Shown here piece by piece: positions 1 through 64,000 of a stretch of DNA of 64,000 nt (the first letter of the stretch is position 1; every line of letters begins with the position of its first letter). The notes under the pieces are model-generated. The model did not search any database, was not told the DNA's origin, and saw only the letters and a program-made list of their open reading frames with translations. Source of the DNA: Ceratodon purpureus (lineage: Eukaryota > Streptophyta > Bryopsida > Pseudoditrichales > Ditrichaceae); assembly GCA_014871385.1 (NCBI GenBank), contig CM026429.1, positions 14,173,783-14,237,782 on the forward strand, in the 5' to 3' direction. A program made the translations under genes and the position numbers.

Positions 1-352
1 GAGCGGAGAGCGGTGAGCGCAGAATGGAGAGCACAGAATTGACAATTAGGAAAATTTTCAAAAGCAAAGTAGACCCTATAACCGTGGAAAATTACTAAAT
101 TAAGGCTTAATTTTGACACTTTTTTTAGAAAAAGAGTAGATTACCGTGGAAATTAGGATTATCTCTGGTAAGAATTTATAACGTTTGTTCTCAAAGATAC
201 AAATTAGGGCTGATGTCATGATGACGTCATGCATACATTCCTTTAGATTTATCATGGGTTTGGGCAAGATACAATGATCAGGCGTTAAGTTTTAGATCAA
301 ACAAATAATTCTTTCATAGAATTATGTAAATGCACAAGGAAAAAAACAACTT
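1..352 (+). repeat. Left terminal inverted repeat (first bases outside window)
   Basis: Matches the reverse complement of 30,516-30,888 with small differences. It begins with short GAGCGGAGAGC-type direct repeats, then the motif ACCCTATAACCGTGGAA (71-87), a second CCGTGGAAATTA (about 144-155), and a palindromic TGACGTCA (about 223-230), the core of bZIP/TGA factor sites. About 16-20 bases of the extreme end are missing because the window starts inside it. Confidence 0.85.
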
Positions 353-512
353 TCACAGAACATGAAGGAGGCAAGGTATACACGAGTATAAACTGGAAAT
401 GAGAATCATGAATATTTTAGTGCTTTGCAATAGAGTAGACGATGCAGTATGTAATGAACTCCACTGAAATCAAATCAAATTAAATGGAAACAATGATAGA
501 GCGAGGCCTCTT

Positions 513-3500
513 TCAAACTTCGAAGATGCTACAGTCGCTACTTCCACTCTCAGAACCCGATGACTCAGACTCTCCTTCTACAGCCTCTTCATCGACAAAT
601 AGAAGGGCCCTGGGATCAAAATTAGTGGGCCGACTAGGAACATATCTAAGTGCACCACATTGAAGCGCTTGTGCTAAGCCCTCTGCATAGTCCGGAAGAA
701 TAAAAGGCTGAACCGGGCTGGAATTAAGACGCCACGATGGAGTGAACACGGCTCTATGCCCACTTGGCGGTGTTGTCACAACTACTCTGCAATAGAAAGC
801 CAGAAGTGGTTAGAACGAATAGGTAAATTTGCGTACAGAAATAATACTAGATGCATTGCACAAAACCTACAAATTCTAGAGTAAGACTTACAATACTTAG
901 TGGGTCTTTGTTTCTTTGCTGGTGCTTCCTCTGCTGCTGCCGGTCTAGGATGTTTAGGGGGGCCCATGGGAGATTTTGCTGCCATATACGGTTTGAGAAG
1001 GGCGTTGAATATGGCTTCGTCATCCTCAAAAGCTATAATATGACGACCAATAGCCTGGCAAGCCTTGACAGAGGCCCCTGCAACTCAAAGCAAGGTGAAG
1101 ACGTGAGAAACTGAGGAAGGAATCAGAGAAATAATTCTGTAGAGACATGTAAGAACGGTTTCCTGTTCCTGCCTTCCAGTCCAGGACTATGTCGCCGGGC
1201 TTCGAGAGCTCTCCAATTATGCTCTGCATCATCCCAGGGGATTTTTCCCTTGGTCCTCTCCATGGAACATCCCCATTCATTTGCTGAGAATCAACGTCGA
1301 TAAAGTTGAAAATCGCATCACTCTCGGTAATGTTGAGGTCGCCATGTATGACATTGGATTTCTTCGTTTGAAAGGAGAACTTAGATGGCGGCTCGCCACC
1401 ACGAACGAAGACCCGGATCCAGAACCAATTAGTCTGCAATCAACCAAATTATGTCAGAATGAATAAACGGAAGGGATAGTACTAAGTAAACTGAAGGAAA
1501 GGAAAGGATGAAATTACCAGGTTTCCGGGGTTCGTAGGAGAAGTCAGGCCGAGCTCATTGAAGCCCCACCAGTCTTTGTAAAGGACGAACTTAGTGGCGC
1601 TAGCTTCTTCAAGAATCTCCGTAGCCAACGCTTGATCATTGTTGTAGATGATGCACAGAGCGCCGTCATTTTGCAAGTAAAGACTTGCAAAATAGAAAAT
1701 GTCGTACACATAATCCTTTTCACGGGAGTTCCAAGGAGGAATCACGGTAGGAGGATCGGAAACGAGAGGGACAGGAAGATTCTCAGGGATGTCAACGATG
1801 ATCAAGTCGACTCCCAGATAATTCTCATCCTGGCACCGCTCAGGAACTTCGTTCTGGCGGCCACGTCCAAACTGGAAAAACAACGCTATAGGGTTAGACT
1901 ATATGAAATTAATTGAAGTGTATGTAATATCAAATTATGTAAGAAGAGAATCATACCTTGCGCACGAACTCTAGAGTTTTCACCCAATCCGGATGGCCAC
2001 CCTTGTCTTTGAGCTCCATGTTACGAACCAGTAACGGGGTCACGGATGACTTGATGATAGAAACACCAGTGGAATGGAGAGTTCCTGCGGAGGAGGTGCT
2101 TGCCGGGAGAAGTCTGGCCTTCCTTTGTTCCAGAAGACCTCTGGTGATAGCGGATGCACTGACCGATGAAGGCGCAGGAGTAGGGGTCGGATTGGGAACG
2201 ACAATCACAGGAGATGGAACGGCAGCGCCCTTCTCCGGTGCGGAGGACTCTGCACCAGTCTCCTGAGAGCCCTGGGACGTAGCACCCAGCTTTCGCAGTC
2301 GCCGCGCCCGCCCTTTCTTCGGTGGAGGTGCAGATGATTGATCCTGGAGGCCTTCGGCCTCATCAGAACCGTCTCCAGAATCGTCGATGGCTATTGATCC
2401 CCCGTCAAGCTCAGCTTTGAGCTCCGCTTCAGACTCAACAGCGAAACCTCGAATGCAATCGAGGTACCAACAACCAGCGGCTAGGTGCGGAGAGCTGAAC
2501 CTCTTCAGCTGCAGAGGAGTATAGATACACTGATCAGAGCCTCTCTGAATCCACAAGGCGAAGTATGAAGGGAACTTCTCAGGGTCAATTGCACCTTTTG
2601 GAAGCAGCTCTCTCTTGAAGTACCTAATGAAAATCAAGTGCCATATTGATCAGAATCATAGTATTGACAGTAAATAAAAGCGAAAAAGAAAAAAAGATAA
2701 AAATTCGAAGTGCATAAAAGTCATACCGCCGTATCATACCGGTATGTCACACGCTTAACAACATCTGCTGCTCCCGGATAAGTGGAAAAATCAGACTTCT
2801 TATCAAAAGGCTTTTCTGCGCGGGTACTTATAAATGCGGGGAAAGCCTTTTCCCAAAGGAGAATACGCCAACTCTCCACATATGCGTCTGGCCGCAACAG
2901 TCCCGGGAAGGACTTCCACTTGATGACAAGGTTCTCGGTCTTGCAGATGTCATCAAACTCCCGGGTAACAGCATCCTCTATCTGCGATAGAAAGGTAAAG
3001 TCATTGAGGTAAATATTGACATGGGACAAAGAAGAAGTAGTATCTGTAATTATTTCGAAGTTTGAAGGTACTATACCCCAGCCCAGAATGTTGCCTTGTT
3101 CAACCAAGGGTCGAAGTCGGCCTCCTTAAAGTCGTGGGGCAAAAATCTGTAAGATTGTCGTGCACTTGCTGAAGAGTTCCACCACCTCAGCCAACGCGCC
3201 TTGAACTTTGCATCAACAGCTGCAGGAACAATCTTCTGAAGCTTCTCCACTGTCATCTCCGGCTTGGAGAATTCATTGTAATGCCGATTGATCTGGGAAG
3301 TGAACATTACATGAACGGGAAGGTTAGTGTTTAGATTACTTATTCAAAAGTAAAGTAGAGATGTAAAGAAACTAACCTCCGCGAGGAAGTCATCACCGTT
3401 TTTGGGATTGGCAATGGCGAGGTACTTGGTGAAGTCCTTCTTCTTAATGTAGTCGACCATGTTGGTCGAAGCGGCAGACATGGCATCCCATACACCTGCC

Positions 3501-5289
3501 GCCGTTTGCTCTGTTATGGGTGTTTTCTCCTAGTAGGCCCGGGCAGCTTCGTCAGAAGCAGCCACGATTTCTCTCTGGAAAATAAAATTATCAACTTCTG
3601 AGTATAAACAGCATGGCAATTCATGACATTTAGAAGCGTGAGGGGGGGGGGGGGGGGGGAGAAAGTGCTTACACGATAAAGAAATGTGATGAAGATTTTG
3701 GTTGGCAAAGTAAACCATCCTGGAACTGATGGTTTGTGATTCAAACATATTTGATACTCCGCTGGTGAGAGCAGATCCTTGAATTCCTCCAATTTCATCA
3801 CACCAAAAGAGCGAATACGAAAGAGTTTTGCAGGAAGATTACTCTTCACGTAATCATTCTCTGTAGACCTGCTCGAAGATATGGTAGTTAGTTAAAGCCG
3901 TGTAGTGAAAGTTCAAGCAGCTTTCAAGAAGTGAGGACAAGAAGTACGGAAAAAATGCTTACCAGTTGATGTCGTGCATGGCATGAAGAAGGTTTCCCAC
4001 ATGACCGCGTGGGTCAAGAACAATGCAATGCACGGAGATGTGCCAAGCTGGATCATCATAGTGATGGTTGTTGATATGTCTGTACCATGCGACAAGGCGA
4101 TGGTTACCTTCCCAGACATAGAACATCTTCCCGGAGAACTCCTTCCAGTCCGGATCGGCCAAGAGCTCATCCTCGAAAGCATCGTTGACTTTCTGCCAAC
4201 AAGGGCTCCAGTCAGCCTTGATCTCAGGCGTGACTTCCGCTGTCATCTCCTCGTGGTTGTACATGGAAATGTACATGACCCGGTCACCATCTCTATATCC
4301 ATTGACAAACTCTCGCTCCAAATGTTGAACTCCCATTTCTCCTACAGGTCGCACTCTTGCCATTGACTGCATCCTGCAGAGGGGTACGAGGATACGGGAC
4401 TTCGTCTTTGGGAGTATTCGGAGGTCGTTGATGACGGTTGTAGAGTCCAATTTGAATTGTTTTCTGTGTTCCAATTCACTGTCCACTGCATTCGTTAATT
4501 CAGTCGGACAAGATGGCGCTGGCAACTGATCCTGTGTTTGTATTTGAGTTACCTGTCAAACGTCATACGTATTTAGAGTTGATTCAAAGATAATGAACGT
4601 AAGCAAATCAAAAACAATAATGTAGAATATAAGAATTACTTCGCAGACTGGTACATCTCAAACTGCAGCAGAAATAAGTAGAGCTTAGGCCACTATGTGC
4701 GTCGTGCACGACTATAATACTCCCTAGCCTGTCTACAGTTCCAGTGACGGCGCCTCTTCCAAAATCGCCTAGTCTGCTGGACAGGGCATGGCAGTATCGC
4801 CGGGAGGGCGAAGACAACATGGGCTGGCCTCCTCACTCTAATAGGCGAGGATGGAGAAGGTGGAGACATAGGCGGGGTCCCAAGTCTTGGAGAGGTAGGC
4901 ATGTAGCCCGGGGATGTAGGCTCATAGACAGGAGACGTAGGCATGTACTGAGGAGAGTGGACCTCGAGAGGTCCACTACCTAAACCTACAGGGCTGCCCA
5001 AATCACATCTACATAAATAAGGCTGATCAAAAGAATCCGAGAGGTCGGAGACATTGATCACTGAGATCGGCGAACTGATGGACAAGGGTGCATCTAAGAA
5101 TACCTAGAGAAAAAGAACAAAGACATTGTCAGATTCCCAACTAAGCTTTCAAAAGAAAATTAGAAAGGACTATGGAGGTTGAATATACTATGCTATTCTT
5201 AATTGAGAAGACAAATTCCGACAACTTACCTCAGTTTCAGCTGGAGTTGGGCCATCAAAGTCACTTGCAGTGAATTGCTCTGTGACCTC
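513..5289 (-). pseudogene. Decayed second copy of the ParB-methyltransferase cargo gene
   Basis: Exon for exon the same as the intact copy at 24,602-29,299, in inverse orientation: 5,289-5,230; 5,103-4,837 (CTD-like motif, same 267 bp); 4,552-3,963 (ParB-like, six bases longer); 3,868-3,673 (same 196 bp); and on to the acidic Ser-rich tail ending at 513. Two lesions are visible. An in-frame TAG at 3,530-3,532 replaces a lysine codon of the intact copy, shortly after the exon start (residues ASDEAARAY then stop). The donor after the motif-I exon at 1,161 reads GA instead of GT (intact copy: GTAACT). The methyltransferase motifs VDIPEN and DWKAGTG are still readable, so much of the decay is recent. 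It adjoins the 48-unit array on its 5' side, as the intact copy adjoins its own array. Confidence 0.85.
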
Positions 5290-5454
5290 CTACAATACAA
5301 AGAGAAAACAAATAATAAGAAATCAACAAAAAACACCAAACAACAAGAAGAAAGCAACAGTTGACATTTAAACATATTCATTCCCCAGATATAATTCTTC
5401 TTGTTTTTAAAATAAGCCCCCTTCTCCCCCTCCTCCTCCCCCATTCCTCCCCCA

Positions 5455-8400
5455 CCTCCAGGGGGAGTGTCGGCTCCGAATGCGCCTTGGCGGAGCCAAC
5501 TCCCCCCGCGTCAACCTCCGCCCAATCTCCCTCCTATGCCTCAGGCCCGACCACGAGAGCCGCGGCCATGGCCTCCGCCACCTTGCTCTCTGCAGCAGTG
5601 GCTGCCTCCCCCGCAATCTCCCTCTCCTCCAGGGCGAGTGTCGGCTCCGAATGCGCCTTGGCGGAGCCAGCTCCCCCCCGGTCAACCTCCGCCCAATCTC
5701 CCTCCAATGCCTCTGGCACGACCACGAGGGCCGCGGCCATGGCCTCCGCGACCTTGCTCTCTGCAGCAGTGGCTGCCTCCCCCGCAATCTCCCTCTCCTC
5801 CAGGGGGAGTGTCGGCTCCGAATGCGCCTTGGCGGAGCCAGCTCCCCCGGGTCAACCTCCGCCCAATCTCCCTCCAATGCCTCAGGCCCGACCTCGAGGG
5901 CCGCGGCCATGGCCTCCGCCACCTTGCTCTCTGCAGCAGTGGCTGCCACCCCCGCAATCTCCCCCACCTCCAGGGGGAGTGTCGGCTCCGAATGCGCCTT
6001 GGCGGAGCCAGCTCCCCCGGGTCAACCTCCGCCCAATCTCCCTCCAATGCCTCAGGCCCGACCTCGAGGGCCGCGGCCATGGCCTCCGCCACCTTGCTCT
6101 CTGCAGCAGTGGCTGCCACCCCCGCAATCTCCCCCACCTCCAGGGGGAGTGTCGGCTCCGAATGCGCCTTGGCGGAGCCAGCTCCCCCCGGGTCAACCTC
6201 CGCCCAATCCCCCTCCAATGCCTCAGGCCCGACCACGAGGGCCGCGGCCATGGCCTCCGCGACCTTGCTCTCTCCAGCAGTGGCAGCCTCCCCCGCAATC
6301 TCCCCCACCTCCTGGGGGAGTGTCGGCTCCGAATGCGCCTTGGCGGAGCCAGCTCCCCCCGGGTCAACCTCCGCCCAATCTCCCTCCAATGCCTCTGGCA
6401 CGACCACGAGGGCCGCGGCCATGGCCTCCGCGACCTTGCTCTCTGCAGCAGTGGCTGCCTCCCCCGCAATCTCCCCCACCTCCAGGGGGAGTGTCGGCTC
6501 CAAATGCGCCTTGGCGGAGCCAGCTCCACCCGGGTCAACCTCTGCCTTATCCCCCTCCAATGCCTGAGGCCCGACCACGAGGGCCGCGGCCATGGCCTCC
6601 GCGACCTTGCTCTCTCCAGCAGTGGCAGCCTCCCCCGCAATCTCCCCCACCTCCTGGGGGAGTGTCGGCTCCGAATGCGCCTTGGCGGAGCCAGCTCCCC
6701 CCGGGTCAACCTCCGCCCAATCTCCCTCCAATGCCTCTGGCACGACCACGAGGGCCGCGGCCATGGCCTCCGCGACCTTGCTCTCTGCAGCAGTGGCTGC
6801 CTCCCCCGCAATCTCCCTCTCCTCCAGGGGGAGTGTCGGCTCCGAATGCGCCTTGGCGGAGCCAGCTCCCCCCGGGTCAACCTCCGCCCAATCTCCCTCC
6901 AATGCCTCTGGCACGACCACGAGGGCCGCGGCCATGGCCTCCGCGACCTTGCTCTCTGCAGCAGTGGCTGCCTCCCCCGCAATCTCCCCCACCTCCAGGG
7001 GGAGTGTCGGCTCCAAATGCGCCTTCGCGGAGCCAGCTCCCCCCGGGTCAACCTCCGCCCAATCTCCTTCCAATGCCTCAGGCCCGACCTCGAGGGCCGC
7101 GGCCATGGCCTCCGCCACCTTGCTCTCTGCAGCGGTGGTTGCCACCCCCGCAATCTCCTCCACCTCCAGGGAGAGTGTCGGCTCCGAATGCGCTTTGGCG
7201 GAGCCAGCTCTCCCCGGGTCAACCTCCGCCCAATCCCCCTCCAATGCCTCAGGCCTAACCACGAGGGCCGCGGCCATGGCCTCCGCGACCTTGCTCTCTG
7301 CAGCAGTGGCTGCCTCCCCCGCAATCTCCCTCTCCTCCAGGGGGAGTGTCGGCTCCGAATGCGCCTTGGCGGAGCCAGCTCCCCCCGGGTCAACCTCCGC
7401 CCAATCTCCCTCCAATATCTCAGGCCCGACCTCGAGGGCCGCGGCCATGGCCTCCGCCACCTTGCTCTCTGCAGCATTGGCTGCGTCCCCCGCAATCTCC
7501 CTCTCCTCCAGGGGGACTGTCGGCTCCGAATGCGCCTTGGCGGAGCCTGCTCCCCCCGGGTCAACCTCGGCCCAATCTCCCTCCAATGCCTCTGGCACGA
7601 CCACGAGGGCCGCGGCCATGGCCTCCGCGACCTTGCTCTCTCCAGCAGTGGCTGCGACCCCCGTAATCTCCGTCACCTCCAGGGGGAGTGTCGGCTCCGA
7701 ATGCGCCTTGGCGGAGCCAGCTCCCCCCGGGTCAACCTCCGCCCAATCTCCCTCCAATGCCTCTGGCACGACCACGAGGGCCGCGGCCATGGCCTCCGCC
7801 ACCTTGCTCTCTCCAGTAGTGGCTGCCTCCCACGCAATCTCCCCCACCTCCAGGGGAAGTGTCGGCTCAGAATGCGCCTTCGCGGAGCCAGCTCCCCCCG
7901 GGTCAACCTCCGCCCAATCTCCCTCCAATGCCTCTGGCACGACCACGAGGGCCGCGGCCATGGCCTCCGCGACCTTGCTCTCTTCAGCAGTGGCTGCCTC
8001 CCCCGCAATCTCCCTCTCCTCCAGGGGGAGTGTCGGCTCCAAATGCGCCTTGGCGGAGCCAGCTCCCCCGGGTCAACCTCCGCCCAATCTCCCTCCAATG
8101 CCTCTAACACGACCACGAGGGCCGCGGCCATGGCCTCCGCCACCTTGCTCTCTACAGCAGTGGTTGCCACCCCCGCAATCTCCCCCACCTCCAGGGGGAG
8201 TGTTGGCTCCGAATGCGCCTTGGCAAAGCCAGCTCCCCCCGGGTCAACCTCCGCCCAATCCCTCTCCAATGCCTGAGGCCCGACCACGAGGGCCGCGGCC
8301 ATGGCCTCCGCGACCTTGCTCTCTGCAGCAGTGGCTGCCTCCCCCGCAATCTCCCTCTCCTCCAGGGGGAGTGTCGGCTCCGAATGCGCCTTGGCGGTGC

Positions 8401-11400
8401 CAGCTCCCCCCGGGTCAACCTCTGCCCAATCTCCCTCCAATATCTCAGGCCCGACCTCGAGGGCCGCGGCCATGGCCTTCCGCCACCTTGCTCTCTCCAG
8501 CATTGGCTGCCTCCCTCGCAATCTCCCTCTCCTCCAGGGGGAGTGTCGGCTCCAAATGCGCCTTGGCGGAGCCAGCTCCCCCCGGGTCAACCTCCGCCCA
8601 ATCCCTCTCCAATGCCTGAGGCCCGACCACGAGGGCCGCAGCCATGGCCTCCGCGACCTTGCTCTCTGCAGCAGTGGCTGCCTCCCCCGCAATCTCCCTC
8701 TCCTCCAGGGGGAGTGTCAGCTCCGAATGCGCCTTGGCGGAGCCAGCTCCCCCCGGGTCAACCTCTGCCCAATCTCCCTCCAATATCTCAGGCCCGACCT
8801 CGAGGGCCGCGGCCATGGCCTTCCGCCACCTTGCTCTCTGCAGCATTGGCTGCCTCCCTCGCAATCTCCCTCTCCTCGAGGGGGAGTGTCGGCTCCGAAT
8901 GCGCCTTGGCGGAGCCAGCTCCCCCCGGGTCAACCTCCGCCCAATCTCCCTCCTATGCCTCAGGCCCGACCTCGAGGGCCGCGGCCATGGCCTCCGCCAC
9001 CTTGCTCTCTGCAGCAGTGGCTGCCACCCCCGCAATCTCCCCCACCTCCAGGGGGAGTGTCGGCTCCGAATGCGCCTTGGCGGAGCCAGCTCCCCCCGGG
9101 TCAACCTCCGCCCAATCTCCCTCCAATGCCTCAGGCACGACCACGAGGGCCGCGGCCATGGCCTCCGCCACCTTGCTCTCTGCAGCAGTGGCTGCCTCCC
9201 CCGCAATCTCCCTCTCCTCCAGGGGCAGTGTCGGCTCCAAATGCGCCTTGGCGGAGCCAGCTCCCCCCGGGTCAACCTCCGCCCAATCTCCCTCCAATGC
9301 CTCTGGCCCGACCACGAGGGCCGCGGCCATGGCCTCCGCGACCTTGCTCTCTGCAGCAGTGGCTGCCTCCCCCGCAATCTCCCCTACCTCCAGGGGGAGT
9401 GTCGGCTCCGAATGCGCCTTGGCGGAGCCAGCTCCCCCCGGGTCAACCTCCGCCCAATCTCCCTCCAATGCCTCAGGCCCGACCTCGAGGGCCGCGGCCA
9501 TGGCCTCCGCCACCTTGCTCTCTGCAGCAGTGGCTGCCACCCGCGCAATCTCCCCCACCTCCAGGGGAGTGTCGGCTCCGAATGCGCCTTGGCGGAGCCA
9601 GCTCCCCCCGGGTCAACCTCCGCCCAATCTCCCTCCAATGCAACTGGCACGACCACGAGGGCCGCGGCCATGGCCTCCGCGACCTTGCTCTCTGCAGCAG
9701 TGGCTGCCTCCCCCGCAATCTCCCCCTCCTCCAGGGCGAGTCTCGGCTCCGAATGCGCCTTGGCGGAGCCAGCTCCCCCGGGTCAACCTCCGGCCAATCT
9801 CCCTCCAATGCCTTTGGCACGACCACAAGGGCCGCGGCCATGGCCTCCGCGACCTTGCTCTCTGCAGCAGTGGCTGCCTCCCCCGCAATCTCCCTCTCCT
9901 CCAGGGGGAGTGTCGGCTCCGAATGCGCCTTGGCGGAGCGAGCTCCCCCCGGGTCAACCTCTGCCCAATCTCCCTCCAATATCTCAGGCCCGACCTCGAG
10001 GGCCGCGGCCATGGCCTTCCGCCACCTTGCTCTCTGCAGCATTGGCTGCCTCCCTCGCAATCTCCCTCTCCTCCAGGGGGAGTGTCGGCTCCGAATGCGC
10101 CTTGGCGGAGCCAGCTCCCCCCGGGTCAACCTCCGCCCAATCTCCCTCCAATGCCTCAGGCCCGACCTCGAGGGCCGCGGCCATGGCCTCCGCCACCTTG
10201 CTCTCTGCAGCAGTGGCTGCCACCCCTGCAATCTCCCCCACCTCCGGGGGGAGTGTCGGCTCCGAATGCGCCTTGGCGGAGCCAGCTCCCCCCGGGTCAA
10301 CCTCCGCCCAATCTCCCTCCAATGCCTCAGGCACGACCACGAGGGCCGCGGCCATGGCCTCCGCCCCCTTGCTCTCTGCAGCAGTGGCTGCCTCCCCCGC
10401 AATCTCCCTCTCCTCCAGGGGCAATGTCGGCTCCAAATGCGCCTTGGCGGAGCCAGCTCCCCCCGGGTCAACCTCCGCCCAATCTCCCTCCAATGCCTCA
10501 GGCACGACCACGAGGGCCGCAGCCATTGCCTCCGCGACCTTGCTCTCTGCAGCAGTGGCTGCCTCCCCCGCAATCTCCCTCTCCTCCAGGGGGAGTGTCG
10601 GCTCCGAATGCGCCTTGGCGGAGCCAGCTCCCCCTGGGTCAACCTCCGCCCAATCTCCCTCCAATGCCTCTAACACGACCACGAGGGCCGCGGCCATGGC
10701 CTCCGCGACCTTGCTCTCTGCAGCAGTGGCTGCCTCCCGCGCAATCTCCCTCTCCTCCAGGGGGAGTGTCGGCTCTGAATGCGCCTTGGCGGAGCCAGCT
10801 CCCCCCGGGTCAACCTCCGCCCAGTCTCCCTCCAATGCCTCTAGCACGACCACGAGGGCCGCGGCCATGGCCTCCGCGACCTTGCTCTCTGCAGCAGTGG
10901 CAGCCTCCCCCGCAATCTCCCCTACCTCTAGGGGGAGTGTCGGCTCCGAATGCGCCTTGGCGGAGCCAGCTCCCCCCGGGTCAACCTCCGCCCAATCTCC
11001 CTCCAATGCCTCAGGCACGACCACGAGGGCCGCGGCCATGGCCTCCGCGACCTTGCTCTCTGCAGCAGTGGCAGCCTCCCCCGCAATCTCCGCTACCTCT
11101 AGGGGGAGTGTCGGCTCCGAATGCGCCTTGGCGGAGCCAGCTCCCCCCGGGTCAACCTCCGGCCAATCTCCCTCCAATGCCTTTGGCACGACCACGAGGG
11201 CCGCGGCCATGGCCTCCGCGACCTTGCTCTCTGCAGCAGTGGCTGCCTCCCCCGCAATCTCCCTCTCCTCCAGGGGGAGTGTCGGCTCCGAATGCGCCTT
11301 GGCGGAGCCAGCTCCCCCCGGGTCAACCTCTGCCCAATCTCCCTCCAATATCTCAGGCCCGACCTCGAGGGCCGCGGCCATGGCCTTCCGCCACCTTGCT

Positions 11401-13691
11401 CTCTGCAGCATTGGCTGCCTCCCTCGCAATCTCCCTCTCCTCCAGGGGCAATGTCGGCTCCAAATGCGCCTTGGCGGAGCCAGCTCCCCCCGGGTCAACC
11501 TCCGCCAAATCTCCCTCCAATGCCTCTGGCCCGACCACGAGGGCCGCGGCCATGGCCTCCGCGACCTTGCTCTCTGCAGCAGTGGCTGCCTCCCCCGCAA
11601 TCTCCCCCTCCTCCAGGGCGAGTCTCGGCTCCGAATGCGCCTTGGCGGAGCCAGCTCCCCCGGGTCAACCTCCGGCCAATCTCCCTCCAATGCCTCAGGC
11701 CCGACCTCGAGGGCCGCGGCCATGCCTTCCGCGACCTTGCTCTCTGCAGCAGTAGCTGCGTCCCCCGCAATCTCCCCCACCTCCAGGGGGAGTGTCGGCT
11801 CCGAATGCGCCTTGGCGGAGCCAGCTCCCCCGGGTCAACCTCCGCCCAATCTCCCTCCAATGCCTCTAACACGACCACGAGGGCCGCGGCCATGGCCTCC
11901 GCCACCTTGCTCTCTGCAGCAGAGGCAGCCTCCCCCGCAATCTCCCCTACCTCTAGGCGGAGTGTCGGCTCCGAATGCGCCTTGGCGGAGCCAGCTCCCC
12001 CCGGGTCAACCTCCGCCCAATCTCCCTCCAATGCCTCTGGCACGACCACGAGGGCCGCGGCCATGGCCTCCGCGACCTTGCTCTCTGCAGCAGTGGCTGC
12101 CTCCCCCGCAATCTCCCTCTCCTCCAGGGGGAGTGTCGGCTCCGAATGCGCCTTGGCGGAGCCAGCTCCCCCCGGGTCAACCTCCGCCCAATCTCCCTCC
12201 AATGCCTCAGGCACGACCACGAGGGCCGCGGCCATTGCCTCCGCGACCTTGCTCTCTGCAGCAGTGGCTGCCTCCCCCGCAATCTCCCTCTCCTCCAGGG
12301 GGAGTGTCGGCTCCGAATGCGCCTTGGCGGAGCCAGCTCCCCCCGGGTCAACCTCCGCCCAATCTCCCTCCAATGCCTCTGGCACGACCACGAGGGCCGC
12401 GGCCATGGCCTCCGCGACCTTGCTCTCTCCAGCAGTGGCAGCCTCCCACGCAATCTCCCCCACCTCTAGGAGGAGTGTCGGCTCCGAATGCGCCTTGGCG
12501 GAGCCAGCTCCCCCCGGGTCAACCTCCGCCCAGTCTCCCTCCAATGCCTCTAGCACGACCACGAAGGCCGCGGCCATGGCCTCCGCCACCTTGCTCTCTG
12601 CTGTAGTTGCAGCCTCCCCCGCAATCTCCCCCACCTCCAGGGGGAGTGTCGGCTCCGAATGCGCCTTGGCGGAGCCAGCTCCCCCCGGGTCAACCTCCGC
12701 CCAATCTCCCTCCAATGCGTCAGGCCTGACCTCGAGGGCCGCAGCCATGGCCTCCGCGACCTTGCTCTCTCCAGCAGTGGCAGCCTCCCACGCAATCTCC
12801 CCCACCTCTAGAGGGAGTGTGGGCTCCGAATGCGCCTTGGCGGAGCCAGCTCCCCCCGGGTCAACCTCCGCCCAGTCTCCCTCCAATGCCTCTAGCACGA
12901 CCACGAGGGCCGCGGCCATGGCCTCCGCGACCTTGCTCTCTACAGCAGTGGCTGCCTCCCCCGCAATCTCCCTCTCCTCCAGGGGGAGTGTCGGCTCCGA
13001 ATGCGCCTTGGCGGAGCCAGCTCCCCCCGGGTCAACCTCCGCCCAATCTCCCTCCAATGCCTCTGGCACGACCACGAGGGCCGCGGCCATTGCCTCCGCG
13101 ACCTTGCTCTCTGCAGCAGTGGCTGCCTCCCCCGCAATCTCCCTCTCCTCCAGGGGGAGTGTCGGCTCCGAATGCGCCTTGGCGGAGCCAGCTCCCCCCG
13201 GGTCAACCTCCGCCCAATCTCCCTCCAATGCCTCTAACACGACCACGAGGGCCGCGGCCATGGCCTCCGCGACCTTGCTCTCTGCAGCAGTGGCTGCCTC
13301 CCGCGCAATCTCCCTCTCCTCCAGGGGGAGTGTCGGCTCCGAATGCGCCTTGGCGGAGCCAGCTCCCCCCGGGTCAACCTCCGCCCAGTCTCCCTCCAAT
13401 GCCTCTAGCACGACCACGAGGGCCGCGGCCATGGCCTCCGCGACCTTGCTCTCTGCAGTAGATGCTGCCTCCCCCGCAATCTCCCTCTCCTCCAGGGGGA
13501 GTGTCGGCTCCGAATGCGCCTTCACGGAGCCAGCTCCCCCGGGTCAACCTCCGCCCAATCTCCCTCCAATGCTTCAGGCCCGACCTCGAGGGCCGCGGCC
13601 ATGGCCTCCTCGACCTTGCTCTCTGCAGCAGTGGTTGCCACCCCCGCAATCTCCCCCACCTCCAGGGGGAGTGTCGGCTCCGAATGCGCCG
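5455..13691 (-). repeat. 171-bp GC-rich tandem array, about 48 units
   Basis: The marker GTGTCGGCTCC recurs at 5,467, 5,638, 5,809, 5,979 and 6,149, a step of 171 (sometimes 170) bases, up to about 13,672. As 171 is 57 codons and the unit has few stops, long reading frames appear on both strands; most are shadows. On the minus strand, the direction of the adjoining cargo copy, one frame reads an acidic Ala/Glu-rich 57-residue unit with AEAMAAAL, EGDWAEVDPG and HSEPTLPLEVGEIAGEA. The 170-bp units shift this frame several times, so the array cannot encode one continuous protein. It corresponds in place to the 16-unit array in the intact gene. Confidence 0.9.
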
Positions 13692-13930
13692 AGGGAAGCT
13701 TGTACGTGAGCGGAGAGCGCAGAGCGGAGAGCGGTGAGCGCAGATTTGGAGAGCGGAGAGCACAGAATGGGGGACAGAACCTAAAAATAGTAACTTTTTA
13801 CTAAAATTACTAAAAATACATTATAAAATTAGAAGATCCGAATATTCTTAGTGTATTTTTGGAAAAATACTAATTTTAGTAATTTTATTGACCCTATAAC
13901 CGTGGAATAATTACAGTGTTTTCATTGAAA
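13692..13930 (+). repeat. Internal copy of the transposon terminus (left end of the inner element)
   Basis: Starts GAGGGAAGCTTGTACGTGAGCGG, comparable to the right end read inward (GGGGGAAAGTTCGTACGTGAGCGG), followed by the same GAGCGGAGAGC repeats and GAGAGCACAGAAT. It then diverges but regains the motif ACCCTATAACCGTGGAA at about 13,891. It is less similar to the outer ends than they are to each other. It interrupts the left 171-bp array in mid-unit. Confidence 0.8.
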
Positions 13931-14210
13931 TTGTAGTTCGTTTTCTCTTTTTTTTGATGATTAATTTTTTAACGTGCACCAATTACTATGCTCCAGCTCC
14001 TTCTAACTAGTTTAGGCATACATTAATTCCCTTTATCTCCTCAAATTTATATGCAAAATACCGCATAAAATGTATTGGTATTAAAGCTCTTAAGAGGGAT
14101 AAAGTAACATTTAATATCGTAACAATTTCTTAACATTGTTAGAAATCATCCGCCATGGTCTACATGGTTTATTTCTTTTATTCTTCATATTAACTTCCAT
14201 TACTCTATCT
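13931..14210. other. AT-rich subterminal region, no gene seen
   Basis: Interior of the element between its left terminus and the 17-bp minisatellite. No coding sequence or RNA gene recognised. Confidence 0.5.
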
Positions 14211-14885
14211 ATCTTTCCTTTCCTTTAATTCTCTTTCATTTTCTTTTCTCTTTCATTTTATTCTCTCTTTCATTTTATTTTTCCTTTCATTTTATTTTCT
14301 AGTTCCTTTTATTTTCTCTTTCATTTTATTCTCTCTTTCATTTTTTTTTCTTTCATTTTTTTTTCCTTTTCATTTTATTCTCTCTTTCATTTTCTTGTCT
14401 CCTTCATGATAATTTCTCTTTCATTTTATTTTCCTCTTCATTTTATTTTCTCTTTCATTTTATTTTGTCTTTCATTTTATTCTCTCTTTCATTTTATTTT
14501 CTCTTTCATTTTATTTTGTCTTTCATTTTATTCTCTCTTTCATTTTATTGTCTCATTCATTTTATTTTCTCATTCATTTTATTGTCTCATTCATATTATT
14601 TTCTCATTCATTTTATTTTGTCTTTCATTTTATTCTCTCTTTCATTTTATTTTCTCTTTCATTTTATTTTGTCTTTCATTTTATTCTCTCTTTCATTTTA
14701 TTGTCTCATTCATTTTATTTTCTCATTCATTTTATTTTCTCATTCATATTATTTTCTCATTCATTTTATTTTGTCTTTCATTTTATTTTCTCATTCATTT
14801 TATTTTCTCATTCATATTATTTTCTCATTCATTTTATTTTGTCTTTCATTTTATTTTCTCTTTCATTTTATTTTCATTTTCTTAG
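14211..14885 (+). repeat. 17-bp T-rich minisatellite (TTCTCTTTCATTTTATT)n
   Basis: A 17-base unit with TTCTC/TTGTC/CTCTC variants runs for about 650 bases with few interruptions. Because 17 is not a multiple of three, each unit shifts the frame, and all three forward frames read the same 17-residue Phe/Leu/Ser/Ile cycle without stops. The long overlapping frames here are therefore by-products of the repeat, not genes. Confidence 0.85.
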
Positions 14886-15097
14886 TCGCCTTCATATTAT
14901 TTTCAACCTTAATATTTATTTTTGCTTTTTTTCCTTTTAGCTTTTATAATTTTTTTAAAATTTTTTTTTTTATTTTTTAATTTTAAAAGCTAAATGACTT
15001 CTGCTCAACCCTCATCCTTTTCCATTCAGTTGAGGAAGATGCAACTTTCAAATGAATGAATATCCGATTTTCAAGGGCGCCAAGCATCTCCTTCAGG

Positions 15098-15108
15098 GAT
15101 ATTTAAGA
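15098..15108 (+). promoter_or_regulatory. Possible TATA-like element
   Basis: GGATATTTAAGATAAG lies about 80 bases before the ATG at 15,185 of the small ORF, a plausible core-promoter position. No other support. Confidence 0.3.
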
Positions 15109-15184
15109 TAAGAGTAGGGAATGTCTCAGCCTCTTTTGTGTTGGTGTTTTGTGAAGCTCTTTTCCGTAGTGCGGGACAACAGCT

Positions 15185-15637
15185 ATGGAAGACGTCAGAG
15201 ATATTGTTGTTTCACTTGCTGACGATGTTTGTCCATTTCAACCATATGTTGAGGTGGACGACGAAGAAGAGGTGATGGGCAACAGCCAAGGGCGTCCTTC
15301 GACAAGGGATGTTGACGTACAACCGGATGTAAGAGCTGACCCTCCACGTTCAGAAAATTCGGATGATATCAGAGTGCTAGAGAAGGACGCAGATGTGCCT
15401 TTGCAACCACATGCCTACTCGAAGGTTGGAAAGATCCCAAGGGGAACCTATTCCAGGGAATCAGTTAATCGGAGGCGGGGAGGTGGGCCATTGCTGAAAC
15501 GATCATTCCAAGGACATTTGCCAAGTGTGGGAACGAAAGTGAATGCGAATGTAGTTTCTCCTGTAGTACAGTCAGCGGCTGGCAGTCCTGCTGATAGTGT
15601 AGTGGGCAACCCTAAACGTGTTAGGTTCGAAGATTAG
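15185..15637 (+). CDS. Small acidic/basic-tailed protein carried by the MULE
   Basis: Intronless 150-codon frame, family not recognised. The N-terminal half is acidic (VEVDDEEE near residue 25), the middle has a basic GTYSRESVNRRRGGG patch, and the C-terminus is NPKRVRFED. KRVRF fits both a short nuclear-localisation signal and the RVxF docking motif of protein phosphatase 1; both are pattern matches only. It lies inside the inner element, just before and convergent with the transposase, so it may be an accessory transposon protein. MULEs often carry a second gene (for example mudrB of maize MuDR), but I see no similarity I can vouch for. ATG at 15,185 is the first in frame. Confidence 0.55.
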   Translation: MEDVRDIVVSLADDVCPFQPYVEVDDEEEVMGNSQGRPSTRDVDVQPDVRADPPRSENSDDIRVLEKDADVPLQPHAYSKVGKIPRGTYSRESVNRRRGGGPLLKRSFQGHLPSVGTKVNANVVSPVVQSAAGSPADSVVGNPKRVRFED

Positions 15638-15891
15638 GACATCTAATAACAAGTATATGTTTGCCTTAATAAAGGGTACATGTCAGGGGATACGAGGTAT
15701 ATAGTGCACTTCTTCAAGATACAATGTATTGAAATAGAATGCAATCAATGTGAACGCCAAAGCCTTTAATATAATGAAAAAGTCAATACAGCTACTCAAT
15801 AGCTGACTTAGTATATGGTATATTACTAAAATCATTCACTACGTGACAAATGGCCATTGTGGAAATGGAAGTTCTAAAGTAGGAGGGCTAC
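15638..15891. other. Convergent 3' region
   Basis: Between the ends of the small plus-strand ORF and the minus-strand transposase. AT-rich, no gene seen; presumably holds both 3' untranslated regions. Confidence 0.4.
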
Positions 15892-18800
15892 CTACTTCTT
15901 CGCCAAGGGGTGACGCAAGATTCCACCCTCTAAGAGTAGCTTGACCTCGTTGAAGCTGAAGGTAGGCGCATGGATGAAAAGCTCCGCTTCGGGATCACGG
16001 TTGCAGACCTTCAAGAATATGTAGTATAGGTGCTTACAATACGTGAACTGAGTCTTCCCACGGAACGTAGTCATTGTCTTCTTGAATGCTGGGCAAGTGC
16101 AACCAGGGTAAGAACTGATGGTAATCTGGTACCGTGTGATGTGTGGAGCGACGCCGGAATCCAGCCCAATGATGCAACCGTGGCCCGGCTCAGGTATCAT
16201 GGTGATGGAACGGAGGCGCGCTTTAAGAGATTCGGAGGAGCCCATGGAGAGTCGCTGCGCTTGATTGGGACGAGTGGCAGTGCGCTTCACCATCTTGCCG
16301 TCTCTCTTGCCTGGGTAGCGGTCAGCGTCTGCAGGGACTGGCACTGAGCTGAGATTTGCAGGAGGCGGGGCTGAGGAGAAGAGGCGTCTTGGGGAGACCG
16401 GTTTCTTCTGCGGAAGTTGAAAGCCCGCTGCTTCGAGGGCAAGAATCTCAGTAAGTTTTAGGTTAGTACCTAGTTTCACTGGCCACACCTCTGGAATGGA
16501 GGGGAATTCCTGGTCCTTTGAGTAGTGTGCTACCCACTTGCGCTTAGAGCCTTTCACGCAACGCTCAATATCGTCGGAGCAGAAGAAGAACTCAGTCTTC
16601 TCCACTAGGTTCCTGCGATAGTTAGTCCAGAGCCCAGTGTAGGTCGGTGCAGCTGTGCAATGGGGCCCCCTGACGATTCTCTCAGTGCACTTCTTCTTCG
16701 TTTCAGCTCTTTGGGCCCAGCAGCACTTCGCAGAAAGTTTGTGAAGTCTCGAAATGTGCCACTCCTTCACGTCCACCTTGGTTTCTTCAACCGCGTTGAC
16801 ATGGCGAATGCCGCCCTTGTTCACAGGTGAAGGTAAAGGGGAATCAACTTCCAGGGCAGGAGGTTGCGTACATTGTACCTCGGTGTCCTGTTCGGAGTCG
16901 TCTTCCACAATGACGGGCATCTGCATAGGGCGAGCCCTGACGGCACGTCTTGGGCCTCTTGGGCGTGAGAAGTTGGTCTTATCCGGGCGATGAGACTCTT
17001 CGTCAGCTCCGATAAGGACGTCGGCTTTTCGCTTCTGTGAACCGAAGACTTCCGCTCCTGGCATGATAGGCTGACGGGTGCAGAACTCATCCGCGCCTGG
17101 CATATCGAGCATGGGCTTGTCGAGCAGTGTAGGATTTCCCCATTTCTTCGCGTTGCGTTCCGCCATCCGAAGCCTGAGTTCCTTCTTGGACGGTCCTGTT
17201 CCGCCGACGTCACCTTTGAGGAACTGGTAGTAGTTGACAACCTGTAGAAATGCCCGAACGAAATCGTCCACGGTAGCAACGTAGAGGTCGTTCCCGTTGT
17301 TTCCTGAAGCTTGGAGCCACTTGTTGTGAACTGTTTCGGCGAGGTTACAAGTGGGCATCTCTGTGAGTTCTTCTTTCGTGAATTTGTGCAGATTTGACAG
17401 TAGGTGACGTTAGATTCACGGATTAGAGTTCTGTAGGTTAGGGCTAAGAAACCAGTATCAAAAACATCAAAACAGAGTGCAGAGATTATACCTCGGTCAT
17501 GAATCCCCCCCCACTGGCGGAAGCGGTGGTGCCAGAATGACAGCCACTGATCGAGTTTGATGAGCCCGCTCTCGCCAACGACCCCGGTGGATGCCCACCA
17601 TGCTCGCAACGCGTGGTACAGAGTTTCCGCCTCTGCCATGCTGGTCGCATTCTTGTACTGAGTGCACATCTTCTTGTGCTGTTCCCAGAGTTCTTCGGGG
17701 AAGTGCTTCTGCGTATACGCCACCATGTTCTGAGTCCAGTGGAACAAGCACGACCTCTCCCGGTCCTCCATTGGGTCTTCTTTGTTGCCATTGCCGTAAA
17801 GGATTCGCACTGCATTCCAATTCGCCTGTGCGTTATCCGCCATGAACCCCTTGAAGTTCGGCGCTTGCAACGCCATTGATCTCCATAACCAGGTTCAGGT
17901 TTTTCCAGAAGACGAGCTGGGCGTCCGTGTCCTCGGACTGCATGTCGCAAGTGGCGATTGTCATCACGCGGGAGTAGGTGGCGTCGTACACATGGCACGC
18001 CATCGTCGACCAATCTTTGACGCGTTTGACATGGTCGAACATGATCCATGCGTTCTCCAAATCGCCACCAGCTTGCATACGGCTGACCAAGTCGACACCA
18101 CTGCCCGGCCCGACCTCCGACATCTTGAAGACAAAGACTTTGTCACGCATAGATCCCTGACCAGGAAACCTATTCTCCTGGACATACGCCCAGAGACTGT
18201 TACCACGGAGCTTGGTGATACCGTCCATGATTCCGTACCTTACGAATTTTTTGAAGGTGGCGACTTTGTTGCGGATGTTGGGCGACGCCATGTCTTTGCA
18301 ACGATCCAGAACAGGAACCAGCTCCTCCATCGTCAGTTTCCTCGGTGGTGCATCCTCGGGCTGTAGAAGGTAGCTCCCGATGAGGAGTTTGCTCGCCTCC
18401 AGGACAACGGCGCTCTTCGTTGCTTTGTTGTTCATCTCTACCTGCTCTTCTATTAAGCTACTAATCTCTGCTTTAGAGTCTCTGTAGTCTCCAACTTTCA
18501 CTGGATGATCATGTGTTCCTATGTGAATACACGCTCTAGTCTGATTCGGTTTGCCCACAACGTAATAAATCTTAGCCTCGCATGTAGCTACACATGATGG
18601 AGGTTCTTTACATACCTTGCACACTAGCGTGGAGTCAGATGGAGGAGGCTGGTCCATGACAAAAGCTTGCAGGGTACAGCCTTCGAACTCAGTTTCGTTG
18701 ACCTCGAAGATCTTGGGAACACGCTTGAGAAAGTCACACTCCTGGTTGCTGCACCGGAGCCATCCGACGCAGGTGGAACTTCGAAAAGAGAGTCCGAAGT

Positions 18801-19650
18801 CGTTTTTGATGTTTGTTGTGATGGTCTTGGTCCACAAGTGTCCGTCGTATCGTTTGTCCATTCCCTGCATAGACTTGGCGGCGAGCTTAGAGGAACCTGC
18901 AGCAGCTGGGGGCAACTCAAAAAGAACCGGACCATCAAACTTCGCAGGCAAGTACTCAACTCTCTCGTGTCTAATAGTGGAATAGTCTATCTTCTTCAAA
19001 ATGTTTTTGGACCCACGCGTCTTAGCAATCTCTTTAAGGAGCGGAACAATGCTAACTGTGACCTGGGACAATGAAGGAGACACATTGGAAGGAGGAGCAT
19101 CTGCATGGACCTTAGGCACCAACTTCACGGGACTGACTTCGTCATCAGAAGAGAGAGATATGACGGTCGGAGGAGGTTTCTCTACATCTGATGTCTCGGT
19201 ACCAGGCTCGACTTTGACTTTGACATCACGAGGTAAGGGAGTCTGAATTGTGCAAGTAGAAGAGCGACGGGGGGTGAGGATCTCAGTGGATGCAGCCATA
19301 AGAGAATCAGTAAGACCATAGACTCTATAGGATCCAGGGAGGAGTCTCCACTGCAACATGTTGTTCTCATCTCTCACTGAAGGTTGCCCGAGGGTGTGGG
19401 TAACCTCGGCAGTAACGTCATCAAAGATCTCCTCCTCTATACTAATGGAATCCTCTCGAAAATGGAATCTGAGACTGAGGCGAAGAGAGGACACCGTAGC
19501 TAGACCATCGTCATCTACGCGAAACCTAAGAGGGATGCCCATGCCTTGGGCGTACAGACAGACCATCCCCATATTCGCCGGCAACTCAGAGATACTAGAG
19601 GAAGAACGGAGAAGAGTGAGTGTACTACCCAAGCTGTATCGCGAGAGCAA
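15892..19650 (-). CDS. Mutator-like element transposase (GCM1/WRKY-type zinc finger, DDE core, SWIM finger)
   Basis: In order on the minus strand: an N-terminal region with VKVEPG and VISLSSDDE; a GCM1/WRKY-type zinc domain (VGWLRCSNQECDF ... ACIHIGTHDHPV); the DDE core with first Asp in YDATYSRVMT and second in FMADNAQANWN, and the MULE C-x2-H (CLFH); MPTCNLAETVHNKW; and a SWIM finger CTCPAF ... YCKHLYYI. One intron is clear: donor GAG/GTATAA at 17,491, acceptor CACAG at 17,361, joining GGIHDR to EMPTCNLAE in frame. Near 17,861-17,880, between the two Asp motifs, the frame must shift by one base, so this copy is frameshifted or the assembly has an error. The true start is uncertain: 19,650 is a TTG, and the first Met of the open stretch begins MGMVCLYAQG. 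It should bind the element ends and catalyse cut-and-paste transposition. Confidence 0.9.
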
Positions 19651-20368
19651 AGTGAGAGGAATGATGCATCGCTGTTGATCATTTTATTCAAATTGGAATG
19701 TCCATGTGGACGACTAGGTAATGATTCATTCTGCTACGTAACGAATGTATGATTAAAGAGAGACGGCGCTAACTGATTGGAATGTGCTTTTTGCAGGCCC
19801 ATAAATATGTGGTTAGATTTTCAGAATATTGCTTTAAGTGTTTAAATCGTGGAGCAAATTCTATTTTTTATGGGGTGTGATTGGATTAAAAAGAGCCGTC
19901 TTTTCCTTCTGCATTTAAAACAATACATATATAGAATTTGAATTAATCATATTCATGCATTAGTTATATATGTATAGGACTAATGCACGCATATGATTTA
20001 TTCAAATTCTATATTTTATGCAGTGTAAGGGTTGCTCAATTTTCATAATAGATTGCTGGACGGACAGACTGTGAGTGAGATTAGTGTGAGCCGTCACTTG
20101 CATCCATATTTAATACAAGTATTCCTGTGCTTAATTCAAATCTTTTAATATTTTTTGGGCTTGGTTTATTCTCTTCAAATATAGATTGATCATATCAGCT
20201 TTAATTCAAAATGCAATTCATTTATAGTTTTTATTAATTTAAGTAGGTTTAGAATATGGGAAGTATTTAGGGCTAAGTCAGAGGGGCTGAAGGTTTGGGA
20301 TACATAAGTTGGAGGGAAGTTAGGAGGAGAGCTATATTGTGAGGAGAGTTCTCTCGTGAGTTAGACAT
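19651..20368. promoter_or_regulatory. Divergent promoter region between transposase and cargo gene
   Basis: About 720 AT-rich bases separate the minus-strand transposase from the plus-strand cargo gene. No start-site motif can be assigned with confidence. It holds the palindrome at 19,929-20,013. Confidence 0.5.
19929..20013. repeat. 85-bp palindrome (inverted repeat)
   Basis: Left arm TATAGAATTTGAATTAATCA... and right arm ...TGATTTATTCAAATTCTATA are near-perfect reverse complements of about 35 bases around a short TATATATGTATA centre. Could form a cruciform or be a tiny foldback element. Confidence 0.75.
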
Positions 20369-23300
20369 ATGAAGGAGAGTGGAGGGTCAGCTCCCTCCAC
20401 TTATGTCACTCCTAGTCGTAGAAGAAAACCAGGTGGTACAGATTTTACTAACAGGAGATCGAGGAAGAGGAGAGAATTACGTAGGAAGTCAAAGTCGAAA
20501 GGCAACCTCTTGAGTGCACCTCTAAAGGTTAGAGGAGCTGGGCTGCCTGTGGCAATTAAATTTTGTAGCATCCGTAAACTCATTCTAGAGTCCATAGTAG
20601 AGGCGGAAGAGGAGGTTTTAGAGGATACCGCAGTTGAGCATGAGGACCATGAAGTAATAAGTAGCGGAGAGAAACATCTGGAGATGACGGAAGAGCTAGG
20701 GTTCAATTGCAGTCCGACTTTGGAGACACCGCAACCGTCTTTCGGATTCAAGGAGTGTTCCACAAGAGGGACGCATTCTCAGTCGGGCGACCATTCTAAC
20801 ACGGATGTGGTAAGTTTCATAATCGATTCATTAGAATATGCTAAGTGTAAGTAATGTATTTTTTAGAGTTACCTTCATTTATATGTAATGTCTTCGCATT
20901 CACATATTTTACTGTTTAGAGTACTGATGGCGCATCAAACCGAGTGGTGGTTTACAATACGAGAGTCGATGTATCCATACTCGTCATAGTCTTACATATT
21001 TGTGCAGATTGGCGATTGGTTTAGGATTGAACAAGAGGTTGTAGAGGAAAAGACGCCAGAAGTGGATGCGGGCGAGGAGTCAGATCCTGAGACATTGATA
21101 AGACTGGCTCGTAGAGCGAGACGCGAAATTATGGAGGCGGGCGAAGGAGGGGAAGCTTTGGTTGCACTACGAGAGGGTCGAGGGGACCCGGGAAGCCCAT
21201 CTCAGATGAGTGTGGATGACAACCAATCGCAGGGTTGGATGGCGGGGCCGGTAGAAGACATTGAGTGTGAAGAGGTCGTGAATGTGGATAGAGGCCGTGG
21301 TCGACGGAGAGGTGCAGGTGCTCGTGGGAGAGGGAGAGGACTAACTCGTGGGAGGAGTACCTGTGAGGCAGCATCCACACTCGCATCCGCGGCAACTGAC
21401 CGTGGGGAGGAAGAGATGGAGAGGGAGCATGGACCTGAGCGTGGGGAGGTAGAGATTGAGAGCCAGGGCGGGGAATCCGATCGAGCACCGGCCACTGACG
21501 AGGTAAGAGTTACGGGTTTTGTTGATGATTTTATGTGGGAGGCCGCGTGATTGGTACTTGGGGATTGAATGTGAGTAGCAGATAGATCCGCATTGTGTGA
21601 GGTTGAGGGTGCGGAAGACCCTGCTGTCACTGCTGCAAGTGAGTAGCTCGGAGTTGCGATTCCGATGCCAGACGCAGCCGCGACCCAATAGGTCGAAGTT
21701 GCGAACCATCTAGCTGCAGATGCAGTGAATACCGAGATAGGGGTTTGGACCCATATTGCAGCCCCGGCCGCATTGAGAGAGATTGGGGTTTCGGAGGTGA
21801 CAGCAGCCATGGCCGCATGGACAGAAGTTGGGGCTGCGGAGGCAGTTGCCCCACGCAACCAGAGGGAGGCCGCGGAGGAGAACCCCCTTGCGGAGGCCAT
21901 GGCCGCAGGCAGTCAGCTCGAGGCCGCGAAGGAGATGCCCCTTGCCGAGGGGCATTCTGTGAAGAATGCCTCCAAGGAGGTGGGGGCGGATTGCGGGAGT
22001 GGGGCTGCGGAGGCAGTTGCCCCACGCTACCAGAGGGAGGCCGCGGAGGAGAACCCCCTTGCGGAGGCCATGGCCGCAGGCAGTCAGCTCGAGGCCGCGA
22101 AGGAGATGCCCCTTGCCGAGGGGCATTCTGTGAAGAATGCCTCCAAGGAGGTGGGGGCGGATTGCGGGAGTGGGGCTGCGGAGGCAGTTGCCCCACGCAA
22201 CCAGAGGGAGGCCGCGGAGGAGAACCCCCTTGCGGAGGCCATGGCCGCAGGCAGTCAGCTCGAGGCCGCGAAGGAGATGCCCCATGCCGAGGGGCATTCT
22301 GTGAAGAATGCCTCCAAGGAGGTGGGGGCGGATTGCGGGAGTGGGGCTGCGGAGGCAGTTGCCCCACGCAACCAGAGGGAGGCCGCGGAGGAGAACCCCC
22401 TTGCGGAGGCCATGGCCGCAGGCAGTCAGCTCGAGGCCGCGAAGGAGATGCCCCTTGCCGAGGGGCATTCTGTGAAGAATGCCTCCAAGGAGGTGGGGGC
22501 GGATTGCGGGAGTTGGGGCTGCGGAGGCAGTTGCCCCACGCAACCAGAGGGAGGCCGCGGAGGAGAACCCCCTTGCGGAGGCCATGGCCGCAGGCAGTCA
22601 GCTCGAGGCCGCGAAGGAGATGCCCCTTGCCGAGGGGCATTCTGTGAAGAATGCCTCCAAGGAGGTGGGGGCGGATTGCGGGAGTGGGGCTGCGGAGGCA
22701 GTTGCCCCACGCAACCAGAGGGAGGCCGCGGAGGAGAACCCCCTTGCGGAGGCCATGGCCGCAGGCAGTCAGCTCGAGGCCGCGAAGGAGATGCCCCTTG
22801 CCGAGGGGCATTCTGTGAAGAATGCCTCCAAGGAGGTGGGGGCGGATTGCGGGAGTGCGGCTGCGGAGGCAGTTGCCCCACGCAACCAGAGGGAGGCCGC
22901 GGAGGAGAACCCCCTTGCGGAGGCCATGGCCGCAGGCAGTCAGCTCGAGGCCGCGAAGGAGATGCTTCTTGCCGAGGGGCATTCTGTGAAGAATGCCTCC
23001 AAGGAGGTGGGGGCGGATTGCGGGAGTGGGGCTGCGGAGGCAGTTGCCCCACGCAACCAGAGGGAGGCCGCGGAGGAGAACCCCCTTGCGGAGGCCATGG
23101 CCGCAGGCAGTCAGCTCGAGGCCGCGAAGGAGATGCCCCATGCCGAGGGGCATTCTGTGAAGAATGCCTCCAAGGAGGTGGGGGCGGATTGCGGGAGTGG
23201 GGCTGCGGAGGCAGTTGCCCCACGCAACCAGAGGGAGGCCGCGGAGGAGAACCCCCTTGCGGAGGCCATGGCCGCAGGCAGTCAGCTCGAGGCCGCGAAG

Positions 23301-24509
23301 GAGATGCCCCTTGCCGAGGGGCATTCTGTGAAGAATGCCTCCAAGGAGGTGGGGGCGGATTGCGGGAGTGGGGCTGCGGAGGCAGTTGCCCCACGCAACC
23401 AGAGGGAGGCCGCGGAGGAGAACCCCCTTGCGGAGGCCATGGCCGCAGGCAGTCAGCTCGAGGCCGCGAAGGAGATGCCCCATGCCGAGGGGCATTCTGT
23501 GAAGAATGCCTCCAAGGAGGTGGGGGCGGATTGCGGGAGTGGGGCTGCGGAGGCAGTTGCCCCACGCAACCAGAGGGAGGCCGCGGAGGAGAACCCCCTT
23601 GCGGAGGCCATGGCCGCAGGCAGTCAGCTCGAGGCCGCGAAGGAGATGCCCCTTGCCGAGGGGCATTCTGTGAAGAATGCCTCCAAGGAGGTGGGGGCGG
23701 ATTGCGGGAGTGGGGCTGCGGAGGCAGTTGCCCCACGCAACCAGAGGGAGGCCGCGGAGGAGAACCCCCTTGCGGAGGCCATGGCCGCAGGCAGTCAGCT
23801 CGAGGCCGCGAAGGAGATGCCCCATGCCGAGGGGCATTCTGTGAAGAATGCCTCCAAGGAGGTGGGGGCGGATTGCGGGAGTGGGGCTGCGGAGGCAGTT
23901 GCCCCACGCAACCAGAGGGAGGCCGCGGAGGAGAACCCCCTTGCGGAGGCCATGGCCGCAGGCAGTCAGCTCGAGGCCGCGAAGGAGATGCCCCATGCCG
24001 AGGGGCATTCTGTGAAGAATGCCTCCAAGGAGGTGGGGGCGGATTGCGGGAGTGGGGCTGCGGAGGCAGTTGCCCCACGCAACCAGAGGGAGGCCGCGGA
24101 GGAGAACCCCCTTGCGGAGGCCATGGCCGCAGGCAGTCAGCTCGAGGCCGCGAAGGAGATGCCCCTTGCCGAGGGGCATTCTGTGACGAATGCCTCCAAG
24201 GAGGTGGGGGCGGATTGCGGGAGTGGGGCTGCGGAGGCAGTTGCCCCACGCAACCAGAGGGAGGCCGCGGAGGAGAACCCCCTTGCGGAGGCCATGGCCG
24301 CAGGCAGTCAGCTCGAGGCCGCGAAGGAGATGCCCCTTGCCGAGGGGCATTCTGTGACGAATGCCTCCAAGGAGGTGGGGGCGGATTGCGGGAGTGGGGC
24401 TGCGGAGGCTGTGGCCGCAAGCAATCAGATGGAGGTTGTGGAGGAGACGCTCCTTCTGGAGTGGCATTCTGTGACGAATGCCTCCAATGAGAAGGGGGCA
24501 GCTGCTTAA
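20369..24509 (+). CDS. 5' exons of the cargo gene, including the 171-bp repeat exon
   Basis: Exon 20,369-20,809 (ATG; basic stretch NRRSRKRRELRRKSKSK near residue 30, then acidic; donor GTG/GTAAGT). Exon 21,008-21,502 (acceptor TTGTGCAG; an RGRGRRRGAGARGRGRG patch; donor GAG/GTAAGA). Both have lengths divisible by three. An optional 57-base exon may lie at 21,582-21,638. An exon from 21,692 (acceptor CAATAG) runs phase 0 into the repeat array, reading VEVANHLAADAV and then the Ala/Glu-rich 57-residue units (AEAMAAGSQLEAAKEM). An extra T at about 22,513 breaks this frame inside the array, where it passes into a Cys/Gly-rich frame. The AEAMAA frame resumes in register and ends with TAA at 24,507. 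No good donor joins it to 24,602, so it may be the N-terminal part of the same protein or a separate product. Functions of these domains are unknown. Confidence 0.6.
21820..24480 (+). repeat. 171-bp tandem array, 16 units
   Basis: The marker GGCAGTTGCCCC recurs every 171 bases from 21,841 to about 24,235; the last unit is degenerate. Units are very homogeneous, differing mainly at CCTT/CCAT in GATGCCCC(T/A)TGCC and AAGAAT/ACGAAT. On the plus strand it encodes AEAMAAGSQLEAAKEMPLAEGHSVKNASKEVG in the cargo gene frame. It shares anchors with the left array: GAGGCCATGGCCGC, GCATTC followed 25 bases later by GAGGTGGGGG, and ATTGCGGG. Confidence 0.9.
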
Positions 24510-24601
24510 GAATAATTTGATTGGATTTTAACTCTTGTTTTTAATTGTCCAATCATGTATTCATTTCAATTCTTATTATTTGTATACTTTATGTGTTGTA
24601 G

Positions 24602-27600
24602 GAGTTCACGGATCAACTCACTGCGACTGAAGCTGATGGCCCTACCCCTGCAGAAACAGAGGTAAATTAATCTTATTTGCCTTCTGTTTTGAATATCGCA
24701 TAGTACATTAACCCTCCAAAAGTGTTCATTTCATTTTGTAAATCTATAATTTGACACTGTCTTGTTTCTCTGCCTCTAGGTATTCTCAGATGCACCCTTG
24801 TCCATCAGTTCCCCGATCTCAGTTATCAATCTTTCCGATCTCTCGGATTCATTTGATCAGCCCCATTTATGTAGGTGTGATTTAGGAAACCCTGTAGACT
24901 TAGGTAGTGGACCTCCAGAGGTCCACTCTCCTCAGTACATGCCTACCTCTCCTGTCTATGAGCCTACATCCCCAGGCTACATGCCTACTTCTCCTCGGCT
25001 TGGTACCCCGCCGATGTCTCCACCTTCTCCTTCCTCGCCTATTAGAGTGAGGAGGCCAGCCCATGTTGTCTTCGCCCTCCCGGCGATACTACCATGCCCT
25101 GTCCAACAGACCAGGCGTTTTTGGAGGAGGCGCCGTCATTGGAACTGTAGACAGGCTAGGGAGTATTATAGCCGTGCTCCACGTACATAGTTGCGTATGT
25201 ACACCTTTCTACTGATGACGATTGGTATCAGTACATGAAACTATTGTTCTATTCTTTTTCATAATTGCATTACTTGTTTTTATCCTTATCTTTGAATCAA
25301 TTTTGAAAATGTAGTACTTCTTGCAGGTAACTCAGACACAGGATATAGTGCCAGCGCCATCTTGTCCTCCTGATTTGACGAATGTAGTGGACAGTGAATT
25401 GGAACATCGGGTACAACACAAGCAAGACTCCAACGGCGTCATCAATAAGCTCCGAATACTTCCAAAGACAAAGTCGCGTATCCAAGTTCCCCTTTGTAGG
25501 ATGCTCTCAATGGCAAGAGTGCGACCTGTAGGAGAAATGGGAGTTCAACATTTGGAGCATGAGTTTGTCAAAGGCTATAGAGATGGAGACCGTGTCATGT
25601 ACATTTCCATCTACAACCACGAAGAGAAGACAGCCGATGTCACTGAGGAGATCAAGGCTGACTGGAGCCCGTGTTGGCAAAAAGTTAATGATGCTTTTGA
25701 AGATGAGCTCTTGGCCGACCCGGATTGGAAGGAGTTCTCTGGGAAGATGTTCTATGTCTGGGAAGGTAACCATCGCCTTGCCGCATGGTACAGACATATC
25801 AACAAGCATCACAGCGACGATCCAGCGTGGCACATCTCTGTGCATTGCATTGTTCTTGACCCTCGCGGTCATGTTGGAAACCTTCTTCATGCCATGCATG
25901 ACATTAATTGGTAAGAATTAACTCTCTCTACTTTGTCTACACCTCTTGAACGCCGATTGAACTTGTACTTTATGCTTATTATTAACTTACGTCTATTTGT
26001 ACAGGTCAACGGAAAATGATCACGTGAAGAGTAATATTCCGGCAAAACTTTATCGTATTCGCTCCTTTGGTGTGATGAAATTGGAGGAATTCAAGGATCT
26101 GCTTTCACCACAGGAGTATGCTTTAGCATTGAATCACAAACCAGCTACTCCATCCTGGTTTACATTGCCAACAAAAGTATTCATCGCTTTTCTTTATCGG
26201 GTAAGCACTCATTCCTCCCCCCCCGACGCTTCCATTCGGCAATTGATTTACGGTGCTTCATATAGTTCCTCTAACATTGCTTTGTGTTCCAGCGAGAAAT
26301 TGTGGTAGCTTCTGACGAAGCTGCCAGAATCTACAAGGAGAAAACACCCATTGAAGAACAAACCGCGACTGGTATTTGGGATGCCATGAATGCGGCTTCA
26401 AACAACATGGTGGAATCGATTAAGAGGAAGGACTTCACCAAGTACTTGGCAATTGCAAATCCCAAGAATGGAGACGACTTCCTCAACGAAGTGAGACCCT
26501 CATCGTGCCTGAGTTCACTATTTTGTATCACAACAACATTTACGTATTCTTTTTTTCTAAAACTCCTGTACTTATTGCAGATTAATCGGCATTTCAGTGA
26601 CTTCTCAAAACCTGAGATGTCACTTGATAAGCTCCAGAAGATTGTTCCAGCGGCCGTTGAGGCCAAGTACAAGGCTCGTTGGTTGAGGTGGTGGAACTCA
26701 TCTCTGAGTTCCCGATTGTCTTACAGATTTCCACCACTTGAATTCAAGGATACCGAATTTGACCCATGGTTGAATAAGGCCTCATTCTGGGCTGGGGTAC
26801 AATTTCTTAAAAAACCTTTCCCATTACATTACGCATTACTCTCTTCGTCGATTCTTTCTCATTGCTAATTAATTGAATTCTGAATTACAGTTGGAGGAAG
26901 CCGTTATTAACACATTCGAGGACATATGCAAGACGGAGAACATCGTTATCAATTGGAAGGCCTTTCCGGAAGTACAAGAGCCGGGCGATTTTGTGGAGAG
27001 TTCACGTATTCTCTTGTGGGACAAGGCCTTCCCTACGTTCATTGGAAAATCGGCAGATAAGCCCTTCGACAAGAAGTCCATTTTTGCTAAATTTCCTGGA
27101 ACCGCTCAGGTTGTCAAGCGGGTTACTTACCGGTACGATACATTCCTTTTAATCAGATTCAAATTCCATAACGAGGTCTCTTTATCTCTTTGATACTAAC
27201 CTTCTACATATTGGTTTACATAGATACTTCAAGCGAGAGCTTCTTCTGAAGGGGGCAATCAAGGTTCAGCAGCTCCCCAACTACTTCCTTGCTTGGACGG
27301 AGAAAACCTCGGACCAGTGTATCTATTCTCCCCAACAGTTGAAAAGGTACAAAGCTCCTCACTTGCTTGAAGGATGCTGGTATCTTGATTGCTCTCGTGG
27401 TTTCACGATTGACTCAGAGGTAGACGTCAAGACTCTACACGATGGGGGTGAGGTTGTGGTGGAGGACTCCGTGGATGATGCAGAAGGTCGTGAAGGAGAG
27501 CAGGATCAGTCTTCTGCTCCACCACCGAAGAGAGGGAGAGGAAGGCGACTGAAATCTCTGCGTTCTCGGTCGGAGGCATCACAGCAAACTGGTGCGGAGT

Positions 27601-29299
27601 CTTCCGCGCCAGCTGAGAAGGCACCAGAGCCGTCTCCGGGTGTTGTCGTTACCAACCCTTCTCCAGCTTCTTCGCCGGCTCCTTCATCGATTAGTGCTTC
27701 GGAGATCACCAGAGGTCTCCTTCAGCAGAGGAAGGCCAAACTATATCCTCAAACAACTTCTTCCGCTGGAGCTTTGATTTCCACACATGTTTCCGTCTTC
27801 AACTCATCTGTGGATTCCATGTTACGGCGAAATAGGAGACAGGAGAGAAAAGGTGGCGACCCGGATTGGATCAAGACTCAAGACTTCATTCGCAAGGTTT
27901 GTTCCTATATTTTGACATTTAATGGATTCTGCCACCTCTACTCGCTATGTAGTTACTAACTCTGCTTTCTTGTTTCCTCAAGTTTGGAGCAGGCCGCGAA
28001 AACATTGTTGGGGACCGGTGCAAACAAGAGGACCATCTGGGAGTCGATTTGATCATTGCCGACATCCCTGAGAATCTTCCCGTCCCATCCGTTTCCGTTC
28101 CCCCCACGAGTATTCCGCCTTGGAACTCTCGCTACAAGGATTATTTGTACGACATCTTCCATTTTGCAGATGATTTCCTGCAGAAAGATGGTGCCATCTG
28201 CCTCATCTACAACACTGATCAGAAGCTGGCTAAGGATATCGAGGAAGAAGCTGCTAATGGTGGATACGTGCTGTTCAAGGACTGGTGGGGTGTCAATGTA
28301 CTCGGCCTGACTTCTCCTACGAACCCCGAGAACTTGGTACTTTTCCTGAACATGCCCTTCTCTTCGCTTACTGATAACCCTTCCGCTTCATTTTACTCAC
28401 TGGTTTTGCTTGACTGCAGACTATGCGATTCTGGATTCGCGTCTACGTTCGTAGTGGCAGTACTTTCTCCTTCCAGACGAAGAAGGAAGACCTGATACAT
28501 GGGCTCCTCAACATTACCGAGAGTGATGCCATTTTCAACTTGACCGATGTGGATTCGCAGCTCATGAATGGGGAGGTGCCGTGGAGAGGCCCAAGGGAGA
28601 AATCCATCGAGATGATGCAGGGCATACTTGAGGAGCTGTCGAAGCCCGGCGACATAGTTGTTGATTGGAATGCTGGGACAGGTAACTCTTCATGCATATC
28701 TTTGCTGAATTATTCTTCTCGTTTTTACCACAGTTTCTCATTTCTTTGTATCTCTCCGAGTTTCAGGAGCCTCCATCAAGGCTGCCCAGGCTACTGGTCG
28801 CCACATTCTCGCTTTTGAGGAGGACGAAGCCATATTCAACGCCCTTCTCAAACCATCCGCCATGGGCCCTCCTAAACATCCAAGGCCGGCAGCAACAGAC
28901 GAAGCGCCTCCAAAGAGACCAAGACCTGATAAGTGGTGTAAGTCTTCTATTCTTTGTTCAAATTATCCATGCGTTACTTGTCTTTGCAGCTCTACGTACT
29001 CGATGTAACCACAGTCGGTTCTCTATTGCAGAGTAGTTTCAGCAACACCTCCACGTGGGCCAACATCAGTGTCCACTCCATCCTGGCGTCTTCATTCCAG
29101 CCCGATTCAGCCTTTCATACTTCCGGACTACGCAGAGGACTTAGCACAGGCGTTTCAATCTGGAGCCCTTACATATGTTCCTAGTCGGCCAACTACTTTT
29201 GATCCCAGGGCCCTTCTATTCGTCGATGACGAGGCGGTAGAAGGAGATTCAGAGTCATCTAGTTCTGAGAGTGAAAGTAGCGACTGTAGCATGTTCTGA
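24602..29299 (+). CDS. Transposon-borne ParB-like / DNA amino-methyltransferase-like fusion protein with CTD-like motif
   Basis: Twelve exons splice in one frame to 1,162 codons: 24,602-24,661; 24,780-25,046; 25,327-25,910; 26,005-26,200; 26,293-26,490; 26,581-26,796; 26,891-27,132; 27,224-27,896; 27,983-28,336; 28,420-28,681; 28,767-28,937; 29,034-29,299. The last acceptor is the second AG of GCAGAG, since the first gives a stop. Domains: Pol II CTD-like YxPTSPxY repeats (exon 2); ParB/sulfiredoxin-like, with ARVRPVG and WEGNHRLAAWYRH (exon 3); helical region (exons 4-7); basic PPPKRGRGRR and Ser/Pro/Ala linker (exon 8); methyltransferase-like part, with ADIPEN at motif IV (normally DPPY), LQKDGAICLIYN, then EKSIEMMQ, PGDIVVDWNAGTG and GRHILAFEEDE at motif I. 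IV before I is beta-class order. An acidic Ser tail (SESSSSESESSDCS) ends it. DNA binding is likely; catalysis is doubtful given the altered motifs. Confidence 0.85.
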
Positions 29300-29436
29300 G
29301 TTTGAAGGAGGCTTCGGTCTATTGTTGTTTTCATTTGCTTTGATTTGATTTGATTTAATTGGAGTTCATTGCGTAATCCTTCGTCTACTCTACTACCCTG
29401 AATCTATACTTGTTACGATTCTCATTTCCAAATCGT

Positions 29437-30490
29437 CTCCTCCTATGTAGAGGACGGAATGTCACAACCGTAATGCTCAAAATATAATATGAAGAATGAA
29501 ATGTTACAAAAGAAACGCTCAAAATTGAAATTGCGCTGTAACTTATATTTTAACCATTCAAAATCCCACATTTCCTAACCATGTTACATATTCTTGACTT
29601 GGTGTACATCTTGGTTTCGGCTACTCCATTATTCTACACGAACTCAGAAATATTCCACGAACTTTTAAGACCATCTCTTTTAGTTGGTTTCGAGTTGTCT
29701 TATTCCTAAATCCTAAGGATTGTCTTCGAACACCCCGCTATACTTCACAGTACTAATCCTTCGGAGGATATACAGTCCAACTCTTGTCCATATTAAACCA
29801 GCAAGTTTCGCCATCCGATATGATCACTTCGGGCAGCTGAACAACTGGATTCTCATCGACGTTCGATAGCAAGGGATACGGGATTAGGGACAACTCCATA
29901 ATACGGAGAAGCTCATTGGTACAAAGCACTGTCCAACGCCATTCACCTTCACCAACATGGAGGCTTCCGATGTGCCTAAACGGTGGCAGGTCCATGCCTC
30001 GTTCCCTGGTGCGCTCCACCTCCAGCAGCCACGGCCGCAGCTCCTCATAACTCGCCGGTGCCTTTGGGGGCAAACCTACAGCCGCTCTCGTCCTCCTGGA
30101 TCTCGCATTACACACCTTCGGCATCGCGCAACACACTAAATTGTTGTAGTCTTAAAACGTTCCACGCAAGCCTACAAATTGACCCCCCCAAACTCCATCG
30201 CTACCTTCGCATACAGCACAGAATGCCAAGGACTGTATGACTATCCTAATACGCCACCTAGAGACAAGCTCAAGAAACCAAGAGTGACCTCCTTCTCTGG
30301 AACCCAGCTTACCAAGTGTTGTTTGATGATGAAAATCTCCTACTTGTATCACTCAAATGAAGATGCTTTGCTGCCTAGGAAGAGAGAGTAATCTTCGATG
30401 AAGACAAGGACTCTGACAAGGTATATCTTGGATTCAGCAGTTAAGATAATATACACGAATTTTGAAATATTCCAGGAAGTTTTCAAACCA
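29437..30490. mobile_element. About 1.05-kb insertion in the right arm, absent from the left arm
   Basis: The 3' flank of the intact cargo gene matches the left arm up to GATTCTCATTTCC (about 29,430) and again from TGCCTCCTTTACGTTC (about 30,490). In the left arm the two points are only some 20 bases apart (about 370-395). The intervening sequence was thus gained on the right or lost on the left. I could not define terminal repeats or a target duplication. Confidence 0.6.
29753..30136 (-). CDS. Hypothetical protein fragment inside the right-arm insertion
   Basis: A 127-codon frame, not recognised. It reads ELRPWLLEVERTRERGMDL, HVGEGEWRWTVLCTNELLR and GETCWFNMDKSWTVYPPKD; the Trp-rich, non-repetitive composition looks protein-like. 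A further open stretch upstream on the same strand (30,152-30,352) could be a preceding exon. It is probably a captured gene fragment or part of a nested element. Low certainty that it is expressed. Confidence 0.3.
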   Translation of the reverse strand: MCCAMPKVCNARSRRTRAAVGLPPKAPASYEELRPWLLEVERTRERGMDLPPFRHIGSLHVGEGEWRWTVLCTNELLRIMELSLIPYPLLSNVDENPVVQLPEVIISDGETCWFNMDKSWTVYPPKD

Positions 30491-30515
30491 TGCCTCCTTT
30501 ACGTTCTTTCAAATT

Positions 30516-30888
30516 TGTTTTTTCCCTTGTGCATTTACATAATCCTATGAAAGAATTACTTGTTTGATCTAAAACTCAACGCCTGATCATTGTATCTTGC
30601 CTAAACCCATGACAAATCTAAAGGAATGTATGCATGACGTCAGCATGACATCAGCCCTAATTTGTATCTTTGAGAACAAACGTAATAAATTCTTACCAGA
30701 GGTAATCCTAATTTCCACGGTAATATACTATTTTTCTAAAAAAAGTGTCTAAATTAAGCCTTAATTTAGTAATTTTCCACGGTTGTAGGGTCTACTTTGC
30801 CTTTGAAAATTTTCGTAATTGTCAATTCTGTGCTCTCCATTCTGCGCTCACCGCTCTCCGCTCTACGCTCTCCGCTCACGTACGAACT
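30516..30888 (-). repeat. Right terminal inverted repeat
   Basis: Reverse complement of the window start. It carries the CCACGGTTGTAGGGT form of the subterminal motif, GCATGACGTCAGCATGAC (a bZIP-like TGACGTCA site), and GCTCTCCGCTC repeats up to the end GTACGAACTTTCCCCCC. The cargo gene on the plus strand ends about 1.2 kb before it. Confidence 0.85.
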
Positions 30889-31110
30889 TTCCCCCCTCAC
30901 TAGCATGCCAAGCCGCGAGTTTTCCAAACCAGTCGACCAGGCCGACGAGAATCGAACCGCGGACCGGCTGGTTGACCACTGACGTATGAAATCAGCCGAC
31001 CAAGTCCACGACTTGGCGACTGTATCCGACATTCGATTGATTTTATTGCCTTCATTGACCAACCCGTATGATTTTATTATTTTATCCATATTATGTCGAG
31101 CGAGGAGGAG
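30889..31110. other. Spacer beyond the transposon end
   Basis: Moderately GC-rich sequence with ATCGAACCGCGG (a tRNA B-box-like string on the minus strand), but no foldable tRNA. Ends in the purine run GAGCGAGGAGGAG directly before a TGTTAAGAAA, as polypurine tracts end before LTRs. Confidence 0.3.
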
Positions 31111-31385
31111 TGTTAAGAAACGTAGTATTAAGAACGTAGTATGAACGCTCACCATAATATGGTGAATGACACGTGGCATAGGGAGTGACATGTGTCGTAG
31201 GGATTTGTTGCATTCCTTTAGACAAATAGGAGGAGACAACTATTGATTGTCTCTCTCCTTTTCCTTTGTATATACTTCAACTCTCTAATTAAGTTTAGTA
31301 TTGTTTTGAGTGTTTTATTTTGCTTTGTGATCTTATTTAGTCATCTTTGTTTTCAACAACTCATTAAGCTAATGTCGGTTAATTA
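31111..31385 (+). mobile_element. Possible Copia-type LTR fragment
   Basis: TGTTAAGAAACGTAG follows a polypurine-tract-like run, and a TATA-like TTGTATATACTTC sits in the middle, with T-rich sequence after it, as in short plant Copia LTRs. No matching second LTR, no clear CA end and no gag-pol reading frame in the window. If real it is a solo or truncated LTR close to the 3' end of the GH31 gene. Confidence 0.35.
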
Positions 31386-31390
31386 ATATA

Positions 31391-34300
31391 TTACGACTGT
31401 TGTGTTTCGCGTCGAGTGTAGCGCCGTGTTCTGTTGCCGCGTTGTGTTGGTTGCGTTTGGGATTCGTCTCCTTCGACTCGTGTTTCTGATGTTGTGGGTT
31501 CGTCTTCCGTGTAGTTGTCGATGAACTCGTACTCATGAGAGATTTGGATGGGTGTGTCTTTCGACACGGGACGTTCCTCGGACCATAGCTCCATGGTGAC
31601 GGATCCCGGACCCCAACTAATGAGGCACAAGGCCACTTCATTGATATTGAATCGGTTTATCACTGCGAGGCCGCTCTCGGTGTCCGTGAGCATCCATTCT
31701 CCTGAGTACATAAGAAAACATGTAATTTAGTAATGGGGATAGATGTTAGCCCTTAAACGACGTCGAGGACGTTTTGCGTCCGATGAATGGCAAAGAATCT
31801 TTCCTTGTAGGACAGAAATGCAATCATTCATCCTCGGTATTAGGGATGGAAAGGGGAGATCTTTTACAGTACTTTGACTTCCAATGAATATATTTAGCTT
31901 TTTCAAAGTAAATGATGCCACACGGTATCAAAATGCATGATTTCCACGGCCACCGGTCAGTCCTTCAAGGGTTAGCATTGCTGCAAGGTGTCTGTAATAG
32001 GAACATCTTGAAAAGGAGACATCTAAGGGTGCCCAAGATATATTGCACGGGCTGTTCATACTACATTCTACCCTTCAAAATGGGTTCAATGGGTGAGAAG
32101 GGATTGATCCGAGACAAATGAATGATGACCGAGTTCAAGCAAGAAATTTAAACGGGTAATGAATGGGTGTTAGTGGAGATCTTTTTCAGCAAATCAAGCT
32201 TTAGCTAATGAATCTTTTGGTACTCACCGTTTGGTCTATTGGAGCCTTCGATTGTCATTTCTCCAAATTCCATATTGGCCTCGTGAACGTGCTTTGTTCC
32301 GTCAATGGATGTGTACTTGATAACCGAGTGCATTGGGTTTACCAACTTCATCAATGGATGCACACGAAGCCTGACAACTCTTGAGTCACCACCGGAACCA
32401 GCGCCAACTGATCTCGCCTGAATTCTCGAGGTTATGTTGACTTTGTCCGGTGAATTTTTAGCAACAAGGATGTCGCGAGACAAAACTAAACCTCCACCAA
32501 TGTCTCCATCTAGTCCAAGAAACTCTTGGCCGTCTAGTGATTCTAACAAATGTCTGAGTGTGCAAAATTAATTGCAATTAGTTTCCAAGTTAGTTGGGGG
32601 AAAAAATTCAATTTTTTTTTTACTTTTATTGATGTCGCATGTATGGTGGGAGATAATTAAAACTTGCATATAACCCTAAGCATAGAAATGCCAACACGCA
32701 TGTTGTATAGTATTATTGAAAGAAGACTAATACTTTGGCAAAAGATATTGAAGTACCTGACAACTTGATACTCTTCAGTGCAACCAGAGGATCGGTACTC
32801 GCTACCACTGTACTCTTCATAACATCCAGTCTCAAATCTACCCTCTAACCACTCGTAGCCGGATGGTTTATGAATCATTGAGACTATGCGACCACCAATC
32901 CATGGCACAACTTTTAGTGTAACATTGCCGGCCTGCAAATCAATTGGTAACAATACACTACTAACTCCTTTGACAGATTCCTGTTCCTTCAACACTTCAT
33001 CTAGGATTGTCTGTGTTTTTTCTGTTTGACAAAAGATCGAAGAGATTACAAAAAAGAATGACAACACATATAAAACACCAAAAAAGAACATAAATTAAGA
33101 ACAAGACACAACCTCTTTCAACAATGTCAAACTTGCATTTAGTTGCCACTAATTCTTCAATTTGAGCTTTTGTGGGTAATTTAATCCTCAATTCTACACC
33201 ATCTTTGCATTCCCCTTCAACCTGATCATACAAAGTTGTCAACCTCAAGTCAATTGCAATCTCTCAATGAATGACTAGTCAAAAGAGAGTCGATGAGTCT
33301 CTAGTAATCTTCTCTATAAGTTAATTATGGCATTTTTGGAACTCCAAAACCTTATGCTTTCAAACTCCAGTACTTGTGTATTGTTGCCAAGTAGGAGTCG
33401 CACGTGCAAATGACGATTAGGCCTTGACCATTGCCCTTCAGAACGAGCAATTTTGATCACAACCTCACCACCTTCGCTTTCAGTGTCACTTGATAACTTT
33501 TGGGCTTCATAGTATGAGAGTAAATACTTTCCATGTTTATAGCCAAAGCCATCACCATCATCCTCATACAAGATTCCTTTAGCCTTTCCTTTAGTGCCCA
33601 AAAAAAAAGCTTGTGAGAATACTATCCAAAAAAAATTGATGAGTTCTGTTTAAGAACCAAGCACTAAAAGCATAATCACCTTTTTCATCAAGAGCAACTA
33701 GCAAGGTGATAGTATCCGTGTGCTTAGCTTCACTAGTATGCTGGATAACAGGTCCTATTGGAACAATGCCACCTCCTTTTAAGAACAAGAGGGGCAATTC
33801 CTACAACAAAGGAGTAACAAGTAATTAAAAAGGGGAATGATCAAGCCAAATTCTACAATCCAAATTGAGAAACGCAAGCAAAAGTCATTAAAAGAAGAAT
33901 TTTAGCCATTGTACATTACCGGATTGTCATCATCAAAATGAAATCGTAGCCATACGCCTTGAGGAAGAACTACCTCTAGATTTGCCTTCTCATTCTTTGC
34001 AGTGGGACTGTTCAAATTAAAAGAAGCTAGAATGTCACAATTAAGAAATCTATATAGCATCACGTGCTCCAGAAATTCCTAAACTTAATTCACACTAATT
34101 TCAAGTAAAAAAATTCTACACAAGCTATTGTACTTCCAAAATTCAAAGGTCATATTGGTAATGGAAAAACCCTCACCATGTAGAAACAAGGAGAGGCCCT
34201 AACAAAAAACCATCATCCCTATTTCTTAGCAAATGATCTTTTGGATCTGTTAAAGGTCAATTAAAAATTGACTCAACTATTAGCCACCACAATCCATGTC

Positions 34301-37300
34301 ATTTAAGTGCAATAAAACTTATTAATAGCACTTTTAATCAATATACAAAAAGAAAATTTGAAATATTTACCAGCAAAAAAAAGTGGAGTCATAACTGGAA
34401 TGCCAATTTTATTTGCTTGGTAGAAAAGAGTGTAAAAGTGGGGCAACAACCGATATCGTCTATTAAGAGCAAATCTGCAAAGTTCCTCTACCTATACAAA
34501 AATGTGATAACATTGTAAGAAGATGGGAATGGGAATATGGGATGTAATGGAAACATTCTATGTACAACAAATATAAAAAATTGTTAGTTGAAGTATGGAT
34601 GCAATGTTCAAAGAATTGTTCTTTTGGTTTAATAATTCAAGTGTCAAAATAAACAAGTTACAATCCAACAAAACCTCTGGACCGAAAGACCAAGGCTCTT
34701 GGTCAATAGTTCCCTTCTCAGAGTGACCCCTTGCAAAGGGCATCATTGCTCCTACACCTATCCATCGCACAAACAACTTAGGAGTTGCATCTCCAACAAA
34801 TCCACCAATGTCAGGGCCTGAAAATGGTTGGCCACTTAAGCCCTGCAAGCATTAATGATATATACTATCAAGAAGCTATCTTATGAAACATTGAAATGAA
34901 ACTCAAAAAAGTCATTTGCATTGAACAAATAGTATGAGTAATTATTGAAGAATTTTTGTACCAAGTTTAGACACATGGAAATGCTCATGCCCAAATGCTC
35001 CCAAGTGGAAAGATTGTCACCAGTCCACGTAGCGGCATATCTTTGAGCTCCAACAAAACCAGCTCTAGTCAACACAAATGGTCGTTTGTCCTTATTGGAA
35101 AGCATCATCCCTTTTAATGTGGCTTTTGCTTGAAACATGCCATAAACCTATGAAATTTTGTCAAATTTTTCATTGTACATAAAACAATCAAGATAATATA
35201 TTTCACATATGCATATATCCCTCCATCTATTTTTGCATCTATTAGTCATGAATAAGAATTGGGTCACATGATTTTATTGAAAAAACACTTACATTGTGGT
35301 AGTATGAGTGGGGTTGGATACCTCCAATCTCTTTATCTCCTTGGTGAATATTATTCTCAGGCATGGTCTTTGATACAGTCTACACATTTTGATGAATTTA
35401 TCTTTAAGGAAAAAAATGTACCTACCCATTCAATCCCAATGAACAATATGCAAAATGTGCCACCTCTATTAAATATCACTTAAATTTATCAAAAAAATCT
35501 TACACACTTTGAACACAGCAGGTTCATTCATGTCATTCCAAATGCCGTCCACTCCATTGCCTACAAACTTTTTAACAAGCGATGACCACCACTTGCGGGT
35601 TTTTTTATTTGTAAAATCTGGAAAGACAACTTGACCAGGCCAACATTCACCTATGGCACAAAATAATAGATAAAAAATGTCAAGGTCCTAAAGCAAACCA
35701 GGTAGCAAATCTCTAATGAAAAAAAATAATCATACAAATCTCTTATATTTTATCACATAAATACCTTACATTGTTGATTTTCCATGTCAATATAATAGCA
35801 CTTACCAATGTAAGGCTTTCCATTTTGAGCTTGAACCCAAATGTTTGCTTCAGATCCACTCTCATAGATTTCGTAACCTTTTTCTACTTTGATTCCAGGA
35901 TCAAGCATCCAAACTCCTTTGAAACCAGTTTTGTGAAGTTGACTTGAAAGTGAAGTAGCATTTGGGAAGGCAACCTTAAATTAAGATGAACATATAAACA
36001 AGAATCATCAAACCTAGCTCAAGTATCTAATGCTACTTCACATAATTATAGTAAGTCAACATTCGGTTGAATCAAGCATTTTCAATCAATAATTGATTGA
36101 AAGACCTATGTACAAATAACCATGCTTTAGGTTTGATTAAATAGCTTAGCTTATCAAAAAAATTGTCTAACATAGTTGCAAAAAATAAGACCTTATCAAA
36201 TGTAAAGCACTTGAATCCCTGCATATAATCAATGTCCATCCAAATGACATCACAAGGAATCTTTTTCTCCCGAAAGGTGTGTGCAATCTAATCCACGAGA
36301 CCACAAAAAGAAGTAAGTTATATTCAAAGATTTCTTAAAGATTTACATGTCTTTCCTAAACAACTAATAAAAAATCATTCTAAAAGAGTATTGTGGATTT
36401 TTATAAATATGAACATGATTGGATATAATTACTATATCTTTGATATTTGCACCTTCAAAACTTTTATTGTTGTTTCATAACTATATCTGCATTGATGATA
36501 TCCAAGAGCCCACTTTGGAGGCAATTGGATAGTGCCTAGGAATAGTCAAGAATCTAAGTTATAATCCAAGTGACACCATCTACACCAATGATAGAAAAAA
36601 ATTTAACACATGCATCTAGCAACAAATCATGCAATAATTTGTTTAAACTCACACTTCCAAAATGCTCATCAAAGTGCTAGAAAAAATCTATGATAGGTTG
36701 TAAATGGAAGATAACAAGTACTAGGCATAAAATACCAATTACACTTGCAAATGCAACAATCAACGCTTCAGGGTTTGGATATGGTCCAAAAGTTATTATA
36801 GGATATGGTGCAACAGCAACAAATCTTATAATTGTCTCTTTCCTCAAATCAATCTGTAATTTAACAAAAATGAACTTAATGACTCATTCCAACAAAATAA
36901 TTAGTGCAACAATTTCTTAAACTGAATTTCTTTCATTTATATATTGTTAGCTTAAAGCTTAAATCTCCAATTGTGTGTTCATGTTTCTATCATAATTTTT
37001 GTTACAGAACTCAAAAATTCTAAGTTTCAACAAAAATAAAATTTAAAGCTTGCAATAACTACACAATTGTATATTGATATGCCATAATTTGTTTTGAAAT
37101 GCTATATCAATAGTGATTCCCAAATTCTATAAGGATTTTGGAAACAAGAATTTGTGCCATCTTTAAATATATAATAAATAAATAAAAATTCCAATTTCTT
37201 TGTTTGTGTCAAAACAAAAATAAAAATAAAATACCATAAACTTGCAAATATTAGCATGTTGTAATAAAAAGAAATTAATTTTTTTTATTTAAACATCAAA

Positions 37301-39298
37301 TGTCATCTAGTTATTTTTATTATTAATAATCACCTCGCATCGTAAACTTGTATCTGCAAGTGCTCCAAAGGCTTCTCCAGTTGCCAACATGCTGAAAACC
37401 CAAGGATGAGATTGATACAGGGAAGTTGTATTTTGGTTGTAGCCCCAAGCATCTGTATTCCAAGTATATATCTGTAGAAATAATAAAACATGTAGAAAAT
37501 ATGTAATGTACTCAGTGTCTCAAAGCCTACATGCATCAAGAAAGTCATACATTTCAAGTATTCCATGTTATTAGGGCATCTATATATGGATCAAATTATA
37601 TATAAACTAGTATAAAAAGTCTTACACGTTTTCCTGAGCGCTCTATAGACCCACCCACTTCTCCAGTGCCATGAAATGTGGTGCCAAGTGGTAGCTACAT
37701 GCATCGCCATTTTAGTATAAATTATACATCACAACTTTAACTTGTATTTATCAACATTGACATAATAATGCATTGACATCCTCATCCAAAAGTGAACTTA
37801 CCTTATGAATCTATATTAGACTTGAACATTGGTGTTGCAAAAAATGCATTGCTCAAGCTTTGTCTAGAACCTTGCCTTGACATTTTCCATGCAAAATGTT
37901 TGCTTTCACCTGAATGGGTTGACAAATGATCTTGTCTTTATCAATAAAAACTTATTCTATATGATTCTCATTGCTCTATCTAATATTAAGCCAAAGTTTT
38001 TTTTGGCATTTACAATAAAAGATGAGTGGCATAAAAGAAACAAGTTTAAATGAGAATTTTTCTTAAATCTTAAAATAAAAATATGCTTACCGAAAATTCT
38101 ACAATCTGTTGGGCACCATCTACCATAAACCGTGGAAGAAATGTTGGTGACTTGTTTTCAAGACCAGACACATCAACTCGCTCATCACGAAGCTTTGGAT
38201 TCTCAAAAGAAAAGCTTGGTGCTGCTTGTTGACGGGTGGTGTCTGATTCATCAAATCGAAAAATGGACTCTCCCACGATTGGCATCCAAGCCATATTTTG
38301 AGCAGTAATCGTTGAGTGTCTATGAGACAGACTGTTTTCAATCAACAAGGCAGCACTTGTAAAAATGGAACCATGTCCAGCAATCCTCGTCGTATACTCT
38401 GACAATCTTTGAGATCTTTCTGGACCTAATAAAGACAAATTGGAATAATAAATCAACAACAACTGTACCAATCAATTTAGCTAACCATCTCACATTGCAA
38501 GACAACACTACAAGAGAAAGGGGTGTTTTAAGTAGTGTCCTAGACATCACGTCTTTTAAGTAATATCTTTTAAGTAAGTTTTTAAGTAAAATTTTACTAA
38601 AAAGACAATCTTTTTAGTAAAATTTTACTTAAAAACTTACTTAAAAGACATTACTTAAAAGACGTGATGTCTAGGACACTACTTAAAACATCCCTTTCTC
38701 TTGTAGTGCAACCTTCAGAACATTGTGCAAAAATTTCCATTTTAAGCAAAACAAAGTTGTACTAACAAAAACACAAAAAAAAAATCACCAACATAGATAG
38801 AATGCAAAATAAATGTAACATACTTGATTCCGTAAAGGATTTCCGCTCAATTGAATAGTCTCTCATGGAACGCTCTTCAACAGGATGTTCTTCTGCACTT
38901 GTAAGATTCCAAGCAATTGACTTCCTTCCCGCAACAGACTTCCTTGCTGCTAGTGACTTCCTAGCCGCAAGAGACTTTCGTGTCATTCTCTCACCTTGTT
39001 GCTCATCTTGGAAAGACACGATAGATGCAGCAACAACTTCGGTCATCCTTCGCCCTTCAATGAGCGTAAGGCTTCTTTCCTCAAGATCTTCCAAGTCGGC
39101 CAAATCGGCTTTTTCTACTACATTTCCAAATAACGGATGATCATCTTGCCCTTCCAAAGATGCAATGGGAGTGATCTCTTTATTGGATGTGCTTGTGCCT
39201 TGTTGGAGTTCATGTTGCGGTTGTATCTTTGCAATGTCCAAAGCTTCATCAGAAATGTGAACAATTACAGAGTCCTTGTCTCCAACTCTCAAATCCAT
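31391..39298 (-). CDS. GH31 alpha-glucosidase, heteroglycan glucosidase 1-like
   Basis: At least 18 exons. N-terminal ones: 39,298-38,824; 38,425-38,091; 37,694-37,626; 37,471-37,334; about 36,853-36,737; then about 36.5, 36.29-36.19, 35.97-35.81, 35.65-35.51, 35.38-35.29, 35.15-34.97, 34.84-34.67, 34.50-34.38, 34.26-34.16 and 34.02-33.92 kb, and the C-terminal domain down to 31,391. GH31 landmarks: WMDIDYMQGFKCFTFDK; the nucleophile motif DGIWNDMNEPAVFK; the acid/base region RYAATWTGDNLSTWEH; GPDIGGFVGDATP; PFARGHSEKG. The C-terminal beta domain (GGRIVSMIHKPSGYEWL, EYRSSGCTEEYQV, RSVGAGSGG, MELWSEERPVSK) is what points to the plant HGL1 type (Arabidopsis At3g23640) rather than ER glucosidase II. 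It should release glucose from alpha-glucans. The first exon adds an unusual RKS(L/V/I)A repeat. The phases I checked agree and no lesion was seen. Confidence 0.9.
38516..38708. mobile_element. 193-bp CACTA-type MITE in GH31 intron 1
   Basis: Begins CACTACAAGAGAAAGGG and ends CCCTTTCTCTTGTAGTG. The whole element is a near-perfect palindrome (TTTTAAGTAGTGTCCTAGACATCACGTC against its reverse complement). It is flanked by the 3-bp target duplication CAA (38,513-38,515 and 38,709-38,711), the size used by CACTA/EnSpm transposases. No coding capacity. Confidence 0.92.
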
Positions 39299-39328
39299 AA
39301 TAAAAAATCTACCAACAGTTTTTGTCAA

Positions 39329-42195
39329 AACTAAAGTTCTTCAAGAATTAAATAAAAGTTGGTGTTTTTGAAGAGGACAATCTAGGGAAGTGCAAAATGC
39401 TATCCAATGAAGCATCAAGAGACAACACGATGTGAAGAGACACATCTCCTTGCAAATTGCATCCTTGGTTAAGCACTACTTTAGTTGAGCAAAATAAAAA
39501 TCTAATTTACTATTACTATTAGCAAACTTTTTCACTAGTTCTTCTAAGGAAATTCCATGAGAGTTCCATCAAACTTTTCAAGCCAATCAATAGGAAATAA
39601 AACATCATTTTCAAAAGTTATTGACAAACAACAAATATTTATTGTTATGTACTTCAAATACATGTGATTCAAAAATACAACTTTTTATTCTTTATTTGAT
39701 TTTCAATTGAAGTATGGGCAAACTCACTCAAAGATATCACAATAATTTACTTGTTTCCATCAAAACGTCTAATTTTGATTCACGAATTCAAATTTGTAGA
39801 TCCCATACATATAACAGCTACATTTTGCATCTCAATTCTCATATTGAAATGATTGGAGGCACTTTGAGCAAGGTGTAATATCTCACTCAACATTCAACTT
39901 CTAGCAACTTATTAGGAATCCAAAGTGTAATTCCACTGTTGTCAAAAGGATGACTAATGGTCAAGCTCATCATATTAACACATAACAAACTAGCATTTGC
40001 CCTCCTAACAATTTGAAAATTTGATGATTAGCAAATAATCAAGCACCATGAACTTACATTAAATTAATTTCAGGTTTACTTTTGTAAAAATAATCATAGT
40101 TATGAAGAAATGGATTTATGAACATAAATGTCTTGAAAGGTTGGATAATTAGTCACCATTATCTTTTAGATGTGTAATTTAGATCTAAATATAGATAATA
40201 AAAATGAAAATGATGAGCTTCAAAAGATTTTTTGTTTGATCTACAACATTGTAAGTGATTTATTATGTTAAACCCTTAAGCTTGTTTACTATGGGTTGTT
40301 GTAAGGATGAATGGTCGATTTTGTTCCACTTTGGGCAAAAATTAGGGTTACGCACTGAGTACAAAGAGTACTTAGTTGTACTAGAAGATAAAACTTTGTG
40401 GTCAATTTTGGTCAATTGATTATATACTAGATTTGTTGTACTATCAACAAATGCCTTTTCTAAATACTACACAATGATGTATCCAAAATACAATGTTTGA
40501 GACTATGTCTAAGTTCTTTTACAAAAAAGAGGTATGTTAACCCCTAAAGCACCAAACTACGTTTTGTTGGCAACATGTAGCAATTTTGGGCAACTCACTA
40601 AGAATGGAATTTTTATTTTTTTTCTTTGCAATTTTTACACAAAATGTGTCCAACGAGTAGCATTGAGGCCCAACAATTTTCATAATATTTTACTACATGG
40701 TTAAAAAGTTATTACATGATATGTGGTTTTCTAGATCTTTGGGTAGTAGTGGCAAGTAAAAAAATTCTAAAAAAAATCACTTTTTTGAAAACAAAAATTT
40801 GAAATTGGTTTTCTAAGTTTATACATACATTTTGATTAATAGAATGAAAGTTATGAGCATTTTTAGTTTGAAGGTAGTTGTAGAGTCTCTACGCTAAAAT
40901 AAACTTCGAAGACCTTTATTTAACTCAATATTCAACATTTCTGAAAAAATAAAAACATTGGATGTAGATTGTTTAATATAACATTACAACCATTGGGATT
41001 GGCAATTTTCAAGGTCATAACTAAATTCTTTACAATTTAGTGTTTTGAATCATTTTCTACTTCTTTCTAATTACTATTTTTTCCTATATGTGTACAATTT
41101 CCAATGATCTAAAATTTTGAGCATATAGCCAACTTTCCTTGAAAAATGAATCCAAAGAGTTATCATCATTTTGGACATTTTTTCATACCAATGTGACCTT
41201 GTGAAATGCAGCTGCCGATTTTTGGTAGGGACAAAGAAAGAATTTCTGTCAAAGCAAACGCTAATATCTTCTAACTTACATGGTGGACATTTCTGAAATT
41301 TTTTCCACATCTTTTTAAACTAGATTACTATAAGATTTTATGGATACATTTGTCAAAAAATTCTTTTTTTCTAAAATTTAGTGCTTGTACTAGAAGTGGC
41401 AGTTTTGGAGCATATTTAATAAAAACATAGTCAAAAACATTTAGGGGTTAAGGTTTTCATTCATTATAAATCTATAGTAGTGGAAAAAAAAAATACTAAA
41501 AATTGGCTATTTTAAGGGCATGATGGTGATCAAATTTCACAAGAATGAGGTCGAAACCATCTTCAATGTTTTGAACTGCACACGCAAAGAAGACCTATTT
41601 CACAAACATGGAGGACATAAAATAACATATTTTTAGATGCTTTTTGGCAAGAACATATCCAACTATTGATTGAATAGACTATAGAAATTTTAGCCTTAAA
41701 TCATTAATTTGAAGCACTTCTAATTTCCACAAATTAGCAAAACTTGAAACTATGACAAATTAGCAAAATAGAGTTTTAAATATACTATTTTTTTTATTTC
41801 TAAAAAATACACGATAAAATTACAATCAAGACATTCATCTCCAATATAAAAAATTTAGGTTTATTCGGTTCATGCTTCAAAAGTAATGGCAAAGGACAAC
41901 TCCATTATGTTGTATAATATAATTGAGGATTTGTATTTCTTGCAAACATCCATAAGCAACAATCTTGTGGACCAATCTCATTCAATAATTTTGAAAACTT
42001 CCTTGAAATGTTATAAAATTAAGTTACTATTGAAGCTAGGAAGAATTGAATTAGTGAAGAAAATCTCAAGCTACTTTGTCATGCCAATCAAGGGATTTGC
42101 AAATCAATCATATGTAGGTGAAAATTTATATGATGGAAATTAATAAGGGCTTTGAACTTGCTTTACAATGGTTAAGTACACTTTGATGTCTATCA
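39329..42195. other. AT-rich intergenic region, no gene seen
   Basis: Upstream of the GH31 gene. Only short, composition-driven reading frames (for example 41,074-41,310 and 41,886-42,143). The proximal part presumably contains the GH31 promoter, but I see no specific element. Confidence 0.5.
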
Positions 42196-42330
42196 CTATA
42201 GCAAAGAAAGATACCAAGGGGGCCTTTCATTAGATTTATATAAATATTAAGGATTACATTTATTTATAAAAGTTAAAAAAGCAATGAGAATTATATGTAT
42301 TTATAAAAGTTAAACAAAACACGTGGGACC
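42196..42330 (+). repeat. AT-rich dispersed repeat, copy 1
   Basis: Reads AGCAAAGAAAGATACCAAGGG, CATTAGATTTATATAA, then an internally repeated TTATTTATAAAAGTTAAA unit. A second copy in the same orientation is at 47,893-48,065. Confidence 0.75.
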
Positions 42331-42834
42331 TTGAGAATCACCTACAAAATCATATATTGAAGAAACTTGGCTCTATTATAAAGACTAATTTTTTATTTAT
42401 TAATAGCCACTCTTGTTTTTCTTCCAAACATTCACGAGGTAAAAGTATCCACTATAAGAAATTGACGTTTTTGGCTCTATTTTGGTCAAACGTGCCGTGT
42501 TTTTAAAAATGTGCGGCGTTTTTTTTTAACACGTGCAGGATTTCAGTTTTCTCATGACGTTTCAAGCAACGGAATTGAATTACTTGTAGAACAAGTACTT
42601 GTCAACATAAACGTAAATGTTTTGTAAAATGTTTCAAAAAACATAGTAATGTTTTTATTGACGTCTCAAAAAACAGAAGGAGGCCACATCAGCAACGTGG
42701 TTCTTTTTCACTGCGGGTACCTGCGAGGAAATGACAGTGACGTGGCACTGGACGTTGCCCACGACTTAAAAACACAGAGGACGGGCAGGTTCTTGCAAAA
42801 GGTGGCAAAAAATTGGTTGAAATGGATGTTGGAG

Positions 42835-44240
42835 TAATGGAAAAAAGGGAATATACATTTATTGTTGGAAAAAAACATGGGGATAAGGAAAAAATTTTGG
42901 TTGTATGAAAACAAAAAGGGATGAGGGAAAAATTGGGGTGTTCGAATACAATTAGGGATAAGGAGAAAATTCCAATATTTAGAGAGAAGAATTGTGTTGA
43001 AAAAAATCCATAATGGAAAGGAAAAAAAGGAGGTGTTATTCAAAAATTGGAACTGAGATAAGAAGAATATGGCTTGTAAGAAAATGAATGGATGATATGG
43101 AAAAAAATGGAGTGTACAAAAATACTTGGTGATAAGGTAAAAAATGGAATGTAAGAAAAGAATTGGGGATAAGGAACAAATTGGGGATAAGCAAAATAAA
43201 TGGGGTGTAAGTACAAGATTGAAGATAAGGAAATAAATGGGGTGTCACTAAAAAATTGAAGATAAGGAAAAAAAAAAGGGGATAAGCCAAAAAAGTGGGG
43301 TGTTGGAAAAGAACTGTGGATAACAAAAAAATGGGGTTTAAAAAAAGAATTGGGGCAAAGGAAAAAAAGTGGGGTGCAAGTAAAAATTTGTGGCTATGAG
43401 GAAAAAAATGGAGTATAAGAAAAGAATTGGGGCAAAGGAAAAAAAGTGGGGTTTAATTAAGTTTAAAATTGTGGCTAAAAAAAAATGGGGTTTAGGAATA
43501 CATTTGGGGATAAGGAATAAAAGTAGGGTGTAAGTAAAAATTGTGGCTACAAGAAAAAAAAGGGGGTACAAGAAAAAAATTGGAGCTATGGAAAAAAAGT
43601 GGGGTGTCATTAAGTAAAAAATTGTGGCTAAAAAAAAATGGGGTTTAAGAGTACATTTGGAAATAAGGAATAAAAGTAGGGTGTAAGTAAAAATTGTGGC
43701 TACAAAAAAAAAAGGGGGGTATAAGAAAAGAATTGGGGCTATGGAGAAAAAGTGGGGTGTCATTAAGTAAGAAATTGTGGCTAAGAAAAAAAATGGGGAA
43801 AAAAAATGGGGATAGTAAAATAATGGGGTGTAAGAAAGGAATTGGGGATAGCTATAAAAATGGAGTATAATAAAGGAATTGGGAAAAAAAAGGGAGATAA
43901 GAAAAATGTAAAAAAGGATGTAGGAAAAAAATGGGGGATGGGGATAAAAATGGGGTATAAGAATAGAATAGGAGATAAGAAAAAAATTCCTATATGTAAG
44001 AAAAGAATTGGGTTTAAAAAAATGGTAATAAGAAAAAAAAAAGGGGGGGTGTATGCAAAAAGAATTGGGGCTAAGGGAAAATAAGGGGGTGCCAGTAAAG
44101 AATAGGTGATAAAGAAACAAAATGGGGTGTAGAAATAGAATTGGGGATGACAAACAAAATGCAAATAAACCAAACGAAATGAGGAGTAAGAAAAGAATTG
44201 GGGATATGTCTAAAAATGGGATATAAAAATGGGGAGAAGA
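42835..44240 (+). repeat. Degenerate purine-rich minisatellite inside the CACTA element
   Basis: Variants of AAGAATTGGGGATAAGGAAAAAA and TGGGGTGTAAG follow one another for 1.4 kb. The plus strand is almost free of C and the minus strand is pyrimidine-rich, so minus-strand frames read Phe/Pro/Leu/Ile-rich nonsense such as PHFFSFAPILFLYP. No regular period I can fix; units of roughly 30-40 bases. Confidence 0.8.
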
Positions 44241-45239
44241 AGCATTCATTGCTCTGAAATGTTTCATTTCTTTTCACATCCTACTTTACGGGGGTTCACA
44301 ATTAGTTGGCTTTAGGATTTTGAATTTGTATTCACACCCATTTTTTGGCAGTAAATTACATCGGTGGGTATGAAGTTCTTATTTTTTTGTATGCTCTCTA
44401 TTTCTTTGGCAATGAAAATTTTGTGGTGCGCCATTCACATTTCATTTTCACACTCAATTTCTTAAATTAAGAAACTTGGTGGCCATGTGTAGTTCTTTAT
44501 TTTTTTCACTCAATTTATTTGGAAAAGTGATGTACAAAAGGGTCTATAAAAATCTTACTTATTTTGTAGAGACCAATGTCTTTTGGTTACAATAATTTTG
44601 TTAGTTTGACATTCATAAGTCCTTAACACATCCATTCTCTTTAGAAAAAAACTATTCATTGGAGATAAAATTGTTGAATGATTTCTTTTGTCTTCTTATG
44701 TTTTTCAGTAAGACAAATTAAAAGGTGTGAATCATCCCAACTTCCCCCAAAATTGAAAATACCTCATTTCTCTAAAGAAGTGTCACACATGCATGTCCTT
44801 TTTTTCCTAACATCTTTTCTTTAGTTAAGGTGCTTTTGATATAGCACATTCTTTCCCTTTTTCACACCCATTTTTTGGGATAAGATGCTGGAGGGTGTGA
44901 ATTTCTTTTTTTTTTCCTTTAAAAAAAATAAAAAAACATAATATAAATAATATAAAAATTGGTAGTTGAACTTGCAGTTCAGGGATATGGCATGCTACAT
45001 CAACACAGTTAGATGTTGTCTAAGAATTTTAGCATTGTTTTTTAAATGTTAATGGAGACGTCACATGAGACAAAAATTGAAATGTCAACTGAAACATGCA
45101 TGTATTTTTTGCGATGTCTATTAAGATGTCCAAATAGACAAGATCTAAAGCCTAATGGACTGGGCATATCCCATATTGTTTGTCCTTCATCCCACCTTCC
45201 TACTTCCATAAATATCAGATTGTTTCTCATATAAATATA

Positions 45240-45620
45240 CTTACAATAAGTGGTCTTCAATGCTAAGTACGGTATACAATGTAAAGTGTATTGTATACGA
45301 TGTATTTTATAAAATGTATTGTATGTAATGTATAATGTATGGTATACAATGTATGGTGTATTCAGTATGATGTATTTGAATGGTGTATTGTGTATGATGT
45401 ATTTTGAATGGTGTATAATTTATTGTGTACAATATATGGCATACTCTGTATGATGTATTTTGAATGGTATACAATGTATGGTGTATTCAGTATGATGTAT
45501 TTGAATGGTGTATTGTGTATGATGTATTTTGAATGGTGTATAATTTATTGTGTACAATATATGGCATACTCTGTATGATGTATTTTGAATGGTATACAAT
45601 GTATGGTGTATTTTTTATGG
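45240..45620. repeat. 125-bp tandem repeat inside the CACTA element
   Basis: The string CAGTATGATGTATTTGAATGG recurs at 45,363 and 45,488, period 125 bases. Within each unit shorter GTATGATGTATTTTGAATGGT modules are repeated. About three partial or complete units. Confidence 0.75.
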
Positions 45621-46176
45621 TGCATTTTTTATGATGTATTTTAAATAGTAGATATATTGTTTGTTGTTTATGACATGTTTCCGTCCAAATTGATGTCTCC
45701 AAAAACATAAAGATGTAAAAAAAAACGTCAAAAAAAACAACCTTCCAGAGTAAAAATTTACATGAAGTACTCCACGTGGCAGTTGACATGGACGTGCCAT
45801 GTCAAAAATTTTGGGGTCCACGTTAGATTTTTTGGAGGTTCACGTCATTTCCCCCTAGGTTCCATGTCAATGACCCAATCAGGAAGGGTTTGGATGAAAA
45901 AATGTCATGCGTGGCAATGCCCGCCAAAAAAAAGTTGATGTGGAGCTCAGCACCCCTCCACGTGCCACACTTAGCGAAGCTTGAAAGACTCCGTTTTTTT
46001 GGACATCAGAAAAAAACATGCCCAAATTAAGCCTGTTTTTTCAAATTTTAGCATGTTTTTTGCCCGTCAGTTATAACAGATTTAGACGACATCAATGGTG
46101 ACATCAATCGCGTCAAAAAAATATTCAAGCACGTTTTTCCTTACGTTTTAAAAAAGGTCGGTTTCTTATAGTGATC

Positions 46177-47892
46177 AGTCTTCTCCTCATAGTCTCCTTT
46201 AATTTGAGTCCACTCAATTATATCAATCCAATTGGAGCAATTGGAGGAACAATGTCTTGCTCACAAAGCAAAAAGATAGAGTTTGCCATTGTTTTCTACC
46301 ACTTGAAGAATGGTAGAGTTTGGCAAAGCTTCAATACTCCATTTCGTCGACCAAATTCAAGACTTCTTCTATGTTGTAATCCAAGATTCCCTTCACTATT
46401 TGATCACCAAACTCCAGAAATTCAATGTTGAAAATGTTGCCATCTTGAAATACACCGGATTGGTATTCATTCAATGCAAAAACTAGCATAGGAAAATCCC
46501 CCTTTCTCTCCCACTACATCTGAATACAGTCCATATAAGGTAGGCACCCCCAAGTGGCACCTGTCCTTAAACCGCCATCTTCGGATTGTACATCTCCAAA
46601 ACCAATTATGTCCCTATGTGGAAGAAACACTTTTAGAGCCAAACTTTGATCCTCCGTAACTTTTGCATATTGTATCCATATGGAGTGTTTTTTGGTACAT
46701 CGGAACCTCCTTTCACTTGCCAACAAGACAATGTGAAAATCTAAACGAACTAATAATAGCAACCAAATACAATACCAATTTATGACGCTTTTGGGCATAC
46801 CCACCTTATACACTCACACCGAATGCACTACCAAGCATGTCTTCCAAATAAGTAAAGTCTTTTGACCCATTTCATGGATTGACTCAATCCTTTTGAGCAA
46901 CTTCATTCAACGCAAGTTTTTAATTGAGAAAGTGAACAATCATAATGTCATTTTTCAAATAGCAATGATTTGGCTCGAGTTTTACGGTTAGAAGCATATA
47001 AATTCAAACACTAGATAATCACTTCTATGAGCATTCAAAATATCTGAATGTGCAAGCATGAGGACTTTGGTGTTGGTGAAAAGGGATTCCTAGCATGTGC
47101 AAGAAGAACTTGAGTCAAATTTGGATGTGGCATGTGGGCTTGTTCAAATGATTGGGGAATTTTTTGAATTTAAAACGGTTGTTAATTATTCCCCATACTC
47201 AAGTCACTTGTTTTAATTAATAATTGCCACCATGAATACTAGAATTATTATTAGAGAGTTTTTTGAAATTTCAATCCATTTCTACCCTGTAGTTTCAAGA
47301 TTCAATTGAGTATTTTTCTTCATTTTCACCAATTCACAATACTCTAAATCTCCTCAACTATAGATGCAAAAGAGTGGTACTCATTGTGATAGTATTGGCA
47401 ACGCACAACTACTTTGATAGTGGAGGAATGAAGCATGTGGTTTTTAACTCTCATTCCAAATGCAATGAGAGAGTTGTGCACCAAATGCAACAATTAATAT
47501 GAATTTAGGAGATGCGCACTAGATTGAGTGAAATATTGAGGCTTGTAGAAGGTTACATTCTTGATCCCAAAGTTTCAAAATCATGATGAGATAGGCAAGG
47601 AACAAACTCTTTGTTTTCATAAGGTATGCACACCTATAGTCATTTTGAATTACAATTGAGCATAGTTACTATTGTTACATGTACTAGTGAATTATTTGTA
47701 GAATCTTATTGGCAAGTGAAAGACAATTCCAACATAACTTTGGCATGCATTATTTAGACACACCATCTGAAGAAGTTACAAATTTTCAAATTTACTTTAA
47801 AAAAAGTTGAATTCATTACAAGGGCTATGAAAGCAATTTGAGACAAGATTCAAAATCTCAATGTCCAAATTTAAAATCAAAAATTGAAATTG
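46177..47892. other. AT-rich intergenic region, no gene recognised
   Basis: Short frames only (46,177-46,431 +, 46,514-46,813 -). The latter ends with RTGATWGCLPYMDCIQM and may be a decayed gene piece, but I recognise nothing. Confidence 0.4.
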
Positions 47893-48065
47893 ATAGCACT
47901 GTAGCAAAGGAAGATACCAAGGGAGAACTTTCATTAGATTTACATAATTATTAAGGATTATATTTATTTATAAAAGTTAAAAAAAAATGAGGATTATATG
48001 TATTTATAAAAGTTAAAAAACCCAATGAGGATTAATATATTTATTTATAGAAGTTGAGAAGGCAA
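47893..48065 (+). repeat. AT-rich dispersed repeat, copy 2
   Basis: Same sequence as 42,196-42,330 (GCAAAGGAAGATACCAAGGG, TTTCATTAGATTTA). Here three tandem modules of roughly 40 bases, each AGGATTATATTTATTTATAAAAGTT, are visible. The two copies flank a 5.6-kb segment containing the CACTA element. Confidence 0.75.
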
Positions 48066-48351
48066 TACATTGTTGATGCCAAATAAAAACTCATTCATTT
48101 GAGTAGGAGATGCATTATTTTCAATGACCCTCTATGCTTCGTAAAAAATAATTGGTGCAAAACAAATCCAAGTGATGAGAATGCACAAATTTCTTTTTCT
48201 CACCCTCACCACTTAATTTAGTCAGATATCCGGCTAACACAAGAGTATCTCAGCAGGGTATCAATCGGGGTATACCGCTTCTTCTTCTCCCTAAGAAGCT
48301 GAAATTTCTGGACCATCTATTGTCCGAAGACACTGTGTTTGCCAATCTGCC

Positions 48352-48360
48352 GTTAGGGTT
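48352..48360 (+). promoter_or_regulatory. Telobox-like motif in the leader of the CXXC gene
   Basis: TTAGGGTTT, the plant telobox core common near start sites of housekeeping genes, lies about 300 bases before the ATG at 48,657, within the probable 5' untranslated exon. Confidence 0.4.
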
Positions 48361-48656
48361 TCGCCATTGCACCTCAATTCCACGAAATTCGAGCGTTACA
48401 GGGCAGGTTGGCGTTGTTCAAGCTTTCAATTTCTGGTTTTCAATTTATCTATTGCATGTAGAATTGTACCACTCTTTGTCGTTTCTCTTTGAATTCTTTC
48501 TGGTCAGTCTTTCAAATCAGTTCTAGGATTGTCGATGTTTTCTAAACAATCACGTATGACCTCGCGAAAGCTTATGTATCTGGTTTTCAGAAAAATGACG
48601 AAGGTATATTGCATTTTGTAGAACAAGATTTTGAGGAACGAGGAGAGTGCAGAACC

Positions 48657-49224
48657 ATGGTACTCCTCCTGCTGGAAATCAAGGTGGAGCTTGAGAATAT
48701 CACCAACTTAGTTCCTAAAGGAGGTTCTGATGGATCCGAGTATTCTTTTTTCTTCAAGGTAATGTGTTTGATGTTGTTAGTGTGACTGTATATTCCGGCT
48801 TGATGCGTTTAATTGAAGCAGCGGGTGTGACAGTTCAATGTTTTTTACATCCTTTTTGTTTATTTGGATCGGACAGATCAAGTGTGGAGGCTGTGGGACA
48901 GTGAGTGATAAGGAGACGTGCGTGACGCCATCCGAGCTTTCTGACCTTCCGAAAAGCAAAGGCTCCGCTAACCTCGTGCAGAAGGTAACTGAGACATAAT
49001 CTCAAGGGAGATCATGCAGAGGGAACTCCAGGAAATGCTGCATTCTGATCGATAGAATTTGGAGGTCATGCAGAAGAGTTGGCTGTCTTTTAGGGTTTGC
49101 ACGAGAATTGTGTTCTGCTAATGAGCTGAAGTGTCATCGAAACTAGTTTTGCAATGATCTTAACGACCTAGAATTGCAATTCTTATGGCAATTTTGTGCA
49201 GTGCAAGTTCTGTGACAAAGATTG
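48657..49224 (+). pseudogene. Truncated CXXC-motif zinc-binding protein (UPF0587/C1orf123 family)
   Basis: Exon 1 starts at ATG 48,657, just after an acceptor GAGAGTGCAG, and reads VELENITNLVPKGGSDGSE. Exon 2 reads IKCGGCGTVSDKETCVTPSE and SKGSANLVQK, to donor AAG/GTAACT. Exon 3 begins at about 49,201 (acceptor TTTGTGCAG) with CKFCDKD and then TGA at 49,224. Both CxxC pairs of the family's zinc site (CGGC and CKFC) are present. The conserved C-terminal half, about 80 more residues in family members of roughly 160, is missing and AT-rich non-coding sequence follows. Either a truncated gene or a small zinc-site-only product. A 5' non-coding exon near 48,300-48,407 is likely. Confidence 0.8.
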
Positions 49225-52200
49225 AAAACCACTTTAACAAAATCTTGACTTCAATTGAAGTCACAGGTACATGCTTGAATTCTAAAAAAGCCCATTCTAG
49301 GACTATTGTCATTTAGGGGTTAAGAAATTCAATATAAATAAATACAACTTCAAAAACAATAAATATTTTTGGATTTATATTCTTTATGATTGCTTGACCT
49401 TTGTGTATTTTTTTTCATACTATATGTGCCATTCTAACCAATAGAAAGGCTCTAACAATGATAACTTTTAGTGCTATTATCTTAAAAGATTGAATTAGAT
49501 GATTACATAAAGACATAGATACTCACTCTTTTTACAATCTAGTTGCGTGTCATTACGGAGTATATTGATTCTTTTTGGCACGATAGAGCACAAATATCAA
49601 TAATTTATATTTTTGCAACTTAGTATGATTTCACATACAAGGATGATTGGAATTTATTATATTATTGAGTTTTTCAAAGAAATTCTAACAAATTTAATTC
49701 CTATATATGTCATAGAAATAGTAGATTCACTATTGTATAGTGGGTATTTACCACGAACAAAGAAATCTAAAAGTAGAATTTTGACAGCTGAAAAAAAATT
49801 GAATTTTGAGTTTGTTTTTTTTCCTTTGAGTTATTAAAAAAATTAACTTATACCACATACAAACAAAATAATCCTTATTCTATTTTCCACAAAGCTCTAA
49901 CATAGAACTATTCCAAAACAAGATCAATTAGATCAATATTTTTTTTACTTAAAAGACTAGATATATACTCATCACATTGAAATGTATAGTTTTTAAAATA
50001 TGAGGACATTAATGATCTATTCAAAATTATAATTTATGCATTTTCTAATTCTTAAATACAATTAATAATTTTAACTAATTACAAAAAAATCACACATTAA
50101 AAATAAAACTGTAAACATAATGAATTATCCAATGTAAATCATTTAAAAATAAGTTGGCTAAATTCTAAAATAATTTAAAGAGTTTTTGACTACACTCATA
50201 ATTGCCAATTGATGCCACGCTTTACATCTTATTTTTCATAAACAAACTTCTTGGAAGTAATATATTATAAGACTTCTAAATTTTGCTAAATGCGACTAAA
50301 TTTATATAAGTAAAAAACATTTTTAGAACATCATTTATCATTGTACGTTTTGACTTTGAAAGTTACACTTATAAAGTAACTTTAGAAAGCATTAGTAGAA
50401 TATTGATAGTAAATATGTAAGCTTTGAGGGTTATAAAATGTTGCATCTAAAAAAATCCAAAACATATGGTGGTGGTCCAAGTTGACCCTAAACTACCCAA
50501 GTGAGGGCATGGTGGTACCCAAAGCAAACGTAGTGGTTGGCGATTTGATTTCCGGCCATGAAACCGCTCCCATGCCAGATAAGAAACTCTGCCGTGAGGG
50601 GGCAAACCCCCTCATGTGTGCTAAAAAAGAAAAATAGAAAAGAACATATGATGCAAATTCAAAACCTCTTTTAATTCTTAAAGAACACATGTCAAAGATT
50701 AGAGCCTTTTGTAATTTAATTGAAGTTCTTACAATCTCAATTTAAACGTCAATTTCTATAGTTTTGGATACATGGATTTGCAAAAGCTTCAAGGAAATAC
50801 AAATTTTTATACATAGGGCATAATAAAGAATGACTAGATGCCCAAAGCTAATCTTAGAGCTCATTGGACACTTCACAGAACTATGAGTCACATTCCTCCC
50901 AACTAATTAGAGAAAATTGTAATAATAAAATAACAAAAAGGCATGATATTTCTCAAAAAATAATAGTGACTTTAATCCTAAAGTTCTTTGCTATCTATTC
51001 TAAATCATTGTACCATTTTAAATGACTTTTAAGGGATGAAAAAAAAACTCCTTTTTGAGTTTTCTTCTAAAGAAGTATTATTAAAAATAAAATAAAATCA
51101 TATTGAAATGTTTTATAAGAAGATCTGAAATAGAATCAAATTATAATCATTCGAAAATTAATGAATTAACCAAAATTTTTGTAGTGTTAAACATCTTACA
51201 ATTTTGGGAAAAAATTGGTATTTCTAAATTATGTCATATTATACATTTCCCTTTTCCTATGAATGCAGCTTAATATTATTCAAACCAATAAAAAAATAAT
51301 CAAATACTATAAGATAGAAAAGGGAATTTTCAAAGATATATTACTCTGAAAATATATGACAAAAATTAAATATGGTTTTTGAACTTATGAAGTTATAGAT
51401 CATTTTTAAATATCATCATAGACATATTCATTTCTAAAACAAATTTGAATGAAGATTTCGAAATCATATATAATGACACACCCCAGATTGATCAAATATC
51501 CTTTTCAATTAGGAGTGAAGAACAATTCCAATAGATAATTTTACTGGTGTACTATAATTGTTCTTTCCTCGGCGATGTATTGCTGAAAAAGGACTACCGA
51601 CGGAGGGCACTTCAGTTTCCACTGTTCCTTCAACAACTGATTCGTTGCTATGCAGTGCAATGTAAGATCACTGCCATGAGTCAAAAGTTATAACCTGCCA
51701 ACAACAGTCGGAAAACAAAGTAGATAGAACATGCTCTAACGTAACATTGTCCAACCAAATCACACCTCATAAAATTGATCAAAGTAAGTGCATCGATCAA
51801 AAAGTGAGAAGTGTCCAGGATGGAAATTGCCATGCAACTGATTCAGAGTGATATTTATCGAATTACTGGAGACCAGCCCCCTGAACACAGGCAACATAGT
51901 TCCATTTCAAAACTTGGAGACTCAGTACTCATTCCAACAACGCAGTGACATTTCGTAGCCAATTCATTTATTCATATTCAGGGTGCTGCATAATTATAAG
52001 CACAGGGTGCCTTCTTACTACACAGCAAAAAACAAACAGACACGGTGCCATCAAGCAAACTTGACATGCAACGTCTTGGCCTGGAAAACAAGCAGCTACC
52101 TGGACTAACTAGAAACCCAGTTCGTCCTCTCGGAGAACGAAGCCTACGACTTAAACCTGGAGCTCGTAACAAAGCATCAACCGAGTTGCCTTGGAAAAAC

Positions 52201-52380
52201 TGGTCTACGGGCTCATGCCCGCATCGGTACAAGATGATATCTGAGATAACAAAAAACTGGGGAAAAAGAGAATGCACTAGTGACTGAACCGCAACCCATG
52301 GACTCAACGGCCCGGATACGGATCTCCTTGTACTGGACATAAACACATGTACATACGATGCGCAATATTTATGCCAGCAC
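49225..52380. other. AT-rich region, mostly without genes
   Basis: Long stretches of A/T with no credible coding frame. A GC-richer island at about 50,470-50,620 has a minus-strand frame reading GMGAVSWPEIKSPTTTFALG, origin unknown. From about 51,960 the base composition rises; this is probably the 3' untranslated region of the secreted-protein gene. Confidence 0.45.
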
Positions 52381-52414
52381 TCCGAGTCTCGAGACATGGC
52401 GGCACTGCGAGCGT

Positions 52415-52804
52415 CTAGAGCACGCACCGGATGAAGCCCAGCACCAGGCCCACCAACGTGTGCAGCAGCTTGGAGATGATTCCCACGGCGCCCACCTTCA
52501 CCTTCACGCACCCCTCCTCGTACACCAGCACCAGCGCCGTCACGTCCGCCGGGCACGAGTACGACCCGACCAGCACCGCCCCGGTCACGTCCACCACATT
52601 GATCTCCACCAAGCCCAGCACCTCCACCTCCACCGTCGCGTGTGCGGCCACGGAGACGCCGTTGACCTCGATGGCCTTCTCGCACTTGTTCTCGCACGAC
52701 ACGGGCCGGCCGTGCGCCGCCACCACGGCCCCAAGGAGGAGCATGAGCACCAGGGTGGCCCTCATGGCGCTCGCGCTGCCGCCGGACGAGAACTTGACCG
52801 CCAT
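52415..52804 (-). CDS. Small secreted Cys-containing protein
   Basis: Single-exon, 129 codons, GC-rich codon use unlike the flanks. The ATG is followed by a Ser/Gly-rich n-region and a hydrophobic core (ATLVLMLLLGAVVAA) ending at a probable signal-peptidase site AHG/RPV. The mature part has cysteines in SCENKCEKA, YSCPAD, EEGCVKV and FIRCVL, and is otherwise valine-rich and beta-prone (VEVEVLGLVEINVVDVTGAVLVG). Family not recognised; a small apoplastic or wall protein is the likely class. A TATA box 154 bases upstream supports the start. Confidence 0.75.
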   Translation of the reverse strand: MAVKFSSGGSASAMRATLVLMLLLGAVVAAHGRPVSCENKCEKAIEVNGVSVAAHATVEVEVLGLVEINVVDVTGAVLVGSYSCPADVTALVLVYEEGCVKVKVGAVGIISKLLHTLVGLVLGFIRCVL

Positions 52805-52957
52805 TGCGAAGTGAAGGTGATGGAAGCTGAAGCTGAAGAGAAGCAGGCAATGTGGAGGATGGGAGAGAGCTGGTGGAAGACAACAGCGGAAGCTGAGTTA
52901 GCTCGGGCTGATTGAAGTGGTGAGGGATGAGATGCATGTTGGGCGCTGGTCATTGGG

Positions 52958-52966
52958 GTTATATAC
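52958..52966 (-). promoter_or_regulatory. TATA box of the small secreted protein gene
   Basis: On the minus strand the sequence reads GTATATAAC, 154 bases before the ATG at 52,804. Transcription would start near 52,930, giving a leader of about 125 bases. Confidence 0.55.
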
Positions 52967-53515
52967 CTGATCTGTGCCGGAGTCAGCCTGGCTGCATGGT
53001 TGGGAAAACGGCGCGTGGAGATGCTAGCGCGGGCGACGAGCGATAGGTTTTTTGCCTTCTTGCGATTGATCATGCAGATGAAGAACTACGTGGATCACGA
53101 AGCGGAATGCAGGGGCAGCGAGGTCGATACTCCATGGATTTCCGTTGTTTGTTATTCACCATGTCGTAGTTGTTATGATTATTAGAATCGGTTGACGACG
53201 GTAAGCTTACACTGTTGTTGAAGAGGATCGGCGCTGGTTGAGGAAATCAACGATGTGTTGAACAGTAGGAATGTATTTCAAGTAAACCTTGTCAGAATTC
53301 GTCAGGGATAGGAAAAGGTCATTTGTCAGCGAGACCCGTCAGCGAGCAGGTATCCATGTACTGCCCACAAGTCAGCCTGCTTGAAGTTTTGTTTATTTAC
53401 ATGTATCTGGTAATGCCGAATTTAATACAACAACTCTGTCTTAGGAGTCCATTAAATTCATGCGAAGAAAAAGATCCGTGATTCTTTTGCACTAATTTGA
53501 GGGTCGCCTTTTTCC
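52967..53515. other. Upstream region of the secreted-protein gene, no gene seen
   Basis: Contains short frames only. Probably promoter and spacer before the microsatellite. Confidence 0.4.
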
Positions 53516-54908
53516 AAGAAAAAAAAAAAGAAGAAGAAGAAGAAAGAGAAGAAGAAGAAGAAGAAGAAGAAGACGAAGAAGACTCTAGCCTCAGCCTCCT
53601 CCCCCTCCGCCTCCTCCTCCTCCTCCCCTCCTCCTCCTCCTCCGCCTCCCTCCTCTCCTCCTCCTCCTCCTCCTCCTCCTCCTCCTCCCCTCCTCCTCCT
53701 CCTCCTCCTCCTCCTCCGCCTCCTCCTCCTCCTCCTCCTCGCCTCCCTCCTCCTCCTCCTCCTCCTCCTCCTCCTCCTCCTCCTCCTCCCTCCTCCTCCG
53801 CCTCCTCCTCCTCCTCCTCCTCCTCCTCCTCCTCCTCCTCCTCCTCCTCCTCCTCCTCCTCCTCCTCCTCCCCTCCTCCTCCTCCCCTCCTCCTCCTCCT
53901 CCTCCTCCTCCTCCTCCTCCCTCCTCCTCCTCCTCCGCCTCCTCCTCCTCCTCCCTCCTCCTCCTCCTCCTCCTCCTCCTCCTCCTCCTCCTCCTCCTCC
54001 TCCTCCTCCTCCTCCTCCTCCTCCTCCTCCTCCTCCTCCTCCGCCTCCTCCTCCTCCTCCTCCTCCTCCTCCTCCTCCTCCTCCTCCTCCTCCTCCTCCT
54101 CCTCCTCCTCCTCCTCCTCCTCCTCCTCCTCCTCCTCCTCCTCCTCCTCCTCCTCCTCCTCCTCCTCCTCCTCCTCCTCCTCCTCCTCCTCCTCCTCCTC
54201 CTCCTCCTCCTCCTCCTCCTCCTCCTCCTCCTCCTCCTCCTCCTCCTCCTCCGCCTCCTCCTCCTCCTCCTCCTCCTCCGCCTCCTCCTCCTCCTCCTCC
54301 TCCTCCTCCTCCTCCTCCTCCTCCTCCTCCTCCTCCTCCTCCTCCTCCTCCTCCTCCTCCTCCTCCTCCTCCTCCTCCTCCTCCGCCTCCTCCTCCTCCT
54401 CCTCCTCCTCCTCCTCCTCCTCCTCCTCCTCCTCCTCCTCCTCCTCCTCCGCCTCCTCCTCCTCCTCCTCCTCCTCCTCCTCCTCCTCCTCCTCCTCCCC
54501 TCCTCCTCCGCCTCCTCCTCCTCCGCCCCCCTCCTCCGCCCCTCCTCCTCCTCCCCTCCTCCTCCTCCTCCCCTCCTCCTCCTCCGCCTCCTCCCCTCCC
54601 CTCCTCCTCCTCCTCCTCCTCCTCCTCCGCCTCCTCCTCCCCTCCTCCTCCTCCTCCTCCTCCTCCCCCCCTCCCCCCCTCCCCTCCTCCTCCGCCGCCT
54701 CCTCCCCCCCTCCTCCTCCTCCTCCCTCCTCCTCCTCCTCCTCCTCCGCCGCCTCCCCCCCCCTCCTCCCCCCTCCCCTCCGCCTCCTCCCCTCCTCCTC
54801 CGCCCCCCCCCCGCCTCCCCCCGCCTCCTCCTCCCCTCCCTCCGCCCCGCCTCCTCCGCCTCCTCCTCCTCCCTCCTCCCCCTCCCCGCTCCTCCTCCTC
54901 CCCGTTTG
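53516..54908. repeat. Giant trinucleotide tract: (GAA)n then (CCT)n
   Basis: About 60 bases of AAG/GAA repeats are followed by about 1.3 kb of CTC/CCT repeats with occasional CCG and CCCT interruptions. The plus strand is almost pure pyrimidine, the minus strand almost pure purine with GGA repeats. Its frames give poly-Ser, poly-Pro and poly-Leu, which I do not regard as protein. It ends 12 bases before the acceptor of the uS8 exon. Confidence 0.95.
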
Positions 54909-54919
54909 ACTCTTTTCAG

Positions 54920-55073
54920 GCTACATTGGAGAATTCGAGCTGTTGGACGACCGCCGAGCTGGCAAGATCGTAGTGGAGCTCAACGGTAGATTGAACAAGT
55001 GCGGTGTCATCAGCCCTCGCTACAACGTCGGAGTTGGTGATCTCAAAGCTTGGACTGCTCGGCATCTCGTCAG
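54920..55073 (+). pseudogene. Isolated exon of ribosomal protein uS8 (cytosolic S15A)
   Basis: Acceptor TTTTCAG then an open exon reading [48 protein letters not shown], ending at a donor CAG/GTTTGT. This is the central segment of cytosolic uS8/S15A, close to its usual sequence. The usual N-terminal part (about 45 residues before) and the C-terminal segment after LPSR are not found nearby, the microsatellite lying where the preceding intron would be. A few positions (LL for YV, DLKAW, HLVR) are off-consensus. Likely a captured or orphaned exon, not a working ribosomal gene. Confidence 0.8.
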
Positions 55074-55705
55074 GTTTGTGATGTTTTATTCCAGAAAGTT
55101 TCATCGTTGAGAGCACTTCATCTGGAAGAATTCCCCATATCTTGTCTTGGCCGTCGGGATATACCTGCACTTAATTGGCTCGTACCTTTGAATCCAAAAA
55201 ACACAGCTCTGTGAAATTGCTTTTAAATTTTTTGTTTCTTTTCTAAATAATATATGACTTAGTGTAGAGTCTAGCTGAATCATACAACCTCGGTGCTTAT
55301 GTGACCTAAATGTTCCGTAACTTTTATTTTCATTTCAGAAGGATGTGTCTGTTGTCTGAACCAAAGGAATAGTAACAAAATGGGATAAGTGGAAACAACT
55401 GCAAAATTTCATCAATTAATATTGTAACCATGACTTGTCATTCAATTTTAGGGTCTCTGATGTAAATATACGAACCAGTAAGCGGCTGCCTGCAAGTATC
55501 CCTACCCCAATTAGAAATGTTTAATTTCTATATTGCTCTTTTTTCATATAACCCGTGTGCGGATTCATCGCTTTGGGTTTTAGGGGGATTCATGGTTGTG
55601 TTGCTGTGGGATTGCTGCAGTCACGACGGTGGGCCCGGAAACAAAAAAGAGAAAATAATCTGGGAGCTCGTCTGGGACCGCACCAGAGGTGGAGGTGGAG
55701 GTGGA
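55074..55705. other. Intergenic spacer
   Basis: No further uS8 exon or other gene recognised. Confidence 0.4.
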
Positions 55706-55709
55706 CAGC

Positions 55710-56866
55710 ATGTCTACATCTGAGATGATGGCCTCCATGAAAGCATCGATTCAAAAGGATCTTCAAAAGGACATTGATGCTATGAAGGCAGATCTTAAGG
55801 TAAGGTGTGTTTTAAAGTGTTATTGTTTATTGTTTTGATTAGTTTCCTTGAGTAGGATACTAATTGAAGTGGTTTGTGTGTTTTGTATTCCAGAAGTTGA
55901 AACCGGTCCACAAACAATTTGTGAGAGACCGTGGTTTGTCCTTGATCAACGAATTCATCGCTTTCATCAGTCAGATCCATGGGACTGGAGTCCAATGGAA
56001 ATACGTGAAGGGTTACAATACGGGGAAGTTCAACAAGCTGGTTGGGAATGTGGATTTCGAAGCAGATTGTCAAGAGTTTCTCTCAAGTGACCAAGTTGAC
56101 CCCTCACCTTCATTGAAGTCGACTAGTGATCTTTGTGCATTGTTCAACAACCTCTGCAACACAAGAAACAGTAAGTGCAATTTCAAATCGAACGTATTTG
56201 TTATATTTTTTGTATGGTTTGGTGTTGGATAAATTTCATGTTTGAAATGTTTTTCTTGGCAGGTATGATGCATTATGAAGAGCCAGAAGACTGCATCTTG
56301 GAGGTTCAAAAATTTGAGAGAAAGCATGGAGATTTGCTCCACAAGTGTTCTGAAGAGGTTCAGTTTTGCGTGCCACGCATTGGAGCCATGGCTCGACACT
56401 TTGTTGGACCTTACCGGCTCAAACGATTGGCGTGTCAGTGCATCGGACGCTTCCTAGCTTCCCACGGCCTTTCGTGGAAGAATTTGACAGGTATGATTTC
56501 TTTATGTTTGGATTGAAGCATTAGTTGGTTGATGTGGGGATCAATGTCCCCGGATCTGGTTTGTTGGCTTATTAGGTTCCATTTAGGATTGCAAATTCCT
56601 TGTGGTTATTGACATTGTATTGTTGGTTGATAGAGCTTGAGAAGGTCTTGGATGGAAACCGTAAACTCATCAACCAGTCTAAGCCTCAGGGGACTAGGTC
56701 CAAAGATTACAAGTCCCAGATCGTGACTTTGTTTGCATCTTCAAAAGTGAATGGTCCGAAATGGACTGGAGCATCCAAGGACGAGGGTGAAGATTATCTT
56801 GGTATCCAAGCTGCTTTTGTGAAATGTGCAGGGTTGGATATGCTCCCTCCAAGAGCTCGTTTGTAA
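55710..56866 (+). CDS. Uncharacterised four-exon protein
   Basis: Exons: 5' exon to 55,800; 55,894-56,170; 56,263-56,490; 56,635-56,866. The last three splice in frame (phases 1, 1, stop) and read KPVHKQFVRDRGLSLINEF, QWKYVKGYNTGKFNKLVG, CILEVQKFERKHGDLLHK, KRLACQCIGRFLASHGLSW, ELEKVLDGNRKLINQ, PKWTGASKDEGEDYLG, PPRARL stop. The first exon has an ATG at 55,710 (MSTSEMMASM) but an AAAA run at 55,740 puts it out of frame with the helical QKDLQKDIDAMKADLK part that joins exon 2; either an internal Met is the start or one base was gained. Family not recognised, predicted mostly helical. A transposon-derived or lineage-specific gene is possible. Confidence 0.5.
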
Positions 56867-57315
56867 TGTGATATTTATTGTGCATAGGAAATGGAGAAAT
56901 GTTGGGCGATGTTGTCAGACATGGCCCACATGACTTGTATTGGTGTTATCGTTTTGAAAGAAGCGTATCATCATATAAGAGCATAAAAACAAACCAAAAG
57001 TTATCTGAAGTAACATATTGCAAATACGAAGCTCGCATAGCATAAAAGATTGCGCGGGAAAGTATTGCCAAAGAGAATGATAACTTATATCTACCACAAA
57101 AAGCAATACAAGAAATCCATGAACATCTTCTGACTGTAAATTTTCGTCCTAGTCAAATTCAAACAGGTAAAGAAATTCAACAGGACCACCATGAGAAGGC
57201 ATCTATTGTAACGTTGTAATTTAATATTAGTACTACAGAAGTCTGAGTCTGTTGTTGCTATTTTTATAGTTTTCAGTTCATAGACTAACATGAAATCATG
57301 TGGTAATATGTGCAG

Positions 57316-58572
57316 CTCCTAACATTCATGCATGCAATGAATCCCACAAAAAAGGAATCATTGTAGCACATTCAAGATTGAAGGCCTTGAAGTTGGAAAA
57401 GCTTAGAGAGTTGTTGCCACCTTGTCATTGCAAAGATGTTTTAGAATCTCAAGGAATCTCTGTCACAAAGAAACGACGAATTGATTATCGACCATTGAGG
57501 AGTATTGAAGAATATTTGCGCAAATATTGGACAGAAGAGGGTATTTTAAATGATGAAACATCTAGACAATTTCACAAAGATGTTGAAAAGGTATCTTTTG
57601 TGATTTTTCGTGGCACCCGCTATGAAGTAGGAGATCACGTGCTAGCAAGGAAAGATGGCACTGAATTACATTCTTTGAACACGTTGGATCATTGGACCTA
57701 CAAATTGAAGATCACAATGTTATTCATCCATGAATTCATGGGACATCATAGGTTGTTCTTTCATGGTAGATTCTACAAACAGGTAATGTGTGCGCAATTT
57801 GAAGTTCATTCATTTTCAATAGTTGTAGTTCACAATAGTTTTTCGATTCATAGTATGGATTTCCAAAAGACCAAGAGTTTCATAAGATAAAATAATATTA
57901 AGAAATTAATATTGTACTAACACGCTTGCTTACATACAAATGTTTTTTTTATTGTTGTCATCTCAGATACCAAAAGCTAGTAACAACACCATTGTTCAGT
58001 TATCAGATTTTGATTCGATGTGTCTTCTAGATTCAAAACCAAAGTTCAGTAGAGGAGATGACTGCCGACCAATACACATGATTTTGCACAAATTTATAGA
58101 GCAACCTATTCCTGGAAGAACAGATGTTATTGTTGCATCTGAGATGGTTGATTTGAAGGTTCCGGTGCATTTGGTTCAGTTAGGAGGTATTGGGTTTTGT
58201 CCTCCATGGCCACAAGTTTACGACATCATGTATTGCCGCCATGACTTGGCAATACCACATAAAGTTGAGATTTGTGTTATCAGAGAAGTCCTATTGCCAC
58301 AACATTTACAAGAGGATGGGAGCACTAAGACAAGAACTAGCAATGCTGTGGACCGTTATTGTGGAAAAGTAGTATGTAGTAAACTTTCACCTACTACGAA
58401 TAAAGATAGAGGTGAATACAAAGCTAGTATGACAAATCCCTTCCAATATTCCTGGAATTCTCTAGTAGGCCATGTACTTGAAAGTGGTATTGCAACTCAT
58501 CATATCCATGGACAACCTACCACTTGGCAAGGAATTGTCTTGCATGATAATTATGAACGAGGTGTATTATGA
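57316..58572 (+). CDS. Uncharacterised protein, two C-terminal exons
   Basis: Exon from acceptor at 57,315 (TGTGCAG) to 57,782, phase 1 at its start, so an upstream exon exists that I cannot place. Then 57,967-58,572 after acceptor CATCTCAG, ending in TGA. Readable segments: LKLEKLRELLPPCHCKDVL, KKRRIDYRPLRSIEEYLRKY, RYEVGDHVLARKDGTELH, HEFMGHHRLFFHGRFYKQ, VQLSDFDSMCLLDSKPKFS, LGGIGFCPPWPQVYDIMYC. The RYEVGDHVLARKDG stretch is faintly BAH-like, a weak guess. It may belong with the preceding four-exon transcript 0.5 kb upstream. Function unknown. Confidence 0.5.
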
Positions 58573-59100
58573 TATTAGGAATATTTATTGTATCTATAAT
58601 TAAAACGCCAATTCATTGGATTTAATTTTTTAAATATACCGTTGTAGCAATTGCAAACATAGAACAACTTTTTTTTTCCAATATTAGAAGTCAATAATGT
58701 ACTTCGATTTCCGGAAATCTCTTTACAAGTTGCAAGTGAACGCATTCTTTATGTTCTTTGGTCACAAATAGGCATCTATGCCTAAAATCTTTGAAAATTC
58801 ATAAGTAATTCAAAAATGCTTGGAAAAAAATAAAACTATTGGTGTTAGGTTCCACATTTTATTTTGTTTCAAAATTCATTTAAAAATATCTTTGTCTATT
58901 GAAACGTATGAAATAGGCGGACTAGCCTTGAAACACCGCTTTAAGAGTTATTTACCTTACATTTCAGGCAAGAATTTGTAGTATGCAATCCACCCGATAC
59001 TCTATTCTCAATTGCTATCCACCCGATACTCTGCCGATACTAATGCGATACCAATGTACTACAGTTCGATGCCCTGAAGATACTCAGGCACTCATCTTTC
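58573..59100. other. AT-rich spacer
   Basis: No gene seen; the tandem phrase TATCCACCCGATACTCT appears twice near 58,990-59,035. Confidence 0.4.
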
Positions 59101-60150
59101 CAAACCTGTATGTGTGCTCGCTGCGCCATCGCCATTGTTGCTCTCTCTCGCCATTGTTGCTCTCTCTCGCCACTGTTGTTTCCCTCTACCCGCTACTCTC
59201 GCCTTCCTTATCTTGCAATCCTTTTTTTTCAAGTCTTCTTATCAGGCGCGCATGTCGAGGCATCACTTTGGCTCACACTTTGGGAGGTCTTCATCTTGCC
59301 CTTGGCTCGCCATTTTTCGAGCTCCCGAACGCTTGTCGCTGTTGCCTTCGTCCCCTCGCGATCTGGATTGCCCGCCCGCGCTTCTCAGGTTCGTTCCGCC
59401 CCGCTCGCGCGCTTGCCGTTGTGACGCTCTCAATTTCCACATCATTTAAACCCTCTTTGCGCTGTTTTTGGGCCTCTGGGGGAGTTTTTTGAACCGGTTT
59501 TCGTTCCGGTCGTAACCCTGGCGATGGTGGATTCGTTGCGGAGGAGGAATTAGGTGTCGCGTTCCTCGTCTCGGCTTCCTGGTGTTGTAAGGTTTAGGGT
59601 TTCGGAAGATTGACCGGCTTGCGCATCGCAATTTGGCAATTGTTTGAACTTGGTCAGGAGCTTGGCTTGGGATGACTAGTGGCAGCCGGGGTCACACAAG
59701 TGCTCTGCCGGGCCCGCACGATCCTCTTTGTCTATTGTTTCGTTGCCTCTCCTCACCGTATTTTGTTTGCTCTTAGGTGCTACTTGATTTATTTCACCTT
59801 CCTGTACGCATGCTTATGGCTTTTTCAATTTTCGTCGTCAAGTATGTTATGCAGGTTCTCGTATTAGGGTTTGAGGGTTTTTGTCGTCCTGACATGCTCA
59901 GGGTTTCTTGTCTGAAACTTCAGGGATTTGAAGCAAATTCCGTAGACAATGAACAACGTCCTCTTCTTTTCCAAAATTGGGAAGGATCAGGTGACAAAGC
60001 GGCAAGGCAATCGGAGGTCGCTTGGATGTCCCCCTTTGCATTTGTGACATGGAGCCCAAAGAGTAAGCAAATACAGGTCAGCCTTCAAAGTATTTGCATT
60101 TTACTAATCTCCAATTTGCTTCTGCCTTCTTGTGCCTAGCAATCAACATT
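59101..60150 (+). promoter_or_regulatory. Pyrimidine-rich leader/promoter region with teloboxes
   Basis: CT-rich sequence with repeated TTGCTCTCTCTCGCCA, then GGTTTAGGGTTTCGG (about 59,590) and ATTAGGGTTTGAGGG (about 59,862), the telobox type found in leaders of plant housekeeping genes. No credible long coding frame follows; a non-coding first exon of a transcript leading into the 61.2-kb gene is a possible reading. Confidence 0.3.
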
Positions 60151-61174
60151 GTTGCATAGTTTCAAAGTAAGGCACTAAGAATGTCGTTGCTGTTTCAGAT
60201 TTAGGATTTCGAAGGCACTGATTTGTCATGCATTCAGCATTGTTGTTGCAATTCATGTTCGGTGGTGTCCAGTTTGGTTTGGGAAGTGACGGGGTGCTGA
60301 GGTGCATATTCAAGGTCTTCGTCTGATCGTTGTGAATTTTTTGTTTGTGAATTATAGTATTTACGAAATGGTAAAGTAAGTGGATTTGTTGTCCAGCACG
60401 AACATTCCGATGAATAGAAACCTAACGAACGCTAGAAACCACGCAATTGTCGGAGGATTAAATATATCATTACATCTCTTCATACTCTTTTTATATCTTT
60501 GTGTGTGCGAAATGAACAGATGCCAGCGGCGTTATGTAATGTGATGATATACAAGCATCAACAGTCTGCTTCTGCAGGGTCATAATTGTCGCAAAATCTC
60601 GAAGGTGACAAGGAACTTGCTCTCATCAGCAGAAAGGTGCGTACATAGTTGTTTCGCTTTAATAGATATTCTTCCATTTACTTCTGAGTTTATCAATGCC
60701 TGCTTGATTCTCATTTCTTGAAGTTGACATTGTGAGGGCCGTTCATTTGACCCGGACTCGAACTCTAGGCTTTTGTGCCTTACAGATTTTTTAACTATTT
60801 GTTGTTAGACCTTCGGATCGTCCATAGATTTTAGAAAGTGCATTCCGTCATAGACCTTTGGTCAAACACTTAATCAAGAATAAATGAAATTATTTAATAG
60901 TGGTTTGCATTATTGTATTTCCTCCTTCATAAAAGAAGAAAGTACATGTAGAGGTGCGAATAGGATGAAATATAAGTTCTTGTTCGATTTAAAATCCCAA
61001 ACATAATAAGTATTAGGCTATATGGTCCTATCATCAATAAAGGTGAGGGTGCATTATTTTCCATTCTGACTGTCGACCTTGTTCTGTGCAGCCTGCATTG
61101 AAGGTGATCCGTGGGGGGCTTGATAGGGCAGCCAAAAGGAGGAGGTCTTTTATTATTTTTCCCTTTTCTTCAAA
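60151..61174. other. Non-coding stretch, possible introns/leader
   Basis: No coding frame recognised. Several acceptor-like TTTCAG/TTTGCAG sites but no assignable exon. Confidence 0.35.
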
Positions 61175-62070
61175 ATGACAGGATTCTGTGATAACTGCGG
61201 GGAATGTTTTCCCAAAGCTACTTCCAAGTTTTGCTCTAATTGCGGCCAACAGAGAACTTCTCAAATGACGGAGACTCTTGTGATCGAAGCGGTTCATGCG
61301 GATGATATTGTGGAGCAAGAGCGAGAAACAACGGTTCCTCTTTGGTATGTTCCGGAGTATATAGGTACAAAACCTATTACATTGTATGATAGATTATACG
61401 GGAAGAAACCACAGGGAGTTGGAAAAGAAGTTTTGTTTTGTGGGGAAAGGCTTTTTTGAAAAGTCACACAGAGTATCGTAAACAGCACAAGAAAATGCAT
61501 TAAAAAAATTTCATTGTACGTCAATGGTTTCTACCGGGTACAAATGATTTTGTGGACAAAGTGCTGAAATCCTCTTCTTTACGTTGGAACAAATATTTGA
61601 CGAAGGAACTCACGAAATATATTGAGGAGAAGCGAACATCTGGACCCAAAAAAGATTTAATCAAGGTACTAGAGTTTCCAAATGAGGGATCATCTTTGAG
61701 GTGGAAAACATGTGATATTGTGAGGCATGTATTTACCATAAAGAAGTATAGAAGAAGTTCAAAAGGCCAAAAATCAAGAATTTCTGAGGATCTACCCCAA
61801 ATTGCAGTTACTGGGATGGAAGTTTCAGTTTCGGATGTTCTTTTTGTCGCCTCGGAGCTTCCTATTGTTGCCCCACAAGTTTCAATAGTTGCTCCGCATG
61901 GTCCAGTTCGTGCACCAGAGGTTCCAAATCGTGCTTCAAACGTTTCAGTTCGTGCTCCAGACGTTGGAAGGATCAATAAAGTCATGCAAGAAAAGACAGC
62001 AAGGGTTCGAAAAGAGAAGACACCAAGAGTTCGAAAACCTTCTCTCAAAGTTCGAGAGCAAGCTAGTTAA
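61175..62070 (+). pseudogene. Zinc-ribbon protein gene with apparent frameshifts
   Basis: ATG at 61,175 opens a frame with a zinc ribbon: FCDNCGECFPKATSKFCSNCGQQR, two CxxC knuckles 14 apart, then PLWYVPEYIGTKPITLYDRLYG, ending in TGA at 61,459. The next frame over carries on plausibly (KSHTEYRKQHKKMH, stop), and a third reads KNFIVRQWFLPGTNDFVDKVL on to RWNKYLTKELTKYIEEKR and a C-terminal tail of IVAPQVSIVAPHGPVRAPEVP and repeated (R/K)VRK motifs, stop at 62,070. The breaks lie at homopolymers (TTTTTT near 61,455 and AAAAAAA near 61,502), so this is a frameshifted pseudogene or the assembly has indels. The family beyond the zinc ribbon is not recognised. Confidence 0.5.
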
Positions 62071-62160
62071 TCGTAAGTGGATTTGTTGTCCAAAAAAAGG
62101 TCCTTTATTTGCAAAAATTTACACTAGCTGTATTAAAGAGTAGATAATCCTACTGTGGTC

Positions 62161-62342
62161 ATCAAGTCACTCCTTTACCATTGCTTAAAACTATGAGAGT
62201 TACTAACCATTTCTCCTTGTGCTTTGTTTTGTAGGCAGCTGGCAAAGGATCATCAAGTCACTCCTTTACCATTGCTTGAAACTATGAGAGTTACTAACCA
62301 TTTCTCCTTGTGCTTTGTTTTGCAGGCAGCTGGCAAAGGACT
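62161..62342 (+). repeat. Tandem duplication of 91 bp containing a splice acceptor
   Basis: ATCAAGTCACTCCTTTACCA... recurs at 62,161 and 62,252, period 91. Each copy ends with a pyrimidine-rich acceptor TTGTTTTG(T/C)AG followed by GCAGCTGGCAAAGG. Confidence 0.9.
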
Positions 62343-63034
62343 TCGTGGTCTCTAGAACTGCTTCGGAGTTGCTGTATGGTGCTTGCGAGTCTATGTACAA
62401 ACCTGATTTGGTATGATGAAGATCCATGCCTTATGTTCCTCTGCTTTCTAAATGAGGGGTTTCAATTTTCCCAGTCCTTGTGTTGTTTTTGGAAGAATGA
62501 TATTCAGAAGTAGATTTGATAATCTTATGCTTGCAAACTTGATTTTTGTATGAACCTGATTTTTGTATGAAGAAATCTTCATGTCTTACATGGCACTGAT
62601 TTGCAATATGAGGGGTTTCAGTTTTGCCGGTCCTTGTGCTGTTTTTGTAGGAATGATATTCTGAAGTCAGATTTTGATAGTCTGGTGTGCATAATGGTGG
62701 CAGGGTCCGGAAGAGCTGTTGCAGGTGATATCACAAGCAGTACAGTCGTGCGTGGACCGTGATTGCATCAATGGATGGGGAGGAGTTGTTCATGTCGTGT
62801 AAGAACAGTTATATATCCAAGTTATCACCAAGACGTTGAAGGGCCGCATAGATTGAGGAGAGGGAATTTTTGAACAGTCATACGTCTCTGAAACCGCTAA
62901 TGATACTATAAAGATAGTGTAGGTAGGATTACATTTTTCCTTCAGTTGTGCCATTCAAATCTCAGTAAAATATATTTTTTTTTCAATTATTTCATCTCGA
63001 ATTTGGTGTATTTGTCCAGAATAGTCATCCAGAA

Positions 63035-63215
63035 AATTTCATCCGAAATCCACCCAAAAATCATCCAAAAATCATCCAAGAATCGTCCAAAAAATCATCC
63101 AAAAATCATCCAAAAATCATCCAAAAATCATCCAAAATGTTCATCCAAAATGTTCATCCAAAATATTCATCCAAAATGTTCATCCAAAATTTCATCTACA
63201 AAATTTCATCCATAG
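63035..63215 (+). repeat. 11-bp microsatellite-like array (ATCCAAAAATC)n
   Basis: Repeated CATCCAAAAAT units, with a later variant ATGTTCATCCAAA. The Lys/Pro/Ser-rich frame across it is a by-product. Confidence 0.8.
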
Positions 63216-63718
63216 ACCATCTACGGCATTCATCCAAGTTCGTTGACATTGTCATTCGTTATGCAAATATTCATCAAAAGTTTAATTTATTTATCCATCC
63301 ATAATTCATCATTTCATTCATCCAAATTACCCAAAATCATCCAAAATTTTGATTTTCATCATTCACAAAGACTATCAAAAAAAGTTATAAAATCGAGGGG
63401 AAAAGTTGAAATTTCTTCCATGAGTCCCACTTTCTTCTGTGTTTTATGAACTTTCCCCGTGATCCCAATTTCCCATTGGAGATCACGGAAGAAACTGTAT
63501 TTTTCTTCCGTGGAAGACGATTCCAGGCCCCTGGTGAATTCATCACTTAAATACAAAGGTGAAATAGCATGATTCAATTCAGTTTAAGCATGCAATAGTT
63601 GAATAAACACGTCTTTAAGCCTACAGAAATTGAAAACACAAGGCAACTCAATTGTACAGCACCCAAAAAACTACAAGTTTGTAGACTTGCAAAGACGCTC
63701 ATTTTCTAGCACTGCTGA

Positions 63719-64000
63719 TCACTTAGTAAGCTCAGAGAAATACTTGGATGTTGGTGATTGTCGTCGTCGGTATCTGCTTGGATTCAGACGCTGATACGAC
63801 CAATTTGTATCTGCAAGACATACCGCCACAATTGAAATCAATTAAACAATAGCCATAAAATGATTTGAGTCGCATTGATATAATTTGGAGGAGAAACTAT
63901 TGTGACTTACTATGATTATTATTATTATTTTAAAAGAGGTCTTGCTATTATTTTCGGTTCAAGCAGTTAGGATGGGTTTAGTCAGGCACTCACCATTTGA
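63719..64000 (-). CDS. C-terminal exon of a minus-strand gene leaving the window
   Basis: On the minus strand an acceptor TTGCAG at 63,811 opens an exon (63,810-63,719) reading NWSYQRLNPSRYRRRRQSP and TSKYFSELTK, then TGA. Upstream, the intron begins at 63,993 with a strong donor ATG/GTGAGT, so the preceding exon starts at 63,994 and runs off the right edge. The basic RYRRRRQSP tail is the only notable feature. The family is not identified from so short a piece. Confidence 0.55.

Follow-up and report, generated by a model that had tools for sequence, protein, structure and literature searches.

Results

The window, a 64,000-nt stretch of the Ceratodon purpureus genome, contains a spliced gene that was confirmed at 24602..29299. 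The gene lies within a large, plausibly MULE-like element (element B), and a second, inverted copy of it, missed by the earlier sequence-only reading, lies in a neighboring element (element A). The features are listed below.

about 520..5320, minus strand: second, inverted gene copy (element A), with a premature stop in exon 5
5447..13690, minus strand: tandem array of element A, 171-bp unit x 48, up to the start of element B
13691..30894, no strand assigned: whole MULE-like element B, 17.2 kb, matched to both ends by the C4 copy
13691..13765, plus strand: left terminal inverted repeat, containing GAGCGGAGAGCG repeats (alignment to the right end, genome matches)
15892..17358, minus strand: C-terminal part of the transposase, SWIM-like CxC..CxH
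17833..19650, minus strand: N-terminal part of the transposase with the start of the DDE-like region; this copy shifts frame near 17833-17876
20369..20812, plus strand: candidate upstream exon, a stop-free open frame in two other copies
21829..24447, plus strand: tandem array, 171-bp unit x 15.3 (repeat analysis)
24602..25190, plus strand: exons 1-2 of the sequence-only reading, with RNA-polymerase-CTD-like YxPTSP repeats; TAG-terminated frame
25327..25910, plus strand: exon 3, GNHRL domain, the "ParB-like" part of the sequence-only reading (genome copies, alignment)
26005..26200, plus strand: exon 4 (frame joining)
26293..26490, plus strand: exon 5 (frame joining)
26581..26796, plus strand: exon 6 (frame joining)
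26891..27132, plus strand: exon 7 (frame joining)
27224..27896, plus strand: exon 8 (frame joining)
27983..28336, plus strand: exon 9, methyltransferase motif IV region, degenerate (DIPE)
28420..28681, plus strand: exon 10, EKS / PGDIVVDWNAGT, SAM-binding side
28767..28932, plus strand: exon 11, GRHILAFEEDE; end inferred from the second window copy
29032..29299, plus strand: exon 12, C-terminal tail; frame kept in the second copy (omega 0.39), junction inferred
30825..30894, minus strand: right terminal inverted repeat (aligned to the left end)

Structure of the gene

Exons 3-11 (25327-28932), joined through GT-AG introns, encode a single frame of 964 amino acids. The protein begins with a GNHRL domain, continues through a long middle region and ends in a beta-class amino-methyltransferase domain. 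All motifs quoted in the sequence-only reading were present: exon 3 has WEGNHRLAAW, exon 9 has IIADIPEN, exons 10-11 have EKSIEMMQ and PGDIVVDWNAGTG, and exon 11 has GRHILAFEEDE. The single frame of twelve exons given by that reading was not confirmed: it holds for exons 3-11, whereas exons 1-2 are out of phase and the junction of exon 12 is inferred. Exons 1-2 have an open frame of their own, with an omega of 0.08 for exon 2 when the window copies are compared. This frame closes at a TAG (25188-25190) common to both window copies, and the donor just ahead of this TAG leads into exon 3 out of phase. Exons 1-2 may be a separate upstream gene. Exon 12 was joined in frame only with the donor AA/GTGGTG after 28932, and an alternative donor led to a stop. 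The end of exon 11 was placed at 28932 because the second window copy has AA/GTATTG there.

The methyltransferase domain and its motif IV

Exons 9-11 matched the Pfam family N6_N4_Mtase (PF01555) with 34.4 bits (cut-off 26.7, E 2.8e-8) over model positions 146-218 of 221 only; the whole 964-aa protein scored 30.3 bits against the same cut-off. The family was found in 6/6 aligned family members (E up to 1). Alignment to phage beta-class methyltransferases with hhalign gave 99.0% (E 3e-18, 193 columns), and profile matches of the domain included DpnA and CcrM. Over these 193 columns, the beta-class pattern was observed, with motif IV before motif I, the G.G of motif I and the GR..IG.E strand. 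The C-terminal N4/N6 methyltransferase domain proposed from the sequence is supported by these profile matches.

The catalytic motif IV, (D/S/N)PP(Y/F/W), is absent. All four element copies read (B, A, C4 and C6) have DIPE, in which neither the catalytic aromatic residue nor the first proline of the PP pair is kept; in a weak DpnA alignment, IIADIPEN lies opposite IITDPPYN. Four paralogs have DQPY, DQPF (twice) and DTPF, where the aromatic residue is kept but PP is not. Methylation by the element protein is doubtful because its motif IV is DIPE and not (D/S)PP(Y/F/W).

Single motifs were counted in six frames of the window and compared with 10 Markov shuffles. PGD.V.D was found twice, once per gene copy (0.0 expected), the GNHRL-type pattern twice (0.4 expected) and GR...E four times (0.6 expected); the motif-I pattern alone was found twice vs 4.3 expected, which does not exceed chance. 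The profile match and a dN/dS of 0.22 between the two gene copies of the window (11 exons, dS 0.68) are stronger evidence for the gene than these single motifs, and on their strength a chance assembly of motifs was rejected.

The N-terminal GNHRL domain

Exon 3 has 62 invariant columns across 5 aligned sequences. The sequence-only reading had called this part a ParB/Srx-like domain on the single motif WEGNHRLAAW, an assignment that did not hold up as an established one. ParB_N (PF02195) had no Pfam match in 5 family members at E up to 10, and a search of the own genome for this family gave 0 matches, with the control detected in 10/14 genomes. Profile-profile comparison with 9 ParB_N sequences (hhalign, both profiles shallow) gave 0.1%, where unrelated profile pairs gave 1.4% and 0.1%; its 23 aligned columns do place GNHRLAA opposite GERRLRA. 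ParB matches were likewise absent from NCBIfam, PHROGs and PDB-sequence searches. A ParB identity of the domain is to be regarded as a possibility. DndB (PF14072), considered as another candidate identity, was hit weakly in 1/5 members at E=0.01, with 15.3 bits (cut-off 29.1).

The element and its transposase

Homology of element B to the C4 copy stops at 13687 and 30894. The two match at 96.8% in the largest block and at 89-97% in other long unique blocks, with a differing array between. The terminal inverted repeats, a feature typical of MULEs though not shared by all, are imperfect and about 55-75 bp long. The first 29 bases of the left end had 417 genome matches (up to 2 mismatches) vs 0 with the reversed-pattern control. 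Among 30 loci picked by exact match to these 29 bases, the 30 bases before the left end were unrelated, with no column above 43%. The C4 copy is flanked by a 10-bp target duplication, TAACCTCGTC. Two exon-3-bearing copies also have duplications, of 9 bp at C1:9817030 (predicted from the left flank; the tenth predicted base differs) and of 10 bp at C1:23743099, where the right-end sequence was predicted from the left flank. The flanks of window copy B differ and show no target duplication. No duplication was identified for the C6 copy either, the left end of which was not found. Target-site duplications of MULEs range from 8 to 11 bp (PMC6446971). Where element B has its 171-bp array, the unit is 117 bp or 108/225 bp in two other copies, and the array sequence, which varies among copies, shifts the frame inside copy A.

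The transposase frame spans at least 700 codons in 127/150 listed copies (N-terminal/DDE-like region), and its omega vs the C4 copy is 0.11. A SWIM zinc finger is common at the C-terminus of MULE transposases; here the SWIM match had E=0.1 and 12.6 bits, below the cut-off of 19.6. Pfam searches at E up to 10 gave no transposase family, either with the joined protein or with the DDE-like region. The D...D...CxxH layout was read by eye from the sequence. The transposase is transcribed divergently from the gene. The earlier designation as a plant MULE is plausible, judged from target-site length, terminal repeats and the weak SWIM hint, not from a transposase family match.

Linkage of the gene to the transposon and selection among copies

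Exon 3 had 1900 candidate genome matches, of which 150 were scored, all at 88-100%; 136 of these 150 listed copies have no internal stop. Of 100 listed left ends, 22 are followed inward by a listed exon 3 of the same orientation (none in the opposite one; 0-1 in shifted controls), and 38 by a listed transposase on the other strand at a distance of 2-7 kb (none on the same strand; 0 in shifted controls). For 46/150 listed exon-3 copies, a listed transposase is head-to-head, 5.5-13.6 kb upstream (0 in the wrong orientation; shifts 0-2). No listed transposase partner was found for 104/150 listed exon-3 copies, and no listed exon 3 for 104/150 listed transposases. Exon 3 differs from that of the C4 copy by 5 synonymous and 0 other changes. 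These data, together with the dN/dS given above, show that the gene is an accessory gene of a high-copy, large TIR transposon, under purifying selection, with a constant position and an orientation opposite to that of the transposase. That a transposon carries the gene, as had been proposed, is borne out by the terminal repeats, the target duplications, the own transposase and the head-to-head linkage. Additional ORFs occur in MULEs (PMC6446971).

Exon 9 with its motif IV changes rapidly when close copies are compared (omega 0.83 and 0.71), so that part of the methyltransferase domain may be decaying, not re-purposed. The gene has 3 stops in exon 8 of the C4 copy, 1 in exon 6 of the C6 copy and 1 in exon 5 of copy A.

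Relatives of the gene

In the own genome, a GNHRL exon lies upstream on the same strand for 49/57 related methyltransferase loci (0 opposite, 0 downstream, 0 shifted); this count used 149 listed GNHRL matches, without C12:10123686, the second piece of an exon already in the set. One of the 150 listed transposase copies, of at least that many in the genome, was found within 25 kb of only 5/57 of these loci, compared with 1-3 in shifted controls, and the idea that the loci are parts of the same element was rejected for most of them. The sequence-only reading had named an ordinary host gene away from MULEs as a finding that would refute it, and half of that picture was found: the relatives are mostly away from the listed transposase, and may be host genes or other mobile elements. 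A further lineage with long frames was found in 42 places. Its frames have 309-594 open codons, identity in the methyltransferase exon is about 33-35%, and a listed GNHRL exon lies upstream in 0/42, a count that may miss more diverged exons. Two introns of the element gene are absent from paralogs. The intron gain suggested earlier is possible on this evidence, and loss in the paralogs is equally possible.

At the sensitivity used, no relative of exon 3 turned up in phage records, prokaryote genomes or viral contigs, and the methyltransferase domain was only about 21-42% identical to phage proteins. Of five phage proteins checked, four have ParB_N followed by N6_N4_Mtase, with ParB_N above the cut-off in three of the four. 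The ParB_N fusion of Lactobacillus phage CR191 is one of 60 listed phage matches of the plant methyltransferase; six further matches picked from the 60 were all short stand-alone genes.

Discussion

The explanation that we favor, at a probability of roughly 40%, is that the gene encodes a DNA-targeted regulator of its own element, possibly anti-silencing and non-catalytic, and of plant-lineage origin. The methyltransferase domain would keep S-adenosylmethionine or DNA binding, as suggested by the retained motif I side and GR...E, and amino-group methylation would be lost or inefficient because motif IV is now DIPE. The protein may bind repeats of the element, either the terminal GAGCGGAGAGCG repeats or the internal array; the latter, with its sequence differing among copies and the frame change in copy A, would be a poor constant binding target. 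By analogy with VANC of the Arabidopsis VANDAL elements (PMC10398659), it could aid transposition or counter silencing. The gene would derive from a two-domain family that the plant lineage already had, rather than directly from a phage. Such a capture appears likelier than one from a phage because 49/57 relatives are two-domain and mostly away from this transposase, and because the searches of phages and bacteria gave no near relative. The order of events, with the gene family first and transposon uptake later, may possibly be reversed.

A more far-reaching version of this regulator seems improbable: that the transposon, through a conserved loss of the catalytic aromatic residue, turned a beta-class amino-methyltransferase into a sequence-targeted, SAM-binding regulator that shields its many copies from silencing, in a lineage that has a larger two-domain family, some members perhaps still catalytic, with element and host versions perhaps in competition for the same DNA marks.

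Among the alternatives, an active amino-methyltransferase deserves some consideration, unlikely as it is. An unusual but working DIPE would then allow adenine N6 or cytosine N4 methylation of element DNA, marking or protecting the element. Phage enzymes agree with the protein in beta-class order and spacing across the 193 columns, the four paralogs keep the aromatic residue (though Q or T replaces the first proline), and working transposon-borne 5mC methyltransferases are described in PMC5890265; against this, the catalytic aromatic residue and first proline are missing in 4/4 element copies read, and mutation of SPPY to APPA in rotifer N4CMT abolished activity according to PMC8885841. It is likewise improbable that the protein is a mudrB-kind transposition factor for cutting or integration with no silencing role. 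No methyltransferase fold is known to us to have a role in cutting, and the 104/150 listed exon-3 copies and 104/150 listed transposases without a listed partner argue weakly against such a factor, whereas the head-to-head arrangement in 46/150 listed exon-3 copies would suit it, as would the apparent requirement of mudrB for integration (PMC6446971).

That the gene is a passenger, a captured plant gene copied along with no benefit to the element, is less probable still. MULEs are known to carry pieces of host genes (PMC6446971), one or more stops interrupt the gene in each of the copies A, C4 and C6, and genes of the same architecture are mostly away from listed copies of this transposase; yet the frame is long with an omega of 0.22 between diverged copies (dS 0.68), the place and orientation are constant, and 136/150 listed exon-3 copies are without an internal stop. 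The sequence-only reading had proposed that the transposon directly captured a bacterial or phage gene with ParB-N and methyltransferase modules. The shared domain order of the phage proteins (4/5 checked), the CR191 fusion among the 60 listed matches and the alignment with phage enzymes are in its favor. The proposal is nevertheless very unlikely given the ParB_N comparison at 0.1% (unrelated pairs 1.4% and 0.1%), the short stand-alone form of the six other phage matches, methyltransferase identities of about 21-42%, the lack of any exon 3 relative in phage, viral or prokaryote sequence at the sensitivity used, and the large, mostly two-domain (49/57) paralog family in the same genome.

The phage fusions AcaML1 Gp25 and Javan38_0026 resemble the plant protein in having a C-terminal methyltransferase after a domain with a G..R.....A motif, but they are 392-431 aa long and have a ParB_N match, while the plant protein exceeds twice that length and its N-terminal domain has no such match. 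To our knowledge, VANC has no methyltransferase domain, and the known accessory genes of flowering-plant MULEs are without methyltransferase folds. The targets of VANC lie in noncoding repeats. VANDAL/Hiun elements share with the present element a further gene beside the transposase of a MULE, and fast-diverging internal tandem repeats (PMC10398659), to which the array units of 171, 117 and 108/225 bp bear a likeness; VANDALs are described as non-TIR in PMC13317346, whereas the present element has TIRs. Kaonashi and other Ulp1-carrying MULEs also contain a captured, strongly conserved enzyme domain (PMC13317346), which is Ulp1 there and a methyltransferase here. DNA-methyltransferase genes on mobile elements are described for dinoflagellate and charophyte retrotransposons (PMC5890265), but those are C5-cytosine enzymes, whereas here a beta-class amino-methyltransferase domain with an altered catalytic motif lies on a DNA transposon. 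Bacterial-type amino-methyltransferases in eukaryotes include N4CMT of bdelloid rotifers, with a PF01555 domain (PMC8885841), and the 4mC methyltransferase of Marchantia. N4CMT (SPPY) and the Marchantia enzyme are host genes with reported 4mC activity, in contrast to the transposon-borne DIPE gene.

In the one open-access literature collection searched, no description of a transposon with an amino-methyltransferase gene was found. MULE accessory genes are among the few known anti-silencing means of plant transposons. A high-copy moss element with an amino-methyltransferase-derived gene, together with many relatives of the same architecture, offers a system in which the use of a bacterial-type DNA-modifying fold by a transposon can be tested, and bears on the existence of N4 or N6 marks in moss DNA. 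The DIPE element copies and the aromatic-motif paralogs occur together in one genome, in which the active form, if any, could be sought.

Organization of the element and its ends

The methyltransferase-like gene of the window is part of a MULE-like TIR transposon, element B, of which further copies were found on contigs C4 and C6 of the same genome (C4 copy and C6 copy). A second, inverted copy of the gene (copy A, in element A) also lies in the window. The relevant features are:

~520–5320, minus strand: second gene copy (A), inverted
5447–13690: tandem array of element A, 171-bp units × 48
13691–30894, no strand assigned: element B, matched by the C4 copy out to both ends
14229–14875: 17-bp tandem repeat (TTCTCTTTCATTTTATT × 38) inside element B, beside its left end
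15892–19650, minus strand (opposite to the gene): transposase within element B
21829–24447: tandem array of element B, 171-bp units × 15
24602–29299, plus strand: spliced gene
24930–25030, plus strand (4830–4960, minus strand, in copy A): conserved RNA polymerase II C-terminal domain-like repeats of exon 2 (YMPTSPVYEPTSPGYMPTSP)

The C4 copy, which matched element B at 96.8% in the largest block, carries a different array mid-element, lacks ~500 bases of B near the right end, and has the 10-bp duplication TAACCTCGTC on both sides. At 30 loci selected because they carry the element's first 29 bases unchanged, the sequence 5′ of the left end was unrelated (no column of the 30 exceeded 43%), and the sequence after it was alike in nearly all. 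With up to two mismatches, these 29 bases occurred 417 times in the genome and 0 times in the control. In two exon-3-bearing copies, right-end duplications were foretold from the left flanks and then found where expected relative to exon 3. The copy at C1:9817030 showed a 9-bp duplication with a different tenth base; this search also matched a second place on C5 with two mismatches, and its reversed-pattern control gave 0 matches. The copy at C1:23743099 showed a 10-bp duplication without mismatch, with one match in the reversed-pattern control. The duplication length and the terminal repeats, which contain several GAGCGGAGAGCG-like units, are consistent with MULEs, for which target duplications of 8–11 bp are given in PMC6446971.

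No matching target duplication was found around element B itself, which is bordered on the left by the array of copy A and on the right by other sequence. Because element B starts at 13690/13691, exactly where the array of element A stops, and a matching duplication is lacking, a rearrangement or deletion that followed insertion probably brought A and B together. The arrays of A and B occupy the corresponding place and are unlike in sequence; in two other copies of the element, the array units measured 117 bp or 108/225 bp. Elsewhere in the window, a long open frame at 53497–54909 runs through a trinucleotide-like repeat tract and would read as polyserine and polyproline.

Linkage of the gene, transposase, and ends

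The fixed arrangement of gene, transposase, and ends was seen across the genome. Exon 3 was located 8.3–16.9 kb inward on the same strand in at least 22 of 100 listed left ends (opposite strand, 0; shifted controls, 0–1), and the transposase 2–7 kb inward on the opposite strand in at least 38 of these 100 (same strand, 0). The transposase was also found upstream and head-to-head in at least 46 of 150 listed exon-3 copies (wrong orientation, 0; shifts, 0–2). These counts are lower bounds, as 150 of 1900 exon-3 candidates, 150 of 2034 transposase candidates, and 100 of 417 ends were listed. Elements that lack the gene may exist too. Some copies are damaged, with three stops in exon 8 of the C4 copy, one in exon 6 of the C6 copy, and a stop within exon 3 in 14 of the 150 listed copies.

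The transposase evolves under constraint: relative to the C4 copy, its two parts have omega (dN/dS) of 0.11 and 0.17, and relative to the C6 copy, the values are 0.11 and 0.41. The window copy of the transposase does not read in a single frame; an open frame of at least 700 codons was present in 127 of 150 listed transposase copies. The C-terminal part contains one stop in the C4 copy, and two stops and frame gaps in the C6 copy. None of the Pfam transposase families matched the transposase, and there was a hint of a SWIM finger (E 0.1). Within the 362 Mb searched (151 contigs, with C6 as a single contig of 110.5 Mb), listed transposase copies were sparser on C6 (0.145 per Mb) than elsewhere (0.536 per Mb), and listed exon-3 copies were evenly spread (0.46 and 0.40 per Mb, respectively).

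Gene structure and the methyltransferase domain

The sequence-only reading described twelve exons in one frame. Exons 3–11 do join into an uninterrupted frame of 964 aa, but the frame of exons 1–2 closes with a TAG, and the donor ahead of this TAG puts exon 3 out of phase. The substitution pattern of exons 1–2 is that of coding sequence (exon 2 omega 0.08 between the window copies). Because the TAG is common to both window copies, exons 1–2 are suggested to be a separate upstream gene of the element. Over 11 exons, copies A and B differ with dS 0.68, dN 0.15, and omega 0.22; exon 5 of copy A holds a stop.

The proposed beta-class methyltransferase likeness of exons 9–11 was borne out. This METHYLTRANSFERASE domain matched Pfam N6_N4_Mtase with 34.4 bits (cut-off 26.7) over model positions 146–218 of 221. 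Six of six aligned members also matched this family. Profile comparison with six phage methyltransferases gave 99.0% (E 3e-18, 193 columns), and the motif order in the alignment with the phage enzymes was beta (motif IV first). Among solved structures, the profile search retrieved DpnA (E 9e-8) and CcrM (E 1.6e-5).

The catalytic motif IV of known enzymes is given as SPPY, DPPY, NPPY, or DPPW in PMC8885841. In all four copies of the element that were examined, namely B, A, C4, and C6, this position is DIPE. The four paralogs examined at other genomic loci carry DQPY, DQPF (twice), and DTPF, which keep the aromatic residue and lose the first proline; as this proline is not kept, methyltransferase activity of the paralogs is uncertain too. 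Between close copies, exon 9 changes fast (omega 0.83 and 0.71), and exon 10 is under more constraint (omega 0.26 and 0.29). Given DIPE and the fast-changing exon 9, the element version of the protein is unlikely to be an ordinary methylase.

The N-terminal GNHRL domain

Exon 3 is strongly conserved and encodes the motif FYVW(E/D)GNHRL.AWY, and an alignment of five exon-3 sequences (two window copies and three paralogs) has 62 invariant columns. Element B differs in exon 3 from the C4 copy by 5 synonymous and 0 other changes, and from the C6 copy by 5.5 synonymous and 6.5 other changes. As for the ParB-like signature noted earlier in this domain, GNHRLAA lay opposite GERRLRA within 23 aligned columns, but the comparison with nine ParB_N sequences (eight from phages and one other) scored 0.1%, with both profiles shallow and unrelated control pairs at 1.4% and 0.1%. 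Searches of Pfam, NCBIfam, and PDB sequences with exon 3 gave nothing above noise; DndB (Pfam) was reached by one paralog only, with E 0.01. With profiles this shallow, the domain may or may not be a distant relative of ParB/Srx proteins.

Possible function

Beyond the established element, fixed arrangement, domain, changed motif, and selection, we infer a function by analogy. We favor a DNA-targeted regulator that would work for its element, modelled on VANC, the accessory gene of Arabidopsis VANDAL elements (MULEs), which is described as binding tandem-repeat-forming noncoding regions of these elements and inducing loss of silent marks (PMC10398659). The candidate target could be either the GAGCGGAGAGCG-like units of the terminal repeats or the internal array, the unit of which varies between copies. 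A rival reading is an active methyltransferase enzyme, with the profile matches in its favor and DIPE in the catalytic position against it. The protein might also be a mudrB-like transposition factor or the product of a passenger gene. MULEs with extra genes are already known (PMC6446971, PMC13317346), as are retrotransposons with C5 methyltransferases (PMC5890265). Our search of one open-access library returned no DNA transposon that carries an amino-methyltransferase gene of the beta class, although the element may be named in the Ceratodon genome paper; in the main text of a 2026 review on how plant transposons capture genes (PMC13317346), "methyltransferase" has 0 occurrences.

Origin and related loci

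Direct capture of the two-domain module from a phage or bacterium, as the sequence-only reading proposed, has a precedent in phage proteins with ParB_N followed by a methyltransferase in the same order (both domains in 4 of 5 checked). One such fusion, from phage CR191, is among 60 listed phage matches to the plant methyltransferase; six others picked from the 60 are short stand-alone genes. Direct capture was not upheld: searches of phages, viral contigs, and prokaryote genomes, at the sensitivity employed, found nothing related to exon 3. The more economical reading is that the plant lineage had long possessed a methyltransferase of bacterial type, that this was fused to the GNHRL domain, and that one line may then have moved into the transposon. 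Spread the other way, out of the transposon to the other loci, is also conceivable.

A search with the methyltransferase exon of a paralog, with 150 of 727 matches scored, listed 57 related loci (48–100% identity; a stop in 10) and 93 others, mostly at ~31–38%. A GNHRL exon was present 1.6–5.5 kb upstream on the same strand in 49 of the 57 (none in controls). Among the other short-frame loci, 22 of 51 had it as well, and the controls gave 0 on the opposite strand, 1 downstream, and 0–1 after shifting. None of the 42 loci whose frames are long and unbroken had a listed GNHRL exon upstream, in a listing that may miss such exons. This long-frame lineage, with 42 places listed (e.g., C5:9684597 and C3:14974206), matches the motif-IV exon at ~33–35% and has frames of 309–594 codons. 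The 57 related loci do not generally neighbor the transposase of the window: a listed copy lay within 25 kb of 5 of them, compared to 1–3 in shifted controls.

The intron after exon 3 is missing in three of four paralogs inspected, the fourth being disrupted at this point; all four lack the intron between exons 10 and 11. Several sets of related loci have identical scores on different chromosomes, and one such pair, the paralog loci L038 and L039, shares 95.6% identity across 2967 bases, some of them noncoding; some related lineages may therefore be mobile too. At least one further multi-copy two-domain subfamily (C1:24168953, C4:4960193, and C8:12759307, with C1:24164125, C4:4955365, and C8:12764120) is probably mobile as well, because several copies have identical scores on different chromosomes.
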